A DNA stretch of 64,000 nucleotides from positions 78,308-142,307 of the forward strand of contig PUQB01000482.1 of NCBI GenBank assembly GCA_003024785.1, read 5' to 3'. The position numbers were made by a program, and so were the translations under genes. This document shows positions 1-64,000 of the stretch, piece after piece (position 1 is the stretch's first letter; every line of letters begins with the position of its first letter). Below the pieces are notes generated by a model that was given only the letters and a program-made list of their open reading frames with translations, made no database searches and was not told where the DNA came from. This DNA comes from Selaginella tamariscina (lineage: Eukaryota; Streptophyta; Lycopodiopsida; Selaginellales; Selaginellaceae).

Positions 1-1090
1 TTGTGATCCGTAAGAACTTGTACAGGATGGCAGCACCTTCCAGGAAATGCCGCCACTCCTCGAACGAATCCACAATGGCCTTGAGTTCCTTGTCATGAAT
101 CTCGTAATTGATCTCCGCCGAAAGGAACTTACGAGAGTGAAAAGCTACAGGATGAAGCAACTTGTCTTCTCCAACTTGTGATAGGACGGATCCTACTGCA
201 AAATCCGAGGCATCTGCTTCAACGAAGAAAGGACGAGAAGGATCAGGATGTGCTAAAATCGGAGCTGTCGTGAAGGTGTCCTTGAGTGTTGTGAATGCAT
301 GTTCCGCCTTGTCGGACCAAGAGAAAACCTTGTGCGCTTGGTGAGTTCCGTGAGTGGAAGTACACGCTTGGAGAAGTCCTGTATGAACCGCCTGTAGAAG
401 TTTGCAAAGCCAAGGAAACATTGTACATCTCGTACAGACTTGGGCCTCTCCCACTCCACGATGGTCTTCACCTTGTGCATGTCCATGGAAACGCCAGCAG
501 GAGAGACGATGTAGCCCAAGAACTCCACAGAATCCCTATCGAAAAAACACTTCTCCAACTTCGCATACAGGCCATGCTCGCGAAGCCGCTGTAGAACTAA
601 TCGTACATGCTTGTCATGTGCCTCCTGGTCCTTGGAGAAAATCAAATGTCGTCGAGGTAAATCACCACAAACTGGTCCAAAAGTCACGAAAAATGTCGTT
701 TACCTGTTTGTTGGAACACGGCTAGGGCAATTGGTAAGGCCGAAAGGCATCACCGTGTACTCGAAGTGTCCATACCTTGTACGAAAGGCAGTCTTCCACT
801 CATCGCCTGGACGAATCCGTACAAGGTTGTAGGCCCCTCGTAAGTCGATCTTCGTGAACACCTTTGCTCCTCGCAGCCGATCGAGAAGTTCCGGGATCAA
901 TGGCAACGGGTACCGATTCCGATGGTGACTTGATTCAAACCCCTGTAGTCCACAACCAAACGTAAACTCCCATCCTTCTTCTTGACAAAGAAATAGGCGC
1001 TCCTGCAGGGGACTTTGAGTGACGAATGAAGCCGGATGCCAAGTTGTCCTCGATGTACTCGAAGAACCTCCAACTCTGTGGGTGACAATG
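1..1090 (-). pseudogene. reverse transcriptase / RNase H of chromovirus copy 1 (partial)
   Basis: Minus-strand fragments give RT motifs in order: [20 protein letters not shown] (897-1088), [15 protein letters not shown] (700-906), then [15 protein letters not shown] and [18 protein letters not shown] of the RT connection and RNase H (253-687). The YLDD region is broken by frameshifts between 640 and 720. The window starts within RNase H. The intact form of the same domains can be read in copy 2. Confidence 0.85.
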
Positions 1091-1190
1091 CATAAATCGG
1101 TCCGAACGGTGGAGTCTTTCCTGCAAGATCAATAGGACAGTCGTAGGACCTGTGAACAGGAAGAACAGCCTTGTGCTTGTCAAAAACGTC

Positions 1191-2160
1191 CTAAAGAGTG
1201 ATACTTGGATGGTAGGGAAGAAGGAGGAGAAGGAAAGAAGCAGGAGAAGGAGATTGAAAAACAGGAGAGTCAGACACAGGAAAGGTAGAAGAGGACGTAG
1301 GAGTTACTTGAAAGGCAAAAAGGTGGAAAGGAGCAGGATCAGTGGCAAGTTCATGCATGGTAGTGGTAAGAACTCGGAGAGGAGAAGGAGGGAGCTGTGA
1401 CTGAAAAAGAGGAAGGATCTTGGGGGGTGGAACAGAAAAGAGTAACAAAAGAGGCAGGATTGGGAGAAACAGATGTGGATGTTGAAAGTGTACAGGATTG
1501 GAAGAATCCTGTACAGAAGTCCGTGGATGCACAGGAGTGAGGAGAGCCTGTGAGTGTGCTGACGAACCAACAGGAGGTGGATCCTGTTGAGGAGGAACCT
1601 TCGACACTGATACAGGATTGGAAGAACCCTGTACAGGAATCCGCAAACTTACAGGAGTGGAGAGAGCCTGCGGATGTGCTGAGGAACTGACATGAGGTGA
1701 ATCCTGTCGAGAGGAGTCTTCAACACTGGTACAGGAACAGGCACGGTCAATCCTGTAGCTTGTACTGCCTCAGACACCAAGGATGTATCCTGCACGCAGG
1801 AAGGTACAGGATTGATCCTGGCTGCTGGAGAGGAAAACGTGAGCGTCCTAGACCTCCAGTCGATCTGCGGATTTGCAACAACGAACCATGGCATGCCAAA
1901 AATGATGGGAGTCGACCGAGTCTTGATCAAGTTGAAGGAAATCGAACAGTTGAATGCACCATGATTGCAAGAGAGAGGTGTGGTAGCGTGGGTAACTGCG
2001 CCAGAAGCAATCAAACGACCATCGGCCACCTCTACAGAACTGCACGCTTCAACTTCACCACCGGAATGCCATGCTGAGCTGCAAAAGTGTCATCCATGAA
2101 ACATGCATTTGCACCAGTGTCTAACAGGGCAAACTCCTTGAGCTCTCGTTATTGAGGCGA
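1191..2160 (-). pseudogene. protease and linker of chromovirus copy 1
   Basis: Remnant of the aspartic protease domain that follows Gag. The stretch around 1649-2029 includes ADGRLIASGAVTHATTPL and the later IIFGMPWF strand. Copy 2 carries the catalytic DTGA at the equivalent place. Downstream is a low-complexity linker rich in Pro, Ser and Val, encoded by repeated CAGGAT/ATCCTG words, then the approach to reverse transcriptase. There are several frame breaks. The linker is unusual for the family in length and composition and appears to have grown from the same short word that fills the LTRs. Confidence 0.7.
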
Positions 2161-2218
2161 ATGTGTACAGGAAACTTGAGTGATGGAATGGTATGAGCAG
2201 CACCAATGGAGCCTGCAC

Positions 2219-3214
2219 CTACGTCCAACTTCGGCTCCTAGACGAAGTGGACATTGAAGTTTTCCGACTGAACTTCAGCTTCGGCTTCACGCGTCTTGAA
2301 CTTTCTGGCTTTATTAGGACATTCCGCCACCTTGTGTCCTGCTCACCACAATACAAGCATAGGTTCTCACCCCGACGACGTTGCTTCTCAGCAGTTGAAA
2401 GTGGGCCACGCTTGGATTTGTTAACCTCCATAGGAACTGCTTCAGAAGGTGTCGTAGGAACATGTGCTACGGCTACAGGATTGGTTGGCAGGAACTGCTG
2501 ACGGAATTTTTCTTGACGGCGCTCGAACAAACAGTTGTCGCAACGAATGGCTTGTTGCATGATCTCCGCTAACGTTTGAGCATCCGGTAATGTAAGGAGA
2601 AGGTCCTTCACATCATCCCTCAGCCCAAAACGGAAGTGTTCGATCAATGCAGTCTTGTCCCATGGAATGTTCGTGCACAATTGCTGAAATTCGGATGCAT
2701 AAACGGAAGCTGGTCTGGATCCTTGTGTGAGCTTCCGTAACTTCATGCATGCAGAACGGTACTTATCGGGATCTCCAAAATAGGCTTCAAAGGACAGCCA
2801 CGAAACCTTCAAAGTCTTCCATCAATGGGTGTCACGCTCCAGCAAGGGAGCAACCCAAGCTCGTGGAGATCCACTTAGTAAGGATGCCAAAAGGCCAACC
2901 TTTTGTGCATCCGTCGAGTAGCGGCATGGTTGCATGTGGATCAAGAGTTGGATCTGATTCAGGAAACCTTGAAAATCGGTGCGATTGCCACTGAACTTTT
3001 TTGGCATGCTGATCTTCGGCTCCGAAGAAAAGTTCGATGGAGAGGAAACCACCGATGCTTGAGAGAGAGCCTGCGCAGCAGCCTTGGAGGATGCGTCAGC
3101 AGCTGCATGCGCCACATTGGTGGAACCTTGCAAATCCGTGACCACTTGGCGCAAAGTGGCCAGCTTGTGAAGCAACATTTGGTGCTCGCGTTGAAAGTGC
3201 TCAAAATCGGCCAT
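2219..3214 (-). pseudogene. gag of chromovirus copy 1
   Basis: Retrotransposon capsid gene. The start is taken at the methionine of MADFEHFQREHQ, near 3214, because the same start is kept in copy 2. The first ORF (2822-3214) carries a helical N-terminus and the KKFSGNRTDFQGFLNQI block typical of Ty3/gypsy Gag. The second (2219-2812) has the conserved capsid C-terminal part, with GDPDKYRSACMKL and LIEHFRFGLRDDVKDLLL, followed by a basic stretch and a CCHC knuckle starting CLYCG. A frame change near 2815 separates the two ORFs, and another disrupts the zinc knuckle near 2340. It probably makes no intact Gag. Family assignment is firm; functionality is doubtful. Confidence 0.85.
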
Positions 3215-3313
3215 GATCTATGAAAGAAAAACAAAAGAGGAAAACGAAGGAAGAAAACCAAGGAAAAAAAAGTAATTAGGAATCGGAAGCTATGGAAGCA
3301 GTTATTATCAAAC

Positions 3314-3860
3314 TGTCAAGCCACGATCCAGGAACTAGGAAGAGAGCAGGATTCCAAAAACAGGAAGGCTTGACTCAGGAACAGGACTGAGAGTAAGACC
3401 AGGCATAGGACAGGATCCAGGAGCTAGACAGGAACAGATAGGATTCGGGAGCAAGACAGGAAGGCGTAGGACCGGATCCAGAAACAAGACAGGAACAAGG
3501 CAGGATCCGGAGCAAGACAGAAGTAGGAGGCAAAGAGTAAGACAAGAACAAAACAAGAACAATCGTAGAATGACTGGTGTTGATAGTAACTGATTGTACA
3601 ACAATTAGGTCGGAGCTTTTATGCTCACAACTCCAAGCTAATCTGGTCATGAGTCTAATCTAGTCATGAGCTAAGAATAGTGTCCCTTATCCTCTAGGCA
3701 TATCCTGTAGCATATCCTATATGGCATATCCTATAGGAATATCCTATAGGTATATCCTGTAGGAATATCTGCAGGCATATCCTGTAACCCGTATCCTGTA
3801 TCCGAAATCCTGCATCCTGTATCCTGTATCCGGAATCCTGTTCCTGTATCGGTTGTGACA
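3314..3860 (-). repeat. LTR shared by the two tandem chromoviruses
   Basis: A 547-bp LTR in minus orientation. On the minus strand it begins TGTCACAACC and ends GGCTTGACA, obeying the TG...CA rule. It is collinear with the LTRs at 8915-9471 and 27990-28521. The U3 side (3690-3860) consists almost wholly of repeats of the word ATCCTGTA and variants. A purine-rich tract, AGGGAGGAGGTGC on the minus strand, abuts it at 3861 and is the likely polypurine tract of copy 2. Confidence 0.9.
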
Positions 3861-3871
3861 GCACCTCCTCC

Positions 3872-4312
3872 CTAAGGACGAGTTTCACGAGTCTTAGGAC
3901 CTGGTTTAGCAGGATAATGCCGATGGAAGGCAGCAACTTTGGAAGAAGCATGGAGTAAGTTGGATGCAGGTTCCCAAGTGCGATCAGTAGGCAAATAACC
4001 TTTCCAATCCACCAAGTATTGAAGTTGGCGGCAATGAAGACGAGAATCAAGAATGGCTGCAACTTCGTACTCAGGTCCACCAGCAATGACCACAGGAGGG
4101 GGAGGAGAAGAAGCACGACCAGGAAGAGAAGAAGGATGATACGGCTCCAACAAGGAGGTGTGAAACACAGGATGAAGTTTCACCGTAGATGGTAACTCGA
4201 GTCGGAAAGCTATAGGATTAACCTCCGCCACAATCCTGTAAGGGCCCAATCGTTGAAAATCTAACTTAGAAGAAGGCCTGTTGGTGCGAATGTGTCGACG
4301 AAGAAGCCACAC
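3872..4312 (-). pseudogene. integrase C-terminus and chromodomain, copy 2
   Basis: A 146-residue ORF. Its N-terminal half is the GPY/F-type integrase tail (KLDFQRLGPYRIVAEVNPIA, then KLHPVFHTSLLEPY). Its C-terminal part is a chromodomain, with YLVDWKGYLPTDRTWEP followed by a helical end. Chromodomains of plant chromoviruses are thought to steer insertion into heterochromatin. The ORF ends about 10 bases before the polypurine tract. This domain itself is unbroken, though upstream frameshifts detach it from the rest of the polyprotein. Confidence 0.9.
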
Positions 4313-4417
4313 GAGATCGCCAATCTTATATGCAGGTGCCGGTTGATGGTGAGCATCAGCATGATGCTTATATCGCTCCTGTGCCTGCTAAAGATGAACC
4401 TGGAGATCATCCTGTAC

Positions 4418-5280
4418 CTAACAAAGATGCTGGAGACGATCTTGTACTGCAGGAGCGGAAGAAGGAGAAGCAAGAGGAGTAAAGTCAAAACGTGGATGGT
4501 GACCTGTAAGAGTAAAGAAAGGTGTCTGGCCTGTAGATGCGTGAATGGAGTTGTTGTAGGCAAACTCCGCCATAGGAAGAAGGTCCAACCAATTATCCTG
4601 TTGGTAACTGATGAAGCAGCGAAGATATTGCTTCAAGGTCTGAATTGTGCGTTCTGATTGCCCATCAGTTTATGGGTGATATCCTGAAGAAAGATCTGCT
4701 TTAACCTGTAAACTCCGGAGAAGCTCTCGTCAAAACTTGGACATGAATTATGGACCTCGATCAGAAACAATGCTCTCAGGAAAACCATGGTGTCGGAACA
4801 CTTCGCGGATCACCAACTCAGCATTGTCTGGCCTGTAGTAGTCTTGTTACATGGTAGGAAATGAGCATGTTTGGTGAAACGGTCAACCACCACAAGAACT
4901 GCATCAAATCCGCGAGAAGGAGGAAGATCTGTGAGGAAATCCATAGAAATGGATCTCTAAGGAGCAGAAGGAACAGGAAGAGGACGAAGAAGACCAGAGG
5001 GTGCATGACGAGCATCTTCGACCTGTTGCAGGTGTCACAACTTCGTACAAACCTTTCCCACAAAACCTCACAACCCAGGCCACCAATAGTTGCGAGTCAC
5101 CAACTAACTGTCTTGGCCACACCAAAATGTCCTGTAGCCGGGGTATCATGACAATCCTGTACCACACGAGTCCTGCAAACCAACAGGAACGTACAGGAGA
5201 CCTTCCCGGTACAGGAGTCCATCCTGTATGGTGAACAGGTGTAGTCTGGACGGGAACTGGAGGAAGAGGAACTTGCAACG
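4418..5280 (-). pseudogene. integrase core, copy 2
   Basis: Minus-strand fragments cover the zinc-binding region (around 5097-5330, HDTPATGHFGVAKTV and then CDTCNRSK at 4818-5063), a weakly readable catalytic core, and the end of the core in 4418-4636 (MKQYLRCFISYQQDNWLDLL, FAYNNSIHASTGQTPF), typical of plant gypsy integrases. At least three frame changes and stops interrupt it, so the D,D,E core cannot be followed as one frame. Confidence 0.8.
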
Positions 5281-6138
5281 TCAGGATGAATGTGTGAGAA
5301 CACATTCTTTGCCAAGTCGTCTGTAGCCAACTGCGAACGGATGTCCTGTAGGAGTGTTGAATTGCTGGAGCCTGATGAACCTGTAGTGCCGCAAGCCGGA
5401 ATCGATCAGGACCCAACAACACTTGCTTTGACAGTCAAATGCAGGATCGCCCGGGCTTGGTGCAAGGTAAGAGCGCCTAGACAATGCGTCCGCCTTGCCA
5501 TTCCGAAAACCGGGCCTGTAGACGATGACGAAGTCAAAACGTGATAGGAACTCCGCCCACCTAGCCTGTCGCCGACTGAGAACTCGAGCCGTTTGAAAGT
5601 ACTCCAGGTTCTTGTGATCCGTAAGAACTTGTACAGGATGCAGCACCTTCCAGGAAATGCCGCCACTCCTCAAACGAATCCACAATGGCCTTGAGTTCCT
5701 TGTCATGAATCTCGTAATTGATCTCCGCCGAAGGAACTTACGAGAGTGAAAAGCTACAGGATGAAGCAACTTGTCTTCTCCAACTTGTGATAGGACGGAT
5801 CCTACTGCAAAATCCGAGGCATCTGCTTCAACGAAGAAAGGACGAGAAGGATCAGGATGTGCTAAAATCGGAGCTGTCGTGAAGGTGTCCTTGAGTGTTG
5901 TGAATGCATGTTCCGCCTTGTCGGACCAAGAGAAAACCTCTGTGCGCTTGGTGAGTTCCGTGAGTGGAAGTACACGCTTGGAGAAGTCCTGTATGAACCG
6001 CCTGTAGAAGTTTGCAAAGCCAAGGAAACATTGTACATCTCGTACAGACTTGGGCCTCTCCCACTCCACGATGGTCTTCACCTTGTGCATGTCCATGGAA
6101 ACGCCAGCAGGAGAGACGATGTAGCCCAAGAACTCCAC
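5281..6138 (-). pseudogene. RT connection and RNase H, copy 2
   Basis: A 285-residue uninterrupted ORF. It starts at the RT thumb ([20 protein letters not shown]), continues through [20 protein letters not shown] and into the RNase H fold, with the first catalytic Asp in [17 protein letters not shown] and the later [10 protein letters not shown] and KADALSRR blocks. The block between the two (after SRKFLRRRS) is frameshifted, losing the usual NYEIHDKEL sequence. RNase H removes the RNA strand during reverse transcription. Confidence 0.85.
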
Positions 6139-6700
6139 AGAATCCCTATCGAAAAAAACTTCTCCAACTTCGCATACAGGCCATGCTCGCGAAGCCGCTG
6201 TAGAACCAATCGTACATGCTTGTCATGTGCCGCCTGGTCCTTGGAGAAAATCAAAATGTCGTCGAGGTAGATCACCACAAACTGGTCCAAGAAGTCACGA
6301 AAGATGTCGTTCACCATGTGTTGGAACACGGCTGGGGCATTGGTAAGGCCGAAAGGCATCACCGTGTACTCGAAGTGTCCATACCTTGTACGAAAGGCAG
6401 TCTTCCACTCATCGCCGGACGAATCCGTACAAGGTTGTAGGCCCCTCGTAAGTCGATCTTCGTGAACACCTTTGCTCCTCGCAGCCGATCGAGAAGTTCC
6501 GGGATCAATGGCAACGGGTACCGATTCCGAATGGTGACTTGATTCAAACCCCTGTAGTCCACAACCAAACGTAAACTCCCATCCTTCTTCTTGACAAAGA
6601 AGATAGGCGCTCCTGCAGGGGACTTTGAGTGACGAATGAAGCCGGATGCCAAGTTGTCCTCGATGTACTGACGAAGAACCTCCAACTCTGTGGGTGACAA
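6078..6700 (-). pseudogene. reverse transcriptase, copy 2
   Basis: Two overlapping frames hold a nearly complete RT palm. ORF 6359-6700 has [34 protein letters not shown] and [18 protein letters not shown] 6078-6362 has [19 protein letters not shown] and the catalytic [15 protein letters not shown] single-base shift near 6415 (a missing base against copy 1 at the CGCC(T)GG site) separates them. The YLDD active site and the primer-grip region are intact. Confidence 0.88.
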
Positions 6701-6719
6701 TGCATAAATCGGTCCGAAC

Positions 6720-7844
6720 GGTGGAGTCTTTCCTTCTGCAAGATCAATAGGACAGTCGTAGGACCTGTGAACAGGAAGAACTGCAGCCTTGTGCTTGTCA
6801 AAAACGTCCTTAAAGGTGATACTTGGATGGTAGGGAAGAAGGAGGAGAAAAGAAGGAGAGGAGAAGGAGATTGAAAAACAGGAGAGTCAGACACAGGAAA
6901 GGTAGAAGAGGACGTAGGAGTTACTTGAAAGGCAAAAAGGTGGAAAGGAGCAGGATCAGTGGTAAGTTCATGCATGGTAGTGGTAAGAACTCGGAGAGGA
7001 GAAGGAGGGAGCTGTGACTGAAAAAGAGGAAGGATCTTGGGGGTGGAACAGAACAGAGTAACAAAGAGGCAGGATTGGGAGAAACCTGTGTGGATGTTGA
7101 CAGTGTACAGGATTGGAAGAATCCTGTACAGAAGTCCGTGGTTGCACAGGAGTGAGGGAGCCTGTGAGTGTGCTGACGAACCAACAGGAGGTGGATCCTG
7201 TTGAGGAGGAACCTTCGACACTGATACAGGATTGGAAGAACCCTGTACAGGAATCCGCAAACTTACAGGAGTGGAGAGAGCCTGCGGATGTGCTGAGGAA
7301 CTGACATGAGGTGAATCCTGTCGAGGAGGAGTCTTCAACACTGGTACAGGAACAGGCACGGTCAATCCTGTAGCTTGTACTGCCTCAGACACCAAGGATG
7401 TATCCTGCACGCAGGAAGGTACAGGATTGATCCTGGCTGCTGGAGAGGAAAACGTGAGCGTCCTAGACCTCCAGTCGATCTGCGGATTTGCAACAACGAA
7501 CCATGGCATGCCAAAAATGATGGGAGTCGACCGAGTCTTGATCAAGTTGAAGGAAATTGAACAGTTGAATGCCCATGACTGCAAGAGAGAGGTGTGGTAG
7601 CGTGGGTAACTGCGCCAGAAGCAATCAAACGACCATCGGCCACCTCTACAGGAACTGCACGCTTCAACTTCACCACCGGAATGCCATGCTGAGCTGCAAA
7701 AGTGTCATCCATGAAACATGCATTTGCACCAGTGTCTAACAGGGCAAACTCCTTGAGCTCTCGATTATTGAGGCGAATGTGTACAGGAAACTTGAGTGAT
7801 GGAATGGTATGAGCAGCACCAATGGAGCCTGCACCTACGTCCAA
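6720..7844 (-). pseudogene. protease and Pro/Ser-rich linker, copy 2
   Basis: ORF 7542-7844 gives the retropepsin domain with catalytic FALLDTGANACFMD and the following strands down to ASGAVTHATTPLSC. After a frame change the ORF 6544-7584 carries IIFGMPWFVVANPQIDWRSR, the end of the protease, then about 150 residues of low-complexity Ser/Pro/Val sequence with repeated SSAHSQA and SSNPVSVSKVP-like units, and then runs toward RT. The linker repeats are visible in the DNA as CAGGATTGGAAGAA/CCTGTACAGGA-type words. Confidence 0.78.
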
Positions 7845-8824
7845 CTTCGCGGCTCCTAGACGAAGTGGACATTGAAGTTTTCCGACTGAACTTCAGCTTC
7901 GGCTTCACGCGTCTTGAACTTTCTGGCTTTATTAGGACATTCCGCCACCTTGTGTCCTGCTGCACCACAATACAAGCAAGGTTCTCACCCGACGACGTTG
8001 CTTCTCAGCAGTTGAAAGTGGGCCACGCTTGGATTTGTTAACCTCCATAGGAACTGCTCCAGAAGGTGTCGTAGGAACATGTGCTACGGCTACAGGATTG
8101 GTTGGCAGGAACTGCTGACGGATTTTTCCTGACGGCGCTCGAACAAACGGTTGTCGCAACGAACGGCTGTTGCATGATCTCCGCTAACGTTTGAGCATCC
8201 GGTAACGTAAGGAGAAGGTCCTTCACGTCATCCCTCAGCCCAAAACGGAAAGTGTTCGATCAATGCAGTCTCGTCCCATGGAATGTTCGTGCAAATTGCT
8301 GAAATTCGGATGCATAAACGGAAGCTGGTCGGATCCTTGTGAGCTTCCGTAACTTCGTGCATGCAGAACGGTACTTATCAGGATCTCCAAAACAGGCTTC
8401 AAAGGCAGCCACGAAACCTTCAAAATCTCTCCATCAATGGGTCGTCACGCTCCAGCAAGGGGCAACCCAAGCCGTGGAGATCCACTTAGTAAGGATGCCA
8501 AAAGGCCAACCTTTTGTGCATCAGTCGAGTAGCGGCGTGGTTGCATGCGGATCAAGAGCCGGATCTGATTCAGGAAACCTTGGAAATCGGCACGATTGCC
8601 ACTGAACTTCTCTGGCATGCTGATCTTCGGCTCCGAAGAAAAGTTCGATGAAGAGGGAACCACCGATGCCTGAGAGAGAGCCTGCGCAGCAGCCTTGGAG
8701 GATGCATCAGCAGCTGCATGTGCCGCATGGTGGAACCTTGCAGATCGGTGACCACTTGGCGCAAAGTGGCCAGCTCATGAAGCAACATTTGGTGCTCGCG
8801 TTGAAAGTGCTCAAAATCAGCCAT
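7768..8824 (-). pseudogene. gag of chromovirus copy 2
   Basis: Start at the methionine of MADFEHFQREHQMLLHEL (8824). The order is an N-terminal helical part, the KFSGNRADFQGFLNQIRLLI block (8445-8663), the capsid C-terminal part (8038-8423), and a CCHC knuckle around 7960 that can only be read by changing frame. At least five frame changes relative to copy 1 are seen, including near 8100, 8160, 8250 and 8440. It has the same organisation as gag in copy 1. Confidence 0.82.
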
Positions 8825-8914
8825 GATCTTAGAAAGAAAAAAGGAGAAAAGAAGGAAAAGAATCAAGGAAAAAAAGTAGCTGGAAAACGAGCTATGAAGC
8901 AGTTACTATCAAAC

Positions 8915-9471
8915 TGTCAAGCCACGATCCAGGAACCAGGAAGAGAGCAGGATTCCAAGAACAGGAAGGCTTGACTCAGGAACAGGACCGAGAGCAGGAA
9001 CAGGAACAGGACAGGAATCAGGAGCAGACAGGACAGGATAGGATCCGAGCAGACAGGAAGGCAGGAAGGATCCAGGAACAAGACAGGAACAGCAGGATCC
9101 GGAGCAAGACAGGAGCAGGAGGCAAAGAGAAGACAAGAACAAGACAAGACAAGAACAAGAATAATCGTAGAATGACTGGTGTTGATAGTAACTGATTGTA
9201 CAACAATTAGGTCGGAGCTTTTATGCTCACAACTCCAAGCTAATCTAGTCATGAGTCTAATCTAGTCATGAGCTATGAGAGCTAAGAATAGTGTCCCTTA
9301 TCCTCTAGGCATATCCTGTAGCATATCCTATAGGCATATCCTATAGGAATATCCTAGGTATATCCTGTAGCATATCCTGTAACCCGTATCCTGTATCCGA
9401 AATCCTGCATCCTGTATCCTGTATCCGGAATCCTGTATCCTGTATCCTGTATCCTGTATCGGGTTGTGACA
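8915..9471 (-). repeat. 5' LTR of chromovirus copy 2
   Basis: A 557-bp LTR, minus orientation, with TG...CA ends (TGTCACAACC start, GGCTTGACA end on the minus strand). It aligns along its length with 3314-3860. U3 is packed with ATCCTGTA-type repeats, and the R/U5 side has CAGGA-rich repeats on the plus strand (8930-9120). Confidence 0.88.
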
Positions 9472-9655
9472 CATGCATGCAGAGGCTAAGATGAGTCCAC
9501 ATGTCCCTTATCCTCTAGGCATATCCTGTGGCATATCCTGTAGGAATATCCTGCAATCGTATCATGTATCCGGATTCCTGTAGGAATATCCTGTAGAAAT
9601 ATCTTGCAACCCGTATCCTATATCCGGAATCCTGTATCCTATTGGGGTCGTGACA
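9472..9655 (-). repeat. Extra U3-type LTR segment of the same family
   Basis: Directly next to the 8915-9471 LTR is another 184 bp of LTR-like sequence ending GTCGTGACA. Its start (CATGCATGCAGAGGCTAAGATG) matches the solo LTR near 28395-28415, a part the neighbouring LTR lacks. It is therefore the outer part of a related LTR variant, probably left after recombination between different LTRs. The boundary with the old gypsy remnant follows. Confidence 0.7.
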
Positions 9656-12630
9656 CTAAGGTGGTGAATGGTCCCTTAGCTAAGTTGGAAAACGAGGAGG
9701 TGCAGTCCAAATAGAAGCATTCTAATTGGACCATTGCAAGTCCGCTCCAAGTATTCTCTTCCTTGACAACAGTTCTACTTGTGATCCCAACAACAAACAA
9801 TAACAAGCTCTTTCTTCGTTGGATTACTCTTTTAATATCTAACGGTATTCAAGTTAACATAGCATCTTTACTTGATAATGGTGCAACTGGTAACTTGATT
9901 GACTGCCTTTTTGTTTAACAACATAATCTGAAGCTTCATCTATGTTCCAATCCGATTAAGTTGTCGATTACAGATGGAAGACCAATGACATCTGGCAATA
10001 TTACTAAAGATAAGATGCTTCTCACAATCACCCTTGGTAATATCTTGTGCTTGGTCTCCTTTAACGTCACTTCAATTTCTAACACTCTTGTTATTCTTCG
10101 TCTTCCTTGGTTTGAGACCCTCAATCCATAAATTGATTGGACAATTTGTACCTTAGTTGTTTCTACTCTGACTTCTATTTGTCTCCAACTTCTGGCTATA
10201 CCTCTGCAACTCTAACTCTTGGCAGTACCTCTGCAACTCTAACTCTTGACTGCATTTTAGAACCTTTGGTTCCTAGCAACACTTCTGCATCTCTGTCTAT
10301 GTCTCTGGCTCCCACTCCCACTCGATTTTGACTCCAACCTAGACTCTGACTTTGATTCTGACTTCATCTCTATCTTTAGCTTCGACCAAGACTCCAACCC
10401 AGCAACGTTTTGCATCTCCAACGACATCAGCTTTGACTTCGACGACATCCTCGATTCATATCTTGACCATTTCATTGGCAAAATTTATTTGTGTTGGCTG
10501 TACTCAACTCGACACGATTTTTGCTATGATGGTGACTCCATCTTCGACATTTACTCCTAGTTTTTGACCGTTTGCATACCATGAGTTTATAAATGTATTC
10601 GACAAGGTCCAAGCCAAGTCGTTTTCCTATACATCGTATGTATGACTGTCCAATTGATACTATTGAAGATAAGACACCTCCGTTTGGCCTTATCTATGGT
10701 CTTCTCCACTCGAGCTTGAAGCTTTATGAGAATACATCAACGACAACCTGGCTACCGATTTCATTCGTCATTTTAAGTCTTCAATTGATGCCCTTATCTT
10801 CTCGTCAAGAAAAAGGATGGCTCTTTCCTATTGATATTCGACTATTGTAAGTTAAACAAAATCACTATCTGTAATTGATATCTTCTACCTCTTATCTCTG
10901 AGATTTTTGAGCATCTTCATGGGGCTTATTACTTTATAAAGATCAACCTTCGAGGTGCCTATAACTTGCTCCATATTCTCCCTAGTGACAAATGAAAGAC
11001 TGCTTTCCATACACGCTATGGGCATTTTGAGTACACACTAATGCCTTTTGGGTTAATCACTGCCCCTGCGGTTTTCTAACATATGGCCAACGACATTTTT
11101 TGTGACTTTCTTAACTAGTTTGTGATTATCTACTTGGATAACATCCTTATTTTTTAAAGACGGAGGAGGAACATCATAAACAAGTCCATTATGTTCTAGA
11201 AAGACTTTGGCAACATGGTCTTTACACTAAGTTGGAGAAGTGTCAGTTTCATCAAGAACAAGTCAAGTTTTTATACGTGGTGTCACACATTGGAATCTCC
11301 ATGGCATGGCCAAGGTGCACATAGTTCTGAGTGGGAAATGTCAAAGTCATCTTGAGACATCTAGTGTTTCCTCGGCTTTGCCAATATCTACAAGCGCTTC
11401 ATCAAGGACTTCTCCAACATTCTGCTTCCATTAAATCAGCTGACCAAGAAGGAAGTTTTGTTCAAGTGGTTTTATGGAGGCTGAGAATGTGTCTATCACA
11501 CTCAAGTTTGCTTTTACCTTAGCTCCAATCTTACTTCACCCCGACCTGACAAAACCCTTTGTGATGGAGACTGATGCATCTAACTTTGCTTTGGGTGGTA
11601 TTTTTTTATTAGTATGGCTCTGATAACAATCTACACCACGTAGCATTCCAGTCGCACAAGTTCATGAATGTGGAGATCAACTATGAGATTCATGAAAAGG
11701 AACTTCTAGCTATTGTGAATTGCTTTCAAGAGTGGCAAAGGTTTCTTGAAGGCTCCCTGCATAAGGTAACCGTCTTCACTAATCACTGAAACTTGGTTTA
11801 CTTCTCTCAGGCTCAAGTTCTAAATCGACGTCAAGCTTGTTGGACCCATCAAATCCTCTTTTGGTTCGACTTCAAGATCAAGTATTGACCCGGCACTTAA
11901 TAAGTTCAATTTGACGCACTTTCTCGATGAGCATATTTGGCGCCACATGCTAGTGACGTCGAGTTTCACCAACAAAAGCAAGTGGTACTTAGTCCTAAAC
12001 ACCTCCAAGCACTTGCCATTTGTTCATGTTGCACCCTTTGACTTCAGCCTTCTTGACACTATCTGCTCTAAACTCATCTTTGATCCCTGGCTTAGGATAT
12101 TTTGAGTTACCTCGTAGGTAACACTCCATTCATTTCACGACTTGAGTACAATTTATTTAATTTGTCAACAGTCTGCTTCTCCGTAATGACTTTGTTTATG
12201 TTCCATTGGATGACACTTGACTTCAAGTACTACAGTATCATCATGACACTCCGCTTGCTGGTCACTTTTGTGTTACAAAAATAGTAGAACTAATCAATTG
12301 TAATTATTGGTGGCCCGAGTACGTCAGTTGGTGGAAGAGTTTATTTGTACCTGTGATATTTGTGCTCACTCTAAAATTCCTCGTCATCGCTCATATGATC
12401 TCCTCTAACCACTTCCAACTCCAATAACACCTTGGTCTTGCATCTTGATGGACTTTATGATTAATTTTCCGCCAACTCAAGGATTTGACACTATTCTCAT
12501 TAATTTGTGGACTCACTTCCTACTGTGTACAAAGACTATCTTTAGTGAAAAGGACAACCGACATATTTAAGAAAGATATTTTTTTACTACATGGACTCTC
12601 CGACAACATTGTTAGTGATCACACAAGTTT
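9656..12630 (+). mobile_element. Old, decayed Ty3/gypsy element, 5' part (protease to integrase)
   Basis: Plus-strand remnant of a chromovirus related to the left-hand ones but heavily mutated. It can be read through stops and shifts. Protease-like LLDNGATGNLIDC is near 9870. The RT approach is near 10670. FIKINLRGAYNLLHI is near 10935 and the MPFGLITAPAVF / [10 protein letters not shown] blocks at 11040-11150, with the YLDD active site changed to [20 protein letters not shown] is near 11365 and an RNase H METDASNFALGGIF is near 11565. The integrase zinc finger and core start run from 12240 up to HGLSDNIVSDHTS near 12625. The reading stops there, and what should follow is found at 29945. Gag is missing, replaced by the inserted left-hand elements. 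Confidence 0.82.
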
Positions 12631-12671
12631 TTTTTTAAAAAAAAAAAACCAATATTGTTTATATCACACTA

Positions 12672-13230
12672 GTTTAAAATTAAACTTAAACTATATGCAA
12701 GACTTTAGTTTAATTACTAATTTTATTATCATACTATTATTAGTATGTTAATAATACTTTATTTATAGAATTAATATTCTATGTGTAATATATATTATTC
12801 CCAAAATGTATAAACATTTGCAAACATTATTTACTGGTGTATAGTGTTTTAAACATTTAGTATTTATGTACATAAATATTTATGTATATTTATTGTGTTT
12901 GAGTTTTAACATTAGTTTAAACTCTCTATATACTTTTACATATGCTTTGTAAAAGTATTTTTAATAAAAATTAAAAATATTTATATGTCAATTTTATATC
13001 TTTAAAGTTTACCTTTAACTTCAAGTTTTGACTCATGCTTTAATTAGTTTAACACATTTTATAAATGGTAAACATAAGATCTACTACTTGTAGATAACAA
13101 TGGAATATCCCAAATTTTCTTAATGGAATATTCTTATCTAGCAATGGAAAACTTTATTTACCATATATTTGCATAATTATATGAGTTATTATTTAAACTT
13201 ATGTTTTAAACCACATTTTTCAACAACCGT
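12672..13230 (+). repeat. Direct repeat D, left copy
   Basis: AT-rich block that matches, in the same orientation, 27292-27375 plus 28793 to about 29400. Shared landmarks in order are AAAATTAAACTTAAACT, ATCATACTATTAT, AGTATGTTAATAA, a TTTAAAC-rich stretch, and GGTAAACGTAAGATYTA-like words. Divergence is high, so the repeats are old. They could be LTRs of a large element, or a duplicated flank. The copy also preserves the uninterrupted target sequence of the MULE in the right copy (12744-12754). Confidence 0.6.
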
Positions 13231-13274
13231 TTCTATTTTACTTAGAAAACCTGGTTTGGTTGTATTATTGCTTT

Positions 13275-13345
13275 TTTGTTTAAAATAAACATATATATGC
13301 ACGTTGTAACTTAAAGTGGGCATGATACATGAAAATGAAAATATA
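13275..13345 (+). repeat. Left member of a short inverted match bounding the gene-bearing segment
   Basis: The stretch containing GCACGTTGTAACTTAAAG and GTGGGCATG matches the reverse complement of 27232-27301 (GCAAGTTGTAACTAAAA, TGGGCATG) over about 50 bases at roughly 80 percent by eye. Weaker AT-rich similarity continues inward. It may be the degraded terminal inverted repeat of the 14-kb segment. I could not find a target-site duplication. Confidence 0.45.
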
Positions 13346-13640
13346 AAATAAATTACTAATTAATACTTAAGTTTTAATTATTAATTAATCATTTAATTAA
13401 TATGTAATTAAGCCTTAAATATTAATTAATTAATTAATTAATCCTTCAATAACCTTACTTAGTTAGGAATATTCCTAAAATATCTTAGAATATTCATATT
13501 ATTCTAAAAATAGTTTACAATAATTAAGAAATACTATCAAACATAATTAACAAATGAAATCATTTCCTTATCAATATGTTAATTTATTTATAAATACTTT
13601 CTTCCTAACCATATAGAGAAATCTCCTCATTTTGTCTAAA
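13346..13640. other. AT-rich spacer without a recognised gene
   Basis: Dominated by TTAATTAA runs and a GGAATATTCC palindrome near 13467. No coding potential is seen. Confidence 0.6.
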
Positions 13641-14721
13641 TCATCTCTCCGGATTAATCAAATCATTTTGGTCAATATCTCGATATTGTTGCCACCACCT
13701 AACACTCTCACGAATGCAATTGGGAGTTGCCATCCTTGTTAATACATAAGATGTAATAAGACCAGGTTTCATAAAGGCCTCATAAAGAATGACGTTCCTT
13801 AAGAATAATATTATAAAGCGCCCGGTTGCTATCCTTCATTTTAAAAAAAATTCAAAATCACGAGAAAGAAAAGCTTCAAGAAATGTTTGATACGGTGGAT
13901 ACTGCTCACAAAAGTTTTCGAGATTCTTCTTTCTGAGGCACGTATCCAAGTAATTCACAGATCATTCATAATATCAGTATCAGAATATGATCGAAAGTGA
14001 TTGGATGAATACAAACAATGTTTGGTTGAGCATAGCCTTCTGAGGAGAGTCGTCTACCACTAAGTATGTGCATTCTTCATTATTCTTAAGCGACTGATCT
14101 CCCCATGAAGCCCAATTAATCTTTCATTCTTGAAGAAGTATGGTTCTTGAAGAAGTATGGCTTGCTTTCCTTTTTTATATTGTGAAATTCAAGAGGTTTA
14201 TACATATTCACTGGTCAAAAATCCAATCTTTACGAATTACCTCTTCTGCAACACTACAATGTTTCTTAAGCAAATTCAATAGCGGTCTTAAGTTATGAAT
14301 TTGCATGCATGACTAAATCCCCACAAGCGCACCCATCTCCTTAAGTTTTTGAAAGAGACGATCCAACCCTAGACAAAAATAATATCATATCAAAATTTAC
14401 CATGAACAAAGAATGAAATCTTCCTTGTTTGATTTCTTTTTTTCTATCCTCGGGCCTTTGTCAATGAAGCAGAACATCATTGACATCCAACAACACAATA
14501 TGGCCATGAGTAACATGGGATAGCGTTGCCTCTTGAATACTTTGCAAATCACTTGTTTGCTCCTTTTCACATTTATCCGTTGACACTATCTCGTTGCCTA
14601 TCCCTTTATCATTTAATTGTACATCATCCTTACAAGATTCAGATATTGCATGCGCTGAAGAAATTGATTTCGAAACTGAAGCCAATAAAAATGATGATGA
14701 AAAAACTGAAGTGGCCCCCAT
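13641..14721 (-). pseudogene. FCP1/NLI-type HAD phosphatase-like gene (decayed)
   Basis: Minus-strand reading. The N-terminus is a 86-residue ORF (14461-14721) beginning MGATSVFSSSF, with an acidic linker and then VLLDVNDVLLH, which is the HAD motif I region; plant FCP1-like proteins have LLDLNGVLL or similar here. Motif I is altered: the second Asp is replaced by Asn (DVNDV), as in many plant members of this group. Downstream in another frame, near 14040-14090, is TYLVVDDSPQKAMLNQT, the motif III DDSP signature. The C-terminus, near 13641-13790, reads KPGLITSYVLTRMA...WWQQYRDIDQ and ends at TGA. Several frame changes and stops separate these parts, though some could be introns. FCP1-type phosphatases act on Ser/Thr phosphosites in nuclear proteins. 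It lies 320 bp downstream of the ParB/methylase-like gene on the same strand. Confidence 0.6.
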
Positions 14722-15044
14722 GGTAATGATGTTTTAAGCTGCATTATTATCCATTTTCTGCATGAACTCTGTCATTCTGACATGTGGCACAAGAAATTTT
14801 CGCCAAACCCCTCTCTTACCTCATGCCAATGCTAAAAATCCATGTTCTCAATTGTTTCATTACATCTACAAAATGATAATTAGCTGACCTTAAAATTATC
14901 AAGGTATATTATTTACCTTGTTAATGTGTGACCCATGTTTGAACTAAAAGCTTCATTAATCCTTGAGAATTTATTTTCTGTACAAATATAAACGAAATAT
15001 ACAAAAATGCCTTATGTTACACTCATTTACAACTATTCGTCACT
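14722..15044. other. Spacer between the HAD-like and ParB/methylase-like genes
   Basis: AT-rich, no ORF with recognisable features. It would contain the promoter of the HAD-like gene and the 3' end of the upstream gene. Confidence 0.5.
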
Positions 15045-18000
15045 CTAAGAACTCATTAACAATTCTTCTTCGCTATTACCTTCTGAGTGAGGCGAAGAAG
15101 GTCTAAGCCGCTTGTGAGATGGTTCATGATCTTCTGTATCTTTTGTTCATGTTTCCATGGGTAATGGAGTGTGTGAATGTTCTGTACTCCTCGAGATAAC
15201 TTTCGGTCTAATATCTGATTGAAGTTCGTCATTAGACTCCGATATTGAACCAGATTCGTCTTCAGAACTATCGCACTTATCGGAGGGGAACTTTCTCAAA
15301 TACTTCTGTATGCGTTTGTTGGGGTAGTCAATTGAGAACCTATCTATCCACTTGTTCAGGTCCTCAACCATGATCTTATCCTTTTCAACGGCAAATACAC
15401 ATGTATCCCGAAGGTAACACTCCTTCAAGACGGACCCCTAGTGCAGTAGTCAAAAACCCACGCATCACTGTGAGGACCCCTGATCAAGTTGACGATGCTC
15501 CGTGCCGCTTGACTTGTGATGTTTGGATAATGTACATTGCCGAATACGTCACTCTCAGCTATCGGTGTATCGGATGGAGGTTCAGGGCTATTGGAGTGCA
15601 AACAGATGCCTGTCCAGTCATTTGGAAGTTTGAAACTGTTTGGCGCATTCCTAACAACCAAGTGAACAACCGAATCAATGCACTTCGGATCAGCATCATT
15701 CATATAAAATCCTGTCCAACAATGTTTATTCCTTCTTGGCAAAGGAGAAGGCAAAGGTATCGGTGACATGAGCAAGAATCAAGAAATAAATACTGAAAAC
15801 GTAGATATCAGTCAAGAGTGCAAGTATGAATTCAATAATAAAATACCTTCTTTGTACATACTTGCACGGCTAAGTTTCTCCACCAAATCCTCTAGTGTCC
15901 TGTCTGTCGAAGGATTTTTTGACACCCGCCGATCCATCACGAACAATTGAAACGGTTTCCTACAAGCAGTGATGGTACCCCATAAAGTCTCCGAATCAAC
16001 AACAAACATCTGTAGGGCTTGTCGTGATTCGTAGCATCCTCCTTTATAAGGTTCAACTCGGTTCTCCGCTGCTGAAGGACTGCCATAAGAGAAGGCGTCA
16101 TCGCAATGTTCTCCTTTTTGGCGTTGGCGTGCAATAGATTCTTGCCCAGATCTTCCGATTGATTCACCCATTCGACAAGCATATCATCATTTGTCACATG
16201 CAAATATTTGCTGACCTCTTCGTATGTTGAAGCCGATCCAACCCAGTTTGTGGCAGTGTATTCCCAACCACTCCTTGAAGTGCCTGACCGTCTTCAACTC
16301 CATTGCCTTGAGATGAAAAGGAGAGGTGGGCTGCTGTTGTTAATTGTAATTTGCCATCAATCACCAAATCAGCCAAGACTTCCATCTCCTCCATCGTTGT
16401 TCCATTTAAAGGCTTCAACCATGTGAGCTTGAAATCGTTGTCTACATCCTTTATAGATTGAACAGACTTAGCCTTCGGCGTCTTACTGGGTTTCTTTGCA
16501 GACTTCTCTGAGGGCTCCACTTCACTTGTCTGCTTCTTCTTCAGTGTTCCTTTTGCAAAGGATTCCATAATCCCCAACCATTTCGCAAAGATCCTATCCT
16601 CGGGACAAGAAATCAACATCATAAAAAGGATGTTTCCTTCCCGCCCACCTGGGCAAAATCAACTGCTACAATTTCTCTGAGAAAAAGACAGATTAATATA
16701 TACCGGCGAGATAAATCCCGCCCAAACAATTTGCTTACCCGGTAGTCCGCAGATTGTGTATTCCCTGCGGTAGCTCTTTGTGGTCGCTGAAGAGATTCCC
16801 ACACGGCTCGCGTGTGTTTGAACTTCTCCCATATTTTGCTGTTGTAGTGGTTGGTGTCTGCAGCGTCCCATTCCGCCGATAACTTATGGTACTGCTCGAT
16901 TGTGAGATTCGGCTTCGCTAAAAACGCCGATCTTTTCGTCAGCTTCTCACGGGTATGCTCGGAAAGTTTTGTTGCCATCGTTCCTTTGTTGTGTTCGTCG
17001 AGAAGTCGTTGGGCTGCCGTTATTGTGTGCTGGCCACTAATGATGTAGTACTTGATGATTTTCTATTCTCCGTCTGAACCTTTCATTTGTTCGGTGTTGT
17101 GATCCACACTTTGTCAGCGCCTTTGTTTCTCTCGTAGTATGCGCACAAAACAGCATTATGTGGAACGGTAAGAATTGTCGTCCTTCATCTTCTCCATGAG
17201 CTCAGCTACACGTTCCTGATTGAGTGGCCTGTAATTGAAGTTTGGGTTGACGCTGCAATACTTAACCCTACACTCGTAAATCCTATCATCCAACATCATT
17301 TCCTTGTGGCTTATTGCAGCATGGGACGCCACAGGTGCAGCTGACAAAACGACTGATTTTCTTCTACGATCCGAATCAACATGTGTGATCCCCGATTGAT
17401 GCTGTTCTAATGTTCTCGGCACACTCTTCCAGCTCCCGAAATTTGCTAAGCAAATTGAACGTGATCTGTAAAGAACCTGAGACCAAGCCACCCTCTCAAT
17501 CTCCTTATGATGTCGCTGTGTTCTTCTTCAATGTGAAGAGGGACGATTGCTCCACTTGTGATTTTCTGTATTGTGAAGCAATATCTCCTGAAATACACCT
17601 ACTCGATGAGTCTGAAGATCTTCGAAGTAGACATCCAGTTGGATCCCCTCCATAGATGGGCTTTCGTTGAGTTGAAGAAGAACTCCACGGTCAACATCAT
17701 TAGTGAACACGTGAACGTCATTATCCACAAGTCGACAAAACCACCCGAAATTAATGTTGTAACTGGCGACCTCTGGATCCGAGAACGTGACATTGGATGG
17801 AACAAGGCATATGTGTCGAGCATCGTTCAATCTGGGTTCACAGCATGCTTTCGGATGCTTGACTAGCACACCCACTTTCCATTGTTTTGCTTGTCCATGC
17901 GATGTGACAGAGGTTAGTTTGACAGCAACCATGGTTGTTCCAATGCGCTTCCCGTTTAGTTTGAAATATGGCCAAGTTGATTCCAGAATCCCCCTGCCCA

Positions 18001-18171
18001 TCTCTTCTCCTGCTCTCGTCTTTAATGTCACCTCAATTCCACATCTGAATACAAAAATGATTAGTTCAAGCACATATCCGAGTATAACAGATTTTATTTT
18101 AATTCTTACCCAGAATTTGACGACGACTCCATACTAATGACTCGATCTCCTTGTTTAATTAAATCGTCCTT
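15045..18171 (-). pseudogene. ParB-like / DNA-methyltransferase-like fusion gene, spliced, frameshifted
   Basis: Long minus-strand gene. A first visible exon, 18110-18171, follows a TTTTGCAG acceptor, and a 64-bp GT-AG intron leads to exon 18044 downward. The first domain (17528-18044) contains GRGILESTWPYFKLNGKRIG, resembling a small beta domain of plant transposon proteins. Next (16975-17330) come FNYRPLNQERVAELMEKM and IISGQHTITAAQRLL, spaced as in ParB N-terminal domains (GQHxxxAA). A helical part follows (EQYHKLSAEWDAADTNHYN; RAVWESLQRPQRATAGN), then a Lys-rich linker. Near the C-terminus VVHLVVRNAP...ARSIVNLIRG...DAWVFDYCT resembles methyltransferase motifs X and I, followed by FAVEKDKIMVEDLNKWI like motif II. 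The glycines after VFDYCT are lost (TRGPS then stop). A basic/acidic tail ends at TAG (15045). Frame changes occur near 17500, 17095, 16190, 15800 and 15430. The family calls are inference from motifs only. Confidence 0.5.
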
Positions 18172-18464
18172 CTGCAAAATAATACACTATGAATACAAAT
18201 CATAAAAAACGCACACACACTTGTATAAACCCGAATATACAAAAATAATACACAGAGAGAAGTGGACGGAATTAACTGTCCAAAGCTCACTTTGTGCTAG
18301 TGCAAAAGAAAGATAACATTTCGTTTTAGAACCACCACAAATGTGAGCTCTGGACAGTTTTACATAATTCCTAGCTTTTACTCGAAATATTATGATAAGA
18401 TGATAAAAGTAAATAAAATGAGATATGCAACTTATATATACTAATACACATATATATTCACATG
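18172..18464. promoter_or_regulatory. Region between the first visible exon and the left palindrome array
   Basis: About 290 bases of AT-rich sequence upstream of exon 18110-18171. It may be intron or promoter. There is a local inverted word pair, AGCTCACTTTGTGCTAG near 18285 and ACAAATGTGAGCT near 18340. Confidence 0.35.
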
Positions 18465-19500
18465 GAAGGTGCGGCGGGATTAATCTCGCCACCCCTTCAA
18501 TGCCTCCTGAAAGAGTGGGCGGGATTAATCTCGCCACCTTTCTGGAGGCCTTGAACGGGAGTGCGGAATTAATCTTGCCACCCTTCTCGGTCTCAGAGAG
18601 AACTGGGCAGGATTTATTTTGCACACCCCTTCAGTGACTCCAGAAAGGGGCGGGATTAATCTCGCCCACCATGTAAGGGATGGTTAAATGAATTTCGCCA
18701 CCCTTCCCAGTCTCTCCATTGGTATGTTGTAAACCTTCTACGTTCAGACAAAACGTTTGGGATTGGTCCGACTCACCAATGGAGAAAAAAGGAAGGGTGG
18801 CGGGATTCATCCTCCAACAGGCATTGAAGGCTCGGCGGGATTAATCCCGCCACTCGGCCCTAGGCGCGGGATTAATCCCGCGGACGCCAATCCCTCGCGG
18901 AATCGGGCGGGATTAATCCGCCGCCTAGGCCCTTCAGGCAGGCCTTTGGCGGCGGGATAAATCCCGCCCGATTCCGCGCAGGGCATGCGTACGGGGGATT
19001 AATCCCGCCCCCAGGCCCTTCACTGGGCCTTAGTCGGGCGGGATTAATCCCTCCGACGCCAATGCCCTGTGCGAATCGGCAGGATTAATCCCGCCCTAGG
19101 CCCTTAGGCAGCCTTTGGCGGCGGGATAAATCCCACCTGATTCCGCGCAAGGCATGCTTAGCGGCGGGATTAATCCCGTCGGACGCCAATGCCCTATGCA
19201 GAATCGGCGGGATTAATCCCGCCGCTAGGCCCTTCAGGCAGGCCAATGGCGGCGGGATAAATCCCGCCCGATTCCGCGCAGGGCATGCGTAGGCGGCGGG
19301 ATTAATCCCACCGCCCAGGCCCTTCACTCGGGCCCTGTGCGGAGGGATTAATCCCGCCGCTCATTTGGCTAACCGAATAACTACCTGAAATGGCGACAGG
19401 ATTAATCCCGTCGCTCATGAGGGTAACGAATGAGCGGCGGGATTAATCCCGCCGCTACACACGTCTCACATATAGCGGCGAGATTAATCCCGTCGCTACA
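18465..19500. repeat. Left array of GGCGGGATTAATCCCGCC palindromes
   Basis: About 23 copies or close variants of an 18-bp perfect dyad, spaced mostly 40-60 bp apart, in a GC-rich island within AT-rich DNA. Intact copies are seen near 18832, 19205 and 19437. Between 18900 and 19320 the spacers also repeat as a larger unit (AGGCCCTTCAGGCAGGCC, GATTCCGCGCAGGGCATGC, GACGCCAATGCCCT). The array starts less than 300 bp upstream of the first visible exon of the minus-strand gene. ORFs running through it, rich in GLIPP and GGINPA, are by-products of the repeat. Confidence 0.9.
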
Positions 19501-19650
19501 CACACACACACATATATATATGTATATGTGTGTGTAGGAGAGTGCGTGTGTGTGCGAGAGATAAATAAATAAATAAAATTATACAGATACTAGTACACAT
19601 AATATATGTATGTATACATAGGTATATATATATATATATATATTATAATA

Positions 19651-19694
<44 letters not shown>

Positions 19695-19760
19695 ATATCG
19701 GTGTATGTGTGTGTGAAACAAATAAAATCATACAGATAAACAAACACACACACACACATA

Positions 19761-19817
<57 letters not shown>

Positions 19818-20090
19818 AGGAGTGCGTGTGTGCGAGAAAGAGATAAATAAATAGAATATATATATATAATATATATATATATGTGTGTGGTGTTGTGTGT
19901 GTGTGTGTGTGTGTGTGTATACGAGTGTGCGTGTGTGTGAGAGATAGAGATCTACAGAGAAGAGAGAGAGAGAAGGAGATATATATATATATATATATTT
20001 GTGTGTGTATATGTATACGAGTGTGCGTGTGTGTGCGAGAGATAGAGATCTATAGAGAAGAGAGAGAGAGAAGGATATATATATATATAC

Positions 20091-20142
<52 letters not shown>

Positions 20143-20620
20143 GTGTGTATATATGTATACGAGTGTGCGTGTGTGTGCGAGAGATAGAGATCTAAATTAT
20201 ATTATTAAGATACACACACATATAAATATATAAATAAATAAACTCAGAGGAGTGTGCGTGTGAGAGAGAGAGAGAGAGAGATCTCACCTGTGTGAGAGAG
20301 AGAAGGAGATTTCACTGCCGCCGCCGCTGCCTTACAAACTCTAGGAATATACTTAAACCCTAAAAGGAATAGAATATATATTAACCCTAATCGAATATTC
20401 CTTTTAAGAAATACTTAAACCCTAAAAAGAATAAACTATAGATTCGCCCTAAACGAATATTATTTCATTATATTATCAGCGTGTGCGTGGGTGTATCACA
20501 TACACCCAAGAATAAATATCATGCAAGGGTTTAACACGTGTGTGTCCATGAGAGTGTTAAAGTTTCACGTGCAGTGATACATATATACACACATAGTATT
20601 ATAGTACATATTAATATTAG
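19501..20620. repeat. Microsatellite core: (CA/TG)n, (TA)n, (GA)n
   Basis: Long runs of GT, TA, CA and GA dinucleotides alternate, with a recurrent composite word GTGTGCGTGTGTGTGCGAGAGATAGAGATCTA near 19925, 20020 and 20160. From 20340 to 20450 there are two related copies of an AAACCCTAAAAGGAATA-like unit. There is no gene. The 116-residue ORF here is a low-complexity artefact. Confidence 0.9.
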
Positions 20621-20634
20621 AGAGACAGAGTACA

Positions 20635-21145
20635 GGATCGTGTATGGTGTGTATGTATGAGAGAAGAGTGATAATACATATTATGGATCATGCATGGTGA
20701 GTATGTTTGAAAGAAGAGAGACAGTACATATTTACATGGATCATGCATGGTGTGTATGTATGAGAGAAGAGAAAGAGTGTTAACAAATTAAATTCATACA
20801 CAATGTCATTGCATATATTAGTACACACATATACATACCACATGTATACACACAGACATACATACATATTACATGTGTAAATTCAATGTGTTACATAGGG
20901 TTAGGGTTTAGGGTTTAGGGTTAGGATGGATCATGCATGGTGTTTATGTATGAGAGGAGTGAGTATACACAGATATACATTATACATATTACATAATATT
21001 GTAACATCAATACATATTATGGATCATGCATGGTGTGTATGTATAAGAGAAGAGACAGGCTACATATTATGGATCATAATCATGCATGGTGTGTATGTAT
21101 GAGAGAAGGGATTATGCATAGTGACACTGTGTATGTATGAGAGAA
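20635..21145 (+). repeat. Dispersed tandem unit GGATCATGCATGGTGTGTAT with GAGAGAAGAG
   Basis: About seven copies of a unit of roughly 60 bp core length, at about 20636, 20690, 20745, 20927, 21023, 21072 and 21110, with variable inserts of (CA)n and ATACATATTA words. A longer 150-bp block (AGAGTGTTAACAAAT to GTAAATTCAATGTGTTACAT) is also repeated, at 20775-20895 and 21150-21265. Confidence 0.75.
20897..20925 (+). repeat. Interstitial telomere-like repeat (TTTAGGG-type)
   Basis: Four successive GGGTTTA/GGGTTA units, the plant telomere motif with one-base variation, embedded in the microsatellite region. Confidence 0.8.
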
Positions 21146-21469
21146 GAGATAGAGTGTTAACAAATGAAAACCGTACACATTGCATATATTAGTACACATA
21201 TATACATACACACGTGTATACACACAAACATACATATATATTACATGTGTAAATTCAATGTGTTACATATACACAGATTGAATACATATAAATCATACAT
21301 GCGTTGAACATGATGTTTTTCAATAAAAGCAACATATAATTTCTCAAGTTTGGTTTAGGGCAATGTGCATGTGTGTGCATATGTGTCTTTGTAAGTGCTT
21401 CTAATGCGTGTGCACGTGTATATATAAATTTATAATCGTGTTTATATATGTGTGCAAAACAAACATCGA

Positions 21470-22220
21470 ATAATTAAGAAAATAATATTTATAACACACT
21501 ATGAACATATTTAAATTATATATAATAATATATGATTTTATTTAATATATAGCCAATATAGTTTTAATAATATATATTAATTTAATATTGATAATAAGGT
21601 TTAACATTAGAATATTCTTGAAATAATAAGAAATTAATTGAGAAAATCCCATTAATATATACGAATAATTACTGAGATAATTAATAATAAGACTAATTTA
21701 ATTATAATAATCAGTTTAATATTGGAATATTCTTCGAATATTAAGAAAATAATAAAGAATATCACATTAATATAAAGAAGATTAATTACTCAAGTAATTA
21801 AGAAAATGAAATTAATATACACACTATGAACATATTTTAAATTATACATAATAATACATTTTTATCTAATATATAGTCATATATAGTTTAATAAATATAT
21901 ATTAATTTAATATTGATAATAAGGTTTAACATAGGAATATTCTTGAAATAATAACAAATTAATTGATATTAATATATACAAATGTAGAATAATTACTGAG
22001 ATAATTAAGAATATGACTAATTTAATTATGATAATCAGGTTTAATATTGGAATATTCTTTGAATATTAAGAAAAATAATAAAGAATATCCCATTAATATT
22101 AGGAAATGTAAATTAATTACTCGAGTAATTAAGAAAATAATAATAATAAACAGACTATGAATTATTTTAAATGATACATAATAATATATCAATTTATTTA
22201 TTGTATTAGTGTATATATAT
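21470..22220 (+). repeat. AT-rich tandem repeat of about 327 bp
   Basis: The landmark ACTATGAACATATTT...AAATTATA occurs at about 21496 and 21823 and in a diverged form at 22151, giving a period near 327 bp. Each unit also carries AATATTGATAATAAGGTTTAACAT and ATTACTGAGATAATTAA-like words. No gene is seen. Confidence 0.75.
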
Positions 22221-22571
22221 AAATATATAAACTCAATATTATATACTTGAATATTAAGAATGTAGAACAATTACAAAATTTTGTAATATTAAACAGTTTG
22301 AAGCACTGAATAACATTAAATGCAATTTTAAAACACTCATTAGAATTGAAGAGTATTATGTCAGACTGTCGATTATTGTTTCAACTCATCTTAAATTTTC
22401 TTTTCTGTTATTTTAAAAATTTCGAATTTTTGACATAAGTATTATCAGTCTGACATGTAAATTTGAAAATACATTTAATTTTCCACTCAAATTCAGATCT
22501 GGTTCTTTCTCCGGCAAGGGTTTCTTTATTTCTTTATTTTTCATTCTTCAGATTTTCTTTTTTCTTCTTTA

Positions 22572-22651
22572 GTGATCAGCTCAGGAGCGACATTAAATTG
22601 GGTGCGCTATTGTTTATAGGAAAGCACGGCGCCTTCAGTGCTGTTTACAAG
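22572..22651 (+). CDS. Candidate small exon, kinase glycine-loop-like
   Basis: A pyrimidine tract and TTCTTTAG acceptor precede 22572, and a GTAAGT donor follows 22651. The frame between reads KLGALLFIGKHGAFSAVYK, which resembles the glycine-rich loop of a protein kinase (GxGxFxxVY). No further kinase exon is evident nearby. It may instead be the first coding exon of the DUF7869-type gene, with the palindrome array in the intron. Only the splice-like boundaries and this short stretch support it. Confidence 0.3.
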
Positions 22652-22814
22652 TAAGTATTATAAACAAATTTAGATATATTATAAAGATTCACTCTCTTAC
22701 ATTCTCTCTTAAATTTTAGAATTTAGGGATTTAGGAATGCATTAGGATTACAATATATTTTGTTAGGGATTTTATCCCGTTTAAATATACCTTTAATTTA
22801 ATATTCTCGTTAGC

Positions 22815-23535
22815 CGAGGCGGCGGGATTAATCCGGTCATTTTTTTTTGCTTCTTTGAAGAGGTGGCGGGATTAATCCGCCACCATCTCTTTCATAGCTA
22901 TGGCAGAATTAGTTCGGGCAATGCTTCTCCGCCTCTTAAAAAGAGTGCGAGATTAATCCCGTCGATAATTCTCTCAACTAATAATGATTTAACTTGAATT
23001 TATTAGAAAGAGTTGTCGACGGGATTAAATCTCGCCAATCATTTTAGGAGGCAGAGAGTGGGGTGGCGGGATTAATCTCGCAACTACTTCCCTGTTTTAA
23101 ATATTTGTGGGCAGGATTCATCCTGAATCTCTTTGAAATCATAATTTCGAGAGAGTTGTAGGGGGATTAATCCCGCTACTTATTCCCCGTCGTCAGAGTT
23201 GTGGGCGGATTAATCCCGCTGCCTATTCTCCATCGTCAATGTTGTGGGCGGGATTAATCCCGCCCCTCTTCCTCGTTGGAGGAATTTGCGGCGAGATTAA
23301 TCTCGCCGACTCTCATAGACGAGGAAGATCCGGTGGTGGGATTAATCCCACCGGTACTTCCTCGTCGAAGGGAGCCCGCGGCGAGATTAATCCCGCCGCT
23401 ATTTCCTCGTCGGAAGGAGACCGCAGCGGGATTAATCCCGCCGACTCTCTCCGATGGAGTAGAGTCGACGACGAGATTAATCCCGCCGACTCACTCTGAA
23501 GGGTAGAGTCTGCGGCGGGATTAATCCGCCCATCA
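22815..23535. repeat. Right array of GGCGGGATTAATCCCGCC palindromes
   Basis: About 16 copies or variants of the palindrome, spaced about 35-65 bp, ending 130 bp before the plus-strand gene. Some copies carry matched changes in both half-sites: GGCGAGATTAATCTCGCC near 23290 and GGTGGGATTAATCCCACC near 23335. Spacers carry CTCGTCGGA/GAGGAAG words unlike those of the left array. Confidence 0.9.
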
Positions 23536-23666
23536 GTTATATAATAAAGCATGAGATATTATCTTTATACATAATATATATTATTACACATGCATATAAG
23601 CAACCGCAGTTATGATTTCTTAGAATATTGCATAAACAGATATCATAAATAAACACAATTATTTAT

Positions 23667-26600
23667 GTGCAGGGACAATATATAATATTGGAGATAAGTA
23701 TGTCTTCTTCGAAAAACGAGATAGTTGGCACTGGAACTGTGGAAGTTCGAATGATAATGCATCATGTCACAATATTGCCAAGGATCTTGTGTGTACGTAT
23801 GGGTGAACACCATTTTAAGCATGTTGAGGTTCCTGGAATGGAATTTGAGGAGGGTTCTCCTGTATTGTGGAATTTGGATGAAGTCAAGGCTGACACAGAA
23901 TATACAGAGTCACAAACAAACAGTAGCACGAGTTTTCCAGATGATGGCTTGCCTGCTGTGATGGATGAGGTGATTCTCTTTCTTCATGAGATTGAGGTTG
24001 GGAGAGGCATCATCACAGCTATAAATCCAATGGAAGCAGTGTCAGAAGAGAAACTAGGGTCCGACTTCGTGGGTGTAGTTGTGACAGAGGTTTCACCTAA
24101 TGGCACTTTGCATCCTGGATCCCTCGTGAGGTGGCGAACATCTGAATTAAGACGGCAAGATGGTTCAACATATTCTGGGTTGGATTTCAATAATAACAAC
24201 CCGGAAGAACAATCATATTTGAAGAGGTTCCTTGCATTGGTCCTATTATAAGAAAAAGGCGATTCATGGGTTGCAGATCTTCCCCTGCATGTTTCAGCAA
24301 GAGGGTGAAGATGGATCCTACATCTTCCGAAAGTGTTACGAGCATTTCCACGATTGACTGCTGCAAGAAGAAGTGTTGTCAGATGGCAGACCGGAATGAA
24401 ATTACCCAATGTAGACATGTCTTTCGTACGCTCACCCAAAAGCAAAGGCATGAGTTTGTATATGCTGCACTAACTGGGTGTATTGATGGAATGGCTTCGG
24501 ACACAGGTTATCAGAGTACATCCATGGTATTTAATAAGGTGGCCATCTGCTTCAAAGCTTGGTACAGTATATACGGGATCCCAAAGACCACGTTCTACCG
24601 TCGGAGGGATGAGTGGTTAGATGGAGCGCGAACCTCAGTACATGGGAACACTGGCTTGGTCAAAACCCGCTTTCACATTATGCAGCCATAGAGATACTCA
24701 AGGCTTTTGTGGAAGCAAATGCAGACAGGATGCCTCACAAATGCCAACCACAAATGCAGGGGTCAGGGAAAATCTCAAGGTTTTGCCTTCGATCTACACT
24801 CAATTGAAGCTGTGTGAACATGTGAACAAGTGCCTCAGCTTGATGGGGGCAAGCAATCTGCACTGGTACCTTCAACAACATATGGAATACTCATTTTAAG
24901 GATGTGGAGATTGCAAAACACTCTAGCTTTTCCAAGTGTGACACTTGTACATCATTGAAGGCTGCAGAGGCTTGTGCAAAAACCTTGGTGGAGATCATGC
25001 CATTCAAAAGAAGATGGAGGCCCACATGATTGCACAACAAACTTGTCGGTCTCAGTACTATGCACACCGCATGCTTTCTTGTCACGCCCATCAGAGTACC
25101 TGTGCTTGATCCATGACAAGATGGATCATTCAAAGACCAGCATTCCAAAGCTCGTTGCAACACCAAAGTGCCTTGGAAATGTTATGAAACTTCCGATTTC
25201 ATTGACAGGTGTGCTAACACATGGACACGGTTGTGAATCATATGGACACTTTTCACTTCCACATTGGCTAGCGACTCCAATTTCACTATTGGGTCGTTGG
25301 CCATGTGTTTCAGAAACCTTGAAGCCCACTCACAACAAGTCCTATCAGTGATCTCAAAGTGAAGAAACAACACCTTCAACCTTTACATAATGCTCTCATG
25401 AACACGTCTGCACTTGAGGCTACTTGGGAATATGAGAGGCATTGTCAGCAACCTGCACAAAAAACAGATGGCCTGTTGAGAGTTCAGGTTCAATGGAGGG
25501 ATCTAGCTCAAATAGTGTACATGTGTCCTCAACATCAAATAAGCTTCTCGTCATTTGCTTTTACAGATGGATAATTGTGCAGGCGAGAACAAAAATAGTA
25601 AATCATTTTACTTAAGGGTTTCTCAAGCTCATACTTACTTTTATTTTCTAGATATGTGCTAGCATACTTGTCAATGCTTGTTGCCAAAGGTGTGTTTGAA
25701 ACAATCACGCTCAGTTTTCTTATGGTTGGTCACACTCATGAAGATATTGATGCGTTCTTTAGCAAGGTCTCCAACTCTACAAAAAGGACAAGTGCACTTA
25801 CCTTACCGCATATGATGAATCTTTTTGAAAATTGCATCTCCAAAAAAAGTTGTGCTTTGCTTGTGACTGAGGTGCCAGACTTCAAAAAATTTCTCAAGGA
25901 GTATATAAAAGAGGGGAGTGATTCTTTAGTTGGTCACCTTGCGCCGCTACAATTCTTTTTCTCCATACGAGATGGTATACCTATTATGCAGTACAAGTTA
26001 CGGCCATCAGAGCAAGAGTGGTTACCGAAAGAGGGGTTAATGCTCTTCAAAAGTGGAGAGAATGGAAAGCCACTTCTCCCAGAAGGACAACCAAACCCTA
26101 TTCCATTGAGTGCCCAGCTCAAGGAACAAGAGGTTATTATTGATGGCATCAAAAAATATGTGGCATGGGTTCAAAAATCGATGCCAAAGAATTCTGATAA
26201 GGCAACTGGTTACTCAAACTATATAAGCATGTGGTTGACTATTGGGAGACTGTTGTTCGAGAGTTGGAAGGGCCTACTGTCACAAGTACAGAATTGCAAC
26301 ACCCTTTTTGGCCTAAAACAAGGTGGCGAGAGGAGATTGAAATGACATCACTGAGCACAGACGACATAGAAGCCAGTAGTATGTGGAAGTGCAAACCCCA
26401 CACTTTGTTGGACAAAGGAACCAAAAACCTAAAGCATACTTTGATTACTGCCAGGATCTTCAAAAACTAATGATGGTTCTCATTACTCCAATGCGTCATA
26501 TAATCAGCCTATTTATGGATCAAATTATCGACACACCTGAAGTAATCACAAAAAATAGTATTGTTAAGGTTGCATGGTTCAAACCACAAAAAAGGCGACA

Positions 26601-26721
26601 CGAGAAGGAGAGCGAAAGATATAATGGATGCCTAGAGAAAACATGGTCTCCCAATCAAAAAGACCCAGCATGTTTTATAAATGTTAAATCCATTCGATAT
26701 GGGTGGATGTCAAGAAGTTGA
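23667..26721 (+). pseudogene. DUF7869-type transposase-like gene, spliced and frameshifted
   Basis: The first large exon follows a TTATGTGCAG acceptor (23667). Its ORF to 24251 contains IEVGRGIITAINPMEAVSEE...VVVTEV, a small domain that parallels GRGIL...VAVKLTSV of the divergent minus-strand gene. ORF 24266-24691 has CCKKKCC and FRTLTQKQRHEFVYAALTG, then ICFKAWYSIYGIPKTTFYRR, the usual N-terminal half of this family. Around 24900-25350, broken, come KCDTCTSLKAA, MDHSKTSIPKL and LPISLTGVLTHGHGCE. From 25565 comes MDNCAGENKN, a short intron whose donor seems damaged, then VLAYLSMLVAKGVFETITL and the hallmark FLMVGHTHEDIDAFFSKVS (25656-26345). The C-terminal part lies in two more frames to 26721. 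The DUF7869 family is widespread in repetitive copies; a transposase role is inferred, not shown. Confidence 0.65.
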
Positions 26722-27231
26722 TAAAGTTACGATTAACAAAACTGCAAGGGAATGTATGTTTTTTGAAGCTTAAAGCAATTACAAAATTATAAAATATCAT
26801 ATATTTAATATTCATAATTATTATAAACTCTTTAATAATAGTACCAAATTGTTTACTTAACTATATAAATTTAAAAAAATATGGAAGATTGACTATATTA
26901 TTATAGGATTTTGTATATTATATATATTATTACTACAAATTTTTAATTAATAATGTTATATTTAAATATTAATATTTTAATAACAACATCAATATTTATA
27001 TAATGTACCTCTTATGCTCTTCCTTAATTGTTATATTAGGCAATATATTATATAATTTAATACCTTCTACTTTTATAATGTTATTAATTTTTGTTCAATG
27101 AATGCTATAATTTATTAAAGGGTCGAATACAAAATAGAATATTCTAAAGAATATTCTGTTTTCAAACATATATTCTAAAAATATTCTTTTAATATTAGAA
27201 AATGCTAATTAAATAGCTAAAATTGCTAATT
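26722..27231. other. AT-rich spacer downstream of the DUF7869-type gene
   Basis: No gene. AATATTCT words recur near 27140-27190, echoing those at 13465-13510 in inverted order and extending the weak inverted similarity of the two ends. Confidence 0.5.
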
Positions 27232-27301
27232 ATTAGGAAATGGGACTATAGCCATGCCCATTTTAGTTACAACTTGCATATATTTATCTTTAAAAATTAA
27301 A
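27232..27301 (-). repeat. Right member of the inverted match (candidate terminal repeat)
   Basis: Contains CATGCCCATTTTAGTTACAACTTGC on the plus strand in pieces (CATGCCCA, TTAGTTACAACTTGC), the reverse complement of the landmark at 13300-13325. Confidence 0.45.
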
Positions 27302-27675
27302 CTTAAACTTTTATTAAGGTCATAAGTTTAATTAATATTTTAATTATTATCATACTATTATCAGTATGTTAATAAGGGAAATGTTATAATGATCTGATTA
27401 TTTGCTAAAATGACCTAACATGTCACTTAACCCAACACTCACCGTTAATAAAGGTGTAAGATTAGCTGGGGGATACCCCCAATACTTGGCACTGCTAACC
27501 AAATAAATAATTAACATGTGAGCACGTTGAAAGCCTTCCCATGGCCACCTTTCGGAATATCCTTCTCACCCATCATCTCCGCACCCCTCCATCCCCGGCA
27601 AACACCCTCTCATTCCCGATTCTTGTCTACAAACTCTGAGCAAAAAACGATCAAGTGCATGTTACCACATTCATC

Positions 27676-27989
27676 ATGGACGACAGTATCCACCAGCTTT
27701 GACTTGCCAAAGGGACGAGAACATGCTCCAAGGCAAACATTGGAGATCTGGACTTACACCGCTCCCTCCCTTCCTTGACGCCGACACAAGAAGTTGCCAT
27801 TGAAGCTGTGCGCCAATATGCGCTTGCCAATGGATTTGTGTCTGTCATCAGGCGTTCGCAATCTTAGAGCATTAGGGAGCAAGAGCCTACGATCCGGTGG
27901 CACATCTTGCGATGTGCACAAGGCGGAGCATGCACCCCCAAGTCCCTCGCATATGGCAAAAAGGAACTCAGAGAGTGGGATGTGGATAT
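27676..27989 (+). pseudogene. FAR1/MULE-transposase N-terminal fragment
   Basis: Starting at the ATG of MDDSIHQL the plus frame, after one stop, reads PTQEVAIEAVRQYALANGFV then SVIRRSQS and a stop. This is the pattern of the FAR1-type DNA-binding domain of MULE transposases (an amphipathic helix, then a GF-x-V-x-RRS strand). In another frame a basic, Cys-containing part (LRCAQGGACTPKSLAYGKKE) follows and is split by the solo LTR at 27990. It is a relic of the autonomous ancestor. Confidence 0.5.
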
Positions 27990-28521
27990 TGTCAAGCCAC
28001 GATCCAGAAACTAGGAAGAGAACAGGATTCCAAGAACAAAAAAGGCTTGACTAAGGAACAGGACCGAGAGCAGGACATGAGCTATGAACAAGACAGGAAC
28101 AGGACAGGATCCAGGAACAAGAAGGAACATGACGGAATTCGGAAGCAAGACAGGAATAGGACAGGATCCAGGAGCGAGACAGGAGCAGGACAGGATTCAA
28201 GAGCGAGACAAGGAGAAAACAAGAAGCAAGGGGCAAGACAAGAATAAGACAAGACAAGATTGATCGTAGTAAGACTGGTGTTGATAGTAACTGATTGTAC
28301 AATAAATAGGTCGGAGCTTTTATGCTCATAACTTCAAGAGCTAATCTAGGCATGAGTGCTACAAGTGGTTGCATACATGTAAAAGTGGCTGCATGCATGC
28401 AAGGGCTAAGATGAATCCACATATCCCTTATCCTTTAGGCATATCCTGTGGCATATCCTGTAGGAATATCCTGTAATCAATCCTGTATTCGGAAACCTGT
28501 ATCCTGTATCGGGTCGTGACA
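27990..28521 (-). repeat. Solo LTR of the left-hand chromovirus family
   Basis: A 532-bp LTR in the same orientation as the two LTRs at 3314 and 8915, with TGTCA...TGACA ends. It is flanked by a perfect 5-bp target duplication, GATAT (27985-27989 and 28522-28526). No internal region is present, so the element was reduced by LTR-LTR recombination. It lies within the MULE. Confidence 0.92.
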
Positions 28522-29400
28522 GATATAAGGTGACGCTTAAGCTCAACAACATCAATGGAAGCTAGATCTTAGTTGCACCAATGCGACGCAAGCATGTTAT
28601 TAGAATGGCCCAAGAAATATTTAGCTTTCATGCTCACTGGCCATCCACCACAACTTTCTAATGGTTATAATGATTCTTTATTTATATATATAAGGAGAGG
28701 TGTACTCACTACGTAGCAAAAATCCACCACATGACTAATAGTTGCTTACGTGTTAGGTCATTTAGCAAATCACGAGGTCATTATAACATTTCTATGTTAA
28801 TAATTATTTTTACATCATAGACAAAATATTCTATGCATATTATATGTTTCGCTCAAAAGTATTTTTTCACTTAGGTTGAGGAAAACTATTGGTAGATATA
28901 TCAATGTTTAAACATTTAGCTTTTACATATACATATGCTATTTTATGTATATTTACTTTGTTGTGTTTAAACCATATTGAAAAAGTTGAGTTTTTAGAGT
29001 TTAACATATGTTTAAACACTCCATGTATATTTTTTGCAATAAGTATTTCCTAGTAATAATTGACAATATTTAAATGTCAATTTTTTCATTGAAGTTTTAT
29101 TAAGTTTTAACTCCAAGTTTGAAACTCATGCTATTTCATTTTAGTTTAACATATACGGTAAATGGTAAACGTAAGATTTATGTCTCGTATCAACTACTTA
29201 GCACCAACTTAATCATAAGATGGTGTACTGATGTAAGCATGCTTACGTTTACTAAACACTGTGTTTAATCTTTACATTTCGTGTATAATACCATGATTAT
29301 TAAGCTGTTTTGTGTAATATGGTTTAACCATTTTTTATGATATTTTCAAGCGCGTGATATTTCAACAAGCTTTATCCATGGTTTAACATGCTCACTGTTA

Positions 29401-29944
29401 AGAACGCTGTTTTCCATGGGTTTTGAACATTGACATACGTGTATATTCCTTATATCAAAGTCACAAAAATATTTCTCTAGGCGTATATCAACTTGTAGAG
29501 ACGTTATTTCCATAAACCACATACCATATCCAAATATATGGTGTACAGTTTAAACTCTCAAAAGACTTCTATTATAAGTCCTTTTTGGGTATACCACACA
29601 CAAAAATATAGCTTAAATATTTAAAACGTGAATACTCATTATTCACATTTTTATGGTTTTTCTCAGTAGACTAGAAATTACCAATTGTAATATTATTTGC
29701 AGGTTCTACCAGCCGTAATATTATTTATTGGTTTTAAGTGTTGGCCTGTTAAGAGAAATCGGCTATTAAAACCACAAAGTGACATTCTTATTTTTTTTTA
29801 AATAAGAGTCACTTTCTACACCACCACCCCTACTATGCCTGTCTCATATTCATTGACTCAGAAATAGTGCCTTGCATTCCTTCTGCTAGCAAGCTGTAAT
29901 ATGCAGCTACACACAAAGAATATATATCAGGCCAATATCCATTT
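29401..29944. other. AT-rich end of the insertion, with a hairpin
   Basis: No gene. AAAGTGACATTCTTA at 29776-29790 pairs with TAAGAGTCACTTT at 29803-29815 around a T-rich loop. The boundary with the resumed gypsy integrase is near 29945 but has no clear repeat. Confidence 0.5.
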
Positions 29945-30875
29945 CATTTCTAAGAGCAATTTATCGTCAAGTTTTGCCAATGACTTATTGAGTTACTAAA
30001 GATCAAGAGGTCATTATCTTTGAGTTATCATCAAAAATCTGATGGTCAATCGAAATGCAACTATCTAGACCTCGAACATATTTATAATGTTTCATCAATT
30101 ACCAATAGGATGATTAGTTACTGCTACTACCCTTAACTGGATTCTCATACAACAACTCCAAGCATGCATCAATTGGTATGTCACTTTTTTATGCCTTGAC
30201 ATGTCACCATCCACAATGGAGTTTTAATTCAGTAAATCTGTTTACCAAAGATCAATTTGATCGTCTTCAGTATGTCTAAGCTATGCTTCATTAACATCTT
30301 CTGTAGGCACATGAACATTAAAAGACAATTACTGATCAATATTGTACAAACAGTCCGGTTTATTAGGTTGGTGAGCAGGTCTGGCTTTTTTGATGTAACA
30401 TCAAGACTACATAGCCTTATGAAAAGTTTGACTATCAACAACTCAGTCCATTTCCGATGGCATCTCGTATCAATGATGTGGCTTATTCGTTGGACCCTTC
30501 TTCAATGTACATCCATTCGGTATTCTATGTTTCTCTTTTGAGTTGTACGCTCCATGGTCAAAACTTTACCACTTCCATCTTTGGTTACAATTAATAATGA
30601 TTTGAATATGAAGTCAACAAATCTTGGACTTCAAGTTTCTCTTTATCACCGACTTTATTACTTGGTCAATTGGGTTGGTTACCTTCCAAGTGAACATTCT
30701 TGGAAACTTACAACAAATCTGCAATATGCTCGTAACACCATTAACAAGTTTTATCTCAAACAACCCGGATCTCAAAGAAGGGGGTGGTGTGATGATTTGA
30801 TTATGTCACAAGGATATGATATTGATAAGAATATATATAATGATATGAATAAAGATATAGATAAGGGTAATTTAA
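29945..30875 (+). mobile_element. Old Ty3/gypsy element, 3' part (integrase end and chromodomain)
   Basis: Continues the integrase lost at 12630. In-frame pieces FISKSNLSSSF, then LSSKSDGQSKCN (an altered YHPQTDGQ-type motif) near 30030, appear with stops. ORF 30554-30892 ends in a chromodomain: YYLVNWVGYLPSEHSWKLTT, followed by NLQYARNTINKFY. The downstream part is cut by the MITE at 30876. Taken with 9656-12630 it accounts for one element, with the order and orientation preserved. Confidence 0.75.
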
Positions 30876-31217
30876 GGCCCACTTTCCACTAGCGGGTGGT
30901 TATTTGGCCAGTAGTAAATTAAAATAATGCCACGTCATTAATTATTACTACCACTGTGGTTTTCTATTAGAGTGGTTAATTGAATTAAAAAAAAACTAGT
31001 AGTGCATAATTTTTATTTTATCAATTATTATAAACATATATATTTATATATACATATGTAATAAATGTGCACCTACTCAGTATTTTTAATTAAAAACATA
31101 TATTAAAACTCTAACTTTTCATTGTTATTTTTTATATAGAATCATTAATTATAGTTTACTAATGTCTTTCTATATGTATGTGTATAATAATGTATACACA
31201 CATACACACACACACAC

Positions 31218-31248
<31 letters not shown>

Positions 31249-31332
31249 TACACAAACATGTGAGTGTGTTGAGAGAAAGAAAGATCTACAATAATTTATG
31301 TTCTTTCTACAAAATAAGTATATCAACTAATG

Positions 31333-31390
<58 letters not shown>

Positions 31391-31740
31391 CTTACATGTA
31401 AATGAGTGATATTTTATTAAATCTCATGTTTGCTTTTTATTTTAAAGTTCTAATTTATTTGTTTTTCATTGATTTTTTTGAAAGCTAAAAAAAGTAAAAC
31501 CTAATTTCATTAATCTTGATACACGTGTTATTCAATTATGCCCGGTAGTCATACAACCGGGCAAAATTGCCCGGTTATTAGGCTACCATCGAAAAAGCCA
31601 TGTAGGTGCCACATAGGTGCCATATAGATTATAAATTATAAATAACCACCAAGTGGAAAACCAAACCCATGGTAGAATAAATAATTTCTTTTATTTTGAT
31701 TAGTTGAGGCAATTAACCACCCGCTAGTGGAAAGTGGGCC
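30876..31740 (+). mobile_element. PIF/Harbinger-like MITE, 865 bp, TAA target duplication
   Basis: Terminal inverted repeats are GGCCCACTTTCCACTAGCGG on the left and its reverse complement (CCGCTAGTGGAAAGTGGGCC) on the right, perfect over 20 bp, continuing GTGGTTA / TTAACCACC. TAA precedes (30873-30875) and follows (31741-31743), the 3-bp duplication typical of the PIF/Harbinger superfamily. The interior has no ORF. It holds a (CA)n/(TA)n block near 31200-31245, a (TA)n block at 31333-31385, and a CCCGGT...ACCGGG inverted word near 31540-31585. Confidence 0.85.
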
Positions 31741-31743
31741 TAA

Positions 31744-32500
31744 GTTAATCAAATCCAAGAGATATGGATAAGAGTCACTAAATTTAGTTGTTAAGTCCAA
31801 ATTTAACTTCCCTTTTAGTATAAAGGTGAACGTAATTAAGGTTAAACATTTCGATTCAACACCAATTTAGGAGCTAAGCCTCTTATTTTATTTCGATTTA
31901 TGTAATCTAACTTGTTTCTTGTTTTTTGATAACTTCTTTCTAACCAGCATTGTTGTTCCTACATGTCTTTTTTCCATATCTTAGCACAAAAAATATTGAA
32001 ATGAATATATCTCGTATCTTGGGTGCTTTGGAAGCTATAAACCTTATGTTTGTCTTAAACACATTATGTCATATTTTTATAAACTATATAGGCCCAATTT
32101 AGTAAAGTGGGGGTATCCATCCTTGTTCCAATAACAGCATTGGGTGTTTACAATATGGAAAGTACCTTTTATGTTTGTGATTTCACCGTTCCCTTTAACA
32201 TTTTAACATTCCCTGTTATTACCACTTTGTTATGTTATCTTACTTTTTGTTTTGTTCTGATTTTCTTATTTTGCTATACCACACTAACTCCATGACTACT
32301 CCTTAGTGTAAAAAATGTTAGACATTGTCCAAATTAGCTTTCTAATTTATATTTTTAAAACCTTTTTAATTTATTATAAAAATTCTTAAAAAAATCCTAA
32401 ACACATTTGCAAACGGTTTATCAAAACGTTTGGGTAACCCCCAAATGCATTTTTGGTCCCAGCTATTGTCTCGATTGCCGACTCATGCTCACATATCATC
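31744..32500. other. No recognised gene
   Basis: Probably the 3' untranslated or LTR part of the old gypsy element followed by unique AT-rich DNA. A 62-residue ORF at 32107-32295 has hydrophobic, Phe/Leu-rich composition without a recognisable family. Confidence 0.4.
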
Positions 32501-32503
32501 CCA

Positions 32504-32650
32504 ATTCTCAATAAGTGTTTTATAATCTTGTTTCTGGCCACCTCTCTTGTGAGTGTTGCCCTTGTGGGGAATTCTCAATAAGTGTTTATAATCTTGTTTC
32601 TGGCCATGTCCTAATGTCCTCTCTTGTGAGTGTTGCCCTTGTGGGGAAGT
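32504..32650 (-). repeat. Tandem duplication of about 73 bp inside the uS15 pseudogene
   Basis: The unit ATTCTCAATAAGTGTTTTAT through GTTGCCCTTGTGGGGA occurs twice in a row (about 32504-32576 and 32577-32650). The second copy carries a short insert (TGTCCTAA) after GGCCA. Confidence 0.8.
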
Positions 32651-32937
32651 GCGTTCAAGATGCTTGCCAACTGCAACAGCCTTCTTGATCAGATGGTATA
32701 GATCTTCTGGATCTCTGGACCTAAATCGTGCCCCTTGAGAATGCACAGAATCTTGCTCCCAGTCACCATCTTCACCTGAGCAATTCCATGAGAGTCCCTC
32801 AGAATGACACCAATTTGGGACAGGGTCAGACCCTTCTTAGCTAGCTTACAAATGTGGTCCTCAACCTCCTGCGACGTGCTAGCCATGTTATCTGAATAAT
32901 TACCTCTATAAAAACTACATTTAGGTTGAATTTTCAT
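32506..32937 (-). pseudogene. Ribosomal protein uS15 (RPS13) pseudogene
   Basis: Minus-strand reading begins near 32890 with [20 protein letters not shown], continues [20 protein letters not shown] and [19 protein letters not shown], then after a one-base shift [20 protein letters not shown]. This is the conserved core of cytosolic 40S protein uS15, uninterrupted by the introns expected in a nuclear gene. The N-terminal 25-30 residues are missing, and after KHLER the sequence turns into a tandem duplication instead of the normal KDKDSKFRL end. It is therefore a truncated, probably processed, pseudogene. Confidence 0.85.
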
Positions 32938-34310
32938 TATAATGAAAGAGGATGAAGAAGAAACTTTGTATTAAGGTTATCAATTGCATGGATAGCTCGT
33001 GTGAGATTCTGATATTAGATTCATATTTATTATCCCAGATTCTTCAAATTTTACTAAGGAAGACATTTCTACTATCTTGCATGTGGATGAAATGTAATCA
33101 ACTTTGTCACATAATTAAACTCTATGATAATATGGTTGTTGTTTTATGTATGTATGGGTTGGTTACATGTGCATTTGGAGTAATATGATTAACATGTACA
33201 TGGGAATCGGGTCTCATGAAATGGCTATAACAGAATGTTCCGATGCTGAGCATTCTCTTCGACAGCACTAAGTTTCTAAAGTTAACGATGGAGCTCTCAT
33301 TATAGTTCTACAATAGTTCTCCAACCATGTCAGTCCCTGGTGTTTTTGAAATCCTTGATCATCCTAGAAGTAGCAAGCTATGTTCTCTTTCAACCTCTCG
33401 ATCATGCATGTTCCCGTACGGTCATCTACCATGGTCCCTTGTTTAATTGTTTGCTTATGTGCTGCCAATCGGTTTTCTTGTTGCGTGGTGACTATTTGCA
33501 GCCCTAGGTTGGTTTGCACTGTGATTTTGTGGTAAAACATATCCTCCTATTTGGACTCTCACGGTGGTGTGGTATCTTTGTTGGCAATTGTGTTTTTTTT
33601 ATTGGGTCTTGCCAAGTGATTATAGTTGCTCGTGTAGCCATTGCCCCTAGCTCCCATGGTTCTATCCCCTGTGCTCCCATGGTCCTATCGGGTCTTGCGC
33701 TTGCTGGTGTTGGTATGGTTCACGTATATCTCACCTCCATGACGTGTCCAATAATCATGGTGGCAGTACAAATCCCTAAACTGGCATTTTGTAGCAATGA
33801 GCTCCTGTCCACAATTGTCCTCTTGGTTGTGATGTACTAGGGCTCGATGGTGAATTATCCGGTGGCTGCTCGTATCATGTGCATCCGCTGGATCTGCTCC
33901 ATTACAATGGTTTAGGTGTAGAAACACATACGATAGGCATATTCTGGAGCTAAACTCATCTACTAAGACTTTCTTACTTCTGCTTATTTATACAGACTTC
34001 CAGAGGGTACCTGGTGTTCCTACATCTATTGTTGGTTTTTAATGTGTTCTCTAACAGCCTATGCGTATCATACCTACCTTTCTATCTATCTATGAGCGTA
34101 CCTCTTGTTTATTTTATTTAATTTAGATTTCCTAATTGTATAGATAGGTCCAGCATAGAAGAATATATATTGGCATATAGTTCCTTCGATTACATATATT
34201 TTATTCTTTCTTGATAAAAACACGCAAACCGCACATCAAAGCCAGTTATGTTTTAGTTAAGATTTTTATAAAGTTATATATAGATATATTTTTTAAGTCA
34301 ATTAAATCTA
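32938..34310. other. No recognised gene
   Basis: Contains a 108-residue hydrophobic ORF (33514-33840, plus) and a shadow on the other strand. I find no family signature, splice structure or repeat signature. GC content rises between 33400 and 33900, which may mark an unrecognised decayed gene or element. Confidence 0.4.
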
Positions 34311-34314
34311 ATAC

Positions 34315-34475
34315 TGTAAGATCCATGTGTACGGCTGCATGTGCATATACTATTATTAGCGTAGTGGATTTTGATAGCCGTCGGATTGGATTCAATCTGG
34401 ACCACTCGCTCTTGTATATAAGTTAGGGTTTCTGAACTAATGGATATACACATTTCTATATTCCGAGCTCTCACA
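34315..34475 (+). repeat. 5' LTR of the short-LTR gypsy element
   Basis: 161 bp, TGTAAGATCC start and CTCACA end. It contains a TATATAAG TATA-box-like sequence near 34414. The sequence following, TTGGTGGAGGTGAGGGGCAC, would be the primer-binding site region; I could not match it to a tRNA end with confidence. Confidence 0.9.
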
Positions 34476-34588
34476 TTGGTGGAGGTGAGGGGCACCTCTA
34501 ATTGTCCCTACGGAGTGCTCGGATTTGTGTCTTTTTTCTCTGTCTTCTTAGGTCTAGCTTTTCCATTGTCTAGATCTATTCCTTTCTT

Positions 34589-35545
34589 GTGGATTTTGTC
34601 TCTTCTTCGTCCATGAATCCACAACAGGCAAATCCCTTGTCTGTGGAGCAGTTACTCATGCAGTTGTTGGATGCCATGCGTGTGCAACTGAACAATCATT
34701 CTCAGTTGATGGCAGCATTCACAGGCCAGGGTACTCCTCCTACGCATGTTGCAAACCCCCGTGTCCGACCGGATTTCTTTCGCGGAAATCCTGGAGATGA
34801 TGTGTACCATTGGTTTGACCACTTCACTGTGGTTGCCACATATCATTCGTGGGACGGTGCTCAGTGTTTGCGCGAGTTTCCTACTTGTCTTCAAGGGACG
34901 GCGTTGCAGTGGTACAATGGTCTGGACGTTGCAACTCGTGGAGATTGGAATATTCTTCCAGAGATCTTCAAACGTGCATTTGGGCATGCGGACGACTGTG
35001 ATGATGCTTTTCAGCAGTTGCATCGTATTCGTCAGGAGCCATCTGAGTCGGTGATGCAGTTTGGTGTTCGCTTTCGAAGCCTTTTGCTGCGTGCAGAACC
35101 TAACATGTCGGAACGCATCAAGTTAGGTATGTTGTGGCCAGCACTTCGTCAAGACCTTGTGGGGCTTGTGCATGCACTAGCTCCAGTGACTCTTGACGAT
35201 GCTTTGAGGCTGGCACAACGATATGAGTCGTCACCTCTCCCACTTGTGCCTTCACGTGCTCTTGTTCCACTCCATGTTGGGGATGGACCTGCTCCGATGG
35301 AGGTTGAGGCTGTTGCCGCTCGTGTACCAGCACAAGGTGGGGCCCGTGGACGAGGACGTGGACGTGCAGTTCGTTGTTGGGCATGTGATGAGGTTGGACA
35401 CACGTATCGGCGCTGTCAACGGTTTCCCGATTGGCCCCCATTTCCAGGATGGAGGCCATGGCGTCAACAACGTCCGGTTGGTGCTGCTGCAGTGGAAGGT
35501 TGTGATGCGGTGGATCTTCCGGGAAACGACGAATCGCACGAGTAG
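34589..35545 (+). CDS. gag polyprotein of the short-LTR gypsy element
   Basis: A 318-residue intact ORF starting 114 bp after the 5' LTR. The N-terminal part has a coiled segment (SVEQLLMQLLDAMRVQLNNH). The capsid region contains RPDFFRGNPGDDVYHWFDHF, then FPTCLQGTALQWYNGL and QQLHRIRQEPSESVMQFGVR, the standard Ty3/gypsy Gag core. Near residue 270 an Arg/Gly-rich stretch leads to one CCHC zinc knuckle, CWACDEVGHTYRRC. It ends at TAG, and pol begins about 20 bases later in another frame. This is the only unbroken gene of the element. Confidence 0.9.
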   Translation: MDFVSSSSMNPQQANPLSVEQLLMQLLDAMRVQLNNHSQLMAAFTGQGTPPTHVANPRVRPDFFRGNPGDDVYHWFDHFTVVATYHSWDGAQCLREFPTCLQGTALQWYNGLDVATRGDWNILPEIFKRAFGHADDCDDAFQQLHRIRQEPSESVMQFGVRFRSLLLRAEPNMSERIKLGMLWPALRQDLVGLVHALAPVTLDDALRLAQRYESSPLPLVPSRALVPLHVGDGPAPMEVEAVAARVPAQGGARGRGRGRAVRCWACDEVGHTYRRCQRFPDWPPFPGWRPWRQQRPVGAAAVEGCDAVDLPGNDESHE

Positions 35546-35559
35546 AGGAGGGTCCTCGT

Positions 35560-36060
35560 GCGAATAAATTAGTGACCCCTCCATCTTTCTTTCGGGAGTA
35601 TCATCAAGGGGTTCACTCGGCACCAAATCATCCGGTTTTCACTTTTCAAGCTCGTTTCAATCGCACACCTCGTCCTGTTTTCCTTTCAGTGTTGGTGGAT
35701 ACAGGTTCAAGTTTGTCCTCTGTTTCTCAATCTGTTGCTACACGTTGCAGCCTTCATTTGCGTCGTGCGGTAGAACCAGTCTTCATTCTGTACGGCAACG
35801 GACATACTCATGCTTGTTCGCGGATGAAGTGGACATTGTTGTTCGTGTGGATGATTGTGAGCTCGAGCTTCAATCTTTGCGGGTGGTGCCGAGTCAAGCT
35901 TTTCACCTTATTCTTGGTATGGATTGGTTAACTCGCAATCATGCCAAGTGTGACTTTGAAAAGTCTCCCCCTTGTTTGACTCTCCCTCGTCTTTCTTCCA
36001 TTCCTCTTACTTCTATTCCACTTCGTCCATCTGCTTCCACCTCTGCTTCCATCACTTTTG
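35560..36060 (+). pseudogene. protease of the short-LTR gypsy element
   Basis: The frame to 35931 carries SVLVDTGSSLSSVSQSVATR, the retropepsin active site DTGSS. Near 35790 the frame changes, and the domain ends with AFHLILGMDWLTRNHAKCDF in ORF 35745-36125. Confidence 0.85.
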
Positions 36061-36960
36061 TCTCACCCTATTTCCAACCATTTTCCCTTCATGCTCTTCC
36101 TTTCTTCTTTGGATCCATCAGATGATCGTCGTGCTGTAGTTGTTGATCAACTCAAGAAGGAGTATGCTGATCTTTTCAACTTCGACTTGTCATCTGGGGC
36201 CAAGATTGCGACACGCCACCCTATTCCAACTGGAGAAGCTAGGCCAATCAAGGTACCTGTTCGGCGTCGATCACCAAAGGAGCTCAAGATCTTACGAGCG
36301 AATGTCAAAGAGATGTTGGAGAAGGGTGTTATCCGGAAGTCTCGAAGTCCTTGGGCGTGCGAACCTCACCTTGTGACGAAGCCTGATGGGAGCGTTCGAT
36401 TCTGCATTGATATCGCCCGTTAAATGAGGTAACCGTCTCAGATGTGTACCCACTTCCTCATACTGCAGACCTTTTGGATCGACTGGGGCGGAGCCGTTGG
36501 TTCACCAAGTTAGATCTCGCATCTGGATATTGGCAAGTTCCGATGGCTGACATGGACATTCCCAAGACTGCTTTTCGACACCATTTGGCCTGTACGAGTT
36601 CCTGGTGATGCCTTTCGGTTTGAGCAATGCTCCAGCAACTTTCCAGCGTATGATGGATGAGGTTCTTTGCGACATGCCGGAGGTGACTGCCGATTTCATC
36701 GATGATGTTTTGATCCATTCGGATGGAACGTGGGAGGAGCATGTCGGTGATGTACGTAAGGTTTTGGATCGACTGCGGGAAGTTGGTTTGAAGTTGAAGC
36801 CATCTAAGTGTGTTTTGGATCAAAGGACACCACTTATCTGGGTTATCGCATTTCACGTGAAGGTTTGCAAGTCGATCCTGACAAACTAGTTGCAGTTTTG
36901 AAGTTCCCTACGCCAAAGTGTGTGAATGATGTGCAACGCTTTCTTGGCAAGGTACAATAT
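36061..36960 (+). pseudogene. reverse transcriptase of the short-LTR gypsy element
   Basis: In order: DLFNFDLSSGAKIATRHPIP, ANVKEMLEKGVIRKSRSPWA, PHLVTKPDGSVRFCIDIAR (36058-36423). After a shift come VSDVYPLPHTADLLDRLGRS and WFTKLDLASGYWQVPM, and after another MPFGLSNAPATFQRMMDEV and the active site ADFIDDVLIHS (36605-36889). FIDD replaces the common YIDD or YLDD and keeps both catalytic Asp residues. Shifts occur near 36422, 36590 and 36835. Confidence 0.87.
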
Positions 36961-37860
36961 CTGGGTCGTTTTGGATCATCTTTCAGATCGTACTGCACCG
37001 TTGCGCGCGTTGTTGAAATCGTCAATGACTTCTTTTGTTTGGTCTAAGGATTGCAAGCAGGCATTTGCAGATCTCAAAGAGTTGTTGACGACTCCTCCAG
37101 TTTTGGCGTACCCGGATTACACCGTCCTTTCATCTTGCGTGTAGATGCTTCTGACATCGGCCTCGGGGTGTATTGATGCAGGAGAGTACAGTGTTCCTGG
37201 CCAACGACATCCCATTGCGTACATCAGCCGTACATTGCAGCCAGCAGAGGTGAATTACTCCACAACTGAAAAGGAGTGTCTAGCAGCAGTTTGGGGTTTT
37301 GAGAAGCTCCATGCCTACTTGCATGGTTCGCGGACGTTGTTGGAAGGTGATCATGCAGCAGTCACTTCGTTGTTGAAGCGAAAGAATTTGATTGGGCGTA
37401 CTGCTCGGTGGGCCTTGAAACTTCAAATTTACGACTTTGAAGTTGTTCATCGTCCAGGGAGTTCCATGGCTGATGCTGATGCTCTTTCTCGGGCTCCTCT
37501 TCCACCTTCTCTCTCTTCTGTTGCCCCAGAGGAACCAGTTGTTCCAGCTTCAGTGGACTTTTTGGATGAAGATTCCGTACCATCAGCAGTTGCTGTGCTT
37601 GACGTTCAGTGTCCGCAGAATGCAGAGTTAGATTTGCCGTCTTTGGATGAGGTTCGGGAAGCTCAAAAGGTTGAGCCGTGGATTCGAAGGCTTCGTGATG
37701 GGTTTGAGAATCCTGCATCACTTGCTGATGACTTGCCTTTCAGGCATTTACATTCACAGTATCGCCTTCAGGATGACCTTCTTTATTTTGTGGGGACTGA
37801 TCCAGATGATCCTTTGCGGTTGGTGGTGCCTTCAATCTTCATTCCACGCTTCCTCCATGC
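36960..37860 (+). pseudogene. RNase H and connection of the short-LTR gypsy element
   Basis: Begins with TAPLRALLKSSMTSFVWSKD and FADLKELLTTPPVLAYPDYT (36926-37144). The first catalytic DAS motif is disrupted at the join near 37143. ORF 37145-37975 then gives HPIAYISRTLQPAEVNYSTT, EKECLAAVWGFEKLHAYLHG, LEGDHAAVTSLLKRKNL and MADADALSRAPLP, followed by a linker to integrase. Confidence 0.85.
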
Positions 37861-38985
37861 TTACCATGACTCTCCTATTCTTGGCGGGCACATGGGACAT
37901 CGTCGGGTGATGGAGAAGCTGCAGATCTTTCTATTGGCCGGAGTTGCGAGGAGATGTGATTCGGTATGTGCGTAGTTGTGTGTGGTGCCAAGCTCGCAAT
38001 ACTCCCCCATGTGCTTCGGAAGGACGGTTGGAGTCAATTGCAGTTTCTCGTCCGTTTGAATTGGTGGCATTTGATTTGATGGGACCTTTTCCGCGGTCAA
38101 CTGCTGGTAACGAGTACGTTATTATTGCTTCTGATTACCTAACTCGTTGGGTAGAAGTTGGTGCTCTTGCTAGTGCGACTGCTTCTGCTGTTGGTCAGTT
38201 TCTCCTGAATCGGGTCGTGTTTCAGCATTCTTGTCCGGAGCGAATTCTCTCGGATAATGGTCCCGCATTTATGGCTGAGGCATTTCATGTTTTGACATCT
38301 CGATTAGGGATACGCCACACTTTCACAAGTGCTTATCATCCTCAGACAGATGGTTTAGTGGAACGGCTTGTCAGAACCTTCAAGGGGATGATCGCGAAGT
38401 ATGTGAACTTTCAACATTCAGATTGGGATGGTTATCTGCCGTCTCTCCGATATGCTTATGTCACTGGAGTTCAAAGTTCCATTGGTACTTCTCCATATAA
38501 GCTTTTGTATGGTCATGACCCGGTGTTGCCAACGGAGTTGGGTTTGCCTCTCGGTTACCGCGAGCTGCTGATGCTAGGTCGTGGGATCGGTATCTGACGA
38601 GCATCTTCCATTGGTTCGTGCGGAGTCAGCAGAACACTTGGGCCGCGTACAAGTAGGACAACAACAACGGTACAACTCGCATCATCGTCCTCCTGCGGAG
38701 TACAAGGTTGATGAACTGGTGTTGGTTCGTTTTCCCAAGCTTACGGTACGTGGTTTAGCTAAGAGTCTCCTTCCTCAATGGAAAGGACCGTATCGAGTGT
38801 TACGGCAAGTAGGGCCACAGGTTTATGAGGTTCGGCACGACATTCAACCCGATCCTCCGGAGATTGTACATGTACAACGGTTGAAGCATTTTGTGCAACG
38901 GGAACAAGTTGTGCCGCCTACAGATCCACCAGTGCCTCCTCCTGATGTTCCTCCAGATCCGGGCCCGTCTACAAGAGAACCCTAA
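37840..38985 (+). pseudogene. integrase of the short-LTR gypsy element
   Basis: The zinc finger is split by a shift near 37940: HAYHDSPILGGHMGHRRVME, then VRSCVWCQARN (HHCC). The catalytic core (37944-38597) has Asp in VAFDLMGPF, Asp in ILSDNGPAFM and Glu in LVERLVRTFKGM, so D,D(35)E residues are all present. After a shift near 38585 the C-terminal GPY/F part reads LLPQWKGPYRVLRQVGPQVY, and a Pro-rich tail ends at 38985. No chromodomain is seen. Confidence 0.9.
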
Positions 38986-39017
38986 CCAACTTACACCCTT
39001 CCGAGAGGAGGGGATGA

Positions 39018-39179
39018 TGTAAGATCCACGTGTACGGCTGCATGTGCACATACTATTATTAGCGTAGTGGATTTTGATAGCCGTCGGATTGGATTCAATC
39101 TGGACCACTCGCTCTTGTATATAAGTTAGGGTTTCTGAACTAATGGAGATACACATTTCTATATTCCGAGCTCCTCACA
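39018..39179 (+). repeat. 3' LTR of the short-LTR gypsy element
   Basis: 162 bp, TGTAAGATCC start and CTCACA end, differing from the 5' LTR by two T/C changes, one T/G change and a one-base insertion. Confidence 0.9.
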
Positions 39180-39590
39180 ATACGATATTAAGTCGAGAGA
39201 GTTTGGGAAAAGTATAATGTATTGCAAGAGCGCTATTTGGAAATGCAAATAAAATTCATAAAAATTGGTGTAAAATTATAAAATTTAATAAATTTAATTT
39301 TAATTTTAAACTTAGCGAGGGTGTATATGCAATACACACACACAAACACATATATATGTGTGTGTGTGTGATTTAAAAGTATGTAATATATAGAAATATA
39401 TATTCTTTTAAATTGCAGCCACACAAATATGACGTCACCGATAATAATAACACCATAATATAAACCTTCTTATAAATCAAAATATATAAAAAAACACATA
39501 ATAACATAATTATAGATATATGTTGAATAGTTGTAACAGAGAACACTTTGATCTCCAATATATCTAATATAATCTTAAACCTCACTAAGC

Positions 39591-40412
39591 TTAAGGATTA
39601 TTATCTCTAATGAACTTAATTAGGGGGTCAAACACCTCTGTTTTAGCTCTTGTGCCAATAATAAAATCCACGTGAGCATAATTTGGTAAATAGACGGACT
39701 GGTATCTGCAGTTTAGCTGACTGGCCAACAGCCGTACGCCCTGTGGCGTGGACAATGCATCCTTCCCTCCGTACATCAGGAGCATGGGGAACTCGTACGG
39801 AATGTCGGATGGATCGTACGTGGGAGGTACGACCTGGGAATATGCCTTGACATTGCTGGCCGTTGATCCATAGTCAAATTTTGCAAATAATCCACTTCTT
39901 ACCACTGTTTAAATACAAGTCAATTTATTTACTACATTGTATATTTTAAAGTTCTCATTAATTTTAATATTATTTATAGATATATGAAATTATTTAAATA
40001 AACATATGCTAAATTTAAATATGCTTACTTTGAGCGAGATGGACCATGTTCTTGGTTGAAGACCCTTGAGGCTCAAACTGCCGATAATACGTAGTTAAAC
40101 TGTTGTTAAAACAGCAGTTTTTACCTGTAAATAGTTAAACAAATGTTAATAAAGTATAACATATTAATTTATATAAATGTGTGTGTTAATATGTAAAAAA
40201 AACACATAAAGATTTACTTGTAACTGTTACCAGAACCAGCAGATCTGCACACTGCGAGTCAAGCATACATATCTTCTTCAAAAGAGCTGAGCCTATTCCA
40301 CTGCAGATATACAAAATGAAACAGTATTAAGTATAATACATATAAACAATATTTACTTGCCTGTCAAGAGCAAAATATGTGTTCCCCAAGTTAACATAGA
40401 TCTGCAATAACA

Positions 40413-40470
<58 letters not shown>

Positions 40471-42178
40471 AAGTACATGTGGATATGTACTTGCAGTGTA
40501 CGTTACAGATATACTGTATATTCAAACTGTACTGGAAGTGATACATATGCATATGTTGAGTACATATATATATATTAAAAAGAGTGTGCCTTATTGTATA
40601 TAAACTATATATTAATATAGTATAATATACTTGTATTTATTACACACAGATATACATATATCATACCTGATCAAAATATAACAAAGCAGCTAATCTAGAA
40701 AGGATTGAAGTCATGCTCTTAAGATATGCAATCGGACTAAGTAAGACTGCAGCTTTGACCACATTAAGCACCTTTGACTGAGACTCCGAAAATGACGCAA
40801 TCGCAATGGCAGTGCCCTTCATAAAAAGTCACGAGCTCATAAGTTAAAAATAATAAACTTTTAATTTTTTTTTTTTATCAGAATAGAAATTTTTAATATG
40901 TTACTTAAAGTTCTGATGTCTTTTATTTAAACTGCTCTATCGGATAGGAATTTCTTTTTGAACGGAGGTATGAGAAAGTAATATTTTAACGCTTATTTTG
41001 AAATATATTATATAGTTATATAGTACACAATAAAATCCTTCATTCATCATCATCATTATTATTATTATTATTATTATAATAGAATATGTACCAAAATATA
41101 ATAACTTCGCTTTTACCTACCTGAGAATGACCCACATAATACACCTTGGAGCCAGTTATTTCGTGAACTTTGTTAAGCATTGCTGGCAGATCGTATTGTG
41201 CGTGTTCATCCCACGTCCAGTCCCAATAAGCCTGTTCATTTCACGTATTCTATAGAGAATACACACGCACGCACACATATGTATATAGATGTGTAACCTT
41301 ATCAGTGGTGGTGTATGAAGTATGTTCACGACTCCAGTGAGTACCACGTAGATTTCCAATCCATACATCGAAACCTTCGTCAGCAAGAAACGAAGCCCAG
41401 AGAGTTCTCTGGAGGATCATATACCCAAATATCTCCTCCCTGTATGTATTTTTTTAAATTATATTAAATAAATTACATTTTTTATAAAATATACCCTGTT
41501 TAAAATCCAAGTACAACAATACTTTTAGTACCCCATAAAAGAGTCATTATGAGTATCCATATACATGTAGAATATATGAGCCTTTATCTTTTATGCAAAT
41601 TCACATGAGCTACAGAAAATATTTTAAATAGAAATAAATTTTAAAAGCATCTCTCTCTACATAGTATAATTTATAATTTACAAATGTATAATACAATATA
41701 TACGTTGCAAAATGATTTCCCTTTAAAGTCACACATAAAGCCATCGCCGTGCACAAGTTAAATTCCAAGGAATATCATTATATGATAAGATAATATCATA
41801 ATATTTTTAAATTACAAATGAATTAACATTGGCTTCAATAGTTAGTTTCTATTGAAATAGTGATTTTACTTCATAATATAAATCTTAGCTATATATATTA
41901 GCAAAATATTACCGCAAGAACTCCATGCTGTAGGAAAACTGGTTGTTTCTGTGTTGTAGACAAGGCAGATGCAGAGATTCCATGAGATATTCTGTAGATG
42001 TTGAGTATATATCCATCCTCAGTTTCACCTACAAAATATGGAAAATCCCCAGTTCAAACGCACGCGCATACACACGCACACACATATACACCCACCTTAT
42101 ATTGTTCGCAAGGATACCCATTACCAACACGAGAGCAGAGCAGAAATCGCCAGAAACATTTTGAGATGGAGTTGCATT
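39591..42178 (-). CDS. Acid lipase (gastric/lysosomal-type alpha/beta-hydrolase), at least eight exons
   Basis: Exons on the minus strand: about 42095-42178, 41913-42028, 41298-41439, 41121-41231, 40667-40816, 40357-40401, 40218-40300, 40029-40124 and 39591-39904, all with GT-AG junctions. In order they encode NGYPCEQYKV, ETEDGYILNIYRISHG and FLQHGVLA (N-terminal lipase domain), GGDIWVYDPPENSLGF, DEGFDVWIGNLRGTHWS, AYWDWTWDEHAQYDLPAM, the nucleophile elbow YYVGHSQ joined to GTAIAIASFS, LLSPIAYLKSM, and the last exon with catalytic Asp in YGGKDALS and His in NYAHVDFI. The family hydrolyses acylglycerols or sterol esters, usually in vacuole, ER or apoplast. A signal peptide exon was not found. 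One extra base near 41383-41390 shifts the frame between SLGF and LADEGFD, so it is either a recent pseudogene or a sequence error. Confidence 0.85.
40412..40475. repeat. (CA)n(TA)n microsatellite in a lipase intron
   Basis: About 15 CA followed by 12 TA units in the 265-bp intron between the 40357 and 40667 exons. Confidence 0.9.
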
Positions 42179-42199
42179 TGTAAGAGCAGTAATAGAAAT

Positions 42200-43623
42200 A
42201 AATAAATGATCAAAAAATGCAAAACCATAGTGTTAATAGAAAAATATATATGTATTTGTCCAATATTATTTGAATTAAAACTTATAGACTAGTGCGGAAA
42301 GCAAGACAATGTATTCCTTTGTCTTGGTTCTTGAACATGCATATGACACTCTGAAAAGGCCTATTTATTGTACCATAAATGAGTGTTTAAGACTTAAAAC
42401 AACGTGTTTAATCATGTTTAACTCCTTGTCTACATCTTGAAGCGTGCCGCAATCAAATCACTCATTTCACAACTTATTAGTGCTTTGCTACAGTCATGTT
42501 ATATGGGGAGAATGATATATATACTTATGATGTTATTTGAATATCTTATTATATGATATTATTTATATATATATAATATCCGTAAGTTTTGTATACCTCC
42601 TAAGTTTTTCAATGTGGAATCTGTTTCCAATCGCTTCTTGTCTTTACTTTCATTTTGGCAAACTTTTGTGTGTGAACTTATAATTTATATACATATCAGA
42701 AAGACCCAAGACTGCAGCAGATAAGCTCCTTATTAAGAGCTTCCATAATTAAGTGTTTAATAATTAACTTAGTTTTTAACTTGACTCTAGAAGACAAATA
42801 TAGGTTCTAACTTTTACAATGATTTCTATAATAATATAATTAATTCCAGACCGACCATGAAAAAATCTGAGCCATTTTATATTAATTAACTAAAGAATAA
42901 TGTATCTTATAAGCCGTTTAAATGTATATAGAACTCAATTATATTAAATACATAGCTAAAGTATATTAACATCCAACCTGCAGTTCAAATATTTGCTAAC
43001 CAAACATATTAGAAGCTGTAGTTAAAAATTACATATCAATAAATTAAATTTTGAAAATAAATTTAAATGTATTTTACAAGATATTAGAAACGTGGTAATG
43101 AATTCTCTGGTAACTGAGGATGACAGCCGAGCCGGAAACGTGCCTGTATTGTCATGCATCCAAGTTTTTAAAACTTAATAGATTCGATTCTTATAAATAT
43201 TAATTATTATTAATTAATTGATTGTGTATTATTTAAATACTATAGTGTAACCATGTAAAAACATTTCCCTTTCCTGCCTTATGATATGAGCTGGGAAATT
43301 AGTGGACAGTTTGACATGTACATATTAACTTTCTTTCTGAAAATAAACTGCAGCAAGACATATATATACTTGTAATACTATACTAGTAGCAATGGTATTT
43401 TAAAATTATTTTTAATATGATTTTATAACACTCCCTTCACAGTCTCACGAATTTAATATTTAAATTGTTAAAAGTTAAAGATTAAGCTATGTATATTAGC
43501 TTTAGTTGATTTATTAGCTTCTGAACATGTTTAGACATAAAGGTTAAATGCTCATTATTGATTATATAATATGTGCGTGCTTATAAATATATATCGGTCT
43601 GCATAGGTTGCTAGTAAAACGTA

Positions 43624-43655
<32 letters not shown>

Positions 43656-46510
43656 GAAATTGTCTATGTGCTTATAAATATATACATACATATATATCTG
43701 CATATATCAATATTGAAAAGGATTAAATATAAGATGTCTATCTAAATACATGAACAATAATGTAAGCTCGCTGGTAAAGCCGGTTCCATATCAATTATAT
43801 ATAGATAGAGCATGTGTATGGAACTCAAAGTTTTATTTTGAACAAAAGCAACCGAAAATATATATATATAAAAAAATATTATTTATTTTTCTTGTCAAAC
43901 ATGATTTAATATAAGCATTTTTTTTGTACTTAAAAGAATAAATATATTGTTTAAAGTTTCGATTCAATCCGGAATATCTTTATCACATTTATTGATTATG
44001 TATATTAAAATCTTGAAAGTCATTAAATTTAACACAATTCTAAATGTATACACTTTTTAAAAAATCTATATACGGGCAAATGAAATTTACGAATCATACA
44101 ATATTGATTAAAAAATTTATATATGGGCAAATAAAATTTATAACATCCATACTCAATATTCATGACATCCATGTCAAATGTTACGGAGGTGCGTTGAAGA
44201 CATGTATATTATGTAAAAGTATTCACTACACAATTAAATAGCGGTGAAGACATGTACATATGTAAAGTATTGTAGAACTATCCATTTTTGCTCGGTTTGC
44301 CCTTTATAATTTTACAATATGACTTGAAGATTATATATAAATTAGTTGTAATAAGATTTATAGCTTTTGAACAATTAAATGTTACTACTATTATAGTAAT
44401 ATATTGTTCTTAGAATTGCTTGTAATAACATGACAAAATTATGAACCTTTTCAATAAATGAAATGTATTTAACTTAACGAATCATTCTTCCGCCAAACTT
44501 CTTTAAGTTATATTTTAAAAAATTGTTAAATCATAAAGTTGTTTGAGGATTTTTTTGTTAGGATTATTAATGAGATTATTTTTGTTAAATTAAAGTAATT
44601 TTTTTCCTTCCACAAAACACAGTTAATTAAAATTAACATAACAAAGCTAGTCGAAGGACATTATAATTAATTTTAATTAGGTTAATTAAGAAATTAACTG
44701 TAAATCATTACATATAAACATTAGACTAAGATAAAATATGCTTGTGTTCCTTTTAGCTATTTATACATGTAAGAAAATAAATAGACAGGTATATTTCTAC
44801 GTTCTATGTACTCTTCAAAAAATACGGATATGAAATGGTAAAGGAATTAATTAATTAAACACAAACTGAATTACATTAAAAAAAGTAAATAAATTATAAT
44901 AATAATTAAATAATTAAAATATTAATTATTAAGAATTTAATACTAAATAGATTCACATTTTTGTTTGAAGTTGTCGTGGATTACTAAGACACACAGCGAA
45001 TATTTCTTATTCTTTCAGAATTTTGTATTAACACTGTTATCACATTATATACAACATGCACGAGTATACAACATATATTTAGTATACACATACATTTTCG
45101 GCGGTTATATATGTTTACTTAATTAATTATTAATTATATTCTTACTTGTTTACATATATGCTATATTTTATTATGTATTTTAAGCTTTTACAGGTAGGAA
45201 TTGATGTTAACCAAGAACAAATTTTTATTCTTATAATTAATTGAGCATTTAACATTCATATGTGAAATGTTCAAAAGCTTATTAAAATAATTTACGTATC
45301 TTAATCTTCAAGTTTAAAAGTTTAAATTCTAAGATTGTAATTTGTAAAGGAGCTCAAGAGAGAACAAGTCGGAGTTTGTCTCTTCATATTTATTTAATCT
45401 TTTTAATTATAAATTTAAAAATAATTTCAAAAAAACCTTAAATTTACTTCCCACCAAAATTATTAAGTTTAAGTTAATAATCAATCAGGCAACTATTTTA
45501 ATACATAATGGAGTAATATATATAGAGAGAGAGATAGAGAGAGAGAGAGACACAGAGACAGAGACATACTACATATGTATATTATATGTATAGCAGATAT
45601 ACATGCATAGATACATCAGGATATTCTTGCATATGATAATTTCTCTCTCATGCACATCCAGTATTTAAAACTTGATTGACTTTTATAAAATATGAATTGA
45701 TACTGGCTGTGTATTTATTTTAATATTATAATAGTAAGTCTAATATGTCTAATAATAATATTTGTGTTTTAATATTCGTCTGTTTTATATGTAGCAAAGT
45801 TATATTTTCAAACTTTATGCATGGAATTATAAATTATAATGTTTATAAATAACTTCTTAAATGCAGCTGAATTTACTACAGAAATATATAAAAGATTTTC
45901 AGTATGTTTAATTGCTCCATCCTCTGCTCATTATGTGCATTCTGTATGTAGTAATGAATGCATCCACCATGAAATGAGAACATCCAGTATCAAGCTCCTA
46001 TTCTGGAAATAGTTTGTGTGCGCACGTGTGCGTGTTTGTGTGTGTGGGTGTCCTATGTATATAAAATATTAAATTACAGAATACATAAACAATATACTAG
46101 TAGTAATAGTATTTTTAAATTATTATGGAGAGTGCAGTTTATTTTTAATATGATTTTTAAATAAAAGCTCTAATGAATTTGATCAATGGGTTAAATACGC
46201 ATGTATGTGTAGTACTTCACTATATGTTGTATACTCGTGTGTATACACGATATACATGTTGTGTATGTAATGTGTGTTGACTTGCATTGTACGGTGTCAA
46301 ATATATTTAGAGATGGATGTGTGTGTAGAAATCCCTCTCCCTCTCTCTCACACACATATATTTTATATTTGCTAATCTCTACTAAGTGTGTAATTTTGAT
46401 ACACATGTACTTATACTATATATATAAATTTAATTTATGTTATGTATGTTGCATTCGCAGTCAATTACACAAAACAAGGAGCCCGATGTCTTTGTTGTAT
46501 GAAGAAGAAG
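42200..46510. other. Intergenic AT-rich DNA
   Basis: No gene recognised. Contains (TA)n near 43630, TTAATTAA-rich stretches near 44620-44940, a (GA)n tract near 45525-45565, and short CA/GT tracts near 46015. Small ORFs here have no family signal; one at 44044 carries a short internal duplication. Confidence 0.6.
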
Positions 46511-46518
46511 CCGACTGT

Positions 46519-48370
46519 TCACCTTTTGAGTTTTTGTACAGCGCTAAGTGTGATCCACTTGTGTTGAAGAAGACCCTCAGCAGTGGTGCCAGCTGATTTG
46601 CTCTTAAGCAAATCAATGAACTCCATACACTTGTCACTTAAGTTTTTGACTTCAAAGTCCTCAAGTAAAACTCCGAGCTGGTGAAGGTCGAGAGAGTGGT
46701 ATAGCGATTCTCCGAGTCCAACGTTCTTCCGTTCCAGCGCTTGAGCTCAAAATCTGCTACCTGTCCATCTTTACACAGTCTCCAGATCGATGAGCACGTA
46801 CTTGTCGCTCGAGTAATCGTACAACACATTGGAATACCTTATATCTCTGTGCACCAGGCCTGAACAAGAAAGTAAAAATTCACCATATCCCATGGTAAGC
46901 AGAATAGAACAAACTGACCAGCCGCATGCAGTTGCTTCAAGGCTTGTAAAACGCATACGCCAAATCTCGTAAATCAGCTTCACACTTTGGCTCTTTTTCC
47001 CCACAAAGTGGTATGGTTTGTACTTGGTATACCTCCTTCGGCATCTTCTTCATTTCTTTACCTTTGACTTTAAGCTTTTACTCCTACCGGATGATATAGA
47101 AGTGATGCCCGCTTTCCACCCGACGTACTGTCCCCTGCAGAGCTAGAAGCGGTCACCTCCGCAACAGTAACCTGGACGTCTATCTCCACTGTCTCACGGC
47201 GAGGCCCGAACTACCGATCATGTGACCATGAGACAAACTGGCAGCTTCATAGGCCTTCTGTAATTCAGTGAATTCGATGCCAAATTCTTCGCAGTAGGCT
47301 TGAAAATCTGTTATTCTTTTTATTGCACCCGTAAGCATCAGTGTTATAGTGCTGTAACCATGCTTAGTTTCAGTGTTGAGATGGTACCTTAAAAAGTTTG
47401 TGAGTTCAAAATCTAAAGAATATATGCTAACTTACGGGAGCTCACGGCCGACACTTGCATCCATTTAAAATGAGAAAGTAAAGCTTGATGTAATAAAGAA
47501 TCACCATAGGTGTCTGCTCTTTCATATCCAGCTTGTCTGTCACGGGAGTGAGAATAGGAGCACCATCCTGCAGATAGAGAGGTGTTAGGAAAAAGAACCT
47601 TGAATCGATGGTGCACTTACCACTTTTCTGAGCTTCAGCATAAAAAACTGGATGTAAACTCCGGCTGCAGCATAGCATATAAGGAATTTGAGCGTACCAT
47701 ATAGAGCCGGAGGTAGCTCAATAACCTTTTCGGTAAGTTCCCGTAATGCCACACTGAACTCCTCAGACTTCTCCTTCTCCTCCCAAAAACACATAACTTT
47801 TCCTCTACATAAGATGATTTTCTGGTCTCTTCGATTTGATGAAAGCTTCCAGCCGTTCGCGGATTTCTCAGCCATGTTCTTCGTAGACATGTAATTTAGC
47901 TGCTTGGGCCCTCTGATTAATCTGAGAAGCTCCCACACTTTCTGGAGATTGATGTCTTTCACCGCAACAAATTCCTCTCCACGCCCTGTCGCAGGAGGTG
48001 ACATCAAAGAGCCAATGCAAGTCGAAAACCTGGAACACTGATTCGTCAAGTCGAAGTACTTTGTCATGTCGCTTGGTGGATAAGAGGTTGAGACGAGGCC
48101 GTAAGAGGCTCAAAATCGGACAAATACTTCTCGACATCTTCGCAGAGTCTTTCCCACTGACTTGATATGGATCGCATGCGTCACATATCCGCTTTATATG
48201 ATCGTTCGTATAGTCTGAGATCGAAACCGAGCATAAGGGAAGTATACAATCAGCAAAGAATCATACCTTTCTTGAAGGTTTTTGCAGCTGATCGAGAAGC
48301 TGTAGTCCAGAAATTTTTTGCTGCTGTAGAAACGCTTCCAATGCGCCCCGTCTGCCATCGCCGGCGAACG
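46519..48370 (-). CDS. Divergent protein-kinase-like gene, spliced, with frame problems
   Basis: Minus-strand gene. N-terminal fragment near 48260-48360 (LEAFLQQQKISGLQLLDQL) followed by a GTATGA donor. Next come WERLCEDVEKYLSDFEPL and, after a shift near 48067, the 160-residue ORF 47585-48067 with VWELLRLIRGPKQLNYMSTK and LREL...ELPPALYGTLKFLIC. After several introns or shifts, PKCEADLRDLAYAFYKPLKQ, LHAAG, a 59-bp GT-AG intron (46860-46918), LVHRDIRYSNVLYD and KYVLIDLETV. HRD and the N five residues later match a kinase catalytic loop; DLE stands where DFG would be. The C-terminus DLHQLGVLLEDFEVKNLSDK is in another frame and ends at TGA (46519). Whether it phosphorylates anything is unknown. 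Confidence 0.6.
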
Positions 48371-51083
48371 GCAATGAGGATGTAATAGCCACTAATAATA
48401 TTAATGAAAATTTTCATAGTTAGGGATTTTATTTTATTTTCTAGGTCTAAGGAATATAAGAATGTTCTTAAGTATATAATTATAAGTATATTCTTTTTTA
48501 ATAAATAATTATATTTTATGAAGCTAAGAAATAAATAATCAATATTTAAACATCTTTATGATAATTTGAGTCTACATAGTACATAATATATTTTTTAAAT
48601 ATTTAAGAATGTACTTAAATAAGATTAATTAAATAATAAGACAATTAAATTTTTAATCAATTAACAATCACCAAATTTACATAAAAGGGAACTTTTTGAG
48701 GTCTATGACTTATAATAATAAGTAATATTTATAATTAAATTTCATAGGATTTAAGTATTAACAGTACTTAATAATACTAATTTATATATTTAAAATAAAC
48801 ACATAATATAATAGATCTAATAAATACTTATATTAAATAAAATTTATATTCTTATTATGTCTTTAAATATTCAATGTTAATTTTGTAAAGATAAAAATTA
48901 AATATATCATATAAATTATTTGTTAACACAACTTTTGACCCATAGTGTAGAATATATATTAATATATAGTGTGTGTATATACGTGTGTGTGTGTGTGTTA
49001 GATAGTATATGCATACATTAATGAACAAAATACGTGTGTTTAATTTGAATTTAAATATTAATTTTAATTTTAAATACATGTGTGAATGTATTATATTTAT
49101 GTTAAATATTTAAATGTTTGTGCGAATTCAAACTCTCGTAACATAAAAATTTATATTACAAAAAAATGTTTAAATGTAATTCTAAAACAAATACATAAAT
49201 TTTATAAATATGTTCATAAATTTAAATTATGTTAAATGCGAGTGTGAATCAGCCCTATATTTCATAAGTTACAGTTTATATATATACAGACACACACACA
49301 CACACACACACACCTACGTAATGTATTTGTGAGCACATCCACGTTCCTTTCCTATATATTTCTTATTAATTTATGTGTACTTAGGTCCGACATGTTTGCA
49401 CCCTGCAGCCAAGTACATATCGATGATATATTACATTTTTTTTTTAATTTAGACTAAGTAGTTAAAATTTCATTTCGTAACTATGGCCATGAATCGCTTA
49501 AATTAAATATTTGTGTAGTTATTTTTAAATATTATACGTATATGTTGACAAAACACCATATATATGTATACATAAACCTACACGTACAGACACTGTACGT
49601 ATTTAAGAGTTAGTAATATTAAATAATATAGCTAATGTATTTATTGGTACTAGTAATTTTCTATATTTTTAACATGTAAATACGTTTGTAAACATTATCT
49701 TCTACAGAATTATTTTTAAATAGATAAGATTAATATGGTAGATTGTTATAATAATCTAATTTTTTTTAATCTGTCTAGACTTTTAATTTACAATGTTATA
49801 AATTAGATAAATTAAATACATGGTTAACTAGTGATATTCGCTGTGCGCTAAGGGTTACATATAATGTTCCAAATACATGTTTATGTAAGTGTACGTGCAG
49901 TAATAGAACGTAGAAATTTACCTGTCTATTTATTTTTTTACATGTATTTATAATGAAAATGAACACAAGCATAGTTTATATCTCGAGATTATTTGCTTTC
50001 TTTGTATTTAAAGTTATTTCTAAACAATTTTCTATGTATATTATATGGTTACGGTTTAAGTGTGTGTGTGTGTGTAGATATAGATATAGGTATTCGTATG
50101 TACGTATAACAATTTTCTTATGTGTGTGCATTCTTTTTCTTAAATTTATCTCATTAACCATGTGTATTAAAAATATTTGATATATTTGATGCTTATGTCA
50201 CATATGTTTTTGTAAATAAAAAAGAATATTATATTAAATGTATTTTATATCAGTATTTTTAAATATCTATGTAGTGAATTTCTAGTTTATTTAGTTGCAT
50301 TTAAAAGTTATTTGTAAACAGTATAATAATTCTTTAAAAAAATGAATTAATCTACATTATACTAGTCTCCCATTTCCCCAGCGTTTCACTCGATCGCGCA
50401 CACACAACGCGCACGCACTGTGCACGCACAATATGTGTCGTTCTACTATTTTCTTGCTAGAGTTTCACCGAATAATTATAATTAACTTACTATTATAAGA
50501 AAATCATTATACAGTTTCTTACGGGCATTTTAAAATTTTGATCAAAATCACTTATATAATCTTATTATTAAGTTTATCCTCAAAAAATAAGCTCTTAAAT
50601 GACTTACATAAATGCGTGGAAACTATTTTATTTGCAATTTATATATTTTTATTTAAAGTTGACAACGCACACACAAATAAATAAATAATAAATATATACG
50701 TACATACATAATACATATATATCAGCATAAATAATATTATTCTCTAGCTTATATGTATAACACACGAGTTATTTAATTACACGTTAGGGCGCCATGCATA
50801 AAGATACTTCACAGAGCATATTCTAGACTATATAATACATATTATAAAAGATAAGACTTTAAAATAATTTACCCTCTTTATCCTATTATTTTCAAAGTAT
50901 TGTTCTCCTTTATAATCTATAATTAAATATCAAAGTGTAATGTTTTTATTTTGTAAAGTATATTTAAACATCTATAAAGATACTATATTAAGTCTTGAGT
51001 TTTATAAGGGCACTAGTAATGTGTATACATTTGCTAAGTAACAAATGTTGTCCTTCTCTCTTCTCTTCTCTCTTCTCTTCTCT

Positions 51084-51119
<36 letters not shown>

Positions 51120-52681
51120 ATATAATACTTGTATATGCCAGCGAGTGAGTAAATAGACTTTAAACTAAATCCCATATATAATACCAAACTTGGAGGTTAT
51201 TTGTTGTATTTTGCATTGAATGATTAGATTTTGAGTTGATTAAACTTAAAAAGAATAATAAGGTATATTCTTTTTGAATTTTTTATATAAACTACTCCAT
51301 CTCAGCATAGTCTGTTTTTCTGACTACATAGTTATATTATTTTGATTTTGTTTTTTTAATAAAGTATCTATATTTAAGTTATTTTATAAGTAATAATTTA
51401 AATTAACAACTTCAGCTATAATTCATTATACTTGTAAAAATAAAGATTTCTTATGCTTCTAAGTTTCTTCTTTACTTGTCATTATCATTACATTTTCAAT
51501 ATAGATATTAAATGTATATGTTATTACTAACTTTTAAGAGACTCTCTCATATAATTATTTACATAGATATATTGAATATGTCGTTATTAATATATAATTA
51601 TATTTTCTGGTTAAGTGATGAGGAAAACTCACACACATGTGTAAGTAAAAAGCAATTAATAAATATATAGTCTTACAAAAATAACTCATATATTATAAAA
51701 TGCATATATATCAATGTCCGTGGAAGAACAAATTCAAATATGAAGTCTTGAATGTTTCATCAGTTGCTCCAATTTTACATAATATTTAGTTAAACGGCGG
51801 TGATTAATGTATCTTAAACTTTCTCAAAAAGTTTAGATGTTAATATTTATTTTTTATAAGGAGGCAACAACACGGAAAACAGAAAATATTCAGGATTCTT
51901 TATAAAAAGTAAAATTATTTAAATTATTTAATTTTTTTTATTAAATCATATAATGTAACAAGGCACACACATACTACCTGATGAGTATATAGGTGCGTTT
52001 GCAATACTGTATTGTTTCCTAAAATTTATTTTCATTTCATTGTACAGTATGGTAATAGACTAAAGTACAATGTTGGATGTGCACAGTACTTGTAAGGTCT
52101 TAAGCCTCTCATACTAAATTATAATAATCATTGTTCAATATATTGATAAGTTTAAAATTATTATTAAATATATTTATTATTCGAGACATGATGATTAAAA
52201 TTCAAAAAGTAATAAAAATATTGAATTTTTTATTCTTTAAAATGTAAAAATAAACTCAAATTTCAGTAAGAGTTAAATATTAAATAAATTGAAAGGTAAT
52301 AAATTAATATACTTATATATATCAATTAGTTATAGTTCATTATTTTCTCGCACAAATTAGTTATAGTTCATTATTTTCTCGCATTTTTTAAATTGTATCT
52401 CATCAAAATAATTATATACCTCCAGTGTTAGAATGTGTATGAACATAATATTTATGTCTCCACTTTCTTGGTATGATAATCTTATGTTTTTACTATTTAC
52501 AGAAACTATACCTTTGAATTATATTATCAATCTCTCTGTGAAGAAACTCATGCCAAGCTCCAATATAGATATATATATTGCTTGTATATATCGGACATCC
52601 ATATAGAAAAGATGGGTAAAGTATACATATATTATACCCAATCGTGCAATGAAAATATTTACTCTCTACAAATACTGGTAA

Positions 52682-52776
<95 letters not shown>

Positions 52777-53040
52777 ATATATGTATGTATATGTAGATAC
52801 AACTATGCTTAAGATGTGGGTTTGGATACCTATGTATATACATATACTTACATAGGTAGATACAGGTACATTACTTATGTTCAATATGCAATATACACTG
52901 CCGATTAAAACTAATATTGTAGCTTTTATATCCAGCTCAGTCAATATTATACATGTATATTCAATATAGGTGTGTGTGTGTGTGTAAAGAGAGAGAAAGG
53001 ATTTCTTGACCTTTAAGTTACAAACGTTAATTCTTAAAAC
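48371..53040. other. Intergenic AT-rich DNA with microsatellites
   Basis: No gene recognised. Tracts include GT near 48985, CA near 49290, GT plus AGATAT near 50058, CT/TA at 51050-51120 and GT-TA-GA at 52682-52775. A 33-bp direct duplication (AATTAGTTATAGTTCATTAT with TTTTCTCGCA) lies at 52324-52383. A CG-containing CA tract sits near 50390-50435. Confidence 0.6.
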
Positions 53041-53041
53041 T

Positions 53042-53219
53042 TTTTTACTAAACAGAAATTATAAATTAAAAGTCAAATCAGTAAAAGTAGACTGTTTTTA
53101 TCAATATATGAGCAAAGAAAATTTAAATTTTTTTTACTAAACAAAAATTATAAATTAAAAGTCAAATCAGTAAAAGCAGACTGTTTTTATCAATATATGA
53201 GCAAAGAAAATTTAAATTT
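53042..53219 (+). repeat. Tandem duplication of about 88 bp
   Basis: The unit from ACTAAACARAAATTATAAAT through TCAATATATGAGCAAAGAAA to TTTAAATTT occurs twice in succession, nearly identical. It forms the left edge of the A block, and its last part recurs at 59190. Confidence 0.85.
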
Positions 53220-54800
53220 ATATTAAACCAAATATTCATTAAAATTGGAAATATTTTCAATTCGACTAATAAATAAGTGTATGTATTTTATATCATATAG
53301 TGTATTATTTTTAAAATTATATTTTCTTGTTTCATAATCACTAAAAAAGGAGGATAAACTAAAAAGTATATTTTCTTACAATGGAAACTTTTATAAATAA
53401 AATTACAAATTTTAATATATATGTTACATAATATAACACTTTAAAAATATTATAAATTATAACGGCATAGAAGTGGAAATGATATAAAACATTCTTAAAG
53501 GATGTATGCATATTATTATTATTATTATTGCAATCATTTACGTCTGTTCCACATATTTCTAATTCTCTTTATGCTTGTTTTGCCAACTTTGTGTATTCAA
53601 ATGGAAACTGAGGAATATATTATATATATATATATATCAACATAATATAACAACACATAAATATACACAGACACTATATGTATATGTCACTGTATGTATT
53701 TGTAAGTACAATGTGTATATATGCATATGACTTTTCTTGTATATATCCATGATTATTAAATTTACATGTATAAAGAGAATATTTTAAAAAGTTTGAGAAA
53801 ATATTTTAAAACTCTGAATTCTTAGTTTGTCGCTGCTGTTTTACTATGTAAAAAAATATAAAAAATTCTATTTTCTAAAAGATATTCAAAATTAATATTT
53901 GTGACTTTATTTATAAAGATTATACATTTCCCAAAGTATATATTCAAGTATATTTTTACATACTAATGTATTATTAATTGAAGGTATACATCCATGTATA
54001 TACATATAAATGTAAATATCTTTAACATATAAACTCAATAGATATATATAACAGTATTTTCTGAGTGTATAACTTGTGTAAGAAAGTAAGAGGCTCAACA
54101 GTGGGTGCGTACGTGAATCTGAACAGTATGTATGTGTATATTAAATGTAGTTGTATATACTACTAACTTGGTTTTAAACCGATATATTCTAAGAATATAT
54201 TCTAATTGAATGGTGAACTTCGATTAAAACTTCTATACATTGAAATAAGATCACAGCTTCTGTGGTGTGATTGCTTGCGTTGTATTTTATACATATTATA
54301 CACATTACACACATATATAAATGTATGCATAAGGAAACGTCCGTTCGAGTTTATATATACTGTATATATATATATTGTAGATAACAGTTTAAAATGTGTG
54401 TTATTTCCAAAATTTAAATAAGAGTTCCAGATGATTAAAAAAAATCATTATTGTAATAAACAATCAAATGCAGTTCACAGGTGAATTATGATATTAATTT
54501 AAATAGCAGAGTGATATAAAGCATATGTTTATTATCTATACTACAAGTAAGCATATTTGTTTATCAGATTTATTACAATTGGCACTTAAAAATCCATAGT
54601 TTAAGTTTTACTACGTAAAAGACGTGTGTGTGTGTGAGAGAGCGCTATACATAAATACACACGCGCATATGTGTGTGTACATTATAAGTAAGCCTAGCGT
54701 ACAGTGAACACAACATAGCACCTGTCTATGCATTTTCTTACATATATTAGTGTTTATAAGTAATATACAGTTGCTTTCGTTGCTAAAACATTTTGGTTTT
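53178..54800 (+). repeat. Duplicated block A, copy 1 (direct)
   Basis: About 1.6 kb of AT-rich DNA that reappears in the same orientation at 59190-60740. Collinear landmarks include TCAATATATGAGCAAAGA, ACGGCATAGAAG near 53462, a (TA)n tract near 53620, GGTTTTAAACCGATATATTC near 54170 and CATTACACACAT near 54303. Copy 1 has extra short segments relative to copy 2 and vice versa. Confidence 0.88.
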
Positions 54801-55171
54801 CTAAATATATGTGTTCAATCGCTTAGTACAAGGGAATAGAAATTATTCGTCTTATTATTTATATTAGTAATCTGGATAATACACAATTAATTTTATATGC
54901 ACATATATGAAATGGACTTAATTTAAGTAAATGGTTTTTTCCAAAAGATAATATTTTGATTTTATATAATGTATGAATCTTTTCTCGTAACAAGTATAAT
55001 GAACAATTTGACCCGTAGTAAATAATAAAAGTCTTCATTATCGGTAATATTTATTTTAAATAATAATAAACAACTTTACCTGTAGTAGTTAATATTATGA
55101 TTATTATTGTTGTTATTATTTAAGTAATAAATTGAGTCGCACCCTAATCTTCTAATTAACATAAATTCGAG

Positions 55172-55199
55172 TTTAGGGTTTAAGGTTTAGGTTTAGGGC
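55172..55199 (+). promoter_or_regulatory. Telo-box-like motifs upstream of NOG1 remnant
   Basis: Several (T)TTAGGG(T) words in a row just before the first readable NOG1 codons. Telo-boxes (AAACCCTA) are common in promoters of plant ribosome-biogenesis genes, which suits NOG1. They could equally be an interstitial telomeric fragment. Confidence 0.5.
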
Positions 55200-55204
55200 T
55201 TCGT

Positions 55205-56712
55205 GCGGCGAGCCTGAGGAGCAGCGCGATTACGGTGGTGCCCAGCAGGTGCACGTCTACCGTGATCCATAAAGGGTACGCATGCGCAAGGTCAAATTTA
55301 GACAGTCTATCCTCCACGACAAGCTCCGCCTCATTGTCGATGAATTCCCCCGAGTGGACGACATTCCACGCCGATCTGCTCAACGTGCTGTATGATCGGG
55401 ATCACTACAAGCTCGCCCTGGCTCAACTCGAACACTCCGGGGATTTTGGATCACCCTTTGGAGGCTAGGAACACGATTGAGATGCTGAGCATTACTGCTC
55501 TTGCACATCTTAAAGCTGCGGTTCTTTGTGGACGTTTCAGGCTCCTGTGGGTACAGCATTACTCAACAGGCTGCTCTGTTCCACAGCATTAAAGTTCGGG
55601 AAAGGTGGGGTGCAACAAAATCGATTTGCAGCCTTTGGACAGTTTGTCTGAGGAAGACAAAAGCTTGATTCAGGAGATGAAGAAGGAGGCTGCCAAATGT
55701 AGTGCCGGACTGAATGTGGATGATGGGAAGCTATGTGAAAACGATGAGAGCTGTTTGGTTGCGACGAGTGTGTTAACCGATGAAGGAGTTGCCAAGGTGA
55801 AAGAGGTTGCATGCGAGAAGCTGCTTCAACAGCGTGTGGACGTGAAAACGAAGTCAAAGAAGCTACTCGGCTGCCTGAACAGATTCCATGTTGCAATTCC
55901 AAAGGCGCGAGATGGTAATGAGAGGCCCCCTTGCATTCCGCAGAGCGTGAGCAATGAACATGATCCCAACAAGGTTCTGGAAAAAGAATTGGAAGAACAG
56001 AATGGAGGTGCCGGTGCATACTCAGCTGACTTGCGGAAGAACTACATTCTAGAGGACAACAGCTGGAAGAACGATGTGATACCCGAGATCGTGGACGGCA
56101 AAAATGTGGCGGATTTCTACGACAAATACATTCAGGAGCGGCTTGCGGAGCTTGAACGCGAATCAGCAGGTGAAATGATGGAGAGTGAAGACGAAGACGA
56201 TTTTCTCCCTCCACAGGAGAGGGAAGCTCTGGCTGCAATCCGGGCTAAGAAACGGAAGGCAATCGAGCTACATAGGGTAGTTGGACAGACACCGTACACT
56301 GCGACGAGAATGGAGAAGGAACTATTGCACTGGGCTTAAATCCGGATGCTGCAATTGCAAGAGCCAAGTCGAGGTCTGTTTCAAGGACACGCGGAACAAA
56401 GCGAGGCAGAGCACCAGGTGATGGCAACGAACCAATGGACGTCGACGAACAACAACAACAAACAGCAAACGTGGAAAGAGGCTCCGTAGCGGTTCACTTT
56501 CACGTTCAAGGAGCACGGTGACAGAAGTTATTCCCGGCGAAGGTTTTAAGGACACAGCCGAGAAGAGCAAGGCTGTCAAACTCGGCATGAAAGCCGTGAA
56601 GGCGAGGAACAAGCTTGCCAGGCGTGGAGAAGCGGATAGGGTGGTGTTCAACTTGAAGCCGAAGCATTTGTTCTCTGGCAAGAGGTCGATCGGCAAGACT
56701 CAGAGGAGGTAA
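55205..56712 (+). pseudogene. NOG1 nucleolar GTPase pseudogene, copy 1
   Basis: NOG1 is a nucleolar GTPase for 60S ribosomal subunit assembly. The N-terminus AITVVP...VIHKGYA, then in another frame [20 protein letters not shown] and [19 protein letters not shown] (to about 55430) match the family. The sequence then jumps to [19 protein letters not shown] (G3 region), so the about 110 residues holding the P-loop (G1) are deleted. The G4 motif NKID lies in CNKIDLQPLDSLSEEDKSL (55605-56339), followed by the long charged C-terminal half (NVADFYDKYIQERLAELERE). A further deletion after ELHRV, relative to copy 2, removes about 20 residues. The C-terminal signature [19 protein letters not shown] ends at TAA (56712) after another frame change. 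It cannot make a working GTPase. Confidence 0.9.
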
Positions 56713-56802
56713 GCGCATGAGTTCCAGTTTTTCGAGTTTTGTTTTGAGGTATGTTCTTGAGTTCTTGCTCACTTCAAAACAGCGCAAAGTTGATGTTTTC
56801 GG

Positions 56803-57590
56803 TTACAAGTTAGATGAGAGTTTAAACCTAAAAAAAATGTGTGTGCGTGATTTGAGACCACACTCGACTGCTGCGACTCCTTCTTCGAGCATGGCGTTTT
56901 CAATCAGCGGATGTATGACTGCGTCTTTGCTGTTCTTCTTTCGGGTTGCAGCGCTGATCGAAACCGCCACAGCGATTTCTTGCTCCTCCGGCTCCAATGC
57001 AGCCAATGCCTTCACCTCTTTCAAATTCCCAGCGCGTGCATAGCCTTCTATCATCGCGACCCACGCGCCTTGTCTCGGATCGGCATATCGTCGAAGATCA
57101 CCCTTGCCTCCTGCAAACGCCCCTTCTGGGCAAGTGCGAACACCGACACTGCATCCTCCCTGTAGTCCAAAATCGAACAGCGCCTGCAGGAGCCAGCATG
57201 ATCAGCACGACAGCTTGTTCGTCACGGGCATCTCATCGTACAATCTCCTCGCTTCCTGCAGATGCCCCATCCGGGCATATGCCTCGAGCATCAGATTCCA
57301 GCCGAGAACCGTCTTCTGCTGCATCCGATCGAAGATGGCTACCGCAAATCGCAGTCTGTGCATACCCCAGGAGCACAATAGAATCCCCTTTTGCGCATAC
57401 GCCCCAATCAAAGCTGACATTGAAGCATGTAGGCCGCCATCAGAGTGTTCCAGGGGCAGCGCCTTCGCATGATGTCGAACGCCAGGTTCGATTCTGCCAA
57501 TCCATAGCCGGCGATCACGCTCTTCTCCAATTGATCCTTGCTCCCCCATTTGCCCATTCAGGGCAAATGCGATGATGCCGAGGTGCATCG
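56803..57590 (-). pseudogene. PPR protein fragment, copy 1
   Basis: Minus strand, convergent with NOG1 copy 1 and separated by about 90 bp. ORF 57202-57588 includes SALIGAYAQKG, FAVAIFDRMQQKTVLGWNLM and LEAYARMGHLQEARRLYDEM, which are successive PPR repeats (35-residue helical hairpins that bind organellar RNA). After a shift, ORF 56803-57054 has MIEGYARAGNLKEVKALAAL and continues to a stop. It is a partial gene: a real PPR protein would have many more repeats and a targeting peptide. Assignment to the PPR family is good; the target is unknown. Confidence 0.75.
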
Positions 57591-57699
57591 ATCGTGCGTA
57601 TGTATATAATACACAAGCTAAATTGTATATATGTAGTGCTTGTACATTTGATAATTTTAACTATACATATTTGCATCTTGATATGTATATGTATATATA

Positions 57700-57912
57700 T
57701 GTATTTGTATAGACCCATGACTATACAAATATAAATCTAGGCATAAATAAAATAATCGTAACCAGGATCAAATTCTTCAATCAGTCCATATATATAACTG
57801 GCTATTTAAAATACTCTTAGAATATAAAATTATTTATAAGAAATTAATTTAAAAAATATTTGTTTTTATTTAAACTGGCTACGCATTTTATATATAACAA
57901 TTATTACGCAAT

Positions 57913-57971
<59 letters not shown>

Positions 57972-58260
57972 CAACTTGTATGTATGAATTTGATACATTT
58001 TATTTAAAACTGGTACTTTCTTACTTGCTAGAAGGTACATGTTTACAAAAAAATTAAGTTGCTTCTCTGCTAATGTTTGATACGTTTGGAAAATCAATGT
58101 ACGCAATTATATATATATATAGAAAAAAGAGAGATTATATTTTATTTAAAGCTGGCAAATGTACACACGTACATTTAAATACAAACTTGAGGATAAAGAG
58201 AGAGACACTTCCAATAGCCCCCAATCATAAGTAAATTAAACTTAATTAGTTAACGGAAAT
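57700..58260 (+). repeat. Duplicated block T, copy 1
   Basis: AT-rich DNA matching the reverse complement of about 60935-61450. Landmarks are CTGGCAAATGTACACACGTA / TACATGTGTACATTTGCCAG, TTGCTTCTCTGCTAATGTTT / AATATTAGCAGAGAAGCAAC, and CCCCCAATCATAAGT / ACTTATGATTGGGGGC. Contains a (TA)n tract at 57914-57970. Confidence 0.85.
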
Positions 58261-59189
58261 AATAAATATGAGACATTGAAGATTAAAAAATGCAATATTA
58301 TTAATACTTTTTAAATGTAATCATCATCTTTAGAATAATAAATATTTTTAATGATAGTTTTAAACTTATCAATATAGTGAACAATAATTATTATAATCTA
58401 GTGTACTATGCACATAAATTTCTACGTTATAACAATTAACATTTTTAGTTTATTACCATACTGTATAATGAATTGAAGAAACAATACAGTATTGAAAACG
58501 CACCTACATATTTGTTTATAGCCATCGTGTAATAATAAAAGTTTTTGTGTTTGTATTGTTATATCATACGATGTAATAAGAAAATTATATAATTTAAAAC
58601 AATTTTGCTTTTTATTAAAGAATACCTGAATTGTATGATGCTTTTCATTTGTTGCCTCCATAAATAATAAATAATTAACATTTATTTATTTTTTTGAAAG
58701 TTTAGGATACAATAATCAGCCGTTTAACTAAACATTACGTAAAATTGGAGTCTACATATATAATGAAATAATGGAGACTTTATATTTGAATCTGCTCTTC
58801 CAGGTGCATTTGCTTTATATGCATTCTTAAAGATATGTGTTATTTGTGTTAAGAATATTTGCTTTTATTATACCTGTGTGTATATACTTGAATATTTCCT
58901 TTGAGTTTTAACCAGGATATAAAATTATACAGACGAGGTGTGATCAACGGCTGCAGTTGCTTTCGTATCTTGCCCTCTTTGCTGGTGCCTCTTGCTTTAT
59001 GGGATTGAATGCTTGTGCTTTCTATGTATTTTAAACATATATGCTTTTGTGTATGTGTGTCTGTGTGTGTGTGTGGTGCTCTTCGGTTTACATACACACA
59101 CAAACACGTGTGTGTAATATGGTTACGGTTTATATGTGCATATGCATATAATGATCAATTATGTACGTATTGTGAGCGCACACCTACGT
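58261..59189. other. Unique spacer at the centre of the rearranged duplication
   Basis: AT-rich, no gene, no counterpart found elsewhere in the window. A GT tract lies near 59055-59085. Confidence 0.55.
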
Positions 59190-60740
59190 ACTGACTGTTT
59201 TTATCAATATATGAGCAAAGACAATTTGAATTTATATTTAACCAAATATTCATTAAAATGGAAGTATTTTCAATTCAACTAATAAATAAGTGCATGTATT
59301 TTATATATAGTGTTTTATTTTTAAAAATATATTTTCTTGTTTCATAATCACTAAAAAGGAGGATAAATTGAAAATTATATTTTCGTTACAATGAAAACTT
59401 TTATAAATAAAATACACGTCCACATACATTTCTTCATAGTTTAAATAATTTTATATATGTTACACTTTAAAATATTATAAATTATAACGGCATAGAAGCA
59501 TGGAAATGATATGAAACATGTATGATTTATTATTATTGTAATCTTTTACGTCTATTCCACATATGTCCAATTCTCTTTTTATGCTTGTTTTGCCAACTCT
59601 GTGTATTCAAATAGAAACTGAGGAATATATATATATATATATATATATATCAACATGATATAACAACACAGAAACTATATGTATATGTCACTGTATGTAT
59701 TTGTAAGCACAATGTGTATATATGAATATGGCTATATATCCATGATTATTAATTTATGTATAATGATAATGAGAATAGTTTAAAAGTTTGAGAAAATATT
59801 TTAAACTCTGAATTCTTTATGAAGGTAGATATATGGTTTGTTACTGCTGTTTTACTATGTAAAACATATAAAACATTCTATTTTGTAAAAGATATTCAAA
59901 ATTAATATTTGTGACTTTATTTATAAAGATTATACATTTCCCAAAGTATGTATTTTTAGATACTAATGTATTATTAATTGAAGGTAGTATATACATATAA
60001 ATGTAAATATCTTTAACATATAAACTCAATAGATATATATAACAGTATTTGCTGAGTGTATAACTTGTATAAGAAAGTAACTGAACAGTATGTATGTGTA
60101 TACTAAATGTAGTTGTATATACTACTAAACATGGGATTTAATATAAGGTTGATGCTAAATGGTACACGTATATATACTCACTCATGCATAAATTAATTAA
60201 AACTTGGTTTTAAACCGATATATTCTAAGAATATATTCTAATTGAATGTGAACTTCGATTAAAACTTCTATACATTGAAATAAGATCACAGCTTCTGTGG
60301 TGTGATTGCTTGCGTTGTATTTTATACATATTATACACACTACACACATATTTCCAAAATTTAAATAAGAGTTCCAGATGATTAAAAAAAATCATTATTG
60401 TAATAAACAATCAAATGCAGTTCACAGGTGAATTATGATATTAATTTAAATAGCAAGATATAAAGCCTATGTTTATTATCTTATAGCATATTTGTTTATC
60501 AGATTTATTACAATTGGCACTTAAAAATCCAAAGTTTAATTTTTACTACGTAGAAGACGTGTGTGTGTGTGCGTGAGCGCTATACATAAATACACACACA
60601 CGCATATGTGTGTTTGTACATTATATATAAGCCTAGCGTACAGTGAACACAACACATCTATGCATTTTCTTACATATATTAGTGTTTATAAGTAATATAC
60701 AGTTGCTTCGTTGCATTTAAAAGTTATTTTTAAACATTTT
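59190..60740 (+). repeat. Duplicated block A, copy 2 (direct)
   Basis: Same orientation and order as 53178-54800, with small indels. At its right end, 60762-60797, a GC-rich stretch (CATCCGCCAAGGCCGAGCCC and on) replaces the sequence present in copy 1 at about 54812-54828. Confidence 0.88.
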
Positions 60741-60934
60741 GGTTTTCTAAATATATGTACCATCCGCCAAGGCCGAGCCCACCGTGAAGGAATAGAAAAT
60801 ATTTGTCTTATTTTTATATTAGTAATCTGGATTAATACACAATTAATATATCAATATATATATGAAAAGGACTGGTCTCTTAATCACCAAATATTAAATT
60901 CTTTGGTATTTAATATTTCTGTTAACTAATTAAG

Positions 60935-61142
60935 GTTTAATTGACTTATGATTGGGGGCTGTTTATTGGAAGTCTCTCTCTATCTTCCTCAAGTTTGTAT
61001 TTAAATGTACATGTGTACATTTGCCAGTTTTAAATCAAATATAATCTTTCTCTCTCTCTATATATAACGTGTATTATTATTCCTGATCTAAAATGATGCA
61101 TTATACGTACGTTAATATACTATATATTGTCTATATGAATTG

Positions 61143-61190
<48 letters not shown>

Positions 61191-61450
61191 ATTGCGTACA
61201 TTGATTTTCCAATATAAACTACGTATCAAATATTAGCAGAGAAGCAACTTAAATTTTTTGTAATACATGTACCATATATTATATAATTGCATACATAAAT
61301 TGATATATATAAAATTGCGTACCCATTTTTAAACTTATAAATAATTTATATTATTTTAAATAGCCAGTCTACTGATTAAGAGAATTTGATCCTGGTTATG
61401 ATTATTTATGTCTAGATTTATATATTGGGTCTTTACAAATATATATTATA
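60935..61450 (-). repeat. Duplicated block T, copy 2 (inverted)
   Basis: Reverse complement of the 57700-58260 block; see landmarks there. It contains a (GA)n tract near 61158-61190 not matched in copy 1. Confidence 0.85.
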
Positions 61451-61930
61451 TACATATACATATCAAGATGCGTGTCACAGATATGTATAAATATATATTT
61501 CCTTTAGTACTAAATTAACCTTAAGTCAGATCAGCTAAATATACGTACAGAGAGAGGTGTATAATATATACATACGCTTATCATTTATGACCACAATATA
61601 TATATGTATAATTACTCAATAAGAAGATACCAATTTATATGTTGTTATGAATTGATGGACTTTGTGTGTGTGTGTGTGTTGTGTGTATTGATTACAATTC
61701 TGTGTTATTACATCAACTATTTGGAGTCATTATTCAAATAAACAAATATTTTGCTATAGTGAAAATTAAATTTATCTGCATGGTGCAGTTCATACAGTAC
61801 TCATACAATATTAAATTCTCCAGTGGGAGATATTGAATGTGGCTTGAATGAATCCTATGATGCATATGTATTTACGCACACACATACAATGTATGTATGT
61901 ATCTATGCATATATAGTAAATTAATACATG
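61451..61930. other. AT-rich spacer
   Basis: No gene. A GT tract lies near 61663-61685. It corresponds in position to about 57590-57700 of the other arm but is longer. Confidence 0.5.
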
Positions 61931-61944
61931 CTGAACACGGCTGT

Positions 61945-62815
61945 TCAAGAGGAATCGCGACGATGACATGCGGATTGGCAGAAGCGAAACTGGTGTCCGT
62001 CATCGTGGCGAAGGCGCTGCCTTCCACCGGCGCCCTGATGGCGGCCTACATGCTCAACGGATTGGCGATCAAGGGGATTGGAATCTTCTACCGAACTGGC
62101 TCTCAATGTCGGCTTTAATTGGGGCGTATGCGCAGGAAGCGTGGAGATTCTATTGCCGATCTGTGGCAAGCAAGGTTCTCAGCTGGAATCTGATGCTCGA
62201 GGAGATTGTACGATGAGATGCCCGTGTGTCGTGCCTGATCATGCTCCGACTGTTCGATTTGGACTACAGGGAGCATGCAGTGTCGGTGCTGATGCTTGTC
62301 GCACTTGCCCAGAAGGGGCATTTGCAGGAGGCAAGGGTGATCTTCGACGATATGCCGATCGGTCGAAGTGGTGGGTCGCGATGATAGAAGTCTATGATCA
62401 GGGCTGCAACCCGAAAGAAGTATGCCTCTGCTCGTTCGATGCATCCGCTGATTGAAAAATCTGAAGAAGGCGTTGCTGAGAAGCAGGCACCGCATCCTGG
62501 AACACGATGATAGCGGCGTATGCCCAGCAGGGGCAAGCCACAAATTTGATGCCCCAGAGTCCTGGAATGCGATGCTGAAAGCGAATGTGAACAGATCGCA
62601 GGCGAAGCGGGCGTTGCAGCTGTTCAAGGTGATGGACAACGAAGGAGCTTAGCCCAACAGAGCCACCCTCGTGGTCGCACTGGATGCCTGTTCAAGACTC
62701 GATGCCCCCCAATTTGGCCCACACTATCTACAGCCTTGTTGTCAAGTGTGGTCTCAAATCAGATGCCTCAGCCAACTCAAAAACATACCTTAAAACAAAA
62801 CTCGAACTCATTCGC
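61945..62815 (+). pseudogene. PPR protein fragment, copy 2
   Basis: Inverted counterpart of 56803-57590, more diverged than the adjacent NOG1 copies. Readable parts are MSALIGAYAQEA and SKVLSWNLMLEE (61968-62216), then ESWNAMLKANVNRSQAKRAL and ALQLFKVMDNEGA (62452-62652), then a stop, then PNRATLVVALDACSRLDAP, a typical PPR spacing, and YSLVVKCGLKSDAS. Several frames are needed. It also contains a segment between about 62450 and 62720 that copy 1 lacks, so the arms are not identical in extent. It converges on NOG1 copy 2. Confidence 0.72.
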
Positions 62816-64000
62816 TTACCTCCTCTGAGTCTTGCCGATCGACCTCTTGCCAGAGAACAAATGCTTCGGCTTCAAGTTGAACACCACCCTATCCGCTTCT
62901 CCACGCCTGGCAAGCTTGTTCCTCGCCTTCACGGCTTTCATGCCGAGTTTGACAGCCTTGCTCTTCTCGGCTGTGTCCTTAAAACCTTCGCCGGAATAAC
63001 TTCTGTCACCGTGCTCCTTGAACGTGAAAGTGAACCGCTACGGAGCCTCTTTCCACGTTGCTCGACGTCCATTGGTTCGTTGCCATCACCTGTGCTCTGC
63101 CTCGCTTTGTTCCGCGTGTCCTTGAAACAGACCTCGACTTGGCTCTTGCAATTGCAGCATCCGGATTTAAGCCCAGCTGTGATAGTTCCTTCTCCATTCT
63201 CGTCGCAGTGTATCCTCGGTGTCTGTCCAACTTCCTTGGAACAACCGGCCTCTTGTCAGCGACAGATTTCTTCACCCTATGTAGCTCGATTGCCTTCCGT
63301 TTCTTAGCTCGGATTGCAGCCAGAGCTTCCCTCTCCTGTGGAGGGAGAGAATCGTCTTCGTCTTCACTCTCCATCATTTCACCTGCTGATTCGCGTTCAA
63401 GCTCCGCAAGCCGCTCCTGAATGTATCTGTCGTAGAAATCCGCCACATTTTTGCCGTCCATGATCTCGGGCATCACATCGTTCTTCCAGCTGTTGTCCTC
63501 TAGAATGTAGTTCTTCCGCAAGTCAGCTGAGTATACACCGGCACCTCCATTCTGTTCTTCCAATTCTTTTTCCAGAACCTTGTTGGGAGCATGTTCGTTG
63601 CTAACGCTCTGAGGAATGCAAGGGGGCCTCTCCTTACCATCTCGCGCCTTTGGAATTGCAACATGGAATCTGTTCAGGCAGCCGAGTAGCTTCTTTGACT
63701 TCGTTTTCACGTCCACACGCTGTTGAAGCAGCTTCTCGCATGCAACCTCTTTCACCTTGGCAACTCCTTCATCGGTTAGCGCACTCATCGCAACCAAACA
63801 GCTCTCATCGTTTTCACATAGCTTCCCATCATCCACATTGAGTCCGGCACTACATTTGGCAGCCTCCTTCTTCATCTCCTGAATCAAGCTTTTGTCTTCC
63901 TCAGACAAACTGTCCAAAGGCTGCAAATCGATTTTGTTGCACACCACCAGCAGCGGCTTGCCCGCAAAAAGAACTTTAATGCTGTGGAACAGAGCAGCCT
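62816..64000 (-). pseudogene. NOG1 nucleolar GTPase, copy 2 (partial, runs off the window)
   Basis: Inverted copy of 55560-56712. The ORF 63006-63947 is open for 313 residues from VCNKIDLQPLDSLSEEDKSL to HFHVQGAR, including KKSVADKRPVVPRKLDRHRG, which copy 1 lacks. Upstream to the window edge the frame continues as [19 protein letters not shown], intact where copy 1 is damaged. The C-terminal [19 protein letters not shown] end is still encoded (stop at 62816-62818) but lies out of frame after one base is missing near 62997, where copy 1 has CCC and this copy CC. This is the better preserved copy. Whether its GTPase half is intact lies beyond 64000. Confidence 0.88.

Follow-up and report, generated by a model that had tools for sequence, protein, structure and literature searches.

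A fossil, probably of a large DNA transposon, with a DUF7869 gene and paired palindrome arrays in Selaginella tamariscina

The 64,000-nucleotide stretch of Selaginella tamariscina DNA analyzed here (the window) contains a unit of about 14 kb in which two genes, A on the minus strand and B on the plus strand, point outward from a centre rich in AT and simple repeats. Both genes are interrupted by stop codons and frame changes, and may also contain introns. Each has an array of the same 18-bp palindrome upstream, an arrangement that an earlier, sequence-only reading of this DNA had described and that our scans bore out. The features of the region are listed below, with coordinates given in the window.

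12673-13083, plus strand: flanking direct repeat, left copy, matched in three stretches
13279-13324, plus strand: left inverted-terminus-like sequence, a local inverted match to 27253-27294
15147-18133, minus strand: gene A, broken, about 900 aa in 14 pieces, with an N-terminal domain in common with B by sequence comparison
16705-16722, no strand: lone palindrome site within gene A, from the 18-mer scan
18473-19494, no strand: palindrome array upstream of gene A, 21 sites
22821-23531, no strand: palindrome array upstream of gene B, 14 sites
23700-26721, plus strand: gene B, broken, about 1000 aa in 13 pieces, with DUF7869 and two copies of the N-terminal domain
25109-25126, plus strand: IHDKMD, with the putative first catalytic Asp (D561 of P0003)
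25567-25596, plus strand: MDNCAGENKN, with the putative second catalytic Asp (D742 of P0003)
25728-25751, plus strand: GHTHEDID, with the putative third catalytic Asp (D782 or D784 of P0003)
27253-27294, minus strand: right inverted-terminus-like sequence, a local inverted match to 13279-13324
27290-27375, plus strand: flanking direct repeat, right copy, first part (83%)
27378-28792, no strand: nested 1.4-kb element, not part of the unit, with inverted termini of about 46 bp and an adjoining 11-bp direct repeat, TATGTTAATAA
28907-29180, plus strand: flanking direct repeat, right copy, remaining parts, split off by the nested element

An uninterrupted ORF of gene B matches DUF7869 (PF25273) with an E value of 2.5e-27 (96.1 bits versus a Pfam cutoff of 26), confirming the earlier recognition of a DUF7869 gene bearing GHTHEDID. 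A Pfam scan of the composite B reading returned DUF7869 alone, and Transposase_21 was not matched. We found 43 homologues of B, including sequences from Physcomitrium patens, Riccia sorocarpa, Mya arenaria, Saccostrea cucullata and Antedon mediterranea, and the closest named relatives are bryophytes. In the predicted structure, the DUF7869 catalytic domain adopts an RNase H-like fold with three acidic residues placed in beta1, after beta4 and in the following helix. These positions are conserved among the homologues (D561 in 42 of 42 readable rows; D742, D782 and D784 in 43 of 43), and the corresponding motifs are present in the window copy. Compared with retroviral integrases, Mos1, TnsB and IstA, which have the DDE/D RNase H fold, DUF7869 differs in that its third acid lies within GHTHEDID, and the P0003 model has an insertion of about 100 residues ahead of the fourth strand together with Tudor-like and BAH-like extra domains. 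The DUF7869 profile searched against PDB sequences gave a best E value of 0.23, Foldseek on viral models gave no match at E values up to 0.001, and none of the 22 and 65 pattern matches to B in viral contigs was confirmed. Taken by family, modelled fold and triad, the identification of B as a DDE/D-type transposase is well supported at the level of sequence and model, and so is the original suggestion that B moves the element.

To compare A with the family, an HMM was built from 22 copies of the N-terminal domain in DUF7869 homologues, leaving A and B out. The N-terminal part of A scored 17.7 bits against it, B scored 28.3 and the best of 200 shuffles scored 6.3. Direct comparison of A with B gave an E value of 0.003 at GRGI...VxV. 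At the sequence level, the two proteins have an N-terminal domain in common. In the remainder of A, ParB-like (YYIISGQHTITAA) and methylase-like motifs (FDYCT / GSVLKECYL, split by a frame change) can be read by eye. The ParB candidate was rejected: it had no match in Pfam, PHROGs or NCBIfam, and an HMM of eight plasmid ParBs, chosen out of 40 listed hits for spread and so as to avoid pathogens, scored no better than 300 shuffles, in a test limited by the broken reading. Against PDB sequences, the ParB stretch returned eight rows, all of them ribosomal S15a/uS8 chains (best E value, 0.075); there was no phage match, and of the four plasmid records matched, none was a ParB. The methylase stretch had no match in PDB sequences, Pfam, PHROGs or NCBIfam, and its match to a CbiT methyltransferase among plasmids was weak (E value of 0.5, obtained with two letters supplied at the motif junction of the query). 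A motif-I-like stretch was seen by eye, and a DPPY-like motif was not. The label ParB/methylase-like was not confirmed for A, in which the methylase part is left as a candidate, and the further claim that A joins a ParB to a DNA methylase and modifies the element is unsupported by the profile, PDB-sequence, phage, plasmid and protein searches. Beyond the left end of A, a decayed minus-strand frame at 13660-14740 looks by eye like a NIF/HAD phosphatase (LLDVNDVLL, LVVDDSPQKAMLN) and is perhaps a captured host gene. The NIF match there had an E value of 0.014 when letters were supplied at the stops and at one junction; with X at the stops there was no NIF match, and a HAD-like match had 0.11, so that support from profiles is weak.

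The 18-bp palindrome GGCGGGATTAATCCCGCC occurs at 36 sites in the element and at none in the other 50 kb of the window at up to five mismatches, and its 16-bp core gave 35 matches versus 0.05 expected at up to three mismatches. A single exact 18-mer in a viral contig, L001, served as a control only. Of the 29 spacings below 60 bp, 25 measure 41 to 46 bp, and parts of the left array are repeated in direct and inverted orientation. The right array stops a few bases short of a TATA-like box, TATATAATAAAG, ahead of gene B. The sites show weak covariation (P = 0.033), and G>A or C>T changes make up 34 of the 65 substitutions. Elsewhere in the window, the palindromes AAATGTACA..TGTACATTT at 58157-58176 and 61003-61022, 2.8 kb apart, form the sole pair of like palindromes outside the element at the detection threshold used.

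A scan of bacterial and archaeal contigs with the DUF7869 alignment matched 84 stretches, four of which (L002 to L005) were confirmed as DUF7869 relatives. These contigs are filed under cyanobacterial and Bacteroidetes bins and are apparently misbinned eukaryotic DNA. L002 has an open DUF7869 frame of 963 residues and palindromes at 34-54, 111-137 and 486-512, the last of which ends four bases ahead of TATAAA. Weaker copies occur on either side: a motif derived from L002 itself found 12 sites when up to seven mismatches were allowed, and none of 20 shuffles gave more than 2. In L003, an open frame of 915 residues is preceded by three exact 51-bp units bearing a 31-bp palindrome; in L005, two exact 89-bp units with palindromes follow the gene. 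Both arrays are located at contig ends. In L005, four sites stand out at up to one mismatch, while the nine sites of a looser scan fall within the shuffle range (3 to 14). No palindrome repeats were found in L004, where the gene is at the contig end. With one detector and threshold, repeated palindromes were present in three of four DUF7869 contigs versus 1 of 23 control pieces (Fisher P = 0.005), the controls being 9 pieces from the window (one positive) and 14 viral pieces (none positive) rather than matched contigs of eukaryotes. L007, which is shorter than 2 kb, and leftover ends were excluded. The palindrome sequences differ from contig to contig. The domain that A and B appear to share, the TATA-like boxes and the palindromes of these other contigs lend indirect support to the earlier proposal of palindromes as binding or control sites shared by the two proteins.

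Several alternative explanations were considered. B could be the transposase of a one-gene DUF7869 transposon, with A, N-terminal domain included, an unrelated or captured gene and the pairing an accident of this copy. The database that yielded 43 homologues of B gave none for A, which speaks most strongly against a regular partnership of A with B, and in viral contigs the one stretch that fitted the A pattern was not confirmed. L002 (4.3 kb) and L003 (3.7 kb) likewise combine a DUF7869 frame and palindromes with no second ORF above 160 aa, but both are short contigs that may be cut. The N-terminal domain that A seems to have in common with B and the identical 18-bp palindrome array at its 5' end argue against a chance pairing, and we regard the one-gene explanation as unlikely, though deserving of some weight. 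A second alternative is that the palindromes are host homeodomain-type sites serving as enhancers instead of sites of an element protein. The half-sites of the palindrome read TAATCC, which may be homeodomain-type sites, and every position of the core GATTAATC is conserved in at least 89% of the 36 sites, which were themselves chosen by similarity. However, other DUF7869 contigs have different palindromes, which element-specific binding fits better, and host enhancers seem to us an improbable account. That the arrays are satellite-like tandem repeats without function, as their 43- to 45-bp tandem units, partly amplified into 86-, 131- and 169-bp blocks, might suggest, is very doubtful, given that one palindrome makes up two arrays that lie apart and differ in their spacers, each directly before a gene, and that unrelated palindromes repeat beside other DUF7869 genes.

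The candidate ends of the unit carry an imperfect inverted match (13279-13324 and 27253-27294) that scored 51, whereas none of 500 Markov shuffles scored above 43; the weak terminal match reported earlier is thus real but modest. The left terminus reads TTTAAAATAAAC. The best flush target duplication at the ends was 7 bp, equalled or exceeded in 45 of 200 null draws. Direct repeats are present on both sides, as previously described, and pair in three separate stretches (12673-12754 with 27290-27375, 83%; 12848-12892 with 28907-28955, 82%; 12905-13083 with 29000-29180, 73%), and they are therefore not flush with both termini. The order within the interruption of the gypsy gene is one direct repeat, the unit bounded by the inverted match and the second repeat copy, split by the nested element. 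The inverted termini of the nested element scored 60 versus a maximum of 26 in 300 shuffles, and it contains a stretch resembling the gypsy-rich region at 3314-3654 and 8915-9345. We considered that the unit might instead be bounded by its own long, LTR-like direct repeats (12673-13083 and 27290-29180), with the inverted match a side feature. The 73 to 83% identity of the repeats and the start of the right repeat at the right terminus would fit this, as would the start of the left repeat (12670), which resembles the tip of the inverted terminus (scores of 29 and 30, where the highest of 300 shuffles reached 30 and 24). Against it, 13092-13278 and 29182-29500 show no similarity above shuffles, the unit is predicted to encode a DDE/D-type enzyme, and reverse transcriptase was not noticed in the unit. 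LTR-like boundaries are, in our judgment, quite unlikely, and the left end of the unit is either 13279 or about 12670.

The sequence-only reading placed the unit inside an old gypsy integrase gene, and gypsy parts do flank it on both sides. Matches to reverse transcriptase and RNase H at 10987-11981 and to integrase and chromodomain at 29954-30781 lie on one strand, the plus strand, which shows that the gene is interrupted over more than the proposed 13275-27301. An integrase-like stretch read by eye on the left ends near 12640, and the interruption is therefore placed at about 12.64 to 29.95 kb. That the insertion is in the integrase part is suggested by a weak match on the right (E value of 0.14, beside a strong chromodomain match at 1.1e-18) and by the reading by eye on the left, where a Pfam scan of the ORF returned no families. 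The rest of the window also contains duplicated parts of gypsy-type retrotransposons on the minus strand at 1-9400 (reverse transcriptase match at 6078-6743; chromodomain-like end by eye), another Ty3/gypsy retrotransposon on the plus strand at 34574-38597 (gag, protease, RNase H and integrase matches) and, at 55593-56339, a NOGCT domain (E value of 4e-24) from a host NOG1-like gene or pseudogene. The gypsy retrotransposons, the NOG1-type domain and the bryophyte relatives of the DUF7869 gene point to a plant as the probable host.

The closest comparison is with CACTA elements (En/Spm, Tam1 and soybean Tgmt*; CMC group), which are likewise large plant DNA elements with a DDE-type transposase. 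Weak, sub-threshold matches to a TNP1-type domain (PF03017) occur in the B ORF (E value of 0.046) and in its homologue P0009 (6.6e-4), with still weaker ones in P0006 and P0022. According to PMC2613891, CACTA repeat motifs diverge between elements, those of Tgmt* can form 2 and 12 palindromes, the repeats are considered to be bound by an element-encoded DNA-binding protein, and TNPA of En/Spm, which binds subterminal repeats, regulates its own element. The transposase family of B, however, is DUF7869 and not Transposase_21, and the arrays of the unit are internal and promoter-proximal. CACTA elements have CACTA termini and a 3-bp target duplication; at 13279, the candidate left end, no CACTA end is seen. 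According to PMC12730594, CMC members carry C(2)C between the second acidic residue and the third, whereas this motif occurs in 0 of 43 B homologues, in which the spacing is only 41 to 42 residues; DUF7869 does not show the CMC pattern of C(2)C and H(3-4)H between the second D and the last E. Because of its transposase family and the result of this motif comparison, we do not class the element as CACTA.

In summary, we think that the unit is probably the fossil of a large DNA transposon of the cut-and-paste type, with a plant as its probable host, in which B was the transposase, A an accessory protein and the arrays the sites of their shared domain. B would cut at the termini through an RNase H-fold DDE/D center (D561-D742-D782/784 in P0003), flanked by predicted N-terminal SH3/Tudor-like domains and a BAH-like C terminus, and A would be an accessory protein built on the N-terminal domain common with B. 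This domain may bind the palindromes before both promoters in an element-specific manner, and the arrays would then set the transcription of A and B. By analogy with TNPA/TNP1 and the subterminal repeats in CACTA, the arrays could perhaps also gather the A and B proteins on the element.

No function has been assigned to the eukaryotic family DUF7869 (a Pfam domain of unknown function), which was seen here in bryophytes, molluscs and one echinoderm. The terms DUF7869, PF25273, GHTHEDID and GHTHEDVD were absent from the literature searched, mainly open-access papers and without Repbase, and a description elsewhere is possible; this absence is consistent with the earlier description of the element as undescribed. 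We propose for DUF7869 a transposase fold, palindrome arrays and a partner gene. More tentatively, and with less confidence than for the element itself, we suggest that DUF7869 may represent an unrecognised superfamily of eukaryotic DDE/D DNA transposons of plants and animals, with arrays of element-specific long palindromes at promoters that are read by a Tudor/SH3-type domain shared by transposase and accessory protein, a self-regulating code that changes between elements. Reading DUF7869 as a DDE/D transposase with a palindrome code could allow repeats that are now unannotated to be classified. If true, DUF7869 would join CACTA as a second example of a binding domain that seems to change in step with its repeated sites.
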